From Siderastrea siderea (taxonomy: Eukaryota; Cnidaria; Anthozoa; Scleractinia; Rhizangiidae): a stretch of 64,000 bases of DNA. Numbering within the stretch: the stretch's first letter is position 1; each line of letters opens with the position of its first letter. The notes under the pieces are model-generated. The model worked only from the letters and a program-made list of their open reading frames with translations, made no database searches and had not been told where the DNA came from. Below are positions 1-64,000 of this stretch, piece after piece. The stretch covers positions 53,473,533-53,537,532 of the forward strand of contig OZ034967.1 in NCBI GenBank assembly GCA_964030785.1, given 5' to 3'. Position numbers and translations under genes: made by a program.

Positions 1-1469
1 CCGATGAAAATGATAATTCTGCTTGGAACAGCAAATACAAAATTACGTATTTGGCAATGCAAATTAACAAGCTGACAGACTATTTGTAAGGGGATAGGTT
101 TCAAAAAGACTATTGGCAACCTTAAGTATTAACAAGCATGGACAACAGAGTAATTTTTTTCTCAGAATATGCCCGTTATAAGACAATCAGAATGTATGCG
201 CCAAATAAAAACAAACCCTGTAACGGGCAACAGGTATAAGATGTAACGCAGACCGAATGATGCTGGGCCTTAGCTAATAATACCGTGACACTTAAAAGAT
301 GTAACTCTGTGATCGCACGTCAAACTAAGAGAAAAGTTTTCGAAACGTATATTATAGGAAATGGAAGGGCTGTCAGTGCATTACAAAACACATTTCACTG
401 GTTTGCCGGCCTGTCAATAAAGTACATAACGAAAAAGACATCTTGTCAGTTGAAAACATTTGTAAAGTTAAGTTTTAAGGACCATATTTTTCAACAACGA
501 ATTTCAGTAGTACATTTTCGACCACGTGTCAAGTTTTACTCGTCCTTCGTCTTGTGTCTTCTGTGCGCTTAGATTGTTATTATTTGCATTCCGGAAGACG
601 TTTGTGTGGCGTTAGGGATTTCTAACATTATTTACAGGGTTTGTAAGACTTCCGCATCGCCTTACAAGCATTTGCGACAATTTCCCTTTCACAATTCCCT
701 GACCCAAGTCTTTGCCTCTTGGAATGACACGATAATAAATTTCACAAGTTTTGCTAGTTTCAAAATGCTCTTTCTAGTGGCACAAATGGCTTTTTATTTC
801 TGTCTGAGCTGAAACTTTAGGTGGTCTATTGGTCATTGGCCAGCTGTTGCGAAAAATCACGGCAATACATTTGTCCTTTATGCCGAAGTTTAATCTGCGA
901 GGGATCCGGAATAAACGGTCAGAGAAAATGAAAGAGACTTTCTTCGGCTAGAAGTTACCATGTATCAGCAAACAACAATAAAACACAAACCAATATGTTA
1001 CTTCATGGAGTTTGCGAAATGACTTTAATCTTCACTTCGTAGCAAGGGTATGTCAACGACACTGCTTTTGTTCTTGATATGACTACTACTCTCGCTTTGA
1101 CAGGCAACTTACATCAATTATCTTTTTTTCGTCTGAAATTACTAAAAGCAAATGGAAATGGATAAGGCCAGCCCTACACTTGTCGAATTTCTCCAGCGCC
1201 GAATGTAATGCAAATAATAAAAATTCATCATTCGGAAAAATTTGCATCAAATAGTGATTGCCCGGGTGACAAGTCCGATATTGACACGGGGCTAAATTAA
1301 AGTTTAATACCGCTCTGCACTGATTGTAATCTGCGAAGCCGTACGAGTTTATTCCTGTATTGATAAAAGCTGGTACCAAATCGACGGAGACAAATAAAAT
1401 CATTATGGGGACAAAAATAATAAAAGAAAAAATAAATAAATAAGAAATAACGATGATCTTTGCAATTCT

Positions 1470-1622
1470 GAGGAGGCCCGTTCGAGCTTGAATTTTTTCA
1501 GGTTGTTCTTTTATCAGCTGCTTTTAAAAGTTGATATCTTAAACTGCGAAGATCATCGTCATTTCTTATTTCATCCGCAGTTTACATATATGATCATTTT
1601 CATATATTCATTCTCAGTGAAA
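1470..1622 (+). repeat. Partial tRNA-derived SINE copy
   Basis: A remnant of an internal promoter box B (GTTCGAGC near 1481) is followed by a tail containing TTTTTTCAGG, AAACTGCGAAGATCATCG and the end TTTCATATATTCAT. The same arrangement (box B, TTTTTTCAGG, AACTGCGAGGATC) is seen at 29940-30045. The head is truncated. Confidence 0.5.
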
Positions 1623-2511
1623 TTTATGTCCTTCGGGTCCATCGCGATCTCTTTTCCCACGTGGAAGAAAGGAGCTCGTGATAGGCCTTAACATATGTCT
1701 GCGTACGAGACTACCGTTACCGGGATCACTACAAATTTTGCGATTTGTGATGACTGGTGTCTTCTGAGGGGATTTAATTTAGTTCATGTGTATGGAATTT
1801 CAGTAAGTGATAGGTTTCTAAGAGTACGTTTAAGTTAAAACAAATCAGTGGATTTCACGAAGCAGGACTGTAACGACAAATGTTTTTTTGAATTTTTAAA
1901 AGTGAATATGACAGCATACAGGTTGTTGATAAACTGCTTATCACCAGAGTATTTACTGTAACTTGGTGACATTGGCGTGATATAATTTTCCATAGCGGAC
2001 ACCCTGGCTTCAGAAGCCCGTTGGGCGAATGGAAATCAACTGGCGCACCGCCGCTTCGCCCTCTGTCACCGCGGTTTCGCGGCGCCCACACCACTTTGAA
2101 ACTCTTTCTCACAAAAAAAAAATAATAATAATAATAAATATATATTACCTCTGGCAACCAAGGTATAGTAGAGTATTTTGGGCGGAAAAGTTTTATGATA
2201 AGTTACTGTGGGATCTATTTGATGGATTTTTAAAATATCGCCGCACGATAAATGGGCAAACGTTAAAACGGGAAAGATTCCGTACCATAAGGTAAACCAG
2301 AACTTGTCGTTTGTCAACACTAAAAAAAAAAAATGCTCCGAGATACCACCAAATCTTCTAATAGTTTGCTAGGGTGGGCCGGGAGAGATGAGTGTATGGT
2401 ACGAATGGGTGGAGAGGTCCCGTTCAAAAGGCACTAAAGAAAGGAAGGTGTTACAATACAATGCCTTTCCATTTTAAAGAAGAGATCTGAAAAAGCATTT
2501 CAGTCTTCACC

Positions 2512-2635
2512 TAGCCTGTGAACAGGCTCCGCGGAGGGGGAAAATAACGTTCTCTTCTCTAGTCTGACACCGGCTCGCTTGGTTCGCCGATTTTTTTGCG
2601 TTACTTTCCCCCACCGCGGAGCCTGTTAACAGGCT
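2512..2635. mobile_element. Short inverted-repeat element (MITE) with 10-bp target duplication
   Basis: The ends are near-perfect inverted repeats (left AGCCTGTGAACAGGCTCCGC, right ending GCGGAGCCTGTTAACAGGCT). The element is flanked by the direct repeat AGTCTTCACC at 2502-2511 and 2636-2645, which I read as a target-site duplication. It is non-coding. A 9-10 bp duplication would suit a Mutator-like family, but this assignment is inference. Confidence 0.7.
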
Positions 2636-2760
2636 AGTCTTCACCAGGCAGGAGGGACCAGGGATTCACCTTGCTAGTGTTCTGTTGTCATCAACCGTTT
2701 TTGTTGGTATGATAATCAAGAAACCCGGTGAATCAGTTAAATACTTTTTGTTTGAATTGC

Positions 2761-2768
2761 AAAAAAAA

Positions 2769-2806
<38 letters not shown>
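2761..2806. repeat. Poly-A plus GA microsatellite
   Basis: A run of about 17 A is directly followed by about 14 GA units. Simple sequence, no coding value. Confidence 0.95.
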
Positions 2807-2807
<1 letters not shown>

Positions 2808-3054
2808 AAAAATTGACTGGGGAGCTAGAGAGATGCGAGCAGCAAGGCACCCTGCAAGTAGGTTGTGAATACAGCCTTCCCTCATCGCTTGGCCACTTGC
2901 TTTCACGTGCCTTTCTTTTTGTGATAAGATCTTCGAGCAGGGGAACGAATGCGGGTGTTTTCGACGAGCCCAAACGCACTCGCGTCAATAGCGGGCTGGA
3001 GGGATGAGAGACAGCTGCAATCACATGCCATTCCAGAAGGAATCAATACAGTAC

Positions 3055-3236
3055 CTTTTGACGAAGGGGTCTGAAAAGCCATTGGAGTCCTTGGCAGGCA
3101 GGTTTCGTGCCTCTTTCAGCAGAACATGTAACTTTCCTCCAAGCTTCTTTTTCTTCTTTTTGTCCTTGTGGGACTCCTCCCCCGGTTCATACATTAGTGA
3201 CACAGTCAGGTCCCCGCAGTACGACATCAGGGACGG
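3055..3236 (-). CDS. SYTL: Slp exon 10 (start of C2B)
   Basis: Acceptor GACCAGAG|CCG, donor TCAAAAG|GTACTG. Encodes GDLTVSLMYEPGEESH, a Lys run, LGGKLHVLLKEARNLPAK and SNGFSDPFVK. The alternative acceptor two bases upstream would meet a stop, so 3236 was chosen. Leaves phase 2, so a further exon must exist. Confidence 0.83.
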
Positions 3237-6200
3237 CTCTGGTCGCTACAGTAACACAACGAGACAAAATCAAATGTTACTACATATTTAACTATGATTT
3301 CAAAATGTTGTGCATTGGGATACGAACGTCACAGTTTCCTTGGAGCGATCCTCAAAGGCAGCTTTCGAGCTGGCATCACACGCGCTATTCTGCTGCTGCA
3401 CCAAGAGCAATCAAACGGACGTTAAAGCTGGTAGCCTGGTATGCCTGTGTAAAATGGCCCTTTATTGTGGCGTAACTAGAGCTGCGTGTAAGGTGAGGGC
3501 CTTGAGTAAAAAGCACGAATGAGGATGGAGGGAGGGGGGGGGGGAGAGGGGAAAGGGGAAGATGGCGCGGAGTAAATGAAGCTAAAAACGGGGTAAGCAA
3601 AAATGGGGGAGGGGAGGGGAGGGGCACGGAGTGAAAACAATAAATGGGGTGGGGGAAGGGGCGGAGAGAAGATGTTTGAGAATTTTAAGTAATTCTGGCT
3701 CTTCTGGCCTTATTTTTTTTTCAGGATTATTGAATAGGCAATTTGCACAGGCCTGAGAAAAACGTTATTTGACTCTTGCAACAGATTCGCCAACCGAAGA
3801 AAACAATGTGAACATCTTCGCAACCCAACGTTGGTTTGAACTTCGTAAGCTAACTCAAGGAATTCCAGATACGTCTTTCAAGCCTAACTCCCACTTGGGA
3901 AAAAAAAATTAAAAATGGGGTTGTAGACTTACCCTCTCCCGTAGAGGATACCAGTTAGGTGATGGGTCATCCCAACTGAATCCCGAGTCCTGATATGTGT
4001 CTAGTGGCAGCATAACCTCCCCCAGGAAGTCATTGTGTCCAAACGTGTCGTGGTTCCACATGGTTAGCCAAATGGTGCGGGTCAACATTTCTTCAAATCC
4101 TATTTTGAACTACACACATAGCAAAACAGCAAGTATCAGTAATGAGAGAAAAGATTACACGCGCTTACACGCCTTTCGTTCAAAATTAAAGGCGTCATTC
4201 TTAACGTACATTCCAGCAAAGTACAGATCGGATAAGCCAATTTATTTCCTTTCACTGTCCGACTACCAATCGAGGAGAGATCTTGCCAATACTGACAATA
4301 CTCGGACAGCACTGATTCTTTTATTTTCAAATTGTAACTTCGGGCTTCTCACTCAATATCTTTTATCCAAAAGGCAGAGTGTTAGCTTCCGAAATATATA
4401 TTTTGCTCACTGCAACAGAGCTTTATAATAAATACAGAAGATTATAGATCATTAATGACCACATTTCAGACATTTTAATGCTGATAGATCACGATATTCT
4501 TTTTGTAATCCCATTCAGTCTCATTTACTGTTTGCGTTTGGTTTTCTAAACTCCCCCACAACATTCTTGTATCCCGTTGGTGTTTTTCTGTTGACTGAAA
4601 TCACATTTTCAAGTTCCATTCTGTTAACAAAAGACCTGCTCAATAGCATTTTACACGTAAGAGCGGTTTCAGTACACGCATGTGAAAAGAAGTTTTTTTA
4701 AGGGCACAAGAGATTGCGTGACAAGCACAAGGGTACTACATACCTTTAGGATTTCGTCAAAATCTGGATCCAACGTATTCTTCTTTGTTTTGGTCTTGCG
4801 CTTTCCTCCCTTTGTTTTGTCCGGTAGAAGGTACACTTTGCAATAACTGATGAAAGACCAATAGTATTACAACTTGAAAAATGACTAACGGATATCCTGG
4901 GGTCAAATCAATTACAAACTGTACATGTATGTAAGTTAGGAGGTACAGTTAACTCACGGATCTGATCTTCCCTTCTTCTCGTCTGCAGGTGCAATATCCT
5001 TGGCTCTGTGAATCTGTACTTCCAACTGGTATTTGTGCTTGTCGTATCTCAGTCCGAATAATATTTCACCTGTAACAGTTATATTACCAAACCTCCCCTC
5101 CCCTGCATCACTGTAGTAGCTCACGATACTTTCACGACTACCCTAAAAAACAAAAAGGGTAATGACATTACAGTGAGCCTCTCTCAGAGCGCTTTTCAAT
5201 TGTATCGTAAAACCAAAACCACAGTAAATTACCTCAGCCAATCACAACAAACACAAATTACCCAATGAACCAATCAGAACTCGAAGCAAATACCTGTAAC
5301 CAGCCCCAAGCGCGGGAAAACGCGTGCGAGCAAGTCGTGATTGGTTTGAGTTTTTACATGTACTTCTGATTGGTCGAGAAAGTGATGTGAGATTTTTTAA
5401 CCAATGCACAGAGCGAAGTAAAACAAAACCAAAGCAAAGCGAGAATTACTATCGACACTCAAATGAAAACCGCTCTAAACAACGACAAAGTTTCAGCTGT
5501 ATCATAATGATCAGTCCTGCACAGAACACAGCAGGCCTTCATGCCTTCTACTGTAACCCTGGAAAAATTAAAGCTCAAAATTCAGACTACCAGAAGGCTT
5601 CATAAGATTACACCATAATTACCAAAACTTGCATGTGGTTTGAATCATCAAGGTAAAATCCTAAGTAAGTGGGAACCAATGGAAAAAATAATTATTCTCT
5701 TAAGAAATAATGCTTGTGTAATCTAAGTATTGTTAGAATGTGTAAAGTTAAAATATGTTTATAAGTCTTAAGTACAATAACCATCTTTTGTACCATACAT
5801 GTACCAAGTGTATTGTAACTGATGTGTTGTAATATTAAAAGTTTCAAAAAAGATTGTCAAAACCGTTTCACTAACCATGCTAATGATGTTAAGCTGATCT
5901 TGAAGTGTCTTAGTGGCAACATTTGGGTGGTCCCGCCCATAATTTGCAAAAGCCTGGTCAATGTCATCTGCGTCATCATCTTTAGTGGGTGTCCTGTGTC
6001 CTTCCTCTGGTTTAGCGCCGTCGTCTGGGTATGTGCTGCAGGTTATCTCTGGATTAATCACGGTCACGTCTGCAATGTTCTCAACTTCATCTGTTGCAAG
6101 GCAATAGCAGAAAAATTTATCAGGCAAATTTGGCAGGCAGGCAGTTTAACAATGTGCTCTTTTACAGGAATAACTTGTAACAGACTTAAAAATGTTGCCT

Positions 6201-9200
6201 TTCCAGAGTAAGTACTTTAGACCTAGCCAATTTGTCCCTAAATTACTATTAAATTGTTGTTGTTGTTGTTTTTGGCGCCTATAGTGTAGTGGCACATAAG
6301 GACTCCATAGAGTATCTAGTATATCCTTCCCTGTCAGTCACTGCAGCTCGTAGCTCGTCCCAGGATTCCCATAAATTGGTATATCAGTTAACATGTATAT
6401 ATTTAAAAAAGCATATTAAATTATACACTGTAGTTATACATTTTATTCTTTCTTTGTCAGAACCATCTCGTGTGGAACAGTTTGCCTCGTTGTTTTGTTC
6501 ATACTTCGTCACCCCTTTCTTTCAACATTCACTTATCACTATTTGGAGAGCAGTTCAATGTTTTAATTTGGTCAAATTTTATCTTTGTAAAATTAGTACG
6601 TGTTTCTATCTAAGACTGAATTATGCCAGTGTTTAGAACAATAAAAGTCTAAAAAGAACTGTAAGAAAAAAGACCTGATCCAAATTAAAGCCCTGACCCA
6701 CACTCCCAACAAGAGCTGTACAATACGTGATAAAAACAGCAAGGAGAATTTGGATGCTGATCCTGATAGAACTGTTTTAGCACATATAAAATCACATCAC
6801 AGAATTAATAAAAGTTGGCGTGGAACAGGCCTTGTGATTTAGTGGCACCACATGTACAGTTCAGGTTGCCAGAGAATTTAAAATTCTTTCTTTGTCTTTA
6901 AATACACTCACTGTTCATTCAAGAAACCACCTATCTCTTCACTTTTCAGTATAGCCTACATGCACTCTATTGTAATATTACAGTTCATATGGATTGTTGT
7001 TCATGTGAGCTTCATCGTTTTTTCCAACAGTAACAATTTTTTGTACTTGTGTACATAAATATATGGAGGGAATAAAATTAAATTGAATTGAAGTCAAACT
7101 AACTGCCACTGGCTTAACAAACTACAGTTGACTCCTGGGCACTCGAACCTCCGACTAATTCAAAGTGAATGATTTTTCCTTTCAGGTCATTTTCTTTATT
7201 ATTTTACCCTTGATAACTTGAACTCCCAATAACATGTACCTTTTTTGATTTCCCTTGAAAGTTTGAGTTATTGGGAGCCAACTTTAAAAGTAACTTTTGA
7301 CATTAAAATCTTTAATCCCAAGCCCGCTGGATCTATTTCTTGTAAACATAGCCAAGCTGCAAAAACGTTTTCACCAAGGAGGATTTTCTTACCATCCTGC
7401 TCTGACAGCTCAGCAACAGGAGTTCTGTCCCCTTCAACAGGTGTGGCTTCACCCGCATCCACATACTCGGATCCAGAGGTCATCCCTTCTTCACTGTGTT
7501 CATGCTCTGAGAGAGCAGGGGTAGCAGTCTCTGAGTGAAGAGGACTGGCAAGAGGAGTGAAAAATTCGCCAGTTGTCTCTGAATCTGGCGACGCTGGCCT
7601 AACATCAAGGAATTGCTTCTGAGGATAGGCCTCCTGTCCTGGGTGCTCATAATCACTGGCTGCTTCAGCCCATTCATGTGCCACCTCATGCCATTTGGTT
7701 TTAACCTCAACAACAGGTTCATTGTTCACTTGTTCTCTTCTGCTTTGCTCTCTGTCAATTTCCCAGTTGGTTACTTTTTGGTCATAACCCTGAGCCTCGT
7801 GTTCACTGTAACCATCAACAGTGTTGTGTTCATGCGCATGATTGGCCCACTGTGGCACATCATGCTTGTCAATTTCTTCGTCCATTTCCTCTTCTGATTC
7901 AGACTCTTTGTCATCTTGTTGGTTTACCAAGTGGTCAAAAACTGTCTCTTCAGGTACTTCCACAGCATCATTTCCCAGATCATGTACGGGTGAGCCTGTG
8001 GAATACCACACTTAATTAATGTACTTACAGTTATGTTTTATGATATTTATAGGAAAGATTAAATACTTAAAACTTTCATTTAGTGCTCTTAACTTGAAAA
8101 GATTGACAACTGAACTCAACTCTTCATTCAAATGTTAATAAAGATTTAGTAAATGTTATTTCAAGAGGTGACCATGCATGTAGGGCACACTTCTTGTTTT
8201 TTGTCTACCAAATTAAGTAATAAAAATAATAAATACTAGCTTTGAACAAATCACCTGTATCATTTTTAAAACAGAGATTACATGTATACCTGTAAGAAGT
8301 ACGTATACACTGTTCAGAGTTTATAATAATTATATAATTGATAATTCTTAAAATTTTATCTGTACAATTAGTTTTATATATACCATGATAATGCTTTTTC
8401 TCATAATTCATGTATTTTTACTTTGTATGCTGTTTTAAATACAAATTTAGAATATTAACACCTTGACAGGTCACAGAATGTGTGGTTCCAGAAAATATCC
8501 ATACCTTCCACATGGACCGTTTTTACTTTGCACCCCCCCACCCCTGTGGAAATTCCAGTTTAGCTTCATACTTTTCCTATAAACATTTTGACCTTTGAGA
8601 CCCCCAGCCTCTCAGAATTTCCAGCCATCTATGGGGTGGGTATGGATATTTTTTGGAACCACACATTGCAAACTGGAAAAAGGTAATGTTCCCATTTTAC
8701 ATTTCTATTAAGGTAAGAATTCAAATAATTTAATAGACATGCACAGTATTGTAAGTAATACTAAGTTTTCTGAGAGTTGAAATTGAAGACATTTGAAGAC
8801 CTAGCTGGTTGCAGCAGTAAAATTATGTGATTTAGATTATTAACATGATTGGGTGATTTTATATTTATGTTTATTAGCAATAAATGCTTTGATTAGCTGC
8901 CAGCTATGTGGATTTCAACTTGTTAAGGTCAGCTAGTGCAAGGATTTCAGTGTACACAGGCTCCACAACCTCTCTCATGATGCCTTGGAAGAACCCTTTA
9001 ATAAAGTAGAATTTTATTCTTTGCATCTCTGCAATTCAGGCATTCTTTGCTTCCCTCTTTAAAACTCTTTAACTAAGCATATAACTTTGATCCTCTGTCT
9101 GAGAACCTCCAAAAGAATTAAGTAAACCTTGCTAGCTGAAGGCTTTTAGTAAGTGTCCTGTGAATGGAAATGTGCTCAGCTGGTGTCACAGTTGATTATT

Positions 9201-12200
9201 GCTAGTTTCAATGTCACTATGTGATGTACAAATTACATGTTTTACCTGCCAACAGCTGACAAACAGCTGACAAACTATCATTCCTAAGGAAGATCAACAT
9301 CCAATTTCTCCTTGTAATATTAACTGACATGTACTGTGTGATAAGTGTCATGATAAAAGAACACAGATGCAAAAAAAAAAATGCTGATGGTGAACTCGCC
9401 TGTTTGTTTGGTATTTTGTTCTGATGTCCAATAAAGAGGTCCTGACAAAATTAATACTGACATAATGAGTCTTAAGTCGAAGCCTTTACACATTTTTTTG
9501 TAATCATCAAAGACATTAAAATTTTTCAACTGTAAACAGCTTCTCTCAGACATTTTAGAATTGAAATTATAGGTTTTTGCGTGGCAGGAAATTAAACCTG
9601 TCCAGATCATACATGATTTGTCAAGTAAACCCTGCAAACCTTTAACATAATAACCATGACTGTGAGCTTTTTTCAGCGAGTCAGTTTTTATACCTTATCT
9701 GGATAACTGACAGAAGTAAAAGAAAACTGAACACAGACACAAGGAACATAACAGTCATGAGCCACATCAATAACAATATTTACGTTAATCCAGCTTACAA
9801 GTGAAGTGATCCTCATCCGTATCACAAGTTATTTCCATGAACCCGCTTTCGCTCTGTGCAATTTAAAAGTTTTTGTTCGCTATGAATGCCTTTTGAAGGA
9901 AGCTCAAGTAAATTGGAAAAATAAACAAATAACCCGGTGAGAAAAAAGAGTATTAATTTAGCGGTCAAAGAATATCAAATGATAACCGTAATGTTGCTGA
10001 ATATTACAACAGATCTCCTTGTGAATATTAAACTTAACAAACAAAACAACACACATCAAAATTTGAATTTTTCACCAATCACAATTTGAATACCGGTAGT
10101 CTGTCATAGTTGAGGGAACTTTTTGTTGTCTGGATACCTATTGGCTATCACTGAATTTTCCCTTCGATATGTATCCAGTTAACATGCAGAAACAAGGTGG
10201 TGTAGACAACAGCTTTATATTAAAGAAACCTTTTAAACGTTAAGACATGATTGACCATCAAAGGTAAAATAGTCTAAAAACAACTAAATTTTATTCAAAT
10301 TTATTCAAACAAAAAAGAAAACAGACATGGGAAGATGCAAAATTTTACTGTCAAAAAATCAACTATTATTATAATTATTAAATAATAACTTTAAAAAAAT
10401 GACCACATGCATAAGATGTGCATTAATCACTGTGATGGCTCAAACTTTTCAGTCTTTTGATAAGCCAAATTATAAGTGTAAATATAAATATAATTATATA
10501 CATCAGTGCTACCATAGCAACAGCAATGACATCATGCATTTTACACATTTAAATTTACAACTTTCAAGATTGGCATCTAGACCAAAACTTGGAAACAACC
10601 TTATGTCCTTTGTATTCCATATGTAGGCCTTTCCAGGTAAACTTGCCAAGACCAAAGTTTTCAGTACTAAATAAAAAGATGTTAATATATTTTTATAATT
10701 AGCATATGTACCAAACCAGTGGATAGCGTTTTTCATACACTCTGATTGGCTACTCAAACTCGGGAGAGTTTTTATGTGAGTTTTCCTCATTTCTCAGAAA
10801 AAAAGGAGCTATGTTTTGTTGGCTATCTACTGGATTGGTGTATACTAAAACAATTATTCACCTCAGTGTCGGTGAAGAGAGGTAGATATTTCCCTCGCCG
10901 CTCGGCAATATCCACCACTATTCACCTCCACTTAGGTGAATAATTGTTAAATACAGTAAACCCTGCGTATAAGAACGTGGGTTTTAAGAACCTGTTAGGC
11001 TAAAATTTTCATTTTAAGCCCCCTCCACATAAGAACCTATTAAGGCTAAAATTTTAAGTTAGGTTCTTATCAGTGGAGTTGCTGTAAAAGTGTATAGGTA
11101 GAAACTGCTGAATTAAGATCACCATCTGATTATATTTAAAAGTAACTTGACATAACATTTTTTTCTTTCAAGCTAAAGTACCGTGTTGTATGTCTATTGT
11201 GTTTGCCATTTATATTGTATTATGAGATGATATTTACAATGTACAATACCTTGGTAGTCTAAATTTGCTTTAAGTACCATTTATATAAGAACCTGTTCAG
11301 GCTAAATTAAAAAATCCAGGTTCTTATATGTGGGGTTTTACTGTATTGCCATTTATTAGCAAAGGCCAATCATATCATCGCTGATAACAAGAATTTGAAC
11401 TTAACTAGACTTGAAAGAAAGAATAACTCAAGCTGAAAGTAATGGCTTACTCTGAAATTGACATACATGATTGTGAATGTTTTTAATGCAGAAAGGGTGT
11501 ATATCATATGCAGTTTTTCCCAGAACATTGGAAAACTTAAAATTTGCCTTAGTTAACTCTGATATATTTGTTGAGACAGTTTTGTTTAAATACATGTAAG
11601 TATAATTCAACTAATTGCTCATAAGTACAATCCTTACCTCTTGGTGTAGAACTGTGTGATGAGGACGAGGCGTTCTCTTGCTCATCGCTTTGATCCTCCT
11701 CAACTCTTCGTTCAACTTGGTTGGCCTTTACGTACTGCTTGTAGTTTTGATTTATTTCTTCAGTGTTCAGAAAGGGTGTATATCATATGCAGTTTTTCCC
11801 AGAACATTGGAAAACTTAAAATTTGGCTTAGTTAACTCTGATATATTTGTTGAGACAGTTTTGTTTAAATACATGTAAGTATAATTCAACTAATTGCTCA
11901 TAAGTACAATCCTTACCTCTTGGTGTAGAACTGTGTGATGAGGACGAGGCGTTCTCTTGCTCATCGCTTTGATCCTCCTCAACTCTTCGTTCAACTTGGT
12001 TGGCCTTTACGTACTGCTTGTAGTTTTGATTTATTTCTTCAGTGTTCTTTTTTTCTTCCTCCTCTTCCCCTTCTTTCTCCACCAGACGTGACATGTGTAC
12101 TGGAACTGGTCTGTGAAGCTTGCCGCCATGATTATTTAGGTTTAGTGAGATCACAGGTGGTGAACCTGGGTCAGCATCTTTGAATTTTGGTACAGGATAA

Positions 12201-12832
12201 TAGAAAATGATCCATGCAATCAGACAGTGAGTGTCACAAGTGCCCCAGTTTTATCAATGTGTGGGTTGACATGATAGGAACTCATAGGAACTTTGCTTTA
12301 CTTCAGAAAAGCTTGTTTGTTAGGCACAGCACAAATCCTGTGCAGAACTTGAGACACCTAAAGCTATGGGACATTAAGCTTGATGCTCTAGGGAAATAAA
12401 ATAAATACGAACTTACTGAATTTTCAGTCTCGAATATTGAATTTCTAGCTTTCTCATTGGATGGCTGCACTCAGGTGAATAACTCTGCTTTTTGCCTTAC
12501 GATGAAATTAATATTTTTCCTAAAAAATATGCCCCACCCTTCCCCCCAAGTTGAAACATGAAGTTGAAACATGTACACGCCATTTAATAATTAAATCAAT
12601 TATTTTGCTCGCGCTTATTGGATATGAGGTCATTAAAACCAATGAGGCATGACGTGGCTCCTTGATTATTTACCACCTCATATCCAATTGCCTGCTTGTG
12701 GAATAATAATCAATTATGCTGAGAGAAACACAAACAAACAAACATAACAATATTGATAATGATGATAAAAATAATAAATCAACAACAATAACAAGAATAA
12801 TTATCACTGACAATGATGATGATGACGATGAC

Positions 12833-12865
<33 letters not shown>

Positions 12866-15800
12866 AACAATGGAGGTGTGATGGCCTACAGTTGTACTGA
12901 TACACAGTTCTTATTAAATTCTCAATAACCTCAGTTACTGAAATTCTAGCTTTCTTGTTGGTTCACACTCATGGGGGCATGGCGATATAGCGGTTAGTGC
13001 ATTGGACTTCATATCTGAAGGTCGGTGGTTCGAGACACAGTCCCTGCCACTGTGTTGTTTCCTTAGACAAGAAACTTTACTCCACATTGTCTCTCTCCAC
13101 CCGGGTGTATATTAATTGGGTACCAGCGACATACCACTGGGGGATAACCCTGCGATGGACTAGCATCCTATCCAGGGGGGTGAAGCAATACTCTCAGTTG
13201 CGTCATGCCACATAAACCGGGAGATAAGCTCAGGCTGTGTGTGTCTCCTTGGCTCGTGTGTGACTTCACCTTACCTTTTACCTTTGTTGGTTCAACCAGT
13301 AAACCATCCATGGTGGAGGTATAGATATTTTCTGGAACAGTACAATCCAATTAAGAGTGACTAGGATGAGGTTTCTCACTAGGAGCATTATACATGTACC
13401 CCTTTCTTCCTGGATGGAAGCCTAGCCCACAAAAGGGATCCAACATTAATGTGAGGTCTCCTGAGCAGTTTGCTGAACATTACCAATTCATACTCCTGGG
13501 TGGAGAGATATAGAGACAAAGTGGAGTAAAGTTTCTCGTCAAAGAAAATGATGATATGGTAGAGACCAATCTTAAACCACCAACCTTTCCATTAAAAATC
13601 CAAAGTGCTATTCACATGTCAACTGCTTCTTCATCAACTCAGTGCAAAGACTCGCTTTTATATTTTACACAAATGCATACCTTTTGTGTGCTGGGATGTA
13701 GGTTTTGCTCGCCTGAAGGAAGCACGTACCAAAGCAGAGCCATAAAGCTGTGGCCTTTCACCTTTTCTCCTCTCTTGCTCAAAAAACCAAGCTCCTGATT
13801 CAGCCCTGACTTGTCTGTGAAATGATTTAAAAAGGGATATTAAGTTGTTTATTATTTGCGCAAATGGTTTATAAGTAATAACATTACTTTCATATCTGAG
13901 TTTCTCGGGATGCCCTTTCTCTTGGAAACACTATTATTATTATTATTATTATTATTATTTTTTTTTTAATATACATGTATATGGTTTCCTTCCCGCATGA
14001 CTACAATCAGTTTTTTTCACTGCCCTGCAATAAAATTGCCATTCAGAAATGGCTTTTCTTTAAAATATTCATGAGAAGGAAACATACAATAGATTGCATC
14101 TCCATGGATTGTTCATCCTGCAGTTAAATTTTGTCTATTTGTTGAAGACCTTGGGGGGGGGGGGGGAGGTAACTCAGTGAGGGAGAGGTGCAAAGACTTT
14201 GTGGGAGAGAATGGAAAAAGGTTTTAAACGACTTTAGACTCGTTTGAGGGTTAGAAATTTTCTGGTTGACTTATTTTAGGTAGAAATATCTTAGCTAGAC
14301 TTTTTTTTAGCATTGATAAAAGGCATGCATACCTCGAGGTTCTCAATTTCATATCAAACAATTGTATCAATTTCATTTACAAATAAAGGAAAGAAAGCAT
14401 AAAATGTCTCAAACTCTCTTAGTTTTTTTGGGAGGATAAAGGGGACTCTTAATAAATATTCTGACTTTTAGCCTAATGTGTAGTTCCAGAAAATATCCAT
14501 ACTCCTCCCACGGAAGGTTTTTGTTTTGAACCCCCCACCCCCCAAGAAATTCCAGTTTAGCTTCATACTTTGCTTTTAAATTTTGGCTTTTAAGACCCCC
14601 CTCCCCCTAGGAATTTCCGATGACCTTCATCGGAGTGGGTATCAATTTTTTCTGAAACTACACAATGGGACTTTTTTTAGGTACACTGTATTGAAATTTG
14701 GCCTCATTCGCATCTCCCCATCATTAATATACCAGGGTACCCCCACTGGGGTTGAAGATAGCTGGGACATTTTTGCTCATTTCACCCATGATGATGCAAA
14801 TGTAATTTTTGAGTTCACAGTTAGCTCTGTATAGCTAGGTGCGAACATTTATCATTTTCGTTAAAGAATATAATAAAAAGTAAGCTTTACATGTTCTCTA
14901 TTTTACTGATTACATAAACTTTTAATACCATGGATAACTAATGCAAAAGTTTGGTGAGAAATCTGAAACAATCCAAAATATGGTACATGAAAATTCTACT
15001 AAATTTGCTATTTCTATTTTTGTCTGATCAGGCCATCATTTTGATTGTGTTTCAACTATGATTAATCGTTGGTTAATTGCAAGACGTCACCAATTACATG
15101 GTGACGTCCGTAAACTTCAACCTTAAAAGTGACAAATATTTGAATTATGAAGACCTGTATGAATAAATTAATATGTAAAATGGCTCAATAACAAAATCTA
15201 CAGACGTGAGCATATGAATTCATGAATGTTCACAGCTACATTGATAAAGCACAAATAAAATCATCATATGAAAAATCAACCCTTGTTCGTTGTTAATTGT
15301 CTATCACCCATGCCAACGGGTGCCAACGGGTGAGGTGTATTTATAAAACACTCCGTGATCCGGATTACAACAAAGCCCTTTTCAAATGAGAATGTGTAAA
15401 CATTAAATTCACCCGTAGGGCAAGCTTTAGTTTTACGTCTCGTAGTTCTTGCCTCGAAAAAGCTTCATAAATTGCTTGAAATTGTTACGATATTTCTAGT
15501 AAACCAATATCAGCCATGGTTTCTTCAAACCCGGTTTCGCGATCGTTCATAATCCAAATTTAGCTTTGTTTTTGATCGAGCTACAAATAAAGTTGAATAC
15601 TAAATTATTTTACGATTATCTGATAAGATTAATTATTAAAGAACATTTTACCTGATTTTCGCACATAAAACACAAAGCCAAGACGTACTGTCCGTTATTC
15701 GGCATTCCTTGCACACTCGAGCTTCACATTTAGGACACAGAGCTCCACTGTTGAAAATAAGACCCAACGGCACCCGACATCTTGCACATATGCGGGATGA

Positions 15801-16117
15801 ATTGATTTCCTCCTCGCGAGCCCCGTTCTTTTTTATCTCATCTAGTTCATTCTTCAACGTGCTGTGTACAAGACACAAAGTTTTTAAACAGCGTTAACTA
15901 CTAAATCCCTCATTTCAAAACAAGCATATTGCGTGAGCGTAACTAAAATTACTCCGCGTGTGAAGGCAGAAGACAAACAGTCAACGCAAATATAAGCTTA
16001 CCTTATTCGACGTTTTTCTTGCTTTCGCAGCTCCTCATCTTTTCCAAGTACTTGAAGAATGAGATCCCTCTCTGACTCAGTGAGGTAATTCACATCAATA
16101 TAAATATCTTCCGACAT
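3055..16117 (-). CDS. SYTL: Synaptotagmin-like protein (Slp/bitesize type), 10 exons, 3' end missing
   Basis: This is a predicted Rab effector that tethers secretory vesicles to the plasma membrane. Ten minus-strand exons join in phase. Exon 1 holds MSEDIYIDVNYLT and a charged helix (Rab27-binding half of the Slp homology domain). Exon 2 holds a FYVE-related zinc finger (CARC, CPKCEARVCKEC, CVLC). Exon 3 has the SGAWFF segment typical of the second half of this domain. Exons 4-6 encode an acidic low-complexity linker. Exons 7-9 make the C2A domain (RSDP..YCKVYLLPDKTKGGKRKTKTKK, WNHDTFGHNDFLGEV, WYPLRER). Exon 10 starts C2B (ARNLPAKDSNGFSDPFVK). Every junction has GT/AG and preserves frame. 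C2B continues left of the window or was not found. The zinc finger plus two C2 domains separates this family from plain synaptotagmins. It lies head to head with the pyruvate dehydrogenase gene. Confidence 0.85.
3933..4109 (-). CDS. SYTL: Slp exon 9 (end of C2A)
   Basis: Acceptor TGTGTAG|TTC, donor GAGAGG|GTAAGT. Encodes FKIGFEEMLTRTIWLTMW, NHDTFGHNDFLGEVMLPLD and WYPLRER, the last strands of C2A. Confidence 0.88.
4744..4846 (-). CDS. SYTL: Slp exon 8 (C2A core)
   Basis: Acceptor CATCAG|T, donor CTAAAG|GTATGT. Encodes YCKVYLLPDKTKGGKRKTK and KKNTLDPDFDEILK, the polybasic strand and the TLDPxFDE motif of C2 domains. Confidence 0.88.
4958..5142 (-). CDS. SYTL: Slp exon 7 (start of C2A)
   Basis: Acceptor TTTTTAG|GG, donor AGATCC|GTGAGT. 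Encodes SRESIVSYYSDAGEGRFGNI, then VTGEILFGLRYD and LEVQIHRAKDIAPADEKKG, the first strands and top loop of a C2 domain. Confidence 0.85.
5876..6090 (-). CDS. SYTL: Slp exon 6 (linker)
   Basis: Acceptor TTGCAACAG|AT, donor AGCATG|GTTAGT. Encodes DEVENIADVTVINPE and TPTKDDDADDIDQAF. Phase 1 in, phase 0 out, matching both neighbours. Confidence 0.75.
6091..7392. other. Slp intron
   Basis: No coding sequence seen. Contains a short GTT run near 6255. The segment about 7126-7283 has ends resembling inverted repeats (GTTGACTCC and GGGAGCCAAC), a possible small element. Confidence 0.5.
7393..7995 (-). CDS. SYTL: Slp exon 5 (long acidic linker)
   Basis: Acceptor TTCCACAG|GC, donor CAGGATG|GTAAGA. 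The 603 bp encode an acidic, low-complexity chain (ESESEEEMDEEIDKHD, SEHEHSEEG, VAELSEQD) with many SP/TP sites (PASPD, PLASP, EATPVEGDRTP). Linkers of this kind separate the N-terminal domain from the C2 pair in Slp proteins. Confidence 0.75.
8477..8667. mobile_element. Short inverted-repeat element, family A copy 1
   Basis: The termini are inverted copies: AATGTGTGGTTCCAGAAAAT on the left, and on the right a terminus ending TTGGAACCACACATT. The middle has C-rich and G-rich tracts. A second copy lies at 14475-14666 and a fragment (GGTATAGATATTTTCTGGAAC) near 13317, so this is a dispersed family. No ORF. Confidence 0.8.
10954..11343. mobile_element. Tigger/pogo-like MITE with TA target duplication
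   Basis: The ends are CAGTAAACCCTGCGTATAAG (left) and the inverted equivalent ATATGTGGGGTTTTACTG (right), each flanked by TA. The inside repeats TAAGAACCT..AGGCTAAAATT several times in both orientations. CAGT termini with TA duplication suit the Tc1/mariner-pogo superfamily (established knowledge). Non-coding. Confidence 0.75.
11489..12046. repeat. SYTL: Recent 279-bp tandem duplication covering an exon end and its donor
   Basis: 11489-11767 and 11768-12046 are almost identical; one clear difference was seen (AATTTGCC versus AATTTGGC). The unit contains the last 130 or so bases of Slp exon 4, the donor, and about 150 bases of intron. The lower copy (11638-11767) therefore looks like a partial exon with a donor but no acceptor. 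Confidence 0.9.
11917..12177 (-). CDS. SYTL: Slp exon 4 (linker)
   Basis: Acceptor TTCAAAG|AT, donor CCAAGAG|GTAAGG. Encodes a Glu-rich and Ser-rich linker (EKEGEEEEEKKNTEE, SSSSHSSTPRG). Its 3' part was recently duplicated in tandem together with the donor site (see 11489-12046). Confidence 0.75.
12805..12866. repeat. GAT microsatellite
   Basis: About 18 GAT/GAC units. The Asp-rich and Ser-rich frames read through it are artefacts of the repeat. Confidence 0.95.
12976..13285 (+). mobile_element. tRNA-derived SINE with conserved central domain
   Basis: Head with box A (TAGCGGTTAGTGCA) and box B (GGTGGTTCGAGAC), then a central part with TTGTTTCCTTAGACAAGAAA, ACTTTACTCCACATTGTCTC and GGGTACCAGCGACATACCAC, and a tail ending CCTTACCTTTTACCTTTG. 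This layout is that of metazoan SINEs with a conserved core; I did not assign a named family. A reverse copy follows. Confidence 0.75.
13353..13610 (-). mobile_element. SINE copy, reverse orientation
   Basis: On the minus strand it shows GACGAGAAACTTTACTCCAC and CTCTCCACCCAGGAG, matching the central part of the SINE at 12976-13285, but the tail differs. The head is degraded. Confidence 0.6.
13681..13805 (-). CDS. SYTL: Slp exon 3 (SGAWFF segment)
   Basis: Acceptor GTCAG|G, donor ACAAAAG|GTATGC. Encodes AESGAWFFEQERRKGERPQ and a basic stretch. The W-F-F motif after the finger is conserved in Slp proteins. The 125 bp length joins exon 2 (phase 2) to exon 4 (phase 1) without a break. Confidence 0.82.
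14475..14666. mobile_element. Short inverted-repeat element, family A copy 2
   Basis: Starts AATGTGTAGTTCCAGAAAAT and ends in the inverted form TCTGAAACTACACAAT. It is aligned along its length with 8477-8667 (shared AATTCCAGTTTAGCTTCATA). Non-coding. Confidence 0.8.
15652..15861 (-). CDS. SYTL: Slp exon 2 (zinc finger)
   Basis: Acceptor TACACAG|C, donor ATCAG|GTAAAA. It encodes the helix NELDEIKKNGAREEE and then eight Cys in four CxxC pairs (CARC, CPKC, CKEC, CVLC), matching the FYVE-like finger inside Slp homology domains. Confidence 0.88.
16002..16117 (-). CDS. SYTL: Slp exon 1 (start codon, Rab-binding helix)
   Basis: ATG at 16117 opens MSEDIYIDVNYLTESERDL followed by a charged helix ending RKQEKRRIR. 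The donor is AATAAG|GTAAGC. The length of 116 bp leaves phase 2, which fits exon 2. Confidence 0.85.
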
Positions 16118-16971
16118 AGTACTTTGCTAGACACCAAGAAATTTTAGCTTACAGGCGAAAGGTTGTGTCACGAAGTAGTAAGAAAACACTGAAATGATGC
16201 ATCGGACTGGCAAAAGAACAATGTTCTTTCTTGTAAAGGAAGTTGAAATGTAGGCAATATAAACATAGCCTAACTTTGCAATAAATTTACATACTCTCAG
16301 CAAAAGATTGTGGAAGTCAAAGCGGATTACAACTTGTAAAACAAGGAAGAGTGCAATCACTGAACCCCTGCCGTCTACCCGCCACCCACTCGCTGCGTAA
16401 AAATCTTAACTGAATAATTCATACCACGCTATGCATAATTTATGACGTCTCTGTATAAATTCAAGAACGAGAGAAAAGGCCTGTTTTTTAAACTGTGAAC
16501 AGCTACCCCCTCACAGGCTGCCTATTTTTGTACATGGAGAAGATGATTCAGATGAAAGAAGCAAGGAGAGAAATGATGTAGGGTCAAGAGGATTTCAGTT
16601 TCGAGTAGCAAGTTATTGAAATGTCCGATATCAGCCACAAAATATCTAACGGGTCCGGTCATCAAAATATTGAATATGCAGTCAAAAGTATTACCGGATA
16701 AACGTTTAAAATGACACGTTATATGTTTGAAACGTGATGATCAACTTTCCTTCTCTATAGGTATAAAACGCTGGAAAAATAAATCAATAACTAAAATTAT
16801 ATAGTCTATTTTTAGCCTAAGACTCGTCTCACCTCTCCCTCAGTTACAACAATCGATTCACGATTCTCAACCCGGGTGAAATCTGGGACCGACATCACTG
16901 GATGAGAGCTTCTGTGGCTTGCGAGCTGTCGTTCTTTTGGATTTTATTGGGCAAAAAAATCTAAAAATATC
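16118..16971. promoter_or_regulatory. Divergent upstream region between Slp and PDHA1
   Basis: The start codons of the two host genes are 854 bp apart and point away from each other, so both 5' UTRs and probably both promoters lie here. No clear TATA box was identified. A shared bidirectional promoter is inference. Confidence 0.5.
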
Positions 16972-17025
16972 ATGCTTAGGACAGGATTTCTATCATTCAG
17001 GGTTGCTTCCTCGCTGAAAAAGCCG
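16972..17025 (+). CDS. PDHA1: PDHA1 exon 1 (mitochondrial leader)
   Basis: ATG at 16972, 18 codons, donor AAGCCG|GTTAGC. Basic amphipathic leader without acidic residues. Confidence 0.75.
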
Positions 17026-20000
17026 GTTAGCTTTGTTTTTGATGTCTTATTAAGAGCCTTTATAAGTATTTATTAGGTTTCTTTTGTCTCGACGACAGCC
17101 ATATTGGATTTGATTTAGTTGGTCTCATGATCAAACTAGTAGCAATCATTATTGTCAGATGAACACATTCGTCTTTTTCTTTCTGTCGGCTTACCATGCA
17201 AAGTCTATTTTATTGTTTTGTGGTTTTAGTGTAACGTTTCGTTTAATTTTGTAACATCACAATTACTTACTAAGGAAAGTTTTGAGGTGCAGTTTAATTT
17301 CAAAGATTCAGTGATCTGCAGTGACAAGGCTCTCAAGTTAAATCCTTACTTACCCAGTAAATATTCGCATTCCAGTTTGTAGGACTGCTTGTCAGGACAA
17401 GAGGACTTGCAAGCCAAGTAAATGAAGCAGAATTTGAATTATCAGTAAGTACAGCTGCTGCATTTGTATCATTATGAAATATATATGGCTACATTCTGTC
17501 CACTCTGGAAAATAATTGGATGATGAAAATTCCCGAAGACTACCAAATTAGTCGAGGCCGTAAATGGAGTCCCATTTAGCAGTCATAGGAATTTTTAATC
17601 CAATTACTTTCCAAATTGGAAGGTATGTATTTACAATGTACTAGTGGTCGTATTATGCTGCCTACTTCTACAAAGAATTTTGACAGGGTTCTAAGATATT
17701 CATAAACACAAAGAAGGGTGCCTTTGATGGTTATTTGATAGCATTCTTCAATGGTCTTCGCTGAGTTTCTTTGCTTGCCAAAGGAAGGTCACGAATTTGA
17801 AAAATCAAATCACCATTGGTACGGTGCGACGTCAATAAACAAAGACCAACGTATCTATCCTCATGTTCTGCATCATTTGCCTTCCTTACTTTCAGCTCTA
17901 AAATATTCCTTACTTAAGCAACAATTCATTGTTTTCAGTACAGACCTCAGGTGTAAACATGTCTATTTGTGAAGAAAATCAAGAGAATTACTTTTCGGTC
18001 AAATCAAGATAGGCTCGATTTCCGCCACTCTCTCGAGTCCAGTCTTTGAGGAGTGTGGGCTCATTTCCCGAACAGCGGCTGGTAATCGAGCCTAAAATCA
18101 AGATGGGTAATGTGAAGAAACAATCACTGAGTGATGTTTTCTTAATTGTAAGGAATACATGCCTATCTAGGGGAGAGAAAAGTAGTGTAATGGCTGTGAT
18201 GTCGAATTCAACCCCACTCAGTGGTAAAGGGTTAAAGTGGTTATTTTAAGCCACATACTGGTATTTTGGCTGTCCAAAATTAATGGCCATGTAAAGGTTT
18301 TTACTTCCTGAAAGTTGTGGCCCGTTGCAATTGTTCATTCTGAAAGTAGTGGGGTACAGTATGTGTACGTTAATTTCAAAACTCTATGGTACAGAGGTAA
18401 GAGAGAAGCTGCAAAGAACTGTTTTCTTTTTTTTTTTGCAACGGTGACATCAGGCTGTGGCTGATTAGAGTTTAAAATCCAATTTACTGGACCAAGTTTT
18501 CACTAAACTGTTTTTCATCTCAAACGTGTCCTTGCTAGGATTGCCCCATTCACCGACTAGACGATGGACCTCCCAAGAAAGCTGTACTGACCAGGGATGA
18601 TGGCCTTGATTACTACAAAAAAATGCAGGTCATTCGAAGGATGGAGACTTCTGCAAGCACCCTGTACAAATCAAAGGTCATCAGAGGTTTCTGTCATCTG
18701 TACTCAGGGCAGGTGAGTTAATCCCTTAACTCCACAGAGTGGAGACATGTACATTTAGTGTGTTGGTACAGTCAAAAACTCTGTTTTTTGGGTACTTTTG
18801 ATCAAAGCATTACCACATGTTTATCAACATGTTGTGACAGGCTTGTAACCTGTTGAGAGGTTTTGAGGGTACTAATGGAAACTATGTATTTTGTAACTTT
18901 TTAATAGCCTTCCCCTTTTAGCAGCCACAACCTAGTTTATTATGACCCTGCAACCTAGTAAATATGACCTTGCTCGCCTTCAGTCTCCCAGTAGCTCAGT
19001 GGTTAGAGTGCCTCGTCAGGGACTCAGATTGTTTTCTTTGTCCCACGCTCATGATGAACTAAATATCTGTCTTTCTCATTCCTTTCTGAGCTTAAAATTT
19101 ATGTCTTTCTTTCTTTACTTTCACACTATTTTCATGTCCATGATACATACATGTATGAGATCGTAATATTTAAAGCCATGCAAGTTCACATTCATCTCAT
19201 GTCTGCATGCAGACCCTTTTTATAGCAATGGTGTAATCCTTGCTTTAGTGTCATCGTGCAAGTTTGTCTGTTGGGGGTTTGTGGCTACATCCAAGAGTTT
19301 TATCGAAGTAGGGCAGAAAAGGTCGTGAATGATCTTCTGTCAGGGAGAGGATAGAAGAGAGCTTATGTGGCCATGATTATTGTCTTGTGGATGGGGCCAG
19401 TCCGTACGAAATTATGTGGCCCAAATGAATGTGTTATTGGCCTTGAATAAGCACTTAGGGCAAAAGAGTGACCAAAAATGAACCAAACAGCCTGAGGCAA
19501 AGAAATTTAGGTTAATGTTGTTGTCTGACAAAGCCTTTATTCAGGCCTAACTCTAGCATGTACCAGCGGTTGCCTTCTCCACTCGATTTAGGTCACTATT
19601 TCGGCCAAAAATAAAGGCAGTTTGGGAAACCATTAACTAATAGTGTTCTGCTTTTTGGTAGCAAAAATCTGCATTTGTTTTGTGAAGGACAGATTTCTGT
19701 CAAATTTGCTCTCAATTTACTGCATGGCCGCATTCACAGGGATGAAATTTGCGAAAAATATAAGTTCTTTGGTCTGCTCTAAAATGAAGTGATGCTTGCA
19801 AATGTATTTGAGTTCACCTTTCCACAAGAGAAAGAGTGTCAACAAGCATTGCAAATAGTGAGGTGGTCAAATTGTCTGTGACAATTATCAATAGCATAAG
19901 ATCATGGATAATGATTCAAGTGTTCCATTACGTGGAGGTTGATATGTGTGTCTGCAGTTTCTAGTACTGTAGTATGTTCAGTGAATGCGCATGTACATGT

Positions 20001-21638
20001 CCTTGGATGAGATTCTATCCCAACTGAGATTAGACTGGGAGTAGTCTCTAATTTTGGCGATGGCGATTGTGGGGCGGGCGAAATACACACGCGCGTGCAA
20101 GAAATTTCGAGGTGATGCAACGTGAAGGGAGCACCGAAAATTAGAAACTACAGACAAAGCCATGGAGTTTGAATTAAGCGCTTACATTCCAAGCACAAAC
20201 TCTGATTGGCCCTTTCTCGGATACCTGTCAACAATCTGGCAACAGTACACAAGCCGCTGTCAACACTCATGATAACATCAACTCCGATCCGTTTCAGTTT
20301 ACTGAGATGGCAAACAGATTACAGGCTTGACAAATAGCGAGGTGAATCTCTGCTGGCGGAGCTCATTTACAATTATGCCCGATGTGAATTAGATGCAATG
20401 TACAGAAAAAGAGCCCACTGGAAGTATGTTTTTTTTTAACAGAAACTTCCCGGCTCACTGGAAGCTTCATTTTCGTTCGCATCGATCTCAAACTTTCGGT
20501 AAAAGTAGAAAAAATTTTTGCTGTGTCTTCGACATTATATCTTTTTTCCATGGGATTTTTGGAGGCGAAGAAAATGACCTCGGTGACTGCTATACCCGTA
20601 AAAGTATTTGACAGGCTTTTGGTATGACAGGGCCGCTTCTTGGGACGAAAAATTTACTGACGACTGAAAAGACTCAATGTTTATTTTTCTTCAAGATGAG
20701 AGGCTGTAATTTTTCCTCTCGATCTGGTCGAATCAAAATAAACAAAGCGCAGTGTTTCATTTGCGATAACATCCGCAGTTTATCGATGACAGGAGCAAGT
20801 GATAGGAGCAAAGAGAAGGAATCCCATTGGTTGCGCTTAATTGGCTTGAAAGACAATAATATATAGATTTAGCCAAGCCTAAAAGCGGAGCCCCCCTTTT
20901 TGTTCTGTTTGTTTGTTTGTTTTTTTTTTGCTGGCAGTTATTAATTTGTGAAAATACTCTCATTCAAGTCGTAAACTTAAAAAAAACAAAAGAAAAAATT
21001 CTTCCCTCGCTGAGAGCCGAACCCGGGTCACCGGCGTATGAAGCCGGATACTAGTCCACTTGGCCATAAGCATTTATTGACAATATCCTCGTTAATTTTA
21101 ATACTTATTTCTTTCTTCGTGACAAGCTGCCTATCAGCATGAAAATGCTGGTGTTTTCCTGGCAAAATGTGTTCAGAACGCCAAAAAGCTGCAAACTCAA
21201 GCGGTGTGCCGACTGAGTTCGAACAGAACCGACAAGGCAAATTTGAACTTTTCACCTGAACTTTATTGCCTAATTTTTTTTGCCTAAATTGAGCTTTTCC
21301 CCTTCCACCAAAAAGACAAATGAGTATTCTTTTGAACTTTTTTTTCCATTAATCATAACTAGAACAAAATTCTCGAATCTGATTGGCTATCACCAGCCAT
21401 GATTTGAGCATTAATAGGACAGTTTGACAGTGTAATTGGACAGTGTATGCGTCATGCCTAAGTAATTGGACAGTACGCATCAGAGCGCGCGCTAATGGAT
21501 CAATTACACTTGAATAAGCTTTTTTTTTTTAACGTATTTTGCAAATAAAACTGTTGTCTATTCCTTCTCCGGTACGTTTTCTCCTTTTTCTTTCTCAAAT
21601 TTTGTTATAGATATGATTAATTGGTAACAGTACTTCGT

Positions 21639-21669
<31 letters not shown>

Positions 21670-23399
21670 GATTAAACAAATCGGACTCCCGCTACGCGGT
21701 CATCCGATTTTGTTAATCACTCGTATGATTACAGACCGAATTGGACTCCACTCAGTCCTATTACCATTATTAACAAATTTGTTTTTGACTTTTGTTGTCT
21801 TTGCTTGTTTTGCTACAACGCGGGTCAACATGCGATTTCGCACCAAAAACACATGGGATTCAGCACAGGGTTGTATGAAGTGCATTGGTAACCCTGTGGT
21901 GCGGACGGATGGACGTACGTACATACATTTGTGTATTTCGTCCCACAATCACCATCGCCAAAATTAGAGACTACTCGCAGTCTAAACTGAGATCCTCCCA
22001 CCACCCCAAGTAATTTCGTTAGGTGTCACTAACAGATCACCGTTCAATGTTGTACAGTCTAATACTTGTATCCTTGCTGGCAGTATGTTTGGAAATTAAA
22101 CAAGTTTATTGTAATTTCATTTAGGAAGCATGCTGTGTTGGAATGTTCGCTGCTATGGATAAAAATGATAGCATCATAACTGCATATCGCTGCCATGGCT
22201 GGACCTACATGTGCGGGGTCTCTGTTGCTGAAATACTTTGTGAATTAGCAGGTTAGAACTCCTGTCCTGACTTTTTGCATGTAGCATTCAACTTCCTTGG
22301 TAATGATTAGAACCACAACACGTGGCTTTAGGTTTGACAATAGTAGTCTCAATGTGTGAATTGTTATGTATTTGCACACATTATTTGGAGTAAAACTGGG
22401 TGCAAAATTGTATTTATTTGCATAATTCTAATTACAATGTAACACGTGTGGATTGTGGAACACAAGCTTGAATATTAGTGTAATGTTACTTACTGTCAGT
22501 GTTTGCCAATTCACGGAGCACATACCCTAGCGTAGGACAGTATTTATAGCATTTTTACCCCTACATGTATCCCAGAAAACCTCTGGGGAGTCATTTTGGA
22601 AAATTTGCAATCAACTTGTGAGTTGACAAAGATCAAAGGAATGTTCATACAGGTTAGATCAGACTGTAATATCTTCTGAGTCCATGAATGCGAGTGAAGT
22701 GTTGTCTTTCCTTTTAATTAACATTTTGTACATCAATCTGTTTGGTGTAAATTAAAGTTTGTGAGGATCATTTGTGAATGACTTACTTTAGGGGAAGGAG
22801 GGAACATTTGTCAGTTACATCAGGGCTTCTGATGTTATGCGATAGTGCGATTTCGCACAATTGATCGTGAATCGCATCTACAATGTAATCGCATAATCCA
22901 GAAGAAATCTTATAATTCATAAAAAAAATGCATAAGCTGGACAAAATAACAAACATAAAATACAAATTTAATGCTATTTAGCATTGGAAACATCATGCAG
23001 AGCCTCTGGAATCTTTAATGTTGTTGTGAATCTAATGACAGTATGTGTTTTACGTGAAATCTTCTCTAGAGAAATCGCATAATTTGCCGCATAAGAGACC
23101 TTTTCTGCGGCATAATGTGACCTCCTGGAAATTCCGCATAATTTCCCAATATTTTTCGCACACTTTCAGAAGGCCTGTTACATGTATTTTCCTGTCAAGG
23201 GAGTCAAAGTGACTCCTTCCATATAAAAGCTTGGTGGAGTTACTTAGAGTAATTTAGTGTAAAATATATTCATGGCAAATTTGACATAATTGGTCTTCCT
23301 TATCAAGGTCGTAAAACCGGCTGTTCCAAGGGTAAGGGAGGTTCTATGCACATGTATGGTCATGAGTATTATGGTGGAAATGGCATTGTTGGAGCTCAG
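16972..23399 (+). CDS. PDHA1: Pyruvate dehydrogenase E1 alpha subunit, first five exons
   Basis: This mitochondrial enzyme subunit decarboxylates pyruvate with thiamine diphosphate in the first step of the pyruvate dehydrogenase complex. Five plus-strand exons join in frame. Exon 1 gives an Arg/Ser/Leu-rich leader ([18 protein letters not shown]) suited to mitochondrial import. Exon 3 reads [19 protein letters not shown] and [14 protein letters not shown]. Exon 4 reads [20 protein letters not shown] and [10 protein letters not shown]. Exon 5 reads [20 protein letters not shown] and [11 protein letters not shown]. These are hallmark E1 alpha segments. The GDG...N thiamine diphosphate motif and phosphorylation loops should follow, but no further exon was found up to the Polinton at 31900. 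An assembly gap starts 802 bases after exon 5. Function confident; completeness of the locus uncertain. Confidence 0.9.
17376..17444 (+). CDS. PDHA1: PDHA1 exon 2
   Basis: Acceptor TTCCAG|TTT, donor TTATCA|GTAAGT. 23 codons in phase: [20 protein letters not shown]. Confidence 0.75.
17445..18538. other. PDHA1 intron 2
   Basis: About 1.1 kb without a recognisable element or coding segment. Confidence 0.5.
18539..18712 (+). CDS. PDHA1: PDHA1 exon 3
   Basis: Acceptor TTGCTAG|GAT, donor GGGCAG|GTGAGT. 58 codons ending [13 protein letters not shown], strongly diagnostic of E1 alpha. Confidence 0.93.
18985..19165 (+). mobile_element. tRNA-derived SINE with deleted box B
   Basis: CCAGTAGCTCAGTGGTTAGA is a clear tRNA-type box A, but the box B that should follow about 40 bases later is missing and the sequence runs straight into GGACTCAGATTGTTTTCTTT. 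Internal deletion is inferred. Confidence 0.5.
21007..21072 (-). repeat. tRNA-like sequence, Met (CAT) anticodon arm, probably SINE or pseudogene
   Basis: The minus strand shows box A TGGCCAAGTGGACTA, a perfect anticodon stem CCGGC/GCCGG around loop TTCATAC (anticodon CAT) and box B GGGTTCGGCTC. The acceptor arms do not pair and the T stem has mismatches, so a functional tRNA is unlikely. Confidence 0.5.
21617..21773. mobile_element. Hairpin MITE
   Basis: Long inverted repeats: CCAATTCGGTCTGTAATCAT on the left and ATGATTACAGACCGAATTGG on the right, with AATCGGACTCCCGC at the centre. The arms continue outwards as TAATTGGTAA and TTACCATTA. Almost the whole unit folds into one hairpin. Non-coding. 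Confidence 0.8.
22125..22251 (+). CDS. PDHA1: PDHA1 exon 4
   Basis: Acceptor ATTTAG|GAA, donor TTAGCAG|GTTAGA. Continues directly from exon 3 with EACCVGMF and ends VAEILCELA. Confidence 0.93.
23308..23399 (+). CDS. PDHA1: PDHA1 exon 5
   Basis: Acceptor ATCAAG|GT, donor GCTCAG|GTGGGT. Encodes [18 protein letters not shown] and ends GIVGAQ. Confidence 0.93.
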
Positions 23400-23466
23400 G
23401 TGGGTAACTTGCAGTATACATAGTATTGTCCTTACTGCATTTTTTATTGACATAATAATAATGATG

Positions 23467-23526
<60 letters not shown>

Positions 23527-25281
23527 TAAAGTTCTTGTACAGTGTATTTAAAATTCTCAATGTGCTTACATCTACAAACATTAAAAAAGAGCTTACATAC
23601 ATAGGCAATTACAAGCATTAAACATAAATAAATAAAACTAATACTAATCATTAAAAAGATAAGTTTTAAGTCTCTTTTTAAAAATAGTTAATGTTTCGGG
23701 TAGTTTAATAAAATTAATGCTGGCAGAAAGTTCCTAAGTTTTGGGGCAGAATACAAAAAAGCCTACTGGCCATAAGTGGCTGTCAAAAGATTGGATATTT
23801 TGAGGAGTGAATATGCAGACCATGAAGTTCAAACTTAACTAGTGGTTGTTTTTCACTTCCATCAATCATCATGACTAATAAGACTCCATGTTTGCAAATT
23901 TAAAGGATTACAGTGTTTTCTATGGAAAAAGCTGCTGGTGAGCATAGTCTTGTATGATGCCAGTGTTTTCCACACAAACCCTCTAAATTTTTTAAAGCTG
24001 TCATAAAAAACTCACCCTCGAATATCATCAAGTTTGGCCAGTCTGCTACCTTTGACACCTCTTCAAAATCTCATGTGTACTGGCAAACAGTCCTTGGGAC
24101 ACTCACAGTGTAGAAAAGTTGCACAGAAGCTAGAGACAAGTCTATCATGCAGTCATGCACCGTGTATACATGTTGTTGTTTAATTTTATCCTTTGTTTAA
24201 NNNNNNNNNNNNNNNNNNNNNNNNNNNNNNNNNNNNNNNNNNNNNNNNNNNNNNNNNNNNNNNNNNNNNNNNNNNNNNNNNNNNNNNNNNNNNNNNNNNN
24301 NNNNNNNNNNNNNNNNNNNNNNNNNNNNNNNNNNNNNNNNNNNNNNNNNNNNNNNNNNNNNNNNNNNNNNNNNNNNNNNNNNNNNNNNNNNNNNNNNNNN
24401 CTGAATTGTTGGGAACAAAATTCGGTAGATTATTAGATTCCTTGTACTCTCAGTTGATATAAGACTTGGAGCCGATTTCTGCTAAAAGCCGGAAAATTTC
24501 TAAATACACTTTTGTAATATATGTACTTTGACAGTGACACTTGCAATGACTGCTCAATTTGAATCGACACATTTTAGCTTTTCGTTTACCAACTTAACTA
24601 AAACATAAAAGCACCTTGAACAACTTGGAGCCACTTGAAAGAGCTCCAGGAATTATGCATGATTACTTTTTGTTCAAAGAGACTGCGAAATTCAATATAG
24701 CCGTACACTCAGAATATGAGACCTGATGATGTAATTAACGTTGCTTTCAATTCTACTCTTGCTGTTTTCGAACTCCTGTTGATCATAAATTATCACAGTT
24801 AAATAACACCTTACTCAGTATTCGCTTTTCACTGAGCAGGGAGTGCAAAGTAAAACAGATATATATGTGTTATATACATCTAATTGCAATATCGTTGTCA
24901 TATAAAGATGAAAAAATAAAAAATAAAAAAAGCCAAATAGGAATAAATTACGTTTAGGCACGCTCAAGTATTACTAGTGGCTCTAACGAACGGCTAAAGC
25001 TCAAAAGGTCTTTATGGAGCCCAGTTTACCTTGTATCAACTCAATTGATAGAAAATTGAAGTATTATACTGTTGTGCGTAAGTGCTTTCAGAAATATTCC
25101 TGAAAATCTGATAATGTAATTTACATAGCTAATTGATTCCTATTTGTCATTTTTTCTGTTTTCTTTTTTTTCATTTTAATTTTGTACGATGTTATTGCAA
25201 TTTAGTTGTATGTACTTCTCAAAACAAGCATTAGCACTTGCCATGACTATTCAGGAGCGTTCATTTGACTGTAACATTTTC
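23400..25281. other. Non-coding stretch with AAT microsatellite and assembly gap
   Basis: Contains an AAT microsatellite (about 23448-23525), dispersed-repeat-like AT-rich sequence and 200 undetermined bases (24201-24400). No PDHA1 exon was recognised on either side of the gap. Confidence 0.6.
24201..24400. other. Assembly gap (200 N)
   Basis: 200 consecutive undetermined bases, a round number that suggests a scaffold join rather than a measured length. Confidence 0.99.
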
Positions 25282-26582
25282 TAGTCCATGGGCCAGGACC
25301 CCAAAAATGGCCATTTGGTACCAAAAAGAAGGACAAGTTCTAACATACATTTTTGAAAACGTTGTTTTCTCCAGTTTATTTTGGTGTATGATAACCGTGC
25401 CAAATGAGTAGCTTTAAAGGGGTTATCACGTGATAAAGTGACGTCACTCAAATTTACAAAGTGACCAAATAATGCACAGAGATGACTAATAATAGTCCAA
25501 TGGAAGCCTGAAAGCGCCATCAAGGATAGGGTTTTAGAGTCTAATAATCCCGAGCAAAGTTTCCAGAGTTAAACTCTACTAAACAAAAGTGTGGCTCCTG
25601 AACGGTTTCCATGGCAACGGATAATATTGCTAAATTTTGATAAATTTTCAAAACTCACGACAGAACAGAAATGGAAAAGTGGTTGTCGAAGCAAACACAA
25701 CTTCAAGTTAGAGTTGATATAATTACTTCTGATATTTTGGCAAATAGCTGGTTAAATTAGAAAGGAGCTATTTTTAAGAAACGTTTTACTCCTTAGTGTC
25801 ATCGTCATCATCCTCAAGCAGGATAAGGCCTGAGTTCAAACTCGGGGAGGGAAAAATGATTGATCGATAATATCTTCCACTAGATCGCATAGAACAGCAT
25901 GAAACTTACCTGGAATATGAATATTAACGTCCCCTTTTGCCCTAACATACAATTTTGATCACGTGACAGATCACGTCACTAGAATGTAAAAATTTCAAAA
26001 AATCACGCAAGTCTTAGTTGTACTGATAAACAAAACAGCGTTTCCGATAGAAATTAGACATATCTAACATTCTGCGTTTGAAATGGGTGTCCTGGTTTTT
26101 TAAAGTGAATATCTGAACGTTCAAACGTGAAATTTTATGAAAGTTCTGGATTGCTATAAATTTAATGAACAACACGACGTTCTTGAGTTTTGCAAATATG
26201 TTTCGGCAGATACGTCTGCCATCTTCAGTCTGAATTTGAACATAGTGTGCAGTAGAATGTAAATAGTCAAGAAAATACAACTTTATATTAACTTTGGTTT
26301 AGTTAATATAAGCAATATACAACGCATTTCTACGGTTTACTGGCTCATTAACCGATAGACAAACATTCCAAATGTGAGGCTGGAAATGCTTAAACTGCAT
26401 CTAGAAAGCGTTTTTGTTCGATGTTGCCTCGTAAACTCATCAACAATTCATCAAATAATTGCTATTTTTGGGAAAAACAGCCACGTGACGTGACGAAAAC
26501 GCCTCTTTCTCTACGTACCAAATTTTGGTTTCATCTGCATACTCCAAGCCAAAAATATCGCGAATAAACAATTCATTCCTGA

Positions 26583-27046
26583 TTACTCCCTTGACCCAGG
26601 CTTTAAACTACTTGAGTCCGTGTCATCTGCGAAAAATTCCTGGATGGGTTTTTCACGTCGGTTATCAAAGTCTAGTAACTTGCACATATCCGTGCAATTC
26701 AAGCCATTTGCTGGACAGCTGCAGATCGAACGTTGGCATGACCTTGTGCAGGACGAAGACAACAGCTCAAGTATGGCAGTAAGCACTGGCTCACCGTTCA
26801 TCCAATGAATGTCCAGCTTATTTTCCTCCTGAAACCAGCCAGAACCGATGGGGGTGGGTATTTCAGGGCAGCTTTGAGGGCTCCGCTTCCAGATTGCCGT
26901 TTGGTAGTTTGAACGAGAAGCATGCTTGTATAAGCAGTCAGCACATGGTGGTAACTGGGTACTGAGTCGATGTTACCTTTCTTAACAAAGAACAACCTGT
27001 GCCTGAGTTCATTTATATTACTTGCTCCTGGTTGAGAGCTGTACAC
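26583..27046 (-). pseudogene. Cys-rich transposon-associated protein, remnant (3' part)
   Basis: Two minus-strand frames carry parts of one protein. One reads LFFVKKGNIDSVPSYHHVLT, the other SSSCTRSCQRSICSCPANGL followed by NCTDMCKL, a spaced-Cys pattern (C-x3-C-x4-C-x-C-x6-C-x3-C). I recognise this pattern from repetitive cnidarian ORFs of unknown function. The frame changes near 26820, so it is broken. It lies inside the 25282-30823 element and may be its former gene. Confidence 0.4.
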
Positions 27047-27072
27047 CTGGCACGTACACTTCTGGAGTTTAA

Positions 27073-27692
27073 GGGGGGAGACTCTAGACTTCCATACTGT
27101 TGCTATGAAAAGTTCCTAACGGTCATATCTTGAAACCCCTAACTTCCACAGATAAGCTGTTTGGCCATATTTGCATAATGGGAGACATTTTTAAGATTCT
27201 CGAGTCACAACCATATTTGGCAGGTCACGTGACCTTAACAGAAGAAAGCCTAAAACACAAACGGTGTAAAGTTTTACTTATTTAAAATGATGCCAACGTT
27301 TAACGATCATTAAAATGCACAACGCGATGTAACAGTTTCTTGAAATTTGCATTATTTAAGAAGTTATGACGTCAGAATTACATAAATTTATTCATTTTCT
27401 ACTGCAGTTTTTCTGTCATTTACGTCAACAGGAATTGCGTTCGTCAGATTGTGAAGAAGGCTGATTTATCTCTAATTGGTGAAAAAATCGGAACCTTAGC
27501 TCTTTTCTTCCGAGTTTTTGAGGGTTTTTCTTTGTACTGCGCAGATGGGGACTGGTACTAGCTACGCGCGGCGCAATGTTGAATTTTAAAATTCAGGTGT
27601 TCATCCTCATACATTTCACCAATCTAGCGGCACGAAACGCTGCAAAACAGCGTATGACAAAATACCTGATCTGTAGTTAAGAGTCTCCCCCC
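27073..27692. mobile_element. 620-bp non-autonomous element with TTAA target duplication
   Basis: Perfect 13-bp inverted ends (GGGGGGAGACTCT ... AGAGTCTCCCCCC) directly flanked by TTAA at 27069-27072 and 27693-27696. TTAA duplication is the mark of piggyBac and Kolobok-type transposases (established knowledge). No ORF. It interrupts the minus-strand pseudogene. Confidence 0.8.
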
Positions 27693-27696
27693 TTAA

Positions 27697-27892
27697 CGAA
27701 TTCAACTGAAACGACTTTGTCGGTTGACAGACATACAGGATATTGCTGCTGAATGGGTTTAGTCAGTGGCTTTGGAGCATCGCTAGCAGAGATTTGACAT
27801 CGGGCGTCATCTCTTGTAATTCTAGTACTCTGGAGTTCGGTGTGCTGGAAACTTAATTTCTTCAAATCTAACATGTCCTTTATCTCTTTCAA
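27697..27892 (-). pseudogene. Possible 5' part of the interrupted gene
   Basis: An open minus-strand frame (KEIKDMLDLKKLSFQHTELQ ... LSTDKVVSVEFV) abuts the 620-bp insertion. That it belongs to the Cys-rich remnant on the other side is inferred from position and orientation only. Confidence 0.3.
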
Positions 27893-28199
27893 TAAGATAC
27901 TGCAGTATTCGGCAGCCAGATAGTAGTAGCGGACTGCTTTAAAGTAGAACCCCTTGGTGCCCCTACCGATTGTGTATCTTTATTGACAGTCTCTTTGCAT
28001 GCTTGGTCAATACGAATTTTTCCAAAGGGGTTTTATTTCCTAACTGGACGGAGAATCCTCTAGAAGTAAGGTATTCCCAAGCTTCTGGTGATCTTCTTCG
28101 GGGTGAGACACATTACAGAGATCTGCAGACAAGTAGCGAGAATAGTTCAGATCATCATATGCGAAACACCAAAGCTAATGATGATGATAATGATGATAA

Positions 28200-28545
28200 A
28201 CTTTATTAATGTGTCAAGGCCACATAGCCTGGGAAAAATCCCATACTAATTTGGGGACACAATTAATAGATATTAAAAATATGTAAAAAGAAAATTTATC
28301 ATACTTAGAGCTATATAAAATATTTATGATAGTCAGAACCATTTGTCTTCTTGCTGATAGATGCCGCTCCCAGTCTACCTCTCTTGGTGCTCTCAGCAAA
28401 TTCAACAGTCTCTGCGATTTTGATATATGACATCCAGAAGCTAGACAGTTTTCAGTTACTGAAGAGAAGATGATCCAGGTAGGTGTCACAAAGCACGATG
28501 AACTCTGAGAAAGATGGACTTGTCTTGTAATTCTCTCTGGCATAC
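28200..28545 (-). repeat. Possible LINE 3' end
   Basis: Read on the minus strand, the sequence ends ACACATTAATAAAGTTTATC followed by ATC-rich short repeats, as at the 3' ends of CR1/L2-type LINEs. The frame over it (28214-28543) could not be assigned to reverse transcriptase. Confidence 0.3.
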
Positions 28546-29615
28546 ATCATTGCCCAGAGGCAGTAGGTAGTACACAGTAGAGATAGTAAGCAGTAGACTG
28601 GAGCTCTAGAGCCCCAGATTTTCTGTCTTGGAGCTCTGCGTTTTTTAGGCCGGAGCCCTGGAGCCGGAAACTTCTTTGGGATCCTGGTTAATAAACAATG
28701 AAGTTTGATCTGATTCTATAACTTTCTATCTCTTGTCAGTCTCTCTTATCACGAATTTTTCACGTAAAAATCTCCGTTTTTCTTTACTCGTATCTGTTGT
28801 TGGGCTGATGATTGAAAGCATCTTCTTTACCACTCATGCTTAAGTTTGAACCTATTGCCTGCATTTTAATCCTACACTTCAATGAGGCACAGCCAAGATA
28901 AGCTATGAATTTTGTCTGGATGACCGATGCAAATAACAGTAGGATCTTCATTTTGTCTTTGGAGGACCTCCCTGAAAACCACTTAATATGACGGGAGCTT
29001 CCTCCATAAAGATTATTATTATTATACATACGTTGAGCACTCTAAGGTGACTCTCTTGAGAGCGTAGACTTCTTGATATCACGAACACTACCTTTAGCAC
29101 TGTACTCCAAATTCCATAAACGTTATTGTTCTGTGGATAATCTTCAATTACCGCTCTCAACAATAGTGACATCAAAGTAGGATATTAAAACGCTTTCTCT
29201 GATCTCCTCTGTAATAGCACAAATGTTTCCATTCGTGTTTCCTGTTTTCTCTTGTTAAAATAATCATTTTTTATTTATCTCTTGCAAAACAATCGCCAGT
29301 GGACAGAAGCTGCAAAAAGTGAATTGAATGTTCCAACACAGAATTTCCAGTCACATCAGCAAATCAAACTGTACCATACAAGATCTCTGATTATGTGATC
29401 AAAACTGGAAATCGACGGTTTTATCGACTGTGTATTGCTTCATAATCAACACAAGTATAATTACGATAAGCTCCTGACAAAAATATCCTAAGAACACATC
29501 ACTACTGTTCCCTGTGATCTAACGATATCTCTTAAATTTTACTGTTTACTGCAACATATTGAACACTACTGATAACAATAATAATAATAACAATAATAAT
29601 AATAAAAGTGAAATC

Positions 29616-29840
29616 GAAATTATGAATATATGAAATTCATATATTTGAACTGTGGAATGGAGAAATAAATGTAAAGAAGATCCTCGCAGTTATTAACGCA
29701 ACTTATGCAGTTGCGAAAAGAAAGTTTCAGGCTTTCTTTTCACAACTGCATAACTTGCGTTAATAACTGCGAGGATCTTCTTTACATTTATTTCTCCATT
29801 CCGCAGTTCAAATATATGAATTTCATATATTCATAATTTC
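29616..29840. repeat. Large palindrome made of two inverted SINE tails
   Basis: The arms 29616-29725 and 29731-29840 are almost perfectly complementary (GAAATTATGAATATATG ... CATATATTCATAATTTC; GATCCTCGCAGTTATTAACG and its inverse). The same arm sequence follows the tRNA-like head at 29895, so the palindrome seems to be two head-less SINE tails in inverted orientation. Confidence 0.75.
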
Positions 29841-29894
29841 ATCTTCATCTTTCCCGGGTATATTACGAACCAATTTAATGACCAGCTCCCAGTT

Positions 29895-30045
29895 GGCTTG
29901 ATAGCTCAATTGGTTAGAAGGCTGCACCGGTATCGCAGAGGTCATGCAGGGTTCGAATCCCGGCAAGCCTGATTTTTTCAGGCTTTCTTTTCGCAACTAC
30001 ATAAGTTGCGTTAATAACTGCGAGGATCTTCTTTACGTTTAAAAG
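29895..30045 (+). mobile_element. tRNA-derived SINE
   Basis: tRNA-like head (29895-29969) with box A GATAGCTCAATTGGTTAGA, box B GGGTTCGAATCCC and partly paired ends GGCTTG/CAAGCC. It is followed by TTTTTTCAGGCTTTC and the tail AACTGCGAGGATCTTC shared with 29616-29840 and 1470-1622. The anticodon stem is imperfect, so I read it as a SINE head rather than a working tRNA. Confidence 0.6.
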
Positions 30046-30823
30046 TGAAATCATTGATAAATGACACGAGTTTAATCACTACAAAAGTATATAATCAGCG
30101 GGAAATCCATTACCCTAAGTTTTCTGATACATGAACGCCTAAAAATAACGAAAACATAACCGACAGGGCCGAAAGCACGGCAAACATCACATGAACAACA
30201 CCAAATCGACACAACCGGTCACAGAAATACTGTAAGCACAGGAATGCACCAAAGTGGGTCACATAATCTCTTGGTTGCTATTGCAACCACGAGATAAAAA
30301 CTGTTGCTGTAAGAGCTCAATGTTCAGCTAATTCGCTCTTTTGTGCATTTATCTACTTGCCTAATAGCTAGTTATTCTCCAAAATAACAGGGCTGTAAAA
30401 AACATCCAAACTTAGAACACAACGAAGTACTACTCACCCGTCAAGGGAACCACCATGTTGGATTTAACCCATACGGTCATGCGGATTTCCCATTTTTTTA
30501 TTTTTTCATTGTCGTAACATTCCTTCAAAAATAGCCTTTTTTAACCAAATCCGATAAAAGAATATACAATAGTTTTCCTTTTTACCATCAAAACTGCCGA
30601 AAAACTGCATTCGTTCGATATTTATAGGAGTTTTATGCACAGCCTCGTTTCCATGCTAAATGGGTATTCTGAGAAATTTCAAATTTAAAAAACTACATAA
30701 AAGCTACTTTTCTAGAAAGGTTATCATACCAATTTCAAAACACCTCAGGGAGGACTATCAATTGATAGCCCTCACGTTTTGTCCCTCGATTTGGTACCGA
30801 AATCTGGTCTGGCCCATGGACTA

Positions 30824-31893
30824 TTCCTAGTTTAGCTGATTTCGTTTACAAACTGAGAACTAACGTCAGTACAGCATGTTAAATACAAGAAAACCTGTGG
30901 TTTATCAAAGACGGGCCCTTACAAGCAAGAGTTAATTTGTGAGCCACTTGGTTCATGAGCTACATAAGCTCTTAACATTTTTCTGTTTTCGAAGTAGCAA
31001 AAAATACATATAGCAAAAATGAAAACCCGCAAGAACTTCAAACCAAATCGTAGTCGCTAGAATTAGACCTCTGAATTCTCCTATAGCCCTCGCATGTTCA
31101 GTATTTTACGATAGAGTAAGAAATGTCATGCGTTTTTAATTATAAAACTGCGTTACCTGTATATTTGCGTGACTACTTGTCAGTAAGTGGTCGGCAACTA
31201 AACGCCCTGGGTTAAAGGTTGCCCTTAATCGAATGTTTCATGTCATATTTTGTGGAAGACTGAGCTTAGCTTGTTTTTACACTAAATTGTTTGACTCGAC
31301 AAAATTAACCCGGTGTACTGATTCTAGCGTTTTTGTTTCCTCTTTATATGAGCTGGACTTCAAACGCGTGAATTGAATCAAAAAGCCGAAATTTGTGACA
31401 GACTTTTCATAACCAAATCAAATTATTATTTTCAGTTTGATTATCTGGTGTAATTTACTCCTGGAATTTCCTATTTGTTTTCACCTTTTAAATGGCGCAT
31501 TTTGATCCGTATAATATGCAAAACCCTCTTGAAAATTGTTGCATACAACAATCGGTCGGGCCACCATTTTTCACAGGGTCCCCCAAAACCTCCAAATAAT
31601 ATATAGATTGAGCCAAGCCTAAAAGAGGAGCCGCCAAGGAATAAAGTGTGTTCGTTTCTCAAAAATAGTCCTGAAACTTTTAGGTCCGAAATATATTTCG
31701 GGGCTTTTTGTGGCTCGTTTGCTTTCGAAAGTGTTTCAAAAAGCCCGAAAGTGTTCCGAATTGTCCTCCAATATTTTGGGGATCTGTTCTGTAAAACCAA
31801 TCTCGAAAGGTCATTCTAGAGGCTGAGCACAGCTTGATATTTTCTTTTTCCGGGCATCAAACTGAACACATATTTTACTCACGAGCCGTCTTG
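30824..31893. other. Intergenic sequence left of the Polinton
   Basis: No gene recognised. The segment about 31596-31636 (ATATATAGATTGAGCCAAGC) also occurs near 20858-20895, so a dispersed repeat is present. Confidence 0.5.
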
Positions 31894-31899
31894 CTCGGT
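31894..31899. repeat. Target-site duplication, left (CTCGGT)
   Basis: CTCGGT immediately before the left Polinton end; the same six bases follow the right end at 49076-49081. Confidence 0.93.
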
Positions 31900-32113
31900 A
31901 GTAGTTATAGAGTTGGCGGTTTTGGCGCAGTTTTATAAAAAACTTCGCTAAACCCGAACCAACTCTAACTACTTTCCATCTGATGGTTTACATCTGATTG
32001 TATTATTTTATGGAATTCTATATGTTTTTATTTCATGCGGAAAACCAACGCACTCTTCCATCGCGTGACGACAGACAACAGGAAGTCTATAATTCTCGGA
32101 AAAGCAGGAAGTT
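31900..32113. repeat. Left terminal inverted repeat
   Basis: The outer 138 bp (31900-32037) are identical to the inverse of 48938-49075. Diverged similarity continues to about 32113 (shared ACAACAGGAAGTCT, ATTCTCGGAAAA, CAGGAAGTTT). The outermost 74 bp (31900-31973) are self-complementary. Confidence 0.95.
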
Positions 32114-32313
32114 TTTCTCAGAAACAAGTCTAGACATGTCTGGTGAAAACAGGAAATGACTCATCTATTTTCCAAGGTCATGAGACGGTCACATGATATG
32201 ATATGATAGTCGTATGATTTTTTCAACCAATTAAAAGCGTACCCATAAATTTACCAGTTGATAAAAAATCTGATAAAATACAGATTTTGATAAATTTTCC
32301 GATAAAATACAAA

Positions 32314-32694
32314 ATGCCTGCCTCATCAGTAGAGCTGAGTTCCAGGTTTCAATCTGCGTGTAATAGAATTCAGGATTCTATTGAGGTTATTGAGAGCCAA
32401 ATGGGTAATGAAGAAGTCTTCACCTTTGATATCAACCGAGAGATTTATACTTTGGAGTCTTTGGATCTCAATGCAGTGGGGAATGCTGTGGATCGTTACA
32501 TTATTGTTCTTCAAGAATATAAGAAAATGATAACATCTGAAAGATCAAGGAGGAAATTGGCGGATCAAATAAGGAAGACTGCTGAAGTTAAAAATTTCAA
32601 AGAGGATCTGAAGGATAATCGTCAAAGGAGCCGATTATTGACTAACCCCTACCAGAGGAATCGAAATACTACATCACCAATGAAAAGTCAGTAA
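32314..32694 (+). CDS. Polinton hypothetical protein, 126 aa
   Basis: First gene inside the left repeat, transcribed towards the polymerase gene. Start taken at MPASSVELSSRFQSACNRIQ; an in-frame ATG 27 bases earlier is less likely because the 5' extension is low-complexity. Mostly predicted alpha-helical, with a basic C-terminal half (RSRRKLADQIRKT, LKDNRQRSRLLTNP). No family recognised. It lacks the TCTAA element seen before the virion genes, so early or regulatory expression is possible (inference). Confidence 0.6.
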   Translation: MPASSVELSSRFQSACNRIQDSIEVIESQMGNEEVFTFDINREIYTLESLDLNAVGNAVDRYIIVLQEYKKMITSERSRRKLADQIRKTAEVKNFKEDLKDNRQRSRLLTNPYQRNRNTTSPMKSQ

Positions 32695-32803
32695 AAATGA
32701 CCAGCTTGATGGGAAAGCTGTGGAACATAACGGACCATTAATTAGACTGTATTTGTTAGTACTTGTATGACAATCTCCACAGCTGTTGTGTGGTGTAATA
32801 TCT

Positions 32804-35800
32804 TCAGATCTTATAATGCCCGTAAGCGTGACTTTTGATTCCATCATTTGATATATATCTTTTGTCGTCAAAACAACTGAGTGAAACTTTATTAATCTCG
32901 TAACTACCTAGTTGATGGTTGATACTTCTTATTGTTTTCATAGTATGATGTATTTGTTTATTTTCTAATAAAACATTTTTATAGTCTTCATGCTTTATGT
33001 TGTTCTTTATAATGTTCTTTTTAATTCCTTTGGCTGTTTTTCCTACTTTCTGGTTGTCTTTTATGTAACTGTACATTTTTGATCGCAAACCGACAAATTC
33101 TGTGATTGGTATTCCAGCTGCTTCATCTTTGAATTTACCGATTACCTTTTTGTTTGTCTTATCTAAATACGGCGAGTTTTCTGAATAGTCGCTGTTATCA
33201 AATCGATCTTTATCATTCCAAAAGTCTCGGTAGACATCTTCAGCTTCGATCTCATATGTCAGACTGTCTGTGTCAGTGAATAGTAGTCTGGCTCTGTCTC
33301 CATACTTTTCTTTTATGTAGTTATAATGAAAATCATACATTAATGTCTTACTTAGATCCAGAATACACATACCTACATATGCCGGCCTGTTTAGAGTTAG
33401 CGTTTCTTTGATCTTATGCACTGCCACCAGATTTTCATTGAATATCTTACTGCTTACATAAGTTGGTTTAGAAGCCATTTTCAATAATTTATTTTCATCA
33501 GTAATAAGTCTGACATCAACTCTCTTTCTTATGTTCTCCATAGTTTTACCAAACACTGAGTTATTCATTAGCTTGAAGAAGTCTTTTTCGAATGAATTTT
33601 TCGCTTGAGTACGTTTTTGTGTATTGAAGTCAATGTATTGTTTGAGCCAAGGTGACTGATTGAATTCTAATACTCTGTGAACTTTCTTTACTTTTAATCC
33701 AAGATCAATATACAACTGCAGATTTCTATAGTGCAGAACATATTTTTCTTTGTCACATAATGTAGGAATCAGTTTATGCACCAGTCCTGTAGCTATGTTG
33801 AACTTTTTCTGTATGTTCTTACAATATCCAGACAACATGTCATCAGTTACTTTCACCTTTTCCGGTCCTAAAGGGTAGTCGTTATGAAGATTATGCAACT
33901 CTTTGGGGTATTCTAGATCAACTGCTAGTATCAATCCTTTATTACTGTTTTCATTATACTGAGCTAAATTGATTTTATTAATCTGCTTTTTCGTCAACCA
34001 TTTGAAACCACCAGTTGGTAGATATTGGCTCATAGCCCAACCGTATAAATTATTAGCATCAAGATACATAATGTACTTTGAGGGCGCATTCTCATCGTAT
34101 TCTCTCATGTACTTGTTATTCGCTTTTCCATATCGATTTGCAATATAAGATATACCACCACGCATACCTTTTTCAATGAATTGAAACATATCAATGTCCG
34201 TCATTAGTTCTAGTTGAATATCAGTCATCTTCAACATAGAATCCCATGACAAACCAGGAGATGTGAAGTAGTGACAGGGGTCAAGTTTGTAATACTGAAG
34301 ACAGGTCTTGCGGAAGTTTTCAAACACGTCGGCTAATAGAAGTATATCAGACTTAAGATATAGATTGTGGTATTCACCCATCGTTTGAAATTGAAATGTA
34401 TTCCACACTTTTTGAGCATGACAATAATCCTCGTCTGTTATATGCTCATTATTCAATATGCTGTAAAATTCTTCTTTCGTTGGTAATTCTGTTTTATTGA
34501 ATTTCTCAAAACTGTCCATGAAATCGTACGGATAAATACCTTTTCGTGTCATAAGATTGAATTGTTCTTTTTGGAATCTTTTGTTTGTATATTTTAAAGC
34601 TTCTGCTGGTAAGTTGCTGACTAATTTATCCAAACTTGAGCTCATGAATTGGAAACTGTCAATGAATGTCAGATGGTTACCAAGCATGAACGCCATATAT
34701 TTTTCCATATTGTTCGGTATGGCATTTATGTCCATTTTAATCTCTTTTCCGTTTTTGGTGTATTCATGTTTCTTAACAATAGCTCCAATCTCTTGCATTA
34801 TAAAATGGCTGTCATATCCTCTCAAATTATGGAATATAACAGGAATTTTAATTTCTTCTGGATTTATTCTGAGTTTCAGATTGCAGTCTTGATGTGCTGA
34901 GCCTCTGTATTTGCCGGTAATATGGCAATGATCTCTGACTCGAATGTCTTTATCAGTATATTTTTTATCGCAGATGTGACATGTTGTTGCTTTTTTGAAT
35001 TCCTCTTCATCCACTTCAGTCATTCTCAATGGTTTATCGAAATGTTTTTTCATTACTTTTTTACAGTATTTTACTTCTTTTAACATATTTTCCATAAATT
35101 TGTACACAGCCTTTTCACCTCTATATAGTTGTATTGGTTTTGTATGCTTATCATCATAACAGCAAACCACTTTATAACTATATCCACAGTCTGTATGTTT
35201 TTGGTAGGCTTCGGTGTATGATTTATTACTGTCTGGTTGACATCCTTGTACCTTTTCAGTTATAGCCTCGAAATCAGCATAAATGACAAATGGCACAGGT
35301 TGCTGTTTATGAAAGTTGTTGAATTTCAGTATGTTATTGTCTTTGTCAGGCATTTTTATTGCTTGCTGACCGTTAACTTGAATACAGTTTTCTTTGTGAT
35401 TGTTTAATACCCTGTCGGAACTGAAACATTGCAGGCAGTGCATACAAAAGTGTTTCCTATGTTCGTGTTTTGTTTGATTGAACATGAATCTGTTGAAATC
35501 CTTTATGAGAACATAATGCTTGTTTTCATCTTTCGTTATCAGTACTAGTTCCATATGATCTTCATACTTTTCTTTGGAAACATAGATAGGATATGGCTGT
35601 TTTTCTTCATATCCGAATACATTTATATTGATACTGTTTTGCTTCTCAATTTTGTTGTAATGTTTGACATTGACTGGAAATTCAACACCTGAGTAATCTA
35701 ACTTTTCAACGTATTGTTTGTCTGTCTTTTTTATTCTTTGAGGATCCTTGTCTTGTGGATTTAAATGTCGGATATGACACCATCTGAAACATTCATTATC

Positions 35801-36541
35801 CTCATTTTTCATGTTTATTAATCCCTTCTTTGAATTTCTCAGTTCAGAAGGCAGTTGGATATATGAGGATCCTTTCATGGGTTTGTATCTGACAATGTTG
35901 AGGTAATGGCTATCAACAGATTGGATCGTCCATCCTGAACCTTCTGATATCCACTGGGAAATCTGGTTTAAGATATTTTGTTTAGACATTTGTAATGCTT
36001 CATTGATTTCCATTTGATTGATTATTGTTTGAGGTGTACTATTGAAATATGCAGTCTTAATCACTATTTCACCATCAGAAATTTTATTGAATGTGACTTT
36101 CAATGTTTCAACATATTTCAAGCCTTTTATTTCGTTTAACAGTGTGTTGATATGAGATTCTGTAGCCTTTCTGGTGTTTTGCATTTGAACCAAAGGGTCT
36201 TTATTGTTTTTAATGCTGATTTGGTATGACTTAGTATAGCCTTTTAAAGCTTTGTCCGTTTGTTCTATTTTGGTTCTTGGTGTTGGAACTGGTTTATCCA
36301 TTTGTTTTTTGGTTCTTGGTGTTGGAACCGGTTTATAATTATCCCTGAATTCTGGGGGCGGTAGAATGATGTTTTCTTCATATTCTTTAGCCATCTGTTT
36401 GACACTCTTGCGGGGTGTTGGTATTGGTCTCCTTGGTGCTGGAACTGGCTTCTTCTCCTGCTTCAGAAGCAATTTGATAAGTTCTGATTTACTGAGTTTC
36501 TTCAAACTAGCTTTATCCATATTTATATGATTAGATTTCAT
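32804..36541 (-). CDS. polB: Protein-primed DNA polymerase B (pPolB), 1245 aa
   Basis: Replicates the element by protein priming from its ends (family knowledge). The 3'-5' exonuclease motifs are present: YADFEA (about 421-426), HNLRGYDSHF (571-580), YLKSD (728-732). The polymerase motifs are intact: motif A YLDANNLYGWAM (826-837), motif B NNSVFGKTMEN (993-1003), motif C FTDTDS (1088-1093). Two zinc modules precede or interrupt the exonuclease: C2H2 (C366, C369, H382, C386) and an HNH-like CHIC...DHCH...C (521-553). The N-terminus has a SAP-like helix (LSKSELIKLLLKQ) and four proline/arginine repeats (KPVPAPR, RPIPTPR, KPVPTPR twice). ATG at 36541; a second ATG seven codons on is also possible. 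All catalytic residues are present and there is no frameshift. Confidence 0.96.
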   Translation of the reverse strand: MKSNHINMDKASLKKLSKSELIKLLLKQEKKPVPAPRRPIPTPRKSVKQMAKEYEENIILPPPEFRDNYKPVPTPRTKKQMDKPVPTPRTKIEQTDKALKGYTKSYQISIKNNKDPLVQMQNTRKATESHINTLLNEIKGLKYVETLKVTFNKISDGEIVIKTAYFNSTPQTIINQMEINEALQMSKQNILNQISQWISEGSGWTIQSVDSHYLNIVRYKPMKGSSYIQLPSELRNSKKGLINMKNEDNECFRWCHIRHLNPQDKDPQRIKKTDKQYVEKLDYSGVEFPVNVKHYNKIEKQNSININVFGYEEKQPYPIYVSKEKYEDHMELVLITKDENKHYVLIKDFNRFMFNQTKHEHRKHFCMHCLQCFSSDRVLNNHKENCIQVNGQQAIKMPDKDNNILKFNNFHKQQPVPFVIYADFEAITEKVQGCQPDSNKSYTEAYQKHTDCGYSYKVVCCYDDKHTKPIQLYRGEKAVYKFMENMLKEVKYCKKVMKKHFDKPLRMTEVDEEEFKKATTCHICDKKYTDKDIRVRDHCHITGKYRGSAHQDCNLKLRINPEEIKIPVIFHNLRGYDSHFIMQEIGAIVKKHEYTKNGKEIKMDINAIPNNMEKYMAFMLGNHLTFIDSFQFMSSSLDKLVSNLPAEALKYTNKRFQKEQFNLMTRKGIYPYDFMDSFEKFNKTELPTKEEFYSILNNEHITDEDYCHAQKVWNTFQFQTMGEYHNLYLKSDILLLADVFENFRKTCLQYYKLDPCHYFTSPGLSWDSMLKMTDIQLELMTDIDMFQFIEKGMRGGISYIANRYGKANNKYMREYDENAPSKYIMYLDANNLYGWAMSQYLPTGGFKWLTKKQINKINLAQYNENSNKGLILAVDLEYPKELHNLHNDYPLGPEKVKVTDDMLSGYCKNIQKKFNIATGLVHKLIPTLCDKEKYVLHYRNLQLYIDLGLKVKKVHRVLEFNQSPWLKQYIDFNTQKRTQAKNSFEKDFFKLMNNSVFGKTMENIRKRVDVRLITDENKLLKMASKPTYVSSKIFNENLVAVHKIKETLTLNRPAYVGMCILDLSKTLMYDFHYNYIKEKYGDRARLLFTDTDSLTYEIEAEDVYRDFWNDKDRFDNSDYSENSPYLDKTNKKVIGKFKDEAAGIPITEFVGLRSKMYSYIKDNQKVGKTAKGIKKNIIKNNIKHEDYKNVLLENKQIHHTMKTIRSINHQLGSYEINKVSLSCFDDKRYISNDGIKSHAYGHYKI

Positions 36542-36657
36542 TATATAATATAACTATAAGTTTTCTTTTAAATGTTTATATTTATGTGCGTTCGAACGAA
36601 GTCAAGAATTCAAATGATCCAATTAATAGATCCTTTAAACTATATACATTATGTTAA

Positions 36658-36873
36658 TTATTTTGCATTGACGTTTTTGATATGCTTTTTTGATTTCAAA
36701 TGAATCCATTTGCCAGCAAGAGTATAATTACGACCAGTATTGCAAATATCACAATACCACTCTTTATTCAACATGTACTTCGTTTTTTGTTGTCTTAAAG
36801 CATTCTTTCTCTCCTCTTCAGTTGAATACTTTTTTGGTCTTCCTCGACCTCTCTTAACATTTATTTGTTCCAT
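36658..36873 (-). CDS. Small AT-hook and zinc-finger protein, 71 aa
   Basis: An AT-hook (KRGRGRPKK, residues 7-15) is followed by a single U1-type C2H2 finger (C41, C44, H58, H64). Likely DNA-binding. It sits between the polymerase and a second zinc-finger gene, upstream of the TCTAA-controlled virion block, so a regulatory or genome-packing role is possible. No named family assigned. Confidence 0.7.
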   Translation of the reverse strand: MEQINVKRGRGRPKKYSTEEERKNALRQQKTKYMLNKEWYCDICNTGRNYTLAGKWIHLKSKKHIKNVNAK

Positions 36874-36925
36874 ATATTAATACTATATGTTTATCCTTAA
36901 ATGACTTTGTCTTGTGCGTTTAAAT

Positions 36926-37441
36926 TCATTTAGTAAATTTGCGATTTCGATATAATTCTTTTTTAATTAGTCTATAGACTCGCTCACTTTTTTCCAAGTG
37001 CTTCGCCAAACTCATATATTTATCATTATTATTTCCCATCAATGCATAATATCGACGTCTTACATAATCTTCATAAGCATGCTCACGATCCAGACGTTCT
37101 TGATTATTTTTACGAATTTCATCTTCATCATCTGAATCAAAATCAGAATCGGAATCAGTATCGTAATGAATATATTCATGTTCGTCTTTGTAAAACAGTT
37201 CAAATTCTTCTTTAATCAGTCTAAAGACTCGCACACTTCTTTCCAAGTACTTCCAAAGAGGCCTAAATTCAGTATTTTCCATCAATATATCATATCGACG
37301 TTTTACATGATCTTCATAAGCATTCTTACGATCCAGACGTGCTTCATTGATTTTATGAATTCTAGTGAGAAGATGTTTGTCTTTTCTAAAACTATATTTC
37401 TTACAGACTTCGCAATACCACTGTTGTATTTCAGTATCCAT
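36926..37441 (-). CDS. Zinc-finger protein with internal duplication, 171 aa
   Basis: The N-terminal finger (C10, C13, H23, H29) resembles that of the neighbouring 71-aa protein. The rest is two copies of a 46-residue helical unit (about 35-80 and 116-162; shared RLDR..AYED.V.RRY..LM and ..LE.S.RV.RLIK.E), joined by an acidic DSDSDFDSDDEDE linker. Function unknown. It lacks the TCTAA element. Confidence 0.7.
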   Translation of the reverse strand: MDTEIQQWYCEVCKKYSFRKDKHLLTRIHKINEARLDRKNAYEDHVKRRYDILMENTEFRPLWKYLERSVRVFRLIKEEFELFYKDEHEYIHYDTDSDSDFDSDDEDEIRKNNQERLDREHAYEDYVRRRYYALMGNNNDKYMSLAKHLEKSERVYRLIKKELYRNRKFTK

Positions 37442-37492
37442 ATATATATAATCTATATATTATTTTATATTTAAATGATTGTTTAAACATGT

Positions 37493-37789
37493 TCACCACA
37501 GCAGATGGTAGCTCCAGTAATTAGCGTATTCTGGATCCTTATACGTCAATTTACCATATTTATTCTTTATCTTGGAGGCTCTTTTACGATATCGTAAACG
37601 TCTTTCTGGATCTTGGTGCTGTAAAAAATCTTCATGCATTCTATCACCAAAATGTATATTTTTACCATTTTTGAGAGTCACAACATATTTCTTATTTCTG
37701 CGGTTTGAATATCTCAAATCCTTCGCATTGTACAAGTGTTTGGCTCTGAATTTTAAAGTATTGAAATCTTCTCCAAACAATAGATTCAT
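37493..37789 (-). CDS. DUF5754-like virion-associated protein, 98 aa
   Basis: The signature KKYVVTLKNGKNIHFGDRMH, then DFLQHQDPERRLRYRKRASK and a C-terminal YANYWSYHLLW, match a small protein family common in large DNA viruses and Polinton-like elements (DUF5754, from memory). Basic, intronless, complete. Molecular role unknown; association with virions is family knowledge that I cannot test here. Confidence 0.65.
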   Translation of the reverse strand: MNLLFGEDFNTLKFRAKHLYNAKDLRYSNRRNKKYVVTLKNGKNIHFGDRMHEDFLQHQDPERRLRYRKRASKIKNKYGKLTYKDPEYANYWSYHLLW

Positions 37790-37910
37790 ATATGTATATG
37801 TTATATATTAATAGCCAGAAACAATCTGGTTTTTGGCTACCAGAAGCAAATAAACAGCAGTACTGTATCAATAGATATAATATATGTTAGATAATTCTCT
37901 TTAAAACATT

Positions 37911-38732
37911 TTATATATCCTTCAAGTCCTTGAACGGTATCCAACTGTTGAATTCATCACTATACCCCTTCCACTTCACCAAAGCTTGCTTCTTTTTATA
38001 ATTCCTCCGAATCACTTTATCAATTCTGAATACCATTTGTTCAGCTTTCAGTAATTCAGGTTCATAAAAACTACCTTGAATGTCTTCATCTCTCAGATCC
38101 TTCAGTTTGTATGTGACAGGAACAGTGTATTGGATTTCATCAACTGTGAAAATTTCCTCAGACCAATTTGGTGTATAAGACTTGTCGGATAATTTACGTT
38201 TGTACTTGCTTATCCTGACCTTATCACCGACTTTGAACTTTGGTTTCTGTCTTGATGTTTCCATATTACCATACAGATTAAAGTAGACAGTTCCTTCATT
38301 CTTCTTTTTACTGGCTTCATTTGGCGTCATCTTTGTGCTTGAATGTCTGGTGTTGTTATACTGTTTCACTAATTTTGGTAACATGTCAAGATACTGTGTA
38401 TTACCTTGAACTGTAAATTGTTTCCACATTTTGGTTTTGATTGTACGGTTCCATCTTTCACAAACTGACGACTTTTCCTCATTCTCAGTTGAGTACAAGG
38501 TTATTTTATTCTTATCAAGTAGTTCCTTAACATATTTGTTGTAATACTCTTTGCCTTTATCAGTCCAAAGATATTGTGGTTTTCTACCCTCTTTGAAGAT
38601 TGTTTTGAATGCTTCAGCAACAGTTTCTCCTTTTTTGTCTTTTAAAGGGACAATCCAACCATATTTAGAGAATACATCTAAAACCATAAGAAGATATCTG
38701 TAGCCAGCGTTCCATCGACTGAACTTTTGCAT
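37911..38732 (-). CDS. Retroviral-type integrase with C-terminal chromodomain; true start lies further upstream
   Basis: Integrates the element. The first catalytic Asp is in CSDIVEM, three codons before the first ATG. The open frame continues without ATG to 38921 (stop at 38922-38924). The second Asp is D58 (YLWTDKGKEYY), the Glu is E92 (SSVCERWNRTIK). A C-terminal chromodomain (about 222-273: RIDKVIRRNYKKKQALVKWK ... GYSDEFNSWIPFKDL) would target chromatin. A protein started at the only ATG would lack a catalytic residue. The frame is -1 relative to the overlapping PLA2 ORF, and a canonical slippery site lies in the overlap at 38873-38879. I infer synthesis as a frameshift fusion, or else decay of a former fusion. 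Confidence 0.93.
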   Translation of the reverse strand: MQKFSRWNAGYRYLLMVLDVFSKYGWIVPLKDKKGETVAEAFKTIFKEGRKPQYLWTDKGKEYYNKYVKELLDKNKITLYSTENEEKSSVCERWNRTIKTKMWKQFTVQGNTQYLDMLPKLVKQYNNTRHSSTKMTPNEASKKKNEGTVYFNLYGNMETSRQKPKFKVGDKVRISKYKRKLSDKSYTPNWSEEIFTVDEIQYTVPVTYKLKDLRDEDIQGSFYEPELLKAEQMVFRIDKVIRRNYKKKQALVKWKGYSDEFNSWIPFKDLKDI

Positions 38733-38782
38733 CTCAACAATATCAGAGCACCATAACTCGTCAACGCCGTTTACTAAAACAC

Positions 38783-38879
38783 GCCGTCGAGTAAAGTTAC
38801 GCTTTATGGGCTTATGAAGCTCATCAGCTAATTTTTCTTGCCAGTTTTTTTCTTCACTCGACGGCCTTTCCCGTTTTTT
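38783..38879 (-). promoter_or_regulatory. Candidate -1 ribosomal frameshift signal (PLA2 to integrase)
   Basis: In the PLA2 frame the codons ACA AAA AAC give the heptamer A_AAA_AAC (38879-38873). A 7-nt spacer (38872-38866) follows, then the arm ACTCGACGGC (forward strand 38856-38865), whose perfect 10-bp partner GCCGTCGAGT lies at 38783-38792 with about 63 nt between. Heptamer type, frame, spacing and stem all match -1 frameshift signals. The integrase frame is open from 38921 through the site. Confidence 0.7.
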
Positions 38880-39505
38880 GTCTTCCTTTGTTTTACGCCT
38901 AGACCTAGTTTCTGCTTCGTGTTAATCAAGAACCGAGCGGTTTGTCCCCATTTTGGCATCTGTCCATAAGGTATTCCATCCAATGACTTGACCATTTGTT
39001 TGTCACATTCACCTTTGTTTTTCCCCATATCCTAACAAATATCATGATGAGCTGCTATTTCATCCACTTTATTGTAAGGTTGTACGTGCCACTTGGTGAC
39101 CTCTCCAGTGTTCCTATCATACTCTAACTGTTTATCGAGAGGATTGTATGGTCCCATGTATTTATACTTTCCAGGAGTCCATCCAGCTTTTGGTTTCTGT
39201 ATTTTCCCAATTAGTTTATGTATATCAACACCAGCGCCATCCAAATCCTTTCTGTCGGTTTTATACTTTCTATTTGGTCTGATTTTAGTAGATAATTGAT
39301 TAAGCATTTCAGCACCTGTTTTTTGGATGAAAGGTTGAGCTTTTGATAATGCATAATCGATTGCCTTTTTCTGCAGTTTTGGGTTTCTCAAGGCTTCTGA
39401 TCCATAATATCTTCCCATTTCAACTGCTTTTTTTCCAAGCCAAGGAATACCGTGGTGAATCAATAAATCAGCACCAGTCGATGCTACTGTATCTAGTACG
39501 CCCAC
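38828..39505 (-). pseudogene. PLA2-like (parvovirus VP1u-type) lipase region, split by an in-frame TAG
   Basis: Predicted phospholipase A2 for membrane breach during entry. It carries a calcium-loop-like YMGPYNPLD and the catalytic HHD pair just before the break. A TAG codon at 39032-39034 interrupts one continuous frame right after HHDIC; the frame resumes in phase (DMGKNKGECDKQ) to 38828, ending in a basic tail. The 5' frame has no ATG (39505 is GTG). It lies -1 to the zinc-ribbon ORF 39493-39678, with which it overlaps. The N-terminal part has helical segments (GIPWLGKKAVEMGRYYGSEA) and the motif LDGAG, a possible protease site. Whether the TAG is decay or read through is open. Confidence 0.75.
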
Positions 39506-39678
39506 CCCTTTCGACGGGCCAACCCGTTTCCCGCTTGTTTAACGAATTTCGTCTTAGTGATTCCACATTCTGCACAAGTGCATTTAAGCATAAGCCTTCC
39601 ATTTTTAGCTTTAACATGTCGTTCACTTCCTGGCACACATTCTGTTACCTTTTTTTGTTTCACGCAATATGATTTCAT
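39493..39678 (-). CDS. Zinc-ribbon N-terminal module of the PLA2 protein, 61 aa
   Basis: Starts MKSYCVKQKKVTECVPGSER and has four Cys (C5, C14, and CTCAEC) in a zinc-ribbon-like arrangement, ending in ITKTKFVKQAGNG. The ORF stops at 39493 inside the start of the PLA2 frame, which lies -1. The heptamer A_AAG_GGG (39511-39505) sits in phase in the overlap. A paralogue with the same N-terminus follows upstream at 39700-40104. The start is preceded by TAATCTAATC, the putative late element. Probably the 5' part of the PLA2 gene. Confidence 0.7.
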   Translation of the reverse strand: MKSYCVKQKKVTECVPGSERHVKAKNGRLMLKCTCAECGITKTKFVKQAGNGLARRKGWAY

Positions 39679-39699
39679 ATATAATATGATTAGATTAGA

Positions 39700-40104
39700 T
39701 TAAGGTTCAATATATACGTTTTCATATTTACCAGTTTTTGGATTTTTCACCAAGCAAATAACAGTACCTTTTTTAGGATGAGTCCAAAACTTCTTACTGG
39801 TTATACCTGTTGGTCCTGTGAAAGCACCTTTCAAGATATCACCAGACCAATATCGGTCAAATACATGGTTGGTTGATGGAATTACTTTGCGAGTTATTTG
39901 TTCGGCTATTTTGGCTGCCTCAAAAGCTTTACCTAATGGATTTTCACCTCCCTTTCGGCTTTTGATGAATTTCGTCTTAGTGATTCCACATTCAGCACAA
40001 ATACATTTCATCATAAGTCTGTTATTTTTGGCTCTCACATATCTTTCACTTCCTGGAACACATTCTGTAACCTTTTTTTGTTTTACACAATAACTTTTGA
40101 CCAT
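39700..40104 (-). CDS. Zinc-ribbon virion protein, 134 aa
   Basis: The first 47 residues (MVKSYCVKQKKVTECVPGSE, CICAECGITKTKFI) are nearly the same as those of the 61-aa neighbour, showing a tandem duplication of the module. The C-terminal half differs (KAFEAAKIAEQITRKVIP, DRYWSGDILKGAFTGP, GTVICLVKNPKTGKYENVYI) and matches nothing I can name. Preceded by ATCTAACTC, in which the TAA is also the stop of the protease gene. Likely a minor virion component by position. Confidence 0.75.
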   Translation of the reverse strand: MVKSYCVKQKKVTECVPGSERYVRAKNNRLMMKCICAECGITKTKFIKSRKGGENPLGKAFEAAKIAEQITRKVIPSTNHVFDRYWSGDILKGAFTGPTGITSKKFWTHPKKGTVICLVKNPKTGKYENVYIEP

Positions 40105-40113
40105 ATATATGAG

Positions 40114-40413
40114 TTAGATATTTTTGAAATACTGTTCTAAGAATTTCTCATTATTCGTCGTATCATATATGTCGAAAACTTCCAACAGATCAAAATATGA
40201 TTTACCCTTATTCATCTCATTCAAAAAATATAAACAGAAGTAACCGCATGTTGTCGTCAGTAAATTTTGTATTTGATTGTTCTGATGAAGCAATGTTAAA
40301 TTCTTTTTTCTCGCGTGATTGACCATTTCTTGGAAGGGGGGCAAACCAAAACTATCAAAGTAATTGATGACGTTATCTTTGACATTTGTTGACACCCAAT
40401 GGCTACCGCTCAT
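40114..40413 (-). CDS. Adenain-like cysteine protease; true start lies further upstream
   Basis: Capsid-maturation protease of the adenovirus/Ulp1 clan. The catalytic His is in SHW (H5), the acidic partner in NYFDSFG (D20) and the nucleophile in TTTCGYFC (C56), with the usual Cys motif followed by LYFLNEM. The first ATG lies four codons before the His, so a protein started there would lack the N-terminal part of the fold. The open frame continues without ATG to 40665 (TAA at 40666-40668) and overlaps the 3' end of the pVI-like gene in the -1 frame. The overlap holds A_AAA_AAC (40659-40653) and A_AAA_AAG (40647-40641), both in phase. Inferred product: a pVI-protease frameshift fusion. Confidence 0.88.
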   Translation of the reverse strand: MSGSHWVSTNVKDNVINYFDSFGLPPFQEMVNHARKKNLTLLHQNNQIQNLLTTTCGYFCLYFLNEMNKGKSYFDLLEVFDIYDTTNNEKFLEQYFKNI

Positions 40414-40571
40414 ATAACTCGGTTCAAGATTGTAAATGAATAGAGCCTGTCTATGATTGTGAGGTACATTTTCATCTCGAGACAGAACATCTTTGATTGG
40501 GATATTCAGATATTTACACCGTTTTATTAAATCATAATTGCTTAATGGGACATTCTTATGGAATTTTGGTT

Positions 40572-41420
40572 TTACAACAAAATGTTTAACAGTGGGACGT
40601 TTTTGAAGGGTGAATTTTTCCCTAGGAGAAGACCCTCTCCCTTTTTTTTGTTGTTTTTTGTTTTTTTAGTCCCCATACCGATTGTACCGTCCGGCCAATT
40701 TCCATAAAAAGGCGGTGTTCTATAAGTTGGGATTAACAAACCACCATCCTGATTATCATAGGTTGGTTTTAGTATAGATCTGGGTGGTCTTTGTTTCGGT
40801 TGTCCCATCTGAGGGGCACCTTTACCAGTCATCTTCTTTATTGCCTCAATAGCTAAAGGGACTCCAATTGATGCAAGAAGAGTACCTAAGAACCCACCCG
40901 TTTGTACTTTTGTTGGTTTTATATGAACACCAGAACCTGTTTGTAGAGCATTTAATATATCCTTCTTTTGTTTGGTGGTCAAAAGATGTTTATATGTTAT
41001 CAACTGATCGATTTTATTTTGTGGTATGAGGAACCCACCGGTTTGAACACCTTTTCCGGATATCTTCTTAACAATCTGAGATGCTCCTTCACTAGCTGCT
41101 CCAGCTAAAGCTGACAAACCGATGGTCTTAGCAATAGTGGGACCAAAAGTTCTTCCAAGCGTCAGAACTGTAGACAGTAGAGATCCACCTACTTGCTTTC
41201 GAATGTTTGTTTTAGAAAGTTTAATGTCCATCCCTTTCTTAAGTTTACGATTTTTTTCCAATCTTTTTACAATGTTTAATGGAACATAAAGTGTGTCATT
41301 CCCAGATAGAGAGTCCTTTGTGAGCCTTAGAACTATTGTTTCTCTTTTATGATACGCTTTACTAAGATTCTTTTTCTGGTTTGGCGATAAACTAACTTTA
41401 ATTTCGTATAGTTGTGTCAT
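40572..41420 (-). CDS. pVI-like minor capsid protein, 282 aa
   Basis: Opens MTQLYEIKVSLSPNQKKNLS. A hydrophobic, Gly/Ala-rich central part (GGSLLSTVLTLGRTFGPTIA ... IGLSALAGAASEGASQIV) could be membrane-active. Two adenain-type cleavage motifs (ISGKG, MTGKG) and repeated QTGGFL segments divide the chain, and the C-terminus reads GLLLGKNSPFKNVPLL. Position beside protease and capsid genes and the cleavage motifs suggest a pVI-like internal protein. Start ATG preceded by TTATCTAACATATA. Its last 94 bases overlap the protease frame. Confidence 0.65.
   Translation of the reverse strand: MTQLYEIKVSLSPNQKKNLSKAYHKRETIVLRLTKDSLSGNDTLYVPLNIVKRLEKNRKLKKGMDIKLSKTNIRKQVGGSLLSTVLTLGRTFGPTIAKTIGLSALAGAASEGASQIVKKISGKGVQTGGFLIPQNKIDQLITYKHLLTTKQKKDILNALQTGSGVHIKPTKVQTGGFLGTLLASIGVPLAIEAIKKMTGKGAPQMGQPKQRPPRSILKPTYDNQDGGLLIPTYRTPPFYGNWPDGTIGMGTKKTKNNKKKGEGLLLGKNSPFKNVPLLNILL
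40641..40659 (-). promoter_or_regulatory. Candidate -1 ribosomal frameshift site (pVI-like to protease)
   Basis: Codons ACA AAA AAC AAC AAA AAA AAG of the upstream frame contain two consensus X_XXY_YYZ heptamers, A_AAA_AAC and A_AAA_AAG. A short hairpin (GGAGA/TCTCC) follows immediately, and GGGT in its loop could pair with a later ACCC. The structure is weaker than at the integrase site. Confidence 0.55.
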
Positions 41421-41494
41421 ATAATATATGTTAGATAAATTCTCTTTTAAAAAACATATTCATTTAAATTTTCATCGATGTAAAACTTATTTAT

Positions 41495-41865
41495 TTAAAC
41501 TATCATCAATTCGTTTCCAACTGTCTTTACTACAACCTCACTCTCGTAAAATACGATGCTATGAGCTCGGACGTTTGCTGTCGGGGCTACATTGAGACGA
41601 TAATGGAGAATCAACTGTTTAGGATCTCTCGTCACTACCTCTTTCTGATATGACAAATCGAAATACAATAATCCATACAAACTAGTGAAATTGGATACAT
41701 TAAGCTGTGTTCCTGAATTGTAATCGTTCTTACGAAATGCATATGACATGAGATCATTGAATATCCTGATTTTAGAATCTGCATCGTATTCTAGTTCGGG
41801 ATAGAACGTGTTGTTTCAATATTCTAAACGACAACTCGAGAGAGAGCTATTAGCGTCAGCTGCAT
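41495..41865 (-). pseudogene. Major capsid protein, C-terminal part, shifted and interrupted
   Basis: Continuing in the -1 frame after the N-terminal part: LNAADANSSLSSCRLEY, then an in-frame TGA (41816-41818), then FYPELEYDADSKIRIFNDLM and an open stretch to 41495 (SGTQLNVSNFTSLYGLLYFD, VTRDPKQLILHYRLN). The last strands of the second jelly roll are thus encoded but not joined. One frameshift plus one nonsense codon within 60 bases. Confidence 0.8.
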
Positions 41866-42783
41866 TCAATTGAAAGTGTCAAATAAATACGGACTCCTCT
41901 CTGCTTCATCATCATTTGGTCCGTCTGTCCTCTGGAGATATATAAAAACATGTTTAACGTCATCGATAGCTGGACTGATTTGAAACATATTCTGAATAGC
42001 TCTGGTATTTGCTGACTGATTGTAGAGATCTCGCATATATGTCCAGGTTGTTGGCTTGAGAAACTCTGAAACGAAATTACTATACATGCTGTCTTTTGGG
42101 ATTAATCTTGGGAGCCAAAGATACAATCTCTTTACTACAACACGACCAGGGTCTGTGCCATTTGCCATGTGAATCAGTTCACTGTCTTCGTTAAATGTAA
42201 GTTCAATTGTGAGCTGCATCGGAGGCAACATTTTTCTTTCTAATTCTTGAAAAAAGCTGTATCTGTTTAAGGGAAGCATCTCATTAATACTTTTAGCTCC
42301 CCCACCACCGTTGTTTTGTGCTGCTTGGGTTAAAATACGACGGGCCTCAAAACCTGTGTTTGTATTTGCTGTAGTCCCATCAGTATCAAGATACCAGAAC
42401 GAATTCTTTCCAACGGATCTACTATAATCATCACTGTATTCAAGGAGATTTTTGACATTCGTTATTCGATGCAAATTATCACTCTCATACACAATTTTGC
42501 CTGAAGATTTGATAACCATATGTCTGATTAGACTGTGAGATCCGTTTATCATGGTGATGCGAACCGCTTGAGCATATCCAGTACCATCTGCCTTTTTTTG
42601 AAGCTCTTTAGTTACTTCGAAATACCCATTGAAAAAATCGAACATTGTCGACCTATCGTTGATTGTGAATCTGTAACCTGTCTTTTTCTGGCTTTGATTG
42701 TTAGCAGGTTGCTCAATGACATTATCCAAATGGAAACGAACGTATTCATATCGTTGCAGATTTTCATTTGTTCTGAAACTCAT
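41866..42783 (-). CDS. Major capsid protein (double jelly roll), N-terminal 305 aa, truncated
   Basis: Main shell protein. MSFRTNENLQRYEYVRFHLD, TGYRFTINDRSTMFDFFNGY, LLPLNRYSFF-type residues (MLPLNRYSFFQELERKMLPP) and RLYLWLPRLIPKDS are typical of Polinton capsid proteins. The frame ends at TGA (41866-41868) after SPYLFDTFN, while recognisable capsid sequence continues in the -1 frame. No slippery heptamer is present at this junction, so I read it as a disabling mutation. Start preceded by TTATCTAAACTACTCATATA. Confidence 0.88.
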   Translation of the reverse strand: MSFRTNENLQRYEYVRFHLDNVIEQPANNQSQKKTGYRFTINDRSTMFDFFNGYFEVTKELQKKADGTGYAQAVRITMINGSHSLIRHMVIKSSGKIVYESDNLHRITNVKNLLEYSDDYSRSVGKNSFWYLDTDGTTANTNTGFEARRILTQAAQNNGGGGAKSINEMLPLNRYSFFQELERKMLPPMQLTIELTFNEDSELIHMANGTDPGRVVVKRLYLWLPRLIPKDSMYSNFVSEFLKPTTWTYMRDLYNQSANTRAIQNMFQISPAIDDVKHVFIYLQRTDGPNDDEAERSPYLFDTFN

Positions 42784-42881
42784 TTATATGAGTAGTTTAG
42801 ATAAAATTCACTCTTTATATAAACCATTTCCCACTTATTAGTCTATTTATAATTGGATAAAATTCACTTTTTAATAACATT

Positions 42882-43238
42882 TTATCGTCTTAATCCAGTA
42901 CCAGATATAAGTCTATTCAGAATTGTGTTGTAATCTTCTTGTTTTGGTTTAGTAGGTTTGGTTGGTTTCATTGATTGTTTAGTTGAACCGTGTAATTTTC
43001 TCATAATAAGCTCTCCGCTTTTTTCAGCTGCTTTTTTTCCCAGTTTGTCTCCAGCATGTGAAATACCAGATTCAAGCGCTTTTTTGGCAAAAGGTTTTAA
43101 AACCATTTCTGGAACTTTACTTAACACCCTTCCAACCGGTTTGAAAATGTTGTCAACAATGATCCCAGATCCTTTATGTTCATAAACAAATCGTCCAAGT
43201 TTTGGATGATAAATACGCTTGTATTCATACGACGACAT
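42882..43238 (-). CDS. Small basic virion protein, 118 aa
   Basis: Opens MSSYEYKRIYHPKLGRFVYE. Lys/Arg-rich with an amphipathic middle (VPEMVLKPFAKKALESGISH) and a TKPTKPK stretch; ends NRLISGTGLRR, where ISGTG is an adenain-type cleavage motif four residues from the end. Sits between capsid and penton genes. Could be a core or cement protein; no family recognised. Start preceded by TTAATCTAACTG. Confidence 0.7.
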   Translation of the reverse strand: MSSYEYKRIYHPKLGRFVYEHKGSGIIVDNIFKPVGRVLSKVPEMVLKPFAKKALESGISHAGDKLGKKAAEKSGELIMRKLHGSTKQSMKPTKPTKPKQEDYNTILNRLISGTGLRR

Positions 43239-43256
43239 ATATAACTATCAGTTAGA

Positions 43257-44018
43257 TTAATCTCTCTTCTCTCTTAAAATCAAACTGAATGAAGTGTCAC
43301 TATGATTAAGATCGATGATTCTCCTCTTACCATCTGTGATATAAATTCTTATTTTATTGATCGTATTTTTATTACACGGGTTGTACTGAACTCGTCGAGG
43401 CTCTTGTGTGAAACTATAACTCGGGGTGAGAGTTGAGGTACTGAAACTATATATAATATCTGACTCTTCACCATCGACAAGACTGTCACTTATCAAATCA
43501 CAATGAACATTCAATATTTCTCTGTCTTGTGAGAGATTAGGAATGTAATCTCCAACATTTACACTACTTGTTAGAATCTTTTTATTGAAACCAATAAGAT
43601 CATTAAAATTACTTTGAGTAAGATCTAATCTGTAATTTGAGGCTAGTGTTATTATTGTTCTGAATACAGTATCGTTAAACTCCAGAGTGATTGGATATTG
43701 AGGGTTTGATGAGGTCCCTGTTTTTGTTTTTTCTTTGATTAAATTGTCAAAATCAATGTAATTCCATACTCCAGGGTTGAATATAATTTCGATCCAATTA
43801 GCGCCACTATCTGTCGAATATCTTATTTTCTGATTATTGAGTTCTTTAGTCACATTAAACCAAGTAAATGACATTGAAATGATTCGGTCTAGGCCGATTT
43901 CATATTGTCTGTTTGAATCTAGTATTATCGGATTACTGTATTTGATTGTGAAATCCGATGGTTTATTACCATTTTGGTTTTTTACTGTATGACTGGATAA
44001 TACAAGTTGTCTATTCAT
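43257..44018 (-). CDS. Minor capsid protein (penton, single jelly roll), 253 aa
   Basis: Forms capsid vertices (family knowledge). MNRQLVLSSHTVKNQNG, SDFTIKYSNPIILDSNRQYE, ALTWFNV-like FTWFNVTKEL, LIGFNKK and NLSQDREILNVHCDLI are characteristic of Polinton pentons. Intact length for the family. The stop is immediately followed by the TCTAAC element of the next gene. Confidence 0.85.
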   Translation of the reverse strand: MNRQLVLSSHTVKNQNGNKPSDFTIKYSNPIILDSNRQYEIGLDRIISMSFTWFNVTKELNNQKIRYSTDSGANWIEIIFNPGVWNYIDFDNLIKEKTKTGTSSNPQYPITLEFNDTVFRTIITLASNYRLDLTQSNFNDLIGFNKKILTSSVNVGDYIPNLSQDREILNVHCDLISDSLVDGEESDIIYSFSTSTLTPSYSFTQEPRRVQYNPCNKNTINKIRIYITDGKRRIIDLNHSDTSFSLILREKRD

Positions 44019-44026
44019 TTATATGA

Positions 44027-45016
44027 TTAGTTTAGACTAAAATAGTTTTTGTATATTTTGTTGTATTGTGGCTTATTGAGTATTGAATTTCTCAACAAGA
44101 TGTCGAGAAGTGCGACACCTGTGTTTCTTAGCTCTATGCTATTATTACCTGCAACCATTGATCCGATAATCAGTTCAAGTTTTTTAATCATTTCTGTCGG
44201 ATTATTGAAAAACATTACCTGTCCACCTCTTTTTGTTTTTTTCTTCAAACCAGACCCTTTAATATTTGTTAATTTTTGATTATTGTAATTTATATAATCA
44301 TTAAGAACCTTTCTTGTATCTTGAATAATTTTTCTTCGATATTGAGCCTCAGCTTCAGTGATTGAACCACTATTTAATTTTTTAGTGATATTACTCCAAT
44401 AACCATTTAGTTTCAAACGTTGATCTTTAGCATCTTTCAAGATTTTTTTCAGATAAGCTTTACTCTTTTTATTATCCATATCCTTTTCTGTTAGACGTAA
44501 TTCAACATCATTGTAGTTCGGAATATTCAATTTATCTAAAGCTAGGTTAATTGCATCCTCCTCGAGAATGTTATAATCAGGTCCTTCTTCGTATTCAGGT
44601 GGAAGATCTTCAGGTTCATACATAAATGCTGGATCTATATACATTTGTTTTTCACCTGATGCTATATCCTCGAGGACGTCTTCATAACTTGGAGGTTTTG
44701 GAACCAATTGTTTCTCGTTTTCAGGTAAAACAGGTTGATCAAACAAATCGTCCAATCCATAATCAGGCACTTCATCATCAATAGCTATTCCATAATCTGG
44801 AACAGGTCGCTTTTTCTTTGGTAATCTTCTCAATGGCATTTTTGGAGATGTGAGTTCCTTTAACTCAGATGTTATAGGTTTGAAAAGTTTCTCTGCCTCG
44901 ACTTCACCCATTTGATCAGATATCGTTTTTTGTTTTATTGTCTCTCTTACTGTGTTAATCTTTTTACCAAGCTCGGATCGTTTCTCAGCCATTTCTTTCC
45001 ATTTGAGTAAACTCAT
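44027..45016 (-). CDS. Virion protein with two PPxY motifs, 329 aa
   Basis: Coiled N-terminus (KWKEMAEKRSELGKKINTVR), then a proline/acidic-rich region with two VPDYG repeats and two PPxY motifs (PPSY about 108-111, PPEY about 139-142), and a helical C-terminal half ending NYFSLN. IKGSG (about 252) fits an adenain-type cleavage site and is followed by LKKKTKRGG. PPxY motifs recruit NEDD4-type ubiquitin ligases in viral late domains and in adenovirus pVI (established knowledge); that role here is inference. Divergent from the ATPase gene. Confidence 0.65.
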   Translation of the reverse strand: MSLLKWKEMAEKRSELGKKINTVRETIKQKTISDQMGEVEAEKLFKPITSELKELTSPKMPLRRLPKKKRPVPDYGIAIDDEVPDYGLDDLFDQPVLPENEKQLVPKPPSYEDVLEDIASGEKQMYIDPAFMYEPEDLPPEYEEGPDYNILEEDAINLALDKLNIPNYNDVELRLTEKDMDNKKSKAYLKKILKDAKDQRLKLNGYWSNITKKLNSGSITEAEAQYRRKIIQDTRKVLNDYINYNNQKLTNIKGSGLKKKTKRGGQVMFFNNPTEMIKKLELIIGSMVAGNNSIELRNTGVALLDILLRNSILNKPQYNKIYKNYFSLN

Positions 45017-45070
45017 TATATCATTTGTTTACATAAAATTTCGTATTTTGTTCGAAAAAATTAGGGTTAT

Positions 45071-45144
45071 CATATATAAAAACGCTCGCATAGCGTGTCG
45101 CATAGCGTGTCGCCATGCGATAAAATTGTATAACATAGTATCAT
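45071..45144. promoter_or_regulatory. Divergent promoter region with tandem 12-mers
   Basis: Between the 329-aa gene and the ATPase gene: a TATA-like CATATATAAAA (45071-45081), then two perfect direct repeats CATAGCGTGTCG (45089-45100, 45101-45112) and a related CCATGCG. The only such repeat seen in the element. Confidence 0.5.
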
Positions 45145-45786
45145 ATGAAGATTCAAAATTACGACATTCAAGATGATGAAAACAACGATTTTGTTCAATT
45201 AAAGAGTTTCATGCCAAACCGATGTTTCAGGATGCTTATTTGTGCTCCCTCTGGTGGTGGCAAGACTAACCTTTTGCTTGATATGATATATAGGCTTCTC
45301 TATTTTGATAAGATATACTTTTATGCTCGAAATCTCTCCCAAAGCAAATATAAGCATCTGTTGAAATCTCTTGAACCAATATCAAAAGAGGTCGGTTATG
45401 ACGTAATCGAAGCAAGTAATGATGACATCATCCCTTTAACAGATTTGTCTGATGAAAACCAAAAATTAATCATATTTGATGACTATTTGAATACAGGTAA
45501 GAAAAATGACGAACGGATACGTGACTACTTTACCAATTCTAGAAACAAAAATTGCTGTTGTATATATTTAAGTCAAAGCTATTACGGAACTGATAAAACA
45601 ATAAGACTGAATAGTTCACATTTTTGTGTTTTTGATTTTCCTTCTATAAACGAGCAATCGATGATTTGCCGAGAACTGAACATAAATAAATCAGATTATC
45701 AGAAAGCTACTAAGGATCCATATAGTTTTTTGTATGTTGATAAGGTCAAAAAAAAGGTAGCCCGAAATTTCGAAGAAAAAATCTAA
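45145..45786 (+). CDS. Genome-packaging ATPase (FtsK/HerA, A32-like), 213 aa
   Basis: Pumps DNA into capsids (family knowledge). Walker A APSGGGKT (34-41), Walker B LIIFDD (108-113), then a sensor-like CIYLSQSYY stretch. The length is usual for Polinton packaging ATPases and the gene is intact. First gene of the plus-strand block, transcribed towards the fibre genes. Confidence 0.93.
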   Translation: MKIQNYDIQDDENNDFVQLKSFMPNRCFRMLICAPSGGGKTNLLLDMIYRLLYFDKIYFYARNLSQSKYKHLLKSLEPISKEVGYDVIEASNDDIIPLTDLSDENQKLIIFDDYLNTGKKNDERIRDYFTNSRNKNCCCIYLSQSYYGTDKTIRLNSSHFCVFDFPSINEQSMICRELNINKSDYQKATKDPYSFLYVDKVKKKVARNFEEKI

Positions 45787-45802
45787 ACTAATATTATATT
45801 AT

Positions 45803-46231
45803 ATGAGTTATACAAACGGTATTCTTAATCATGTTGATTCTCAAGGACAAGGTCAGATAGGCCCTAGAGGGTTGCCTGGGTTACCTGGTCCTAAAGGCGA
45901 TAAAGGCGATAAAGGCGACAAAGGCGACAAAGGTGATCGTGGACCTCAGGGTAGTGCCAGCGGTTCTGCTGATATTGACATGCAAAATAAGTTCGAGATT
46001 TTGCGATTAAAAAGCAATCCTTATCCTATCCACGGTGATCTGTCAAAGGTAATAAACTATCAGGACACGAGAAATATCTTTCTTTCGAAAAAAGAGGGTG
46101 GAAAAATGGAGGCAAGCATTGATATGAACAATAATACAATCTACAACGTAAAAGACCCAACACAGGCAGATCAAGCCACAAACAAAAAGTATGTCGAAAA
46201 TCAGCTTGAAAAAAAACTGGAAAGGAGCTGA
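45803..46231 (+). CDS. Fibre protein, collagen-stalk N-terminal part, 142 aa
   Basis: After 16 residues there are about 11 Gly-X-Y triplets (GPRGLPGLPGPKGDKGDKGD ...), a collagen-like stalk that would trimerise. Then comes a phage tail-fibre-like repeat (IDMNNNTIYNVKDPTQADQA, NKKYVENQ). The ORF ends where the next ORF, in the +1 frame, carries on the same repeat, so both are probably one gene with a frameshift in the run of eight A near 46210. Preceded by ATCTAAACTAAT, in which TAA is the ATPase stop. Confidence 0.8.
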   Translation: MSYTNGILNHVDSQGQGQIGPRGLPGLPGPKGDKGDKGDKGDKGDRGPQGSASGSADIDMQNKFEILRLKSNPYPIHGDLSKVINYQDTRNIFLSKKEGGKMEASIDMNNNTIYNVKDPTQADQATNKKYVENQLEKKLERS

Positions 46232-47501
46232 TATTGATATGAAAAATAAATCAATTACCAATCTTGATCTTCCATCAAACCAAAGAGACGCCGCATGTGT
46301 CGAGTTTGTTAACAACAGAATTGATGACATGACACAAAAAAAGTTTCTCAAAGTTGATGGCACCAACAATATGACTGGAAACTTGAATTTAAATAACAAT
46401 AAAATTATTAACTTACAAACCGATTACAGAGATTCAAAATCCGCAGTTAATGTTGATTTTGTGCAAGAGGAAATAAAAGATTTGAGAAATCTTGTCACTC
46501 AAAAAATTCGTGAATCTCAGATCAATAACTCAGGACAAAAACGAGACGCCTTCAGATACTTGATGGAAGACACTGATGAATCTTCGAGTGAAAACAATAT
46601 CGAGGTTTTGGGTATTGTCGATTTTCCCAATTCTCCACATCAAATTAATAAAAAAGCTTACCAACTTAAACTCTTGTTTGAAAAAAGCTCACCCTTCCAG
46701 TACCCCTCACGTCTTGGTTTTAACTTATATAAACTTCCAGTCGGGTATTACACAATGGTCGTTGAATGGTTTCCGCCGGAAATGAATGAGATAAGTGTAA
46801 CAGCTCAAGGAACAACGATTTCAATTTCTGATGAAACAACCAAAACATTCGAGAAGTACACCAAAACAGTTATCCATTTTCACAGATGGGGTAGCTCACC
46901 CCCACAATTTATATATCTCGATCTGCACGGTACAGTCAGTAAGCAATCGTTATTAACAATTGGGCATTTAATTGTCTATGGTGTTAAAGAAACAATTTCA
47001 AATGTTGACCCAAGTGTCTATGACACCGCTTTTGTTATTGAAAACGGAAAAATGGTTATGCAAACAGATTTGTCTTTAAACGGACACCAACTACGCTCTT
47101 CCATTCACCACATAAACGGTTTTTTAAATTCAACAAAAGGGGACAAAAATTTTGTTTTAAATGGTGCCGAAATAATTTCATTGCCGGGTGAAGCGATTTT
47201 GAAAAATATTGATATATATTGTACGCGTCCAATCACTTCTTCGGATTCTCATGTCACTGTACATAGACACAAAAAAATATCTTTGAAACTCAAAACATCT
47301 TTACGGAATTTTTTTACTGGAACTCTAAGCTCTTCAAGAAATTTTACCTCAGAAAAAAGTGGGTGGTATCAAACGATAAACCCAAATTCTTTCCAAATGC
47401 CTTCGTCCGGGATTTTGGCTTTTGAACTAAATATGAATGATGATATTTGGAAAAGTTACAACGCAATTATACTTCGTATCGAGTATCAAACAAGTGCGTG
47501 A
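46191..47501 (+). CDS. Fibre protein, shaft and knob part, 436 aa
   Basis: Two more shaft repeats (ADIDMKNKSITNLDLP, GNLNLNNNKIINL) continue the pattern of the upstream ORF. A C-terminal domain of about 300 residues rich in beta strands follows (YKLPVGYYTMVVEWFPPE, FHRWGSSPPQFIYLDLHG), which I take as the receptor-binding knob by position. The displayed ATG lies inside the overlap and may not be used. The frame relation (+1) differs from the -1 junctions of protease and integrase, favouring an indel. Confidence 0.75.
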   Translation: MSKISLKKNWKGADIDMKNKSITNLDLPSNQRDAACVEFVNNRIDDMTQKKFLKVDGTNNMTGNLNLNNNKIINLQTDYRDSKSAVNVDFVQEEIKDLRNLVTQKIRESQINNSGQKRDAFRYLMEDTDESSSENNIEVLGIVDFPNSPHQINKKAYQLKLLFEKSSPFQYPSRLGFNLYKLPVGYYTMVVEWFPPEMNEISVTAQGTTISISDETTKTFEKYTKTVIHFHRWGSSPPQFIYLDLHGTVSKQSLLTIGHLIVYGVKETISNVDPSVYDTAFVIENGKMVMQTDLSLNGHQLRSSIHHINGFLNSTKGDKNFVLNGAEIISLPGEAILKNIDIYCTRPITSSDSHVTVHRHKKISLKLKTSLRNFFTGTLSSSRNFTSEKSGWYQTINPNSFQMPSSGILAFELNMNDDIWKSYNAIILRIEYQTSA

Positions 47502-47655
47502 TTACTTTCCACAAAAAAATTTACATTTATTATATAGCACAATGCAGGATATCCATCTGATTGGAGCATGGAATGCTTTTTAGAATATATTATTATCCCA
47601 AAAGAAATAATGAGGATTCCGAAGAAGATAATGAATAATCTAACTTTATAATATA

Positions 47656-47778
47656 ATGAGAACAGCTATTTTAATCAACGAAATTATTGAGAATATAGAA
47701 AAAATAGTTCGAAACATCAGAAAATTATACATCAGTATTAAGAAATCGTTCAAAAAAGAAAAAAATGTAACCATATAA
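47656..47778 (+). CDS. Small Lys/Ile-rich ORF, 40 aa
   Basis: ATG at 47656 opens MRTAILINEIIENIEKIVRN, ending KKSFKKEKNVTI. Its start context (AATCTAACTTTATAATATA) carries the TCTAAC element shared with the virion genes, which is the main reason to list it. A single helix is predicted by eye. Function unknown. Confidence 0.4.
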   Translation: MRTAILINEIIENIEKIVRNIRKLYISIKKSFKKEKNVTI

Positions 47779-47783
47779 TATAT

Positions 47784-48272
47784 ATGGATAGACGTGAAAG
47801 CATATTCAATTGGAACCATGTTTCAGAAAATTTAACGGAAGATCAAATATCTGAGTTGAAAGCATTGTACAAATTCTATCATAAAAAATATTGGCTTGCA
47901 AAAATGACATTTAAATATTACAAAAAGGCAGAACTTGCATGTAATATTGGATCTGTTTTTTTGATAGTAACTGGGACTGTAGTTGGTGGTGTAACACTAA
48001 ACCCTATTCCTCTTGGAGTGATATCCGGTTCTGGGCTCTTGCTTAAATCATATTCAGAGGCTAAAAATTATAAAAGGAAGATTGAGATGTCAAAATTCGC
48101 ATACACTTCGTACGAAAACGTTTTAACACATTTGCGATCTTTTATGAGAGGACTGGAATATAATGACAAAGAATTTATTGATTTTGTCAAAATTCTAGAT
48201 GATATAATAGTAGATATGTGTCCGTTAACTGACAAATTTGAAAAGAAATATAATAAGGTATTCATCCAATAA
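47784..48272 (+). CDS. Membrane protein with hydrophobic hairpin, 162 aa
   Basis: Soluble helical N-terminus (MDRRESIFNWNHVSENLTED), then two adjacent hydrophobic segments (SVFLIVTGTVVGGVTL and PLGVISGSGLLL, about 57-87) and a charged helical C-terminus. The layout resembles small two-helix membrane proteins, but no family is assigned. Intact. No TCTAA element before its start. Confidence 0.65.
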   Translation: MDRRESIFNWNHVSENLTEDQISELKALYKFYHKKYWLAKMTFKYYKKAELACNIGSVFLIVTGTVVGGVTLNPIPLGVISGSGLLLKSYSEAKNYKRKIEMSKFAYTSYENVLTHLRSFMRGLEYNDKEFIDFVKILDDIIVDMCPLTDKFEKKYNKVFIQ

Positions 48273-48825
48273 TAGATTTTATTTTATCACCGATTAGAGA
48301 CATAATACTAGCCCAATATTTATTATAAAAAGCTAAAGTTTTTTTCGATTTACTAATTGGAATTTGTTTATGAGGTATCCCCATCATCTTGAATATCTTT
48401 ATCATAATAAAATTAACGCTAATCATTCTTTTCCTTGTACCATTAACTTCATTAAGAACCTTACCGATCTCTGTAAACACTCTATCGATCTTATATTTCT
48501 GACAGTTTGATATTTTAATGTTATATTTTTCTTCAATATCGAGTAATATGTTGCTGATGTGGTACTCTCGATGGTAAACAGATTTTCTAATAAATTTATG
48601 TCTATTTTCATAAAAATTAACATATTCTTTCACATAATTATATCCTTGAACAATACCACAACTTAGACAGGCTAACATCCCATCGTCATTAATAATATAC
48701 TGATTATCACAGCATTCATTATATTTCGGTTTTTCATTAGAATCTTCCAATTTTTGGTCACAAAAAGGACAAACAATATCTCCTGATTCTTTCAGTTCAT
48801 CATGTAATTCCTTGTTACAATTCAT
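48262..48825 (-). CDS. Zinc-ribbon transcription factor, VLTF3/TFIIB-like, 187 aa
   Basis: N-terminal CPFC pair and a TFIIB-type ribbon (ECCDNQYIINDDGMLACLSC, about 37-56). A helical domain with RKSVYHREYHISNILLDIEE and KTLAFYNKYWASI follows, reminiscent of poxvirus late transcription factor VLTF3 relatives. If correct it would switch on late genes, perhaps through the TCTAA element. Its 3' end overlaps that of the membrane-protein gene by 11 bases. No TCTAA element at its own start, consistent with earlier expression. Confidence 0.55.
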   Translation of the reverse strand: MNCNKELHDELKESGDIVCPFCDQKLEDSNEKPKYNECCDNQYIINDDGMLACLSCGIVQGYNYVKEYVNFYENRHKFIRKSVYHREYHISNILLDIEEKYNIKISNCQKYKIDRVFTEIGKVLNEVNGTRKRMISVNFIMIKIFKMMGIPHKQIPISKSKKTLAFYNKYWASIMSLIGDKIKSIIG

Positions 48826-48862
48826 TCTATACTATTATATGAGATATTTTTTTATATGATTC

Positions 48863-49075
48863 AAACTTCCTGTTTTCCGAGAATTTTAAGACTTCCTGTT
48901 GTATGAAGTCACGCAATGGGAAATGCGTTCGTTTCCACATGAAATAAAAACATATAGAATTCCATAAAATAATACAATCAGATGTAAACCATCAGATGGA
49001 AAGTAGTTAGAGTTGGTTCGGGTTTAGCGAAGTTTTTTATAAAACTGCGCCAAAACCGCCAACTCTATAACTACT
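48863..49075. repeat. Right terminal inverted repeat
   Basis: Inverse of the left repeat; 48938-49075 is a perfect match and 48863-48937 an imperfect one. Confidence 0.95.
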
Positions 49076-49081
49076 CTCGGT
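49076..49081. repeat. Target-site duplication, right (CTCGGT)
   Basis: Identical to 31894-31899 and adjacent to the last base of the right terminal repeat. Confidence 0.93.
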
Positions 49082-51853
49082 TTTTGCAATGTTTCCACAT
49101 CCTGTCATTTTAAAACTGTCAAGGCTTGTCAAATCTACTTGGATTATTGGCTGTTCGCTTGAATGAACTTGAAACGGCACTCATTTACAGCAACAAACTA
49201 AAACTTATTCTAAAGCACTGAATGGGCTATCTTCATCGCGTTCGGATGTTAACAAATAACATGAACTGCCACTATTAGTCTAGTCAAAAATGTATACTGG
49301 CATTTCACTGGCAGGTTACTGGGATTACCCGAAAGAAAGGATTTGGGTAGCTTCCAAGCTCCTGTAGTAAAATTATCGAAGAAATGTCGCGTAGGTTTAA
49401 ACGGCTGCGAAGAAATTCGAGCATTTTGAGGAACACACAGAACTTACCGGATAAAAGAGCTTGGAACCGAAAACTGCTTCGCTTATAGTTACTTAAGTAG
49501 CTTTTATATTTCGTTCTCTAACTTAAGACCATCGAGATTGAAAACAAACAAACACCAAACATGCTTAACTCTATGGCATAAGTTTTGCGGCTGCGAATTG
49601 TTTAAAATTCGGGCGCGTTTAGAAATGCACAGAACTGTTTTTGGAAGCTTTTCGGATAAGATAGGTTTGATCCGACAACTGCTTCGCTAACAGTCTCTTA
49701 AATAACTTTTATATTTAACGACCATCAAGATTGAAAACAGACGAACACTAAACACGCTTTAAATTATGGCATAAGTTTTCGGGCTGCGAAGTAAGCTTAT
49801 ATAAAGTTAGGCACTTTGAGGGACGCGCAAAACTGTTTTCGGAAGCTTTTCGGATAAAATAGCATTAAACCGACAACTGCTTCGCTTAAAAGATTATTAC
49901 TATTGAAAACTTCTAGCACAAGAAAATCGACAATTGCACAAAGATGTGGACCCGACAGTCAAAATTGAAAGCAATTCTTTGCCGAAATCTCACTGAATTG
50001 ACGCTTGTGCTGTTGTGTTGCGACTATGTGCTTTGACCTACTGTTATGAATAAAACAAACACAGAGTAATGGACAGAGAAATCATTTTTGAAAAAGTTTA
50101 TTCGAAAACCCGTAAGGTCATGCAGTTCGCGTTACACTTCCAGCATCGTGGGTCCGTCCACGCGTGAAATCGGCTGAGCATAGCAAAATATTCAAGACTA
50201 CATCTGTCACAAATCTGAGCACGTTTTCTAATAAGTTTTTAAAGTCAAAAGTAAATGACACATTTCTAATGACATAAATTAAATTTCCATTTCAAAACAT
50301 AATTTCTTTGACCGTAATACTCAAAATCATGTACCTTAAACCCTTTAAAAACTTCACTTACTCAGTTGTTTCAGAACAAGACAAGTTCTCCGCCGCGAAG
50401 AAAACGAACATGAAATCCTCGAAGGCAGATTTCGTAACTTGAACTTTTCGCCTTCCACCAAAAAGACAACTGAGTATTCTTTTGAACTTTTTCTTTTCAT
50501 TTATAGATATAAGATGTTTTTTCTCAAGTTTAAAAATGCAGTACTATCGAAGAATCGTTTTGGTAAACAAGTTATTATAGCTTTTCAAAACACCTCTTTT
50601 TCAAAAGTGACGGTGGTCATGCGATTTCCCGCCAAGAAAAACGCCGGTTGCCCAAAAGCACCGCGCAATTTCCCGCCAAGAAAAGATGGCATTCTTCACC
50701 CCCCCCCCGTCGGGTTGTCTTGGGACTCCCCTCCCCCTCCCCCAGAGTCTGCACGGGCGTAGGGACGTACGCTGACGTCACAACCAAAATTCCTCAGATC
50801 GATAGGTGATCAAATTTGCTTAGCAATGGTGCTCCGCTGTAAGCGTCATGGAGGCATTGCATTCACCTACCCATGTCCCCAAGACATGGGTAGGTGAATA
50901 TGTTTTGACCATGGGTAGGTGAATATGTTTTGACCACGGTCAAAACATAAGCCCTCTGCCGTCCCCACCCCCTTGGGACATCTTTAAGCAACCAATCAAT
51001 CATCCAGTGACCTTGAACAACCTACTCCGACGAAATATCAGAGAACAGGTTGAAAAGCCGTTCAACATCTTTCTAATAATTTTATGTACAGGCAAAGCTC
51101 TAAAGAGCGGTAAAAAATTGCTCAACCAAGGTTCTCAAATGTGCTATATTGAACAATATTACAATACATCACAGGCAAATTTTTAATTTTCCGAGGATAT
51201 ATTACTGATTTATCTTCAAGTGTCTGCTTGAGGAAGTATTAACTTTTTAATTCCCTTCCTTGAAACTGCCGGGGGAGGCAAAATGTGTAACAATAAAATA
51301 CAGTGCTTGACGCAAAAGACTGAATTACGTTACTATACTATAACGATTACATTCTACGTTGGATCTATATAGTATGGCGACTAAGTAAAGACAATAATGG
51401 GTAGAAGGTTCAAAATAAAAAGAAAACAACTGTGCAGACAAAGAACGGCTGGAACCCGTTCAACATCTTTCTTATAAGTTATATACAGGAAAGGTTATAA
51501 AGAGCGGTTAAAAACCTTTTAGCAAATTTTCCCAAATGTGCATACTCTAAATAACATGGCAAGGCAATACTGCCATATTTACAACTCTTTGGAAGTTATG
51601 CTATTGTTCTATTCTACATGTCTTGTCTCAGAAGTATTTTTCATTAAAAATCATCTATCAGTTACTTAACTTTCTTACTCTGATTGTCAAGCAGTTTTGC
51701 TGCAGTGTTCTCTACATTTTATTTATTCATGCAAGAGAAAGCATGACCAAACATGAAATTATAAACATAGAAACGATTTCAGAATCACTATAATTTTTAC
51801 GGATTGGAGTTCCTCGGACTGTTCGCTATCGTTTTTTATGATGCGAGTTCAGT
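49082..51853. other. Intergenic stretch right of the Polinton
   Basis: Contains the 190-bp tandem repeat (49403-49900), a hairpin-rich segment with repeats of ACCATGGGTAGGTGAATATG (about 50868-50950), and two diverged copies of the receptor-gene 3' flank (about 51040-51190 and 51460-51600). No coding gene recognised. Confidence 0.6.
49403..49900. repeat. Degenerate tandem repeat, about 190-bp units
   Basis: Units start GGCTGCGAA at 49403, 49589 and 49782. Each carries CGGATAA, CAACTGCTTCGCT (first unit AAACTGCTTCGCT) and, in the first two, CTTTTATATTT and TATGGCATAAGTTTT. Two full units and part of a third. Confidence 0.8.
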
Positions 51854-52828
51854 TCAATTTACTTGCTCCTGCGCTGTGTTAAAACACTTCAGGAGTCTTT
51901 TAAGTCCCTGACGATAGTTGCGACTGAACGCAAAACAGATGCAAGGGTTAATGGCACAATACGAGACAGTCAATGAGTAGGCTATAGCGTAACAGAGCCA
52001 AAACCCACAAGGCAAGTCCCGAGCAAACAATAATAGTAAGAAGGTAATACTATAGGGTACCCAGCACAGTATAAACCCTACCACGATAGCAATGGCCAAC
52101 TTCAGCACGTTTCTGTTTCTTCCACTGCGTTGTTGCTCAGTGTTGACCGACTGCTCCCCTGGAAAGATCTGTGTCTTGACTTTGATAACGATGACGGAGT
52201 AAAGGGTGACTAACAAGGCGATAGGGACATGAAAAAATCCAACAATTATGGCTAGATTGTAATTCGCATAGGAAGATGCTTCATCCCATTGTTCTTTGCA
52301 ATACAGCTTTCCATTAGAATCTTCAGCCAGTTTTAAGGCGAATGAATATGGCGAGTTGACAGCTATCGAGGCGATCCACGTGGCCAGAATGAAGAAGGGG
52401 CACAGCTTTGAACTGATGAGTGGAGAACGGAGAGGCCGCAAAGCCACAGCTCCAAATCGGTCAACTGCTATCAGAACCAGGCTCTGAATAGACACAAACA
52501 TGGAGATATTTACTAAGGAGGGGATCAGCGTACACAAGACCTGGCCGAGAGTACCACTGATAAGCCACTGATTGTCCACGTACGCATCTGTTAGATCCGC
52601 CGGAAAAAAACATATTGAAAACAGCAACTCGGACATGGCCATATTGACTATGAAATAATTGATAGGTTTTCTTAATGTTGGCGTTTTATACACGACTATT
52701 CCTATAAAGGAATTCCCGACCAGCGACGCAAAAAAGATCAGGCAGTAAGCAAAGGTTTTTCCGGCGATTTCTTCCGCTGAAGGACTCGACAGGAAGGAGC
52801 AGCTTGATCCATTCAACCTTGAATTCAT
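51854..52828 (-). CDS. Rhodopsin-type (class A) G protein-coupled receptor, 324 aa, intact
   Basis: Single-exon receptor with seven hydrophobic segments. Landmarks: NGS glycosylation site at residue 6; VGNSFIG with the TM1 Asn; TM3 Cys (C99); DRF at 123-125 in place of DRY; ECL2 Cys in KLYCKEQW; CWVP in TM6; and NPCICFAF in TM7 in place of NPxxY. The substitution of Tyr in both switch motifs is notable. Resembles peptide/amine-type receptors expanded in cnidarians; the ligand cannot be inferred. First and only intact member of a three-copy array. Confidence 0.9.
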   Translation of the reverse strand: MNSRLNGSSCSFLSSPSAEEIAGKTFAYCLIFFASLVGNSFIGIVVYKTPTLRKPINYFIVNMAMSELLFSICFFPADLTDAYVDNQWLISGTLGQVLCTLIPSLVNISMFVSIQSLVLIAVDRFGAVALRPLRSPLISSKLCPFFILATWIASIAVNSPYSFALKLAEDSNGKLYCKEQWDEASSYANYNLAIIVGFFHVPIALLVTLYSVIVIKVKTQIFPGEQSVNTEQQRSGRNRNVLKLAIAIVVGFILCWVPYSITFLLLLFARDLPCGFWLCYAIAYSLTVSYCAINPCICFAFSRNYRQGLKRLLKCFNTAQEQVN

Positions 52829-55800
52829 GTTTAGCGACTTTTCTGGTAATAACGGTGTTCCCGTTGCAAATGTCTTATATCTTTAACAGCAAATGATGTT
52901 TTATTTATGTTCTACGCAAAATGTGCGTGTTTTCTTGGTTTCAGTGCTGCGATTATCTCTTTATATGCCGCGCATTTAGCGATATTCAGTGCATGTACGT
53001 TTTGACCTCAGTACTAATAAGCCGTTTTCTTAAGACTGAAGACGTCTTATGTGGTAATTAATTGAAGCCAGGCCGGGGGCGCTTTCCATTTAGCCAAAAT
53101 TGTCGGTTCAACCCATTGAAATGCAAATGGCACGGGCGAATCCACAGGAAATTTTCCGAAACAATCGGACTACCATCGGAGGTACTCTCTACAGGGCAGG
53201 CCATTCATCAAAAAGAAGAAATGGTGGTAAGACAGCAGACTATAAATTCACTTTCTTTCACTTTAAGCTCAACAAGGAGGTTTCTCTATGCGCGTAAAAC
53301 AAAACAACTTTATCAGCACAACAAGAATGTTTCCTATGCTGAAAATTGTTATACGATTACCATAACAGTGTCGGATATGGTGAAGAATTAAAGCTAGTCC
53401 AGGGCCTGGTTGCTCAAAATACGATTGGCTAACCCAATCCACTAGAAATCTTCCAAAACAAGCAGACGAACATCGGAGGTACTCCACAGCACTTTTTCCG
53501 TTCCGACCGGTTGGAACGGAACATTACAGTTTCATTTGCATAAAATTTCCATTTCTGCTGCTCGCGCTGCAAAGTTCACTTGTCTCCGCACTAACTACTC
53601 AATGTAGACTCAGAATAGTATAGCGATCTATTTTTAAGTTTTTTTTTTCTGTCAAAACAACAGCAAGTGGCTGCTATCGAAACAAATTTAAACCGTTTCC
53701 GCTCCTCGACAAAGTTAAGATTTAATTACCGCGTCAAAACTGTCCACAAGGACAGAAAGAAGTTGTAGTGCAGCATCCAATTCGGTTGGCCTCTTGCGCC
53801 ATCAGTGTTTTTGATTTATTAATGAGATTGCAAGTTTGCAACTGAAGAAAAAAAGGATGAGGATGCTTGTTCCAGCTGCAACATATGTACTGCATGATTG
53901 TCATCTAAAGTTTTAGAGTGATAGATGCTTTTCTTCGAACAAATATTGGCAATTTATTCATTTACGGTACTACTTGTCCTTTGAATTTATCTGATAGTTT
54001 TAAACAGTGTCCACCATTAGTTATTTGAGCTAACTTTGACACTTAAATAAAGTTATTCAGTATTCCAGTTTCCATAGCGAGTTTGAAAAAATTGACAACA
54101 GGTCACAAAACATAGCCACATATCTTATAAAGCCGAATTCTTTGAGCTGCTAGATTTTAAAACAACGCAGAGTTTTTTTACTGAACTAAGATGATCGTTC
54201 GCATCTGTTGATCGTTTCTACAACATGGAGGTGAGCGGTGAGAGGATAGAGGAGACACTGCCAGGGGATTATAGAAGCGGGAGTTTATTTTGGTTTTTTA
54301 GACCGACTAAGAGGCGAATCATAAAAGAATATAGCTTTTAAGCAAGTTAAAAATAGGGTGGATCTTTTGCAGTTTTAAATATGACAAGAGCTCAGCCTTA
54401 TCTTTTGTAATCTGGGCGGAACAAGTGAGTTTATTTATTTTACATGGCAATGAATAACTTCTGACAAAGCCATGGCCATTTAGCTTTCAAAGTAGTTTCA
54501 TTTCCTCAGATGGTAAAGGCGGTTAGGTTTTCGTCTCCTGTGACAAGATGAAAAACGATGTCTTCTGTTGATCAGAAAACAGACCTTTATAAGCAGGAAT
54601 CACCTTGGGGAGGATTGAAAACTCACAGCAATTTTCTTGGGCTGTTCCCTAAATATGAAATAACGTTCCCGCACAGGTGTTCTTTACTCGTCACGTCTTG
54701 TGACTTCCTTTCTAATAATACCTCTTATTAATGAGCCTATAATCGCTACCTTCAAATTTGATCGGCCTACGCATTTCAATAGGATGGATGCTTTTAAACA
54801 ATTAACAAACTAGCGTCTGTTTTTTTGGCGTCTTAATCATTGGCTTAGTAAATTTTAGTAAATTTCTTAGTAAAGATGACTTTCAACTTAATTGAAGGTT
54901 TTTATACGCAAAACGCATAAATTTAGTAGCAAAATTCTGACCAACACTTAACTTTACTAAACACCTATTCCTTGAAACGGAACCAAAACGAACTGCGCGG
55001 AAAAGTTGTAATTGAACAAATTCAGTGAATCAAGAATAAGTTGCTTGTTTTTTTTTATTGTCTTTCTATTAAATAATAGGAAACAATATATAAACTGCTC
55101 ATAGCAAAGCTCCTAAAAAAACAAAGATCACAAATATTAAAACCACTCGTGCATCCGCAATGTACATCAGACAAACAAAGAAAAAAGCAGAGAACTGATG
55201 GAAAACGAAAAAGATAAGAAATCATCATAAACCAAAGGCATACAACACTCCACCTATATAAAGGCCCTCCTGATCTATATTACTTTTATTCATTTACTAT
55301 ACACAGTCCTTTTGGAGTTTCGCTTTTGAGAACCACGTTTTCAGCATTTGTTTTTATTATTTTGCTTGCTACATCTACGCAGAGCAAATTTGGCTTTAGG
55401 CTATTATAGTCATTTAAATATCTTTGTTTCAGTCATTTTCAAGAAAGTATCTTTTTCACACCATGGGTTGAAGATGCAGAAATAAATGCTTGAGTTTTGG
55501 AATAATGAAGTTATTCATGTTATTACAAGCAGCTGTCTTTTAATGGAAACATTTTATCCATCATGTTTTCTCAACAGTATCAAAATTATATGAAGACTAC
55601 ACAAAGCATGGTGCAGCTACGATGCCTCGAGCCTAAATGAGGGACAATTACGTTCAGATCCATATTTCATTAAATCCACTCGTTGATATATATTTCGAAC
55701 TCAGTTGTGTATCATTTTGTCCAGTTTTATAACAATAACAGTAACATAGACTACGCTTGTACGACTGCAAAACATTAAAAGCAAAGAATAAGTAGAGCGT

Positions 55801-58041
55801 CTTGTCATACTGCCATTGTAATTGTTGATGTTCTAGGATGTATGCTATTATTACAAGAGTAGGGGCAGACACAAAAATAAAGCTTTATCTGAATCGAGTG
55901 CTAATAACGAAGATCAAAAACATATCAGTAGGAGGAACTTATAACTGAAGAGAAAAGAAGTGCATGAAACTGGATCATCTCCGGTAGTCTCTTCTCGTTT
56001 TTTTTCTTCTCACTCCAGTCTCGCCGCGCTGTTGATAGCTCGTGCTTTCGGCTTTTTCGCTCGGCTATCTCGCGCGCCCTCTTGACTATCCAGTAAGGGA
56101 CTGCTAGCAGCCTAGGTAGAATATCAGCTAGTAACTTATAAACACATTTCTTCTATTACTTCGATGTATTGAGGTGAAAAAAAAAACTCACCTTTTTCAT
56201 AGAGTGAAATTTCATTTCGACCTTTCTTTCGTTTGTAAGCTTTGTTTTGAGAAGAGTACAAAAATCGCATTTTTGACGGCTGTAACAAAAGATTATCTTG
56301 GACTTCTATGTATAGAGCACCCAAACAACTGATGTACGGTGAACTTGCTCGTGGTTCTCGCCCAGTTGGTCGACCGAAGCTCCGTTTCAAAGACACTTGC
56401 AAAAACGCGCTCAAATGTGAGGATGTTCTAAAAGGTTGGCAGTCTTCCGTCAAGTGTAGGCAGGAGTGGCGTAGCCTGATTGAGACTGTTTGTGGAAACT
56501 ATACCAAGAAGAGAGTTCTTGTATATGAAAGGAGAAGGGCACTTAGGAGAGAGAAGAGATAAAACTGTGTATTTTACCCGTCTGTGGGGTAAGGCGTATA
56601 TATGTAGGCCTCAGCAGCCCCAGTAAATTCTCGAAATAAGATTCTGTCACGTTGTCTAAAATTTTCAGCTACTTGTAATTTACACGAATATCCCTTATTA
56701 CTAAAAGGTCCTAACTGAAAACCCGGGATATCGGCAAAAATGAAAACGTCGACATATTCTCTTTTTTTCTTATTTTTTTTCCCCTTCGTTACCGCTGAGA
56801 GTAAACAACCATTTATTTCCTTTCAATTCTCGAGAATAAAGCAGAAAAGGGGTATCAAAAGCTTACGAGACAAAGTAACCCCGTTGAGTGGTCAAAGTCA
56901 GGTGAAAAAGCAAGCGGTTTGTTTTAAAATTATGCTTGCACCTATTACTTTTTTCTATAAACAGCGATGGATGAAATATTGAAGAAAAAACGACAATGAA
57001 AGAGTAAAGTGCTGCGTGGAAAACATATAAAGGAAGAATAAACGTTTTCTTCTTCGAAACTGTCAGGAGAGCCAGAAGGGATTAGAACATAAAAGCCCAG
57101 AGTGCTTGACACAAAAGAATCCGCTAATATACTTTATTGATTATTTCCACGGCGAATCTAAGTATAGCTTTTAAGTAAAGACAATAATAAGTGGAGTCAG
57201 TGAAAATAGGGAGGTAAAGCAAACACGATGGCGACGACTGACGAGAACGTCAAAAAACGAAAGCTTTAATTAGCAAATCAATGACTCTGCAAGTGCGTAC
57301 ATGTTGGTACATTTCTTTGCCGTTCTGTGCACAGCTACAACGTAAAATGACCACCTTCAAAGTTTTATGTAGAACATGAAGGTGAACACACGTCGACGAA
57401 TTTTGGTTTTTCTCCCTAAACTGTAAGGCCCTCCTTCCAAATTCAGCTCCCGGATAGTTCGGCTACACTAGACGGATTGAATGAATTGGAACAATCACCA
57501 AGAAGTCTAAAGACAGGGAACTCGCGTTTTCGCGTTGCCGTTGTGGTTGCTTAATTATGTTCCTAACACGATGACGGCTACGGCTGCACAGCCATACTCC
57601 AACCTGTTTGAAAAGCCCTTCAACACCTTTCTTGTATGCATATGTACAGGCAAATTTTAAAGAGTAAATAAAAACTTCTCAACCAAGATTCTCAAATGTT
57701 CGTACATTGAATAATATTCAACGTCATTACAGGCACATCGGTGTCTTTGCAATTCGTCTTGAGGTTGTAGTACTGACTTTTCTACAATTGCCCGATTTGA
57801 ACAGAAGTAGTCGAAATACTATTCCCTGGAATTTGTCTATTTTACATAATTTTCTCATTCTGATGTGAAGCTTAGCTGGAGTGTTCTCAAAATGTCGCTA
57901 ATTCGTACAAGAAAAGGTTTAAGAAATAATAAACAGACATGGTTAACTTTCCATAATACAATAGAGTGACTTTTTTACAGATGGGAATTTCTCGAACCGT
58001 TCGCTATGTTTTTATTCTTTTTTTATGATGCGATTTTTTAA
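52829..58041. other. Spacer between receptor copies
   Basis: The segment 53190-53340 is duplicated at about 59030-59185 (shared TAAGCTCAACAAGGAGGTTT, CTATGCGCGTAAAACAAAAC), showing that flanks were copied along with the genes. Holds a LINE fragment (56308-56562) and a 3'-flank copy near 57600-57750. Confidence 0.6.
56308..56562 (+). pseudogene. LINE reverse transcriptase C-terminal fragment
   Basis: MYRAPKQLMYGELARGSRPV followed by GRPKLRFKDTCKNALK is the conserved C-terminal signature of metazoan LINE ORF2-type proteins (YGEL..G.R..GRP.LR.KD). Only about 85 codons remain; the polymerase domain is absent. Dead copy. Confidence 0.7.
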
Positions 58042-58925
58042 TTTACTTGCTCCTGCACTGCGTTAAAACACTTCAGGCGTCGTTTAAGTCCCTGAGGATA
58101 ATTTCCACTGAAAATAAAACAGATACAAGAGTTGATGGCACAGTTCGAGACAGCCATGAGGTGGGCGATAGACAAATGCAGCCAAACGCCACAAGGCCTC
58201 TCCCGTGCAGATAAAAGAAGCTAGGTGGACAATAGTCCAGGGTTCCCAGCACAGTGCAAACCCTACCAAGATAGCAGTGGCCATCTTTAGCACGTTTCTG
58301 TTTCTTCTGGTACGTTATTGTTGCTCAGCGTTGGCCGACTGCTCACCTGGAATTTTCTGTAACGTGAGCTTGATGACGATCACGGAGTAAACTATGACCA
58401 GCAGGGCCATGGGAATATAATAAAATACAACAAATATAGCTAGAAAACAATTTCTGGGGGTAAGAAATCTCCAAAGGCTTCTTTACACAAAAATGCACAG
58501 TGCAGTTTTCCATCAGCGTCTTCAACAAGTTTTCTGGCAACTAACTCTGGCGAGGAGACGGCCATTGCAATGATCCACGCAGTAGACACAAAACTGAGTA
58601 GACACAAAACTGGAGACATCCGTTAAGAAGGGGACCAGCTTACACCAGGCCTGACCAAGAGAACCACTGATAAGCCACTGATTGTCCACTTACAAATATG
58701 TTGCTCTCATCGGGAACAAGAATATTGGTAACAGCAAGTCGGACATGGCCATGTTAACGATAAACTAATTGATAGGTTTTCGTAATGTTTGCTTCTTATA
58801 AACATTTGTTCCTATAAAAGAATTCCCGACCAGCGAAACAGCAAAGATCGGGCAGTAAGCAAAGGTTTTTCCAAATGCTTCTGCTCTAGAATTCGGCAGG
58901 AAGGAGCAGATTGATCCATTCATCC
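58042..58925 (-). pseudogene. Receptor pseudogene 1
   Basis: Copy of the 51854-52828 gene. N-terminus (ICSFLPNSRAEAFGKTFAYC, VGNSFIGTNVYKKQTLRKPI) ends at a TAG where the intact gene has Tyr. The TM3-DRF region is deleted around a 16-bp tandem repeat (AGTAGACACAAAACTG twice, near 58580-58612). TM5-TM7 survive in other frames (LKMATAILVGFALCWEPWTI). Several independent breaks. Confidence 0.85.
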
Positions 58926-58959
58926 AAAATATATTTTGAATAAATGAGACCAAAAATAT

Positions 58960-61900
58960 TATAACGCAGAAACTAAATTACATTGATAGGAAGTTTTTAT
59001 TTTAAAGTTTTATTCAAGGGGCATTTTGATTGGCAGGCTATTCAACAAAAGGAAGAAATGGGCCTCGGACGGCCGACTATAAAAATTCACTTTCTTTTGC
59101 TTTAAGCTCAACAAGGAGGTTTCACTATGCGCGTAAAACAAAACAACTTTATCAGAACAACAAGAATCTTCCGTTTGCTGGGTAGATTTTTTTAACGATT
59201 ATATGGTAGTGAATTGAAGCTAGACAAGGGCTCGGTTGTTCAAAATAGGATTAAGCTAAGCCAAGATTAACGTCAATTTTTACTTCCGTTTTATAGACAA
59301 ACGATGCGAATTCCTGTTAACCCCTTTTGCCCTACATTTTGACTTTGTTTGTTTTCAAACGCGGTCACTTGTTAAATGCTGTGAGAACTCTTCTGAAAAA
59401 AGAGAAACAGGAACCTTGGTTAAATTTTAACAAGTCCCAGGTTGGCGGCTTTCGAACAATGTAGATAAGAGGAAATAAACTTTTCTCCGGAAAGAGTAAT
59501 GATTTGAAAAAAGAAGAGATAAAAAGGGAAATACCTATAAAAATCTAGAGGGAAAAGAGACGGATCACTTTTCTTTGAAAAAATTTACGCTGCAAATCCA
59601 TGAAATAACCCCTACGCAGATGTAAAAAAAGGGCATTCGGTAAAACCATCGGCAGAACAGTGTGTTGAGTACCCAATCCAGTAGAATAACACAGTGTTAA
59701 ACAAATAGCAGAAGACCGAATGAAGCTGAAACTTTTGAGTATCATTTTCTGATTTGCTTGAGAAACAGCGCCCCTTGTTTCGAACAAAAAAATACACCTT
59801 CATGTTGCGTCTTTTGTAAAAAGCGATAGCAGAGGCATGGTCGGATAAGAGTTGCTAAAGGAGTTAATGGTGGATGTGGTTGTTGTGTAGAGCTAGGAGA
59901 GACGTATCCAAATGAAAGGAAAGGAATTTTTATGTAGAAAAGAAGAAAAAGCCAAGGAATTTCAACCAAGTAACCGACAGTAAACTAGCAGAAACAATGA
60001 CCTATTCATAGGAATCATCACCTAGAGTTCGATTAAATTCAAGTCAATCTTCTATACGAAAGGGTCCATAAACAAAGGCGATAAAAAACCCGCTTGGTAA
60101 AAATTCGGTTCTACACCAACTGTTTAATTTAGTTGGGCTTCAATGCAGTAACTGTCCTGGAAGTGCTTTATTGAGACTTCGTATAGAATTAGACTTTGTT
60201 ATAGAGTCTTTCAAAGCGCTGATATTCTTAGCGGCTAATAATACAACCCGCTTGCTACCACAACGAAAGGTGTCGTAGGCAGCGATGTCTGCAACCTGTA
60301 GAAGTCACGTTTGATTCATTAAGTAAACATTTTGAATCAGTAATTTTAAAATACTTGGCTGTAGCTGGTAGCAGTTAAGTACTTATTTAGTGAAGACGGA
60401 ATAGTTTTGAAATAGAGCAAGGTATTAAATTGCATAATTTAAGCCCTAATCGGGATTTGATAGACCCATAGTCTCCTCTGCAGCCGACATCGCGTGACGG
60501 CCTCTAATAAGGGCTCCGTAGGAGGCTAAACCATCGGTAGAACAATTTGTCGATCAATAATTCAAACCAGCATTCGAGAAAATGACAGCTGATAAACTAA
60601 CAATAGCCCAAAACCAGCATAGCAGAAATTTTGAAGATCACGTTCGGACTTGAATTGAGAAGAAAAAACGACATGGTTTGTCTCGAAGAAAAAAAAAAGG
60701 TTTGTTACAACTTTTTGTAAAAAGAGATGGCATAAACATCAGCGACGCCAGTTTTTCACAACAAGAGTACGGTTAAAATAAAGAAAAGAAAAGAAAGAGT
60801 TGCTTTAAAGTCCTTGATGAGAGCTTAAATGGCGGATGTCGTAAATTAGGTACAACAGGTCAACCCGAAAGGAAAGAAAGCGATAAGAGAAATTAGAAAA
60901 ATTGACATATTAAAAAAATTGTTTTTACTTCAATTCACCGGTAGGAAAACAGAAATAACGCTTTATGTCTACGAGGTGGAGAACAACCTAATAAACAAAT
61001 GTCACACAAATGCAAAATGAGCCCATTAGAAAGAACTATCAGTAGAAGATTTAGTTGTGTATTCAAGTCTGTTTTTCGAGAAGCTTCAAAGGTCACACAA
61101 AGAATAACACATGGCAGCCATTTTTTTCGAAATATTATTTTCACATTTTGGTGGAAGAACAACGCAGTTTATTTCGTGAGGACGTTCGGTTGCACCCGTT
61201 CCATGTTATCCTTTTCAACTCGTCTGACGCTGCAGAATAAGCCAAATATGCTATCAAACCCACGCATTTCATTCGATTTTCAGCGGATGAAGTTTCTGTC
61301 AGTTAAGAGGAGGGCATAGGGGGAGGTCCAGATCACGTTTCACTTTACTGAAAATGAAACAGTCATTTCACATTCATCATCTTTCACGACATTTTGCGTG
61401 ATGGAACAAAATCGCATTTCACGGCAATATTATAAAAAACATACTGCTCTCGCTTCACGGGCAATAATCATAACAAATCGCGGCTCACAGCTTCTTAGCG
61501 AGTCACGTTTCACCAGAAAGAAAACAACCACCACTATTCTCGCCCAATAAATATCGCAATTCACGGGTCACGAAAATACCCTTCACCCCCCCCCCCCCAC
61601 CACATACACACCTAAACCCTTTAGACCAAGAGGAAAATGAAAATTTTGCCTGCATCGCGCACCAATAACGAAGAAGAAGAACATATATTGTTACGAACAA
61701 GTTATAGCTGAAGAGAAAACAAGTTAGTAATATATTTCCCGAAACAAGAAATTCATATCCTCCCCCCCCCACCAAAAAAAAAGGCTTTTTCTTTTGAGTG
61801 AAATGTCATCTCGACCTTTCGTAAAGGTTACGTAAGTTCTGCTTTGAGAAGAATAAAAATTATATTTTGGAACACACATCGAAAAATGAGTGTAATAAAA

Positions 61901-62847
61901 GGTCATCTATTATTTTTAGAAAGGCTAAGCATCCCAGGCAAATTTTAAGACAAAGATTCTGTTGAAACTTTCATTTTAATATTTAAAATTCACTTAAACA
62001 GGCTGAGTTTGCACGGCGAATATTCCTTAAAAGGCCCTAACTGTTCATGAAAATCAGACGTGCGGGAATATTGCAAAAACGTCGGCATGTTCTTTCTTCG
62101 TAAGTTTTCTCCTTGGGTACTCCAGGGAGAAAAGAACAATTTATTTTCTTTGAATTCATGAGAGTAAAGCAGAAAGGAAAACAGTAAAAACTGAAAACGA
62201 TTCGTTGAGTGATCAAAGCCGGGTGAAAAAAACTGTGGTTTGCCTTGAAATTATGTTTGCGCATATTGCCTTTTCCTCTGATAAAGAGCGATGATTGAAA
62301 CAGGGACTAAACAACGGCGATGAATCAGTGAAGAAAAATAAGAAAAATAAAGAGAAAAAAAACAATTGCGTCACCTTACTTTATTGATTAGTTCCATGTC
62401 GAATCGGACTAGAGCTCCAACATGGAATTTTCAAAATAAAAAGACAACGATTGTACAGTCCAAAGATTACGGATGGAAGCTCGTTCAACGTTTTCCTTAT
62501 ATCTTTATGTGCCAGCGCAGTTCTAAAGAGCGTTTAAAAATCGCTAAGAAAAAAGTCTCAAATATGCGTACAATGAGTAATATTACAAGACATCAGACTG
62601 GCGCTTTTACAATTCTTTTACAGGTTACTACTGATTTATATACAAGTGCTTGTCGTTTGTACAAAAGTTCTATTTCATGAAAATCGTCTAAATCCACCTT
62701 TAGCTGCATTCTTATTTAAATGTCGTTCGTGTACTAGAGAAAAGATAGCAAATAGCAATTAACTTTTCCATAATGATACTGATTTTTTACGGAAGGGAAT
62801 TTCTGCGACCGTTCGTCTGTCTTAGTTTGTGATGTAAGCTTTTAATT
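58960..62847. other. Spacer between receptor pseudogenes
   Basis: No gene recognised. Contains the duplicated flank at 59030-59185, a C-run near 61588 and a 3'-flank copy (about 62480-62620). ORFs here are short and lack features. Confidence 0.55.
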
Positions 62848-63822
62848 TACTTGATCCTGTACTGTGTTATAACACTTCAGGAGTCTTTTAAGTCCCTGGC
62901 GATAATTTCTACTGAAAACAAAACAGATGCATTAGGGTTGATGCCACAATTCGAGTAAGCAATAAAGTAGGGGATAGTGTCATGGAACCAAATGCCACAC
63001 TCGGGCAAGTCCGGTGCAGAGAAGGATAGTAACTTCATAATATCCCAGCGTATCCAGCAGACTACAAACCCTACTACGATAGCAATGGCCATCTTCAGCA
63101 CCTTTTCTTTTTTTTTCTATGCGTTGTTGCTCTGCGTTGTTCGATTGCTAGCCTGTAATCTTCTGTGTCTTGAGCTTGACAACAATGGCGGAGTAAAATA
63201 TGATCAACAAGGCGATTGGGATATAAAGAAATACAACTCTTACAGCTAAATAACCATACAAGAAGGACAAGGACCAGCCGAAAGCTTCATCCCACTGCAA
63301 ATTACAATACTGCTTTCCATCAGCGAATTCAACGAGTTTGTAGGCGAATAAATATGGCGAGAAGACAGCCGACGCGACGATCCACGTGGCGAGAATAAAG
63401 AAGGGGCACAGCTTTAAACTGGTAAGTGGAGAACGGAGAGGGAATACTATAGCTCCGAATCGGTCCACTGCTATGAGAACCAAGCTCTGAATAGACACGA
63501 CAGTGGAGACATCCGTTAATAAGGGGAGCAGCTAATAAGGGGAGCAGAGTTAATAAGGGGAGCAGAGGACGACTGATAAGCCACTGATTGCCAAGTACAA
63601 ACATGCTACATTCAGCGGGAGCAAGAAAACTGGTAACAGCAAATCGCACATGGCCATGTTGAAGTTAAAATAATTGATAGGTTTTCTCAGAGTTTGTGTC
63701 TTGTAAACAATTATTCCTATCAGGCAGTAAGCAGAGGTTTTTCCAACTTTTTCTGCTGAAGGATTCGCCAGGAATGAGCTGTTAGGCTAGCTGTTTGATG
63801 CATTCCCCGTTGAATTCATGTT
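62848..63822 (-). pseudogene. Receptor pseudogene 2
   Basis: Third copy. TM3-TM5 is open in one frame (SIQSLVLIAVDRFGAIVFPL, LCPFFILATWIVASAVFSPY), while TM6-TM7 and the N-terminus are in others. A triplicated 16-base unit TTAATAAGGGGAGCAG (63516-63566) expands extracellular loop 1, and part of TM1 is deleted (near 63717). Its upstream flank matches that of the intact gene (TTTAGCGATATTCAGT). Confidence 0.85.
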
Positions 63823-64000
63823 TGACAACTTCTCTGGTAATAACGTTGCTCCCGTTGCAAATCTCTTACATCTTGACAGCAACTGATGTTTGGTTTATGT
63901 TCTATTCAAAATGCGCGTGTTTTGGATTGCTGTGATTGTCTCTTTATATGCCACGCATTTAGCGATATTCAGTACACGTACGTTTTGACCTTGGTCCAAA
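63823..64000. other. 5' flank of receptor pseudogene 2
   Basis: Similar to 52829-53010 upstream of the intact receptor (shared CTCTTTATATGCC, GATATTCAGT, GTACGTTTTGACCT), so the duplication includes the promoter region. Confidence 0.7.

Follow-up and report, generated by a model that had tools for sequence, protein, structure and literature searches.

Integrases made by frameshifting are a hallmark of retroviruses, and transposases made by frameshifting are a hallmark of bacterial insertion sequences. Retroviruses place an integrase-containing enzyme behind a structural-type protein and in the -1 frame relative to it. The frameshift signals of MMTV, IAP, BLV and HTLV have the heptamer AAAAAAC and a spacer of 6-8 nt, and both AAAAAAC and UUUAAAC occur with 5-7-nt spacers at many viral sites, as described in passages of PMC3835772. 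Among DNA transposons, the orfA/orfB genes of bacterial insertion sequences use -1 frameshifting and usually produce the transposase as the trans-frame product, and the telomere-bearing elements of Oxytricha are said to require frameshifting (both in passages of PMC5009743). For adintoviruses and meldviruses, excerpts of PMC11071296 mention slippery -1 sites that KnotInFrame proposed close to the 3' end of Penton, as well as a similar frame relation suggested for Hexon and Adenain. The elements Sf Maverick 1 and 2 are presented in sections of PMC5803895 as having a PLA2-bearing CAP and INT on separate ORFs. Passages retrieved from the open-access full-text literature contained no report of a PLA2-integrase frameshift.

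The Polinton and its PLA2-integrase junction

We analysed a 64,000-nt stretch of the Siderastrea siderea genome (the window). It contains a complete element that is a Polinton/Maverick by its repeats, integrase and ATPase (Table 1). The terminal inverted repeats are 144 nt long, 99% complementary and start with AGTAGT, and on both sides the element is bordered by CTCGGT, a target-site duplication of 6 bp without mismatch. The integrase frame scores 45.8 bits for rve and 30.4 bits for Chromo, both of which exceed the cut-off, and also matches solved retroviral integrases. An A32/FtsK-like packaging ATPase is encoded on the plus strand (Pox_A32, 33.5 bits for a cut-off of 22.8). The polymerase candidate is a 1249-aa ORF, whose only domain match is endonuclease VII, a domain that the relevant section of PMC5803895 likewise gives for Maverick POLB; a search of PDB sequences with this ORF gave no match. 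A protease-like ORF, the adenain candidate, reaches 14.3 bits for Peptidase_C5, which is under the cut-off of 21.3. In the capsid region, ORF 41866-42783 gave no match in Pfam and PHROG searches. This ORF and ORF 41495-41815 resemble one gene split over two frames (41495-42783, minus strand), possibly through a frame break in the window copy.

Several other features of the element were observed. ORF 48262-48831 (minus) matches Pox_VLTF3, a late transcription factor, with 28.0 bits for a cut-off of 25, and a DUF5754 ORF (37493-37807, minus, 60.7 bits) adjoins the integrase on its downstream side. Upstream of PLA2, a small Cys-rich ORF is duplicated in an 85% direct repeat (39538-39669 and 39961-40092). 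On the plus strand, the region 45761-47501 has collagen-like GPKGDKGDKG repeats (23.9 bits, under the Pfam cut-off of 27.2) and, after them and in a different frame, a 449-aa ORF of fibre-like look.

Table 1. Features of the element and of its two frame junctions, in window coordinates, and copies with an ATGA overlap
Feature	Location	Strand	Basis or remark
Polinton/Maverick element	31900..49075	.	terminal inverted repeats and target-site duplication
Integrase frame, rve core and chromodomain, 336 aa stop to stop	37911..38921	minus	profile matches
PLA2-domain frame (0-frame), PF08398	39032..39538	minus	stops at in-frame TAG 39034-39032
PLA2 0-frame continuation past this TAG, to TAG 38830-38828	38828..39031	minus	frame reading
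Slippery heptamer A_AAA_AAC, in PLA2 phase	38873..38879	minus	frame reading; conserved in copies
Spacer, 7 nt	38866..38872	minus	heptamer-to-stem distance
5' arm of predicted 14-bp stem; dual-coding stretch	38852..38865	minus	folding
3' arm of predicted 14-bp stem; integrase codons F-T-R-R	38783..38796	minus	folding
Second in-phase A_AAA_AAC; protease-like frame is -1 to ORF 40572-41459	40653..40659	minus	overlap reading
ATGA over the 0-frame TGA	L007-L009, L012, L015, L019, L028, L045, L058, L072, L079		first eleven of 18 copies
ATGA over the 0-frame TGA	L086, L095, L097, L102, L116, L140, L142		remaining seven of 18 copies

PLA2, heptamer, stem and integrase all lie on the minus strand. Frame reading confirmed the initial annotation in that the integrase frame is open up to 38921 and -1 to PLA2, the two frames overlapping from 38921 to 38828. 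It also bore out the lack of an ATG ahead of the first catalytic Asp: this Asp is residue 60 of the frame, whereas the first Met is residue 64. At the junction, the PLA2 0-frame reads ACA AAA AAC GGG AAA GGC CGT CGA GTG AAG, which places the annotated heptamer in phase; it is the sole in-phase X_XXY_YYZ within the overlap. We rejected the A7 run at 38851-38845 as another slip site, its A_AAA_AAA and A_AAA_AAC being out of phase and its length differing between copies.

The 10-bp stem annotated 7 nt past the heptamer is present, with core arms GCCGTCGAGT (38865-38856) and ACTCGACGGC (38792-38783). Folding extends it to a helix of 14 pairs, one of them G.U, between GCCGTCGAGTGAAG (38865-38852) and CTTTACTCGACGGC (38796-38783). 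Its distance from the heptamer falls within the roughly 5-9 nt looked for at a -1 frameshift site. The predicted energy is -31.4 kcal/mol over 98 nt. When the integrase frame was recoded synonymously 2,000 times, no version reached this value (mean -13.3, s.d. 3.6). Among 1,368 windows of 98 nt covering both strands of the element, three were at or below it: the junction and two at the element ends. The predicted stability of the stem in the window is beyond what codon usage leads one to expect.

The window copy does not have an intact PLA2 frame. Some 150 nt ahead of the heptamer, this frame runs into the TAG at 39034-39032, a codon absent from many relatives, and its N-terminal part apparently shifts frame near 39540. 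This copy has thus undergone some decay, and we therefore put the question to the family instead of the single copy.

Conservation in same-genome copies and database proteins

Copies were searched with five integrase queries in the same 831-Mb genome (402 contigs). Each query gave about 3,600 first-look candidates, 118-126 of which were scored. The set comprises 172 junctions (L005-L176, including that of the window), the top matches first, then other integrase subfamilies. Being the best-scoring integrase matches, these copies are related to one another and in a better state than the average copy, and the counts below refer to copies and should not be read as numbers of independent events. 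Conservation at the DNA level refers to this one genome, and the database evidence consists of peptides.

The integrase is -1 to PLA2 in 165 of the 172 copies, which represent 98 distinct junction sequences. A canonical heptamer occupies the equivalent place in 162 of these 165, as A_AAA_AAC in 144 and T_TTA_AAC in 18. The check proposed in the initial annotation, run here on same-genome copies, thus upheld the conservation of both the -1 relation and the heptamer. The three other -1 copies have T_TTA_AAA (L105), A_AAA_AAA (L133) and G_AAA_AAC (L026). In the group L103-L115 the 0-frame ends with GGT TTA AAC TGA in 12 of the 13 copies, with the same stem after it; L105, with its T_TTA_AAA, has no stop directly after the heptamer. 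T_TTA_AAC is also found in L058, L098, L121, L131, L138 and L139. As a control, a stretch of 100 PLA2 codons preceding the junction was read in each of the 96 sufficiently long -1 copies: these 9,600 codons contain 6 X_XXY_YYZ, none of which is A_AAA_AAC or T_TTA_AAC.

The 0-frame stop lies 0, 4, 8 or 12-14 codons past the heptamer, whose position is constant. The PLA2 residues at the heptamer vary (T-K-N, P-K-N, G-L-N), as do those of the integrase frame (K-K-R, F-K-L, F-K-R). Judging from these sequences, the slippery shape is constant at the junction and the encoded residues of neither frame are. The integrase frame of L171 is interrupted by a stop that lies between the heptamer and the LADEL motif. 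PLA2 and integrase share a single frame in five of the 172 copies (L083, L084, L160, L169 and L170), and two are ambiguous (L161 and L172), each with an extra frame change near LADEL. Upstream of the junction, the PLA2 part exists in at least two clearly distinct versions, PKWGQTARF and RQWGHWLARN, and in a third one in L173. Differing PLA2 versions are joined to one junction cassette, which suggests that recombination took place just upstream of it.

The spacer is 7 nt long in all 78 copies measured. The initial annotation had looked to the conservation of the stem, and this largely stood: of the 14 pairs, 14 are formed in 78, 13 in 51 and 12 in 1 of the 130 copies scored, so that 129 keep 13 or 14. 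In the recoding test, 51 distinct regions (98 copies) gave a mean z of -3.0, and the observed energy was reached by 102 of 10,200 recodings. Changes in the 3' arm are mostly pairing-neutral (CGA/CGG opposite U, TTT/TTC opposite G). Covariation of this arm is incomplete: in 23 of 78 copies, a pair is lost through the change of ACT to ACC. Because the 5' arm codes in two reading frames, its constancy by itself says nothing about the RNA. The evidential weight for a structure is carried by codon choice in the 3' arm and by a replacement hairpin. A different integrase N-terminus, AALSNYDDW, is found in 27 of 158 copies, and in these another hairpin takes the place of the stem, starting 6-7 nt past A_AAA_AAC, with predicted energies of -10.9 to -13.2 kcal/mol over 60 nt (four distinct versions). 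Synonymous diversity along the integrase (37 copies, 34 distinct) showed no clear drop at the stem, and site entropy along the junction is confounded by mixed families.

The search of a protein database with the integrase gave 6,661 proteins, of which 120 were listed; the sources of the database proteins may include the same genome. Among the matches listed, the Oculina patagonica protein P0070 is 85% identical to the integrase. Single-frame PLA2-integrase proteins, with many differing junctions, account for 34 of the 120 listed rows: 33 have both Pfam domains and P0047 was assigned by sequence, while the motif script alone found 32, missing P0034 and P0061. The cluster of the fused protein P0008 has 98 members. 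Single-frame relatives, which the initial annotation had named as contrary evidence, do therefore exist among copies and database proteins, but as a minority; among the copies, the -1 relation predominates. Other listed rows include stand-alone integrases, several of which begin at the Met past the first catalytic Asp. One database protein, P0001, has two tandem integrase cores in its sequence.

Stand-alone PLA2 proteins number 209 (P0121-P0329), 169 of them with a readable tail. These tails are of the type X-K-N in 136 proteins, L-N in 28 (a few doubtful, e.g. GLNSKY) and other in 5. The residue X is S in 53, T in 30, Q in 29, P in 16, R in 3, A in 3 and K in 2, and every one of these residues possesses an NNA codon. 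At a single place ahead of an identical ending, some tails have K-N and others L-N, as in GLQKNARRR and GLNARRR, both followed by the stop. This alternation fits AAA AAC and TTA AAC, as if the heptamer, not the protein, had been kept. When the database peptides were decoded in two frames, 3 of 13 integrase tails found a compatible PLA2 partner. It forces GGT TTA AAY TRR (T_TTA_AAY) for P0045 and P0067, and C_TTA_AAY, which is not a strict X_XXY_YYZ, for P0081 with P0194; the other 10 tails, including that of the window, found no compatible partner in this decoding. In IMG/VR, no relatives were found by integrase, integrase alignment, PLA2 alignment, PolB or a 17-base junction pattern, four candidates (L001-L004) being rejected as chance matches, and none were found in GTDB genomes.

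Production of the integrase

Taken together, these data make it likely that programmed -1 ribosomal frameshifting at the heptamer, aided by the predicted stem, produces the integrase fused to PLA2. We confine this claim to the family and do not extend it to the window copy itself, because the PLA2 of the latter carries a TAG upstream of the heptamer. The frames, the heptamer, its spacing, the predicted stem and their conservation in same-genome copies and in database peptides are direct observations. The retrovirus-like frameshifting initially proposed for this Polinton gains its support from the family-wide combination of -1 relation, heptamer and stem, from which we infer the production itself.

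Ribosomes would slip back one base at A_AAA_AAC, or at T_TTA_AAC in sister lineages, and the predicted stem 7 nt downstream would assist the -1 shift. Most ribosomes would terminate at the 0-frame stop and release the PLA2 protein alone, while a minority would continue into the integrase frame and produce the PLA2-integrase fusion. Frameshifting would thereby keep the integrase scarce, and its fusion to the PLA2 protein could bring it into particles. The existence of single-gene fusions points to a PLA2-integrase protein that is either tolerated or of use. Against a frameshift-only view, single-frame fusion genes can spread too, as seen in the P0008 cluster.

Alternatively, the integrase could be translated alone, starting at a near-cognate or AUG codon, through termination-reinitiation where stop and start overlap (AUGA, UUGA, CUGA), or from its own transcript, which we consider unlikely. 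An integrase-frame ATG is found at or after the heptamer in 18 of the 165 copies, always as ATGA (Table 1), and upstream of the heptamer in 38, three copies having both. CTGA occurs in L006 and TTGA in the 27-copy subfamily with the other hairpin, and some database integrases begin with MSNDWSQQ or MSNYDDW, although these are protein records and the real start codon may differ. However, 112 of the 165 copies have no integrase-frame ATG from the upstream stop to LADEL. The independent ATG named beforehand as evidence against frameshifting was thus encountered, at or after the heptamer, in a minority only. In addition, the ATGA copies retain the heptamer, and the 0-frame stop shifts from 0 to 14 codons past the heptamer while heptamer and stem stay. 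Separate initiation leaves unexplained why A_AAA_AAC or T_TTA_AAC is kept in one phase and at a fixed distance from the stem. Some lineages may add termination-reinitiation or switch to it.

The initial annotation regarded decay as the main alternative, an ancestral single PLA2-integrase frame having been broken by a 1-nt indel in an A run. Single-frame fusions do exist and the window copy is partly decayed, but the -1 relation is the common state of many copies, with 0-frame tails that end at a few set places, and decay is untenable as its origin. The fusions moreover differ at the junction, by one extra A in different runs or by deletions, a pattern to be expected with the -1 state as the hub; we give this explanation very little credence. 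Slippage of the RNA polymerase on the A run, adding an A to part of the mRNAs, seems equally improbable. The commonest heptamer has six A and several DNA fusions carry seven; however, T_TTA_AAC/T is present in 18 copies and implied by many database PLA2 tails, and these heptamers, with no run longer than 3, speak against slippage. Least probable of all is splicing that would join PLA2 and integrase in frame, as it needs neither an in-phase heptamer nor a stem, and passages of PMC8097293 describe the ORFs of intact vertebrate elements as intronless.

Besides the PLA2-integrase junction, a second in-phase A_AAA_AAC was found in the element (Table 1). Residue 85, within SYMSGSHW, is the first Met of the protease-like frame (40114-40665). 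In 18 further stretches that were fetched, the protease motif is present in 12 and the junction also in 11. By reading, the junction is a clean -1 in 8 of these 11, with 0-frame tails that end in NSPFKNVPLLNILL or NSPF(K/N)GIPLLGAIL before the stop; it is in frame in L177, and L178 and L180 have an extra frame change. The heptamers at this junction vary across copies (A_AAA_AAA, A_AAA_AAG or A_AAA_AAC). The protease, too, may be a product of -1 frameshifting. We tentatively give a little less than an even chance to a retrovirus-like expression programme on a DNA genome in the Polintons of this animal lineage. It would comprise two -1 frameshifts, a gag-pro-like one from a capsid-side protein into the protease and a pol-like one from PLA2 into the integrase. 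Heptamers and hairpins would be swapped with phase and spacing kept, and protease and integrase would be rationed and delivered in particles.

If true, frameshifting of the integrase would represent a convergent use of this process in self-synthesising eukaryotic DNA elements. It would also explain the startless or decayed look of Polinton integrase and protease ORFs, and would point to a particle-borne integrase, which bears on whether Polintons make virions.

Comparison with known frameshifting systems

Sf Maverick 1 and 2 share a similar gene set with the Polinton described here, including a PLA2-bearing CAP and a chromodomain integrase. Unlike in the window family, their INT is reported as its own ORF, and the sections of PMC5803895 that describe them report no frameshift. 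Adintoviruses and meldviruses are related elements that have an integrase and an adenain; the predictions in the excerpts of PMC11071296 include neither a PLA2-integrase case nor a test across copies. The telomere-bearing elements of Oxytricha are eukaryotic DNA transposons too, but of a different kind.

Bacterial insertion sequences resemble the Polinton in being DNA transposons whose recombinase is a trans-frame product. They differ from it in using bacterial ribosomes and sites and in having no virus-like genes, and their orfA generally encodes a DNA-binding protein, whereas the upstream frame of the Polinton encodes PLA2.

Unlike retroviruses, the Polinton is a DNA element, among whose scanned ORFs no reverse transcriptase was found, and its upstream protein has a PLA2 domain. 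In comparison with retroviral signals, its predicted structure resembles a long-range stem, and a pseudoknot is not part of the prediction. The junction nevertheless resembles the retroviral gag-pro and pro-pol signals in its heptamer, its spacing and its predicted downstream structure and, as in retroviruses, the integrase follows a structural-type protein, to which its frame is -1.
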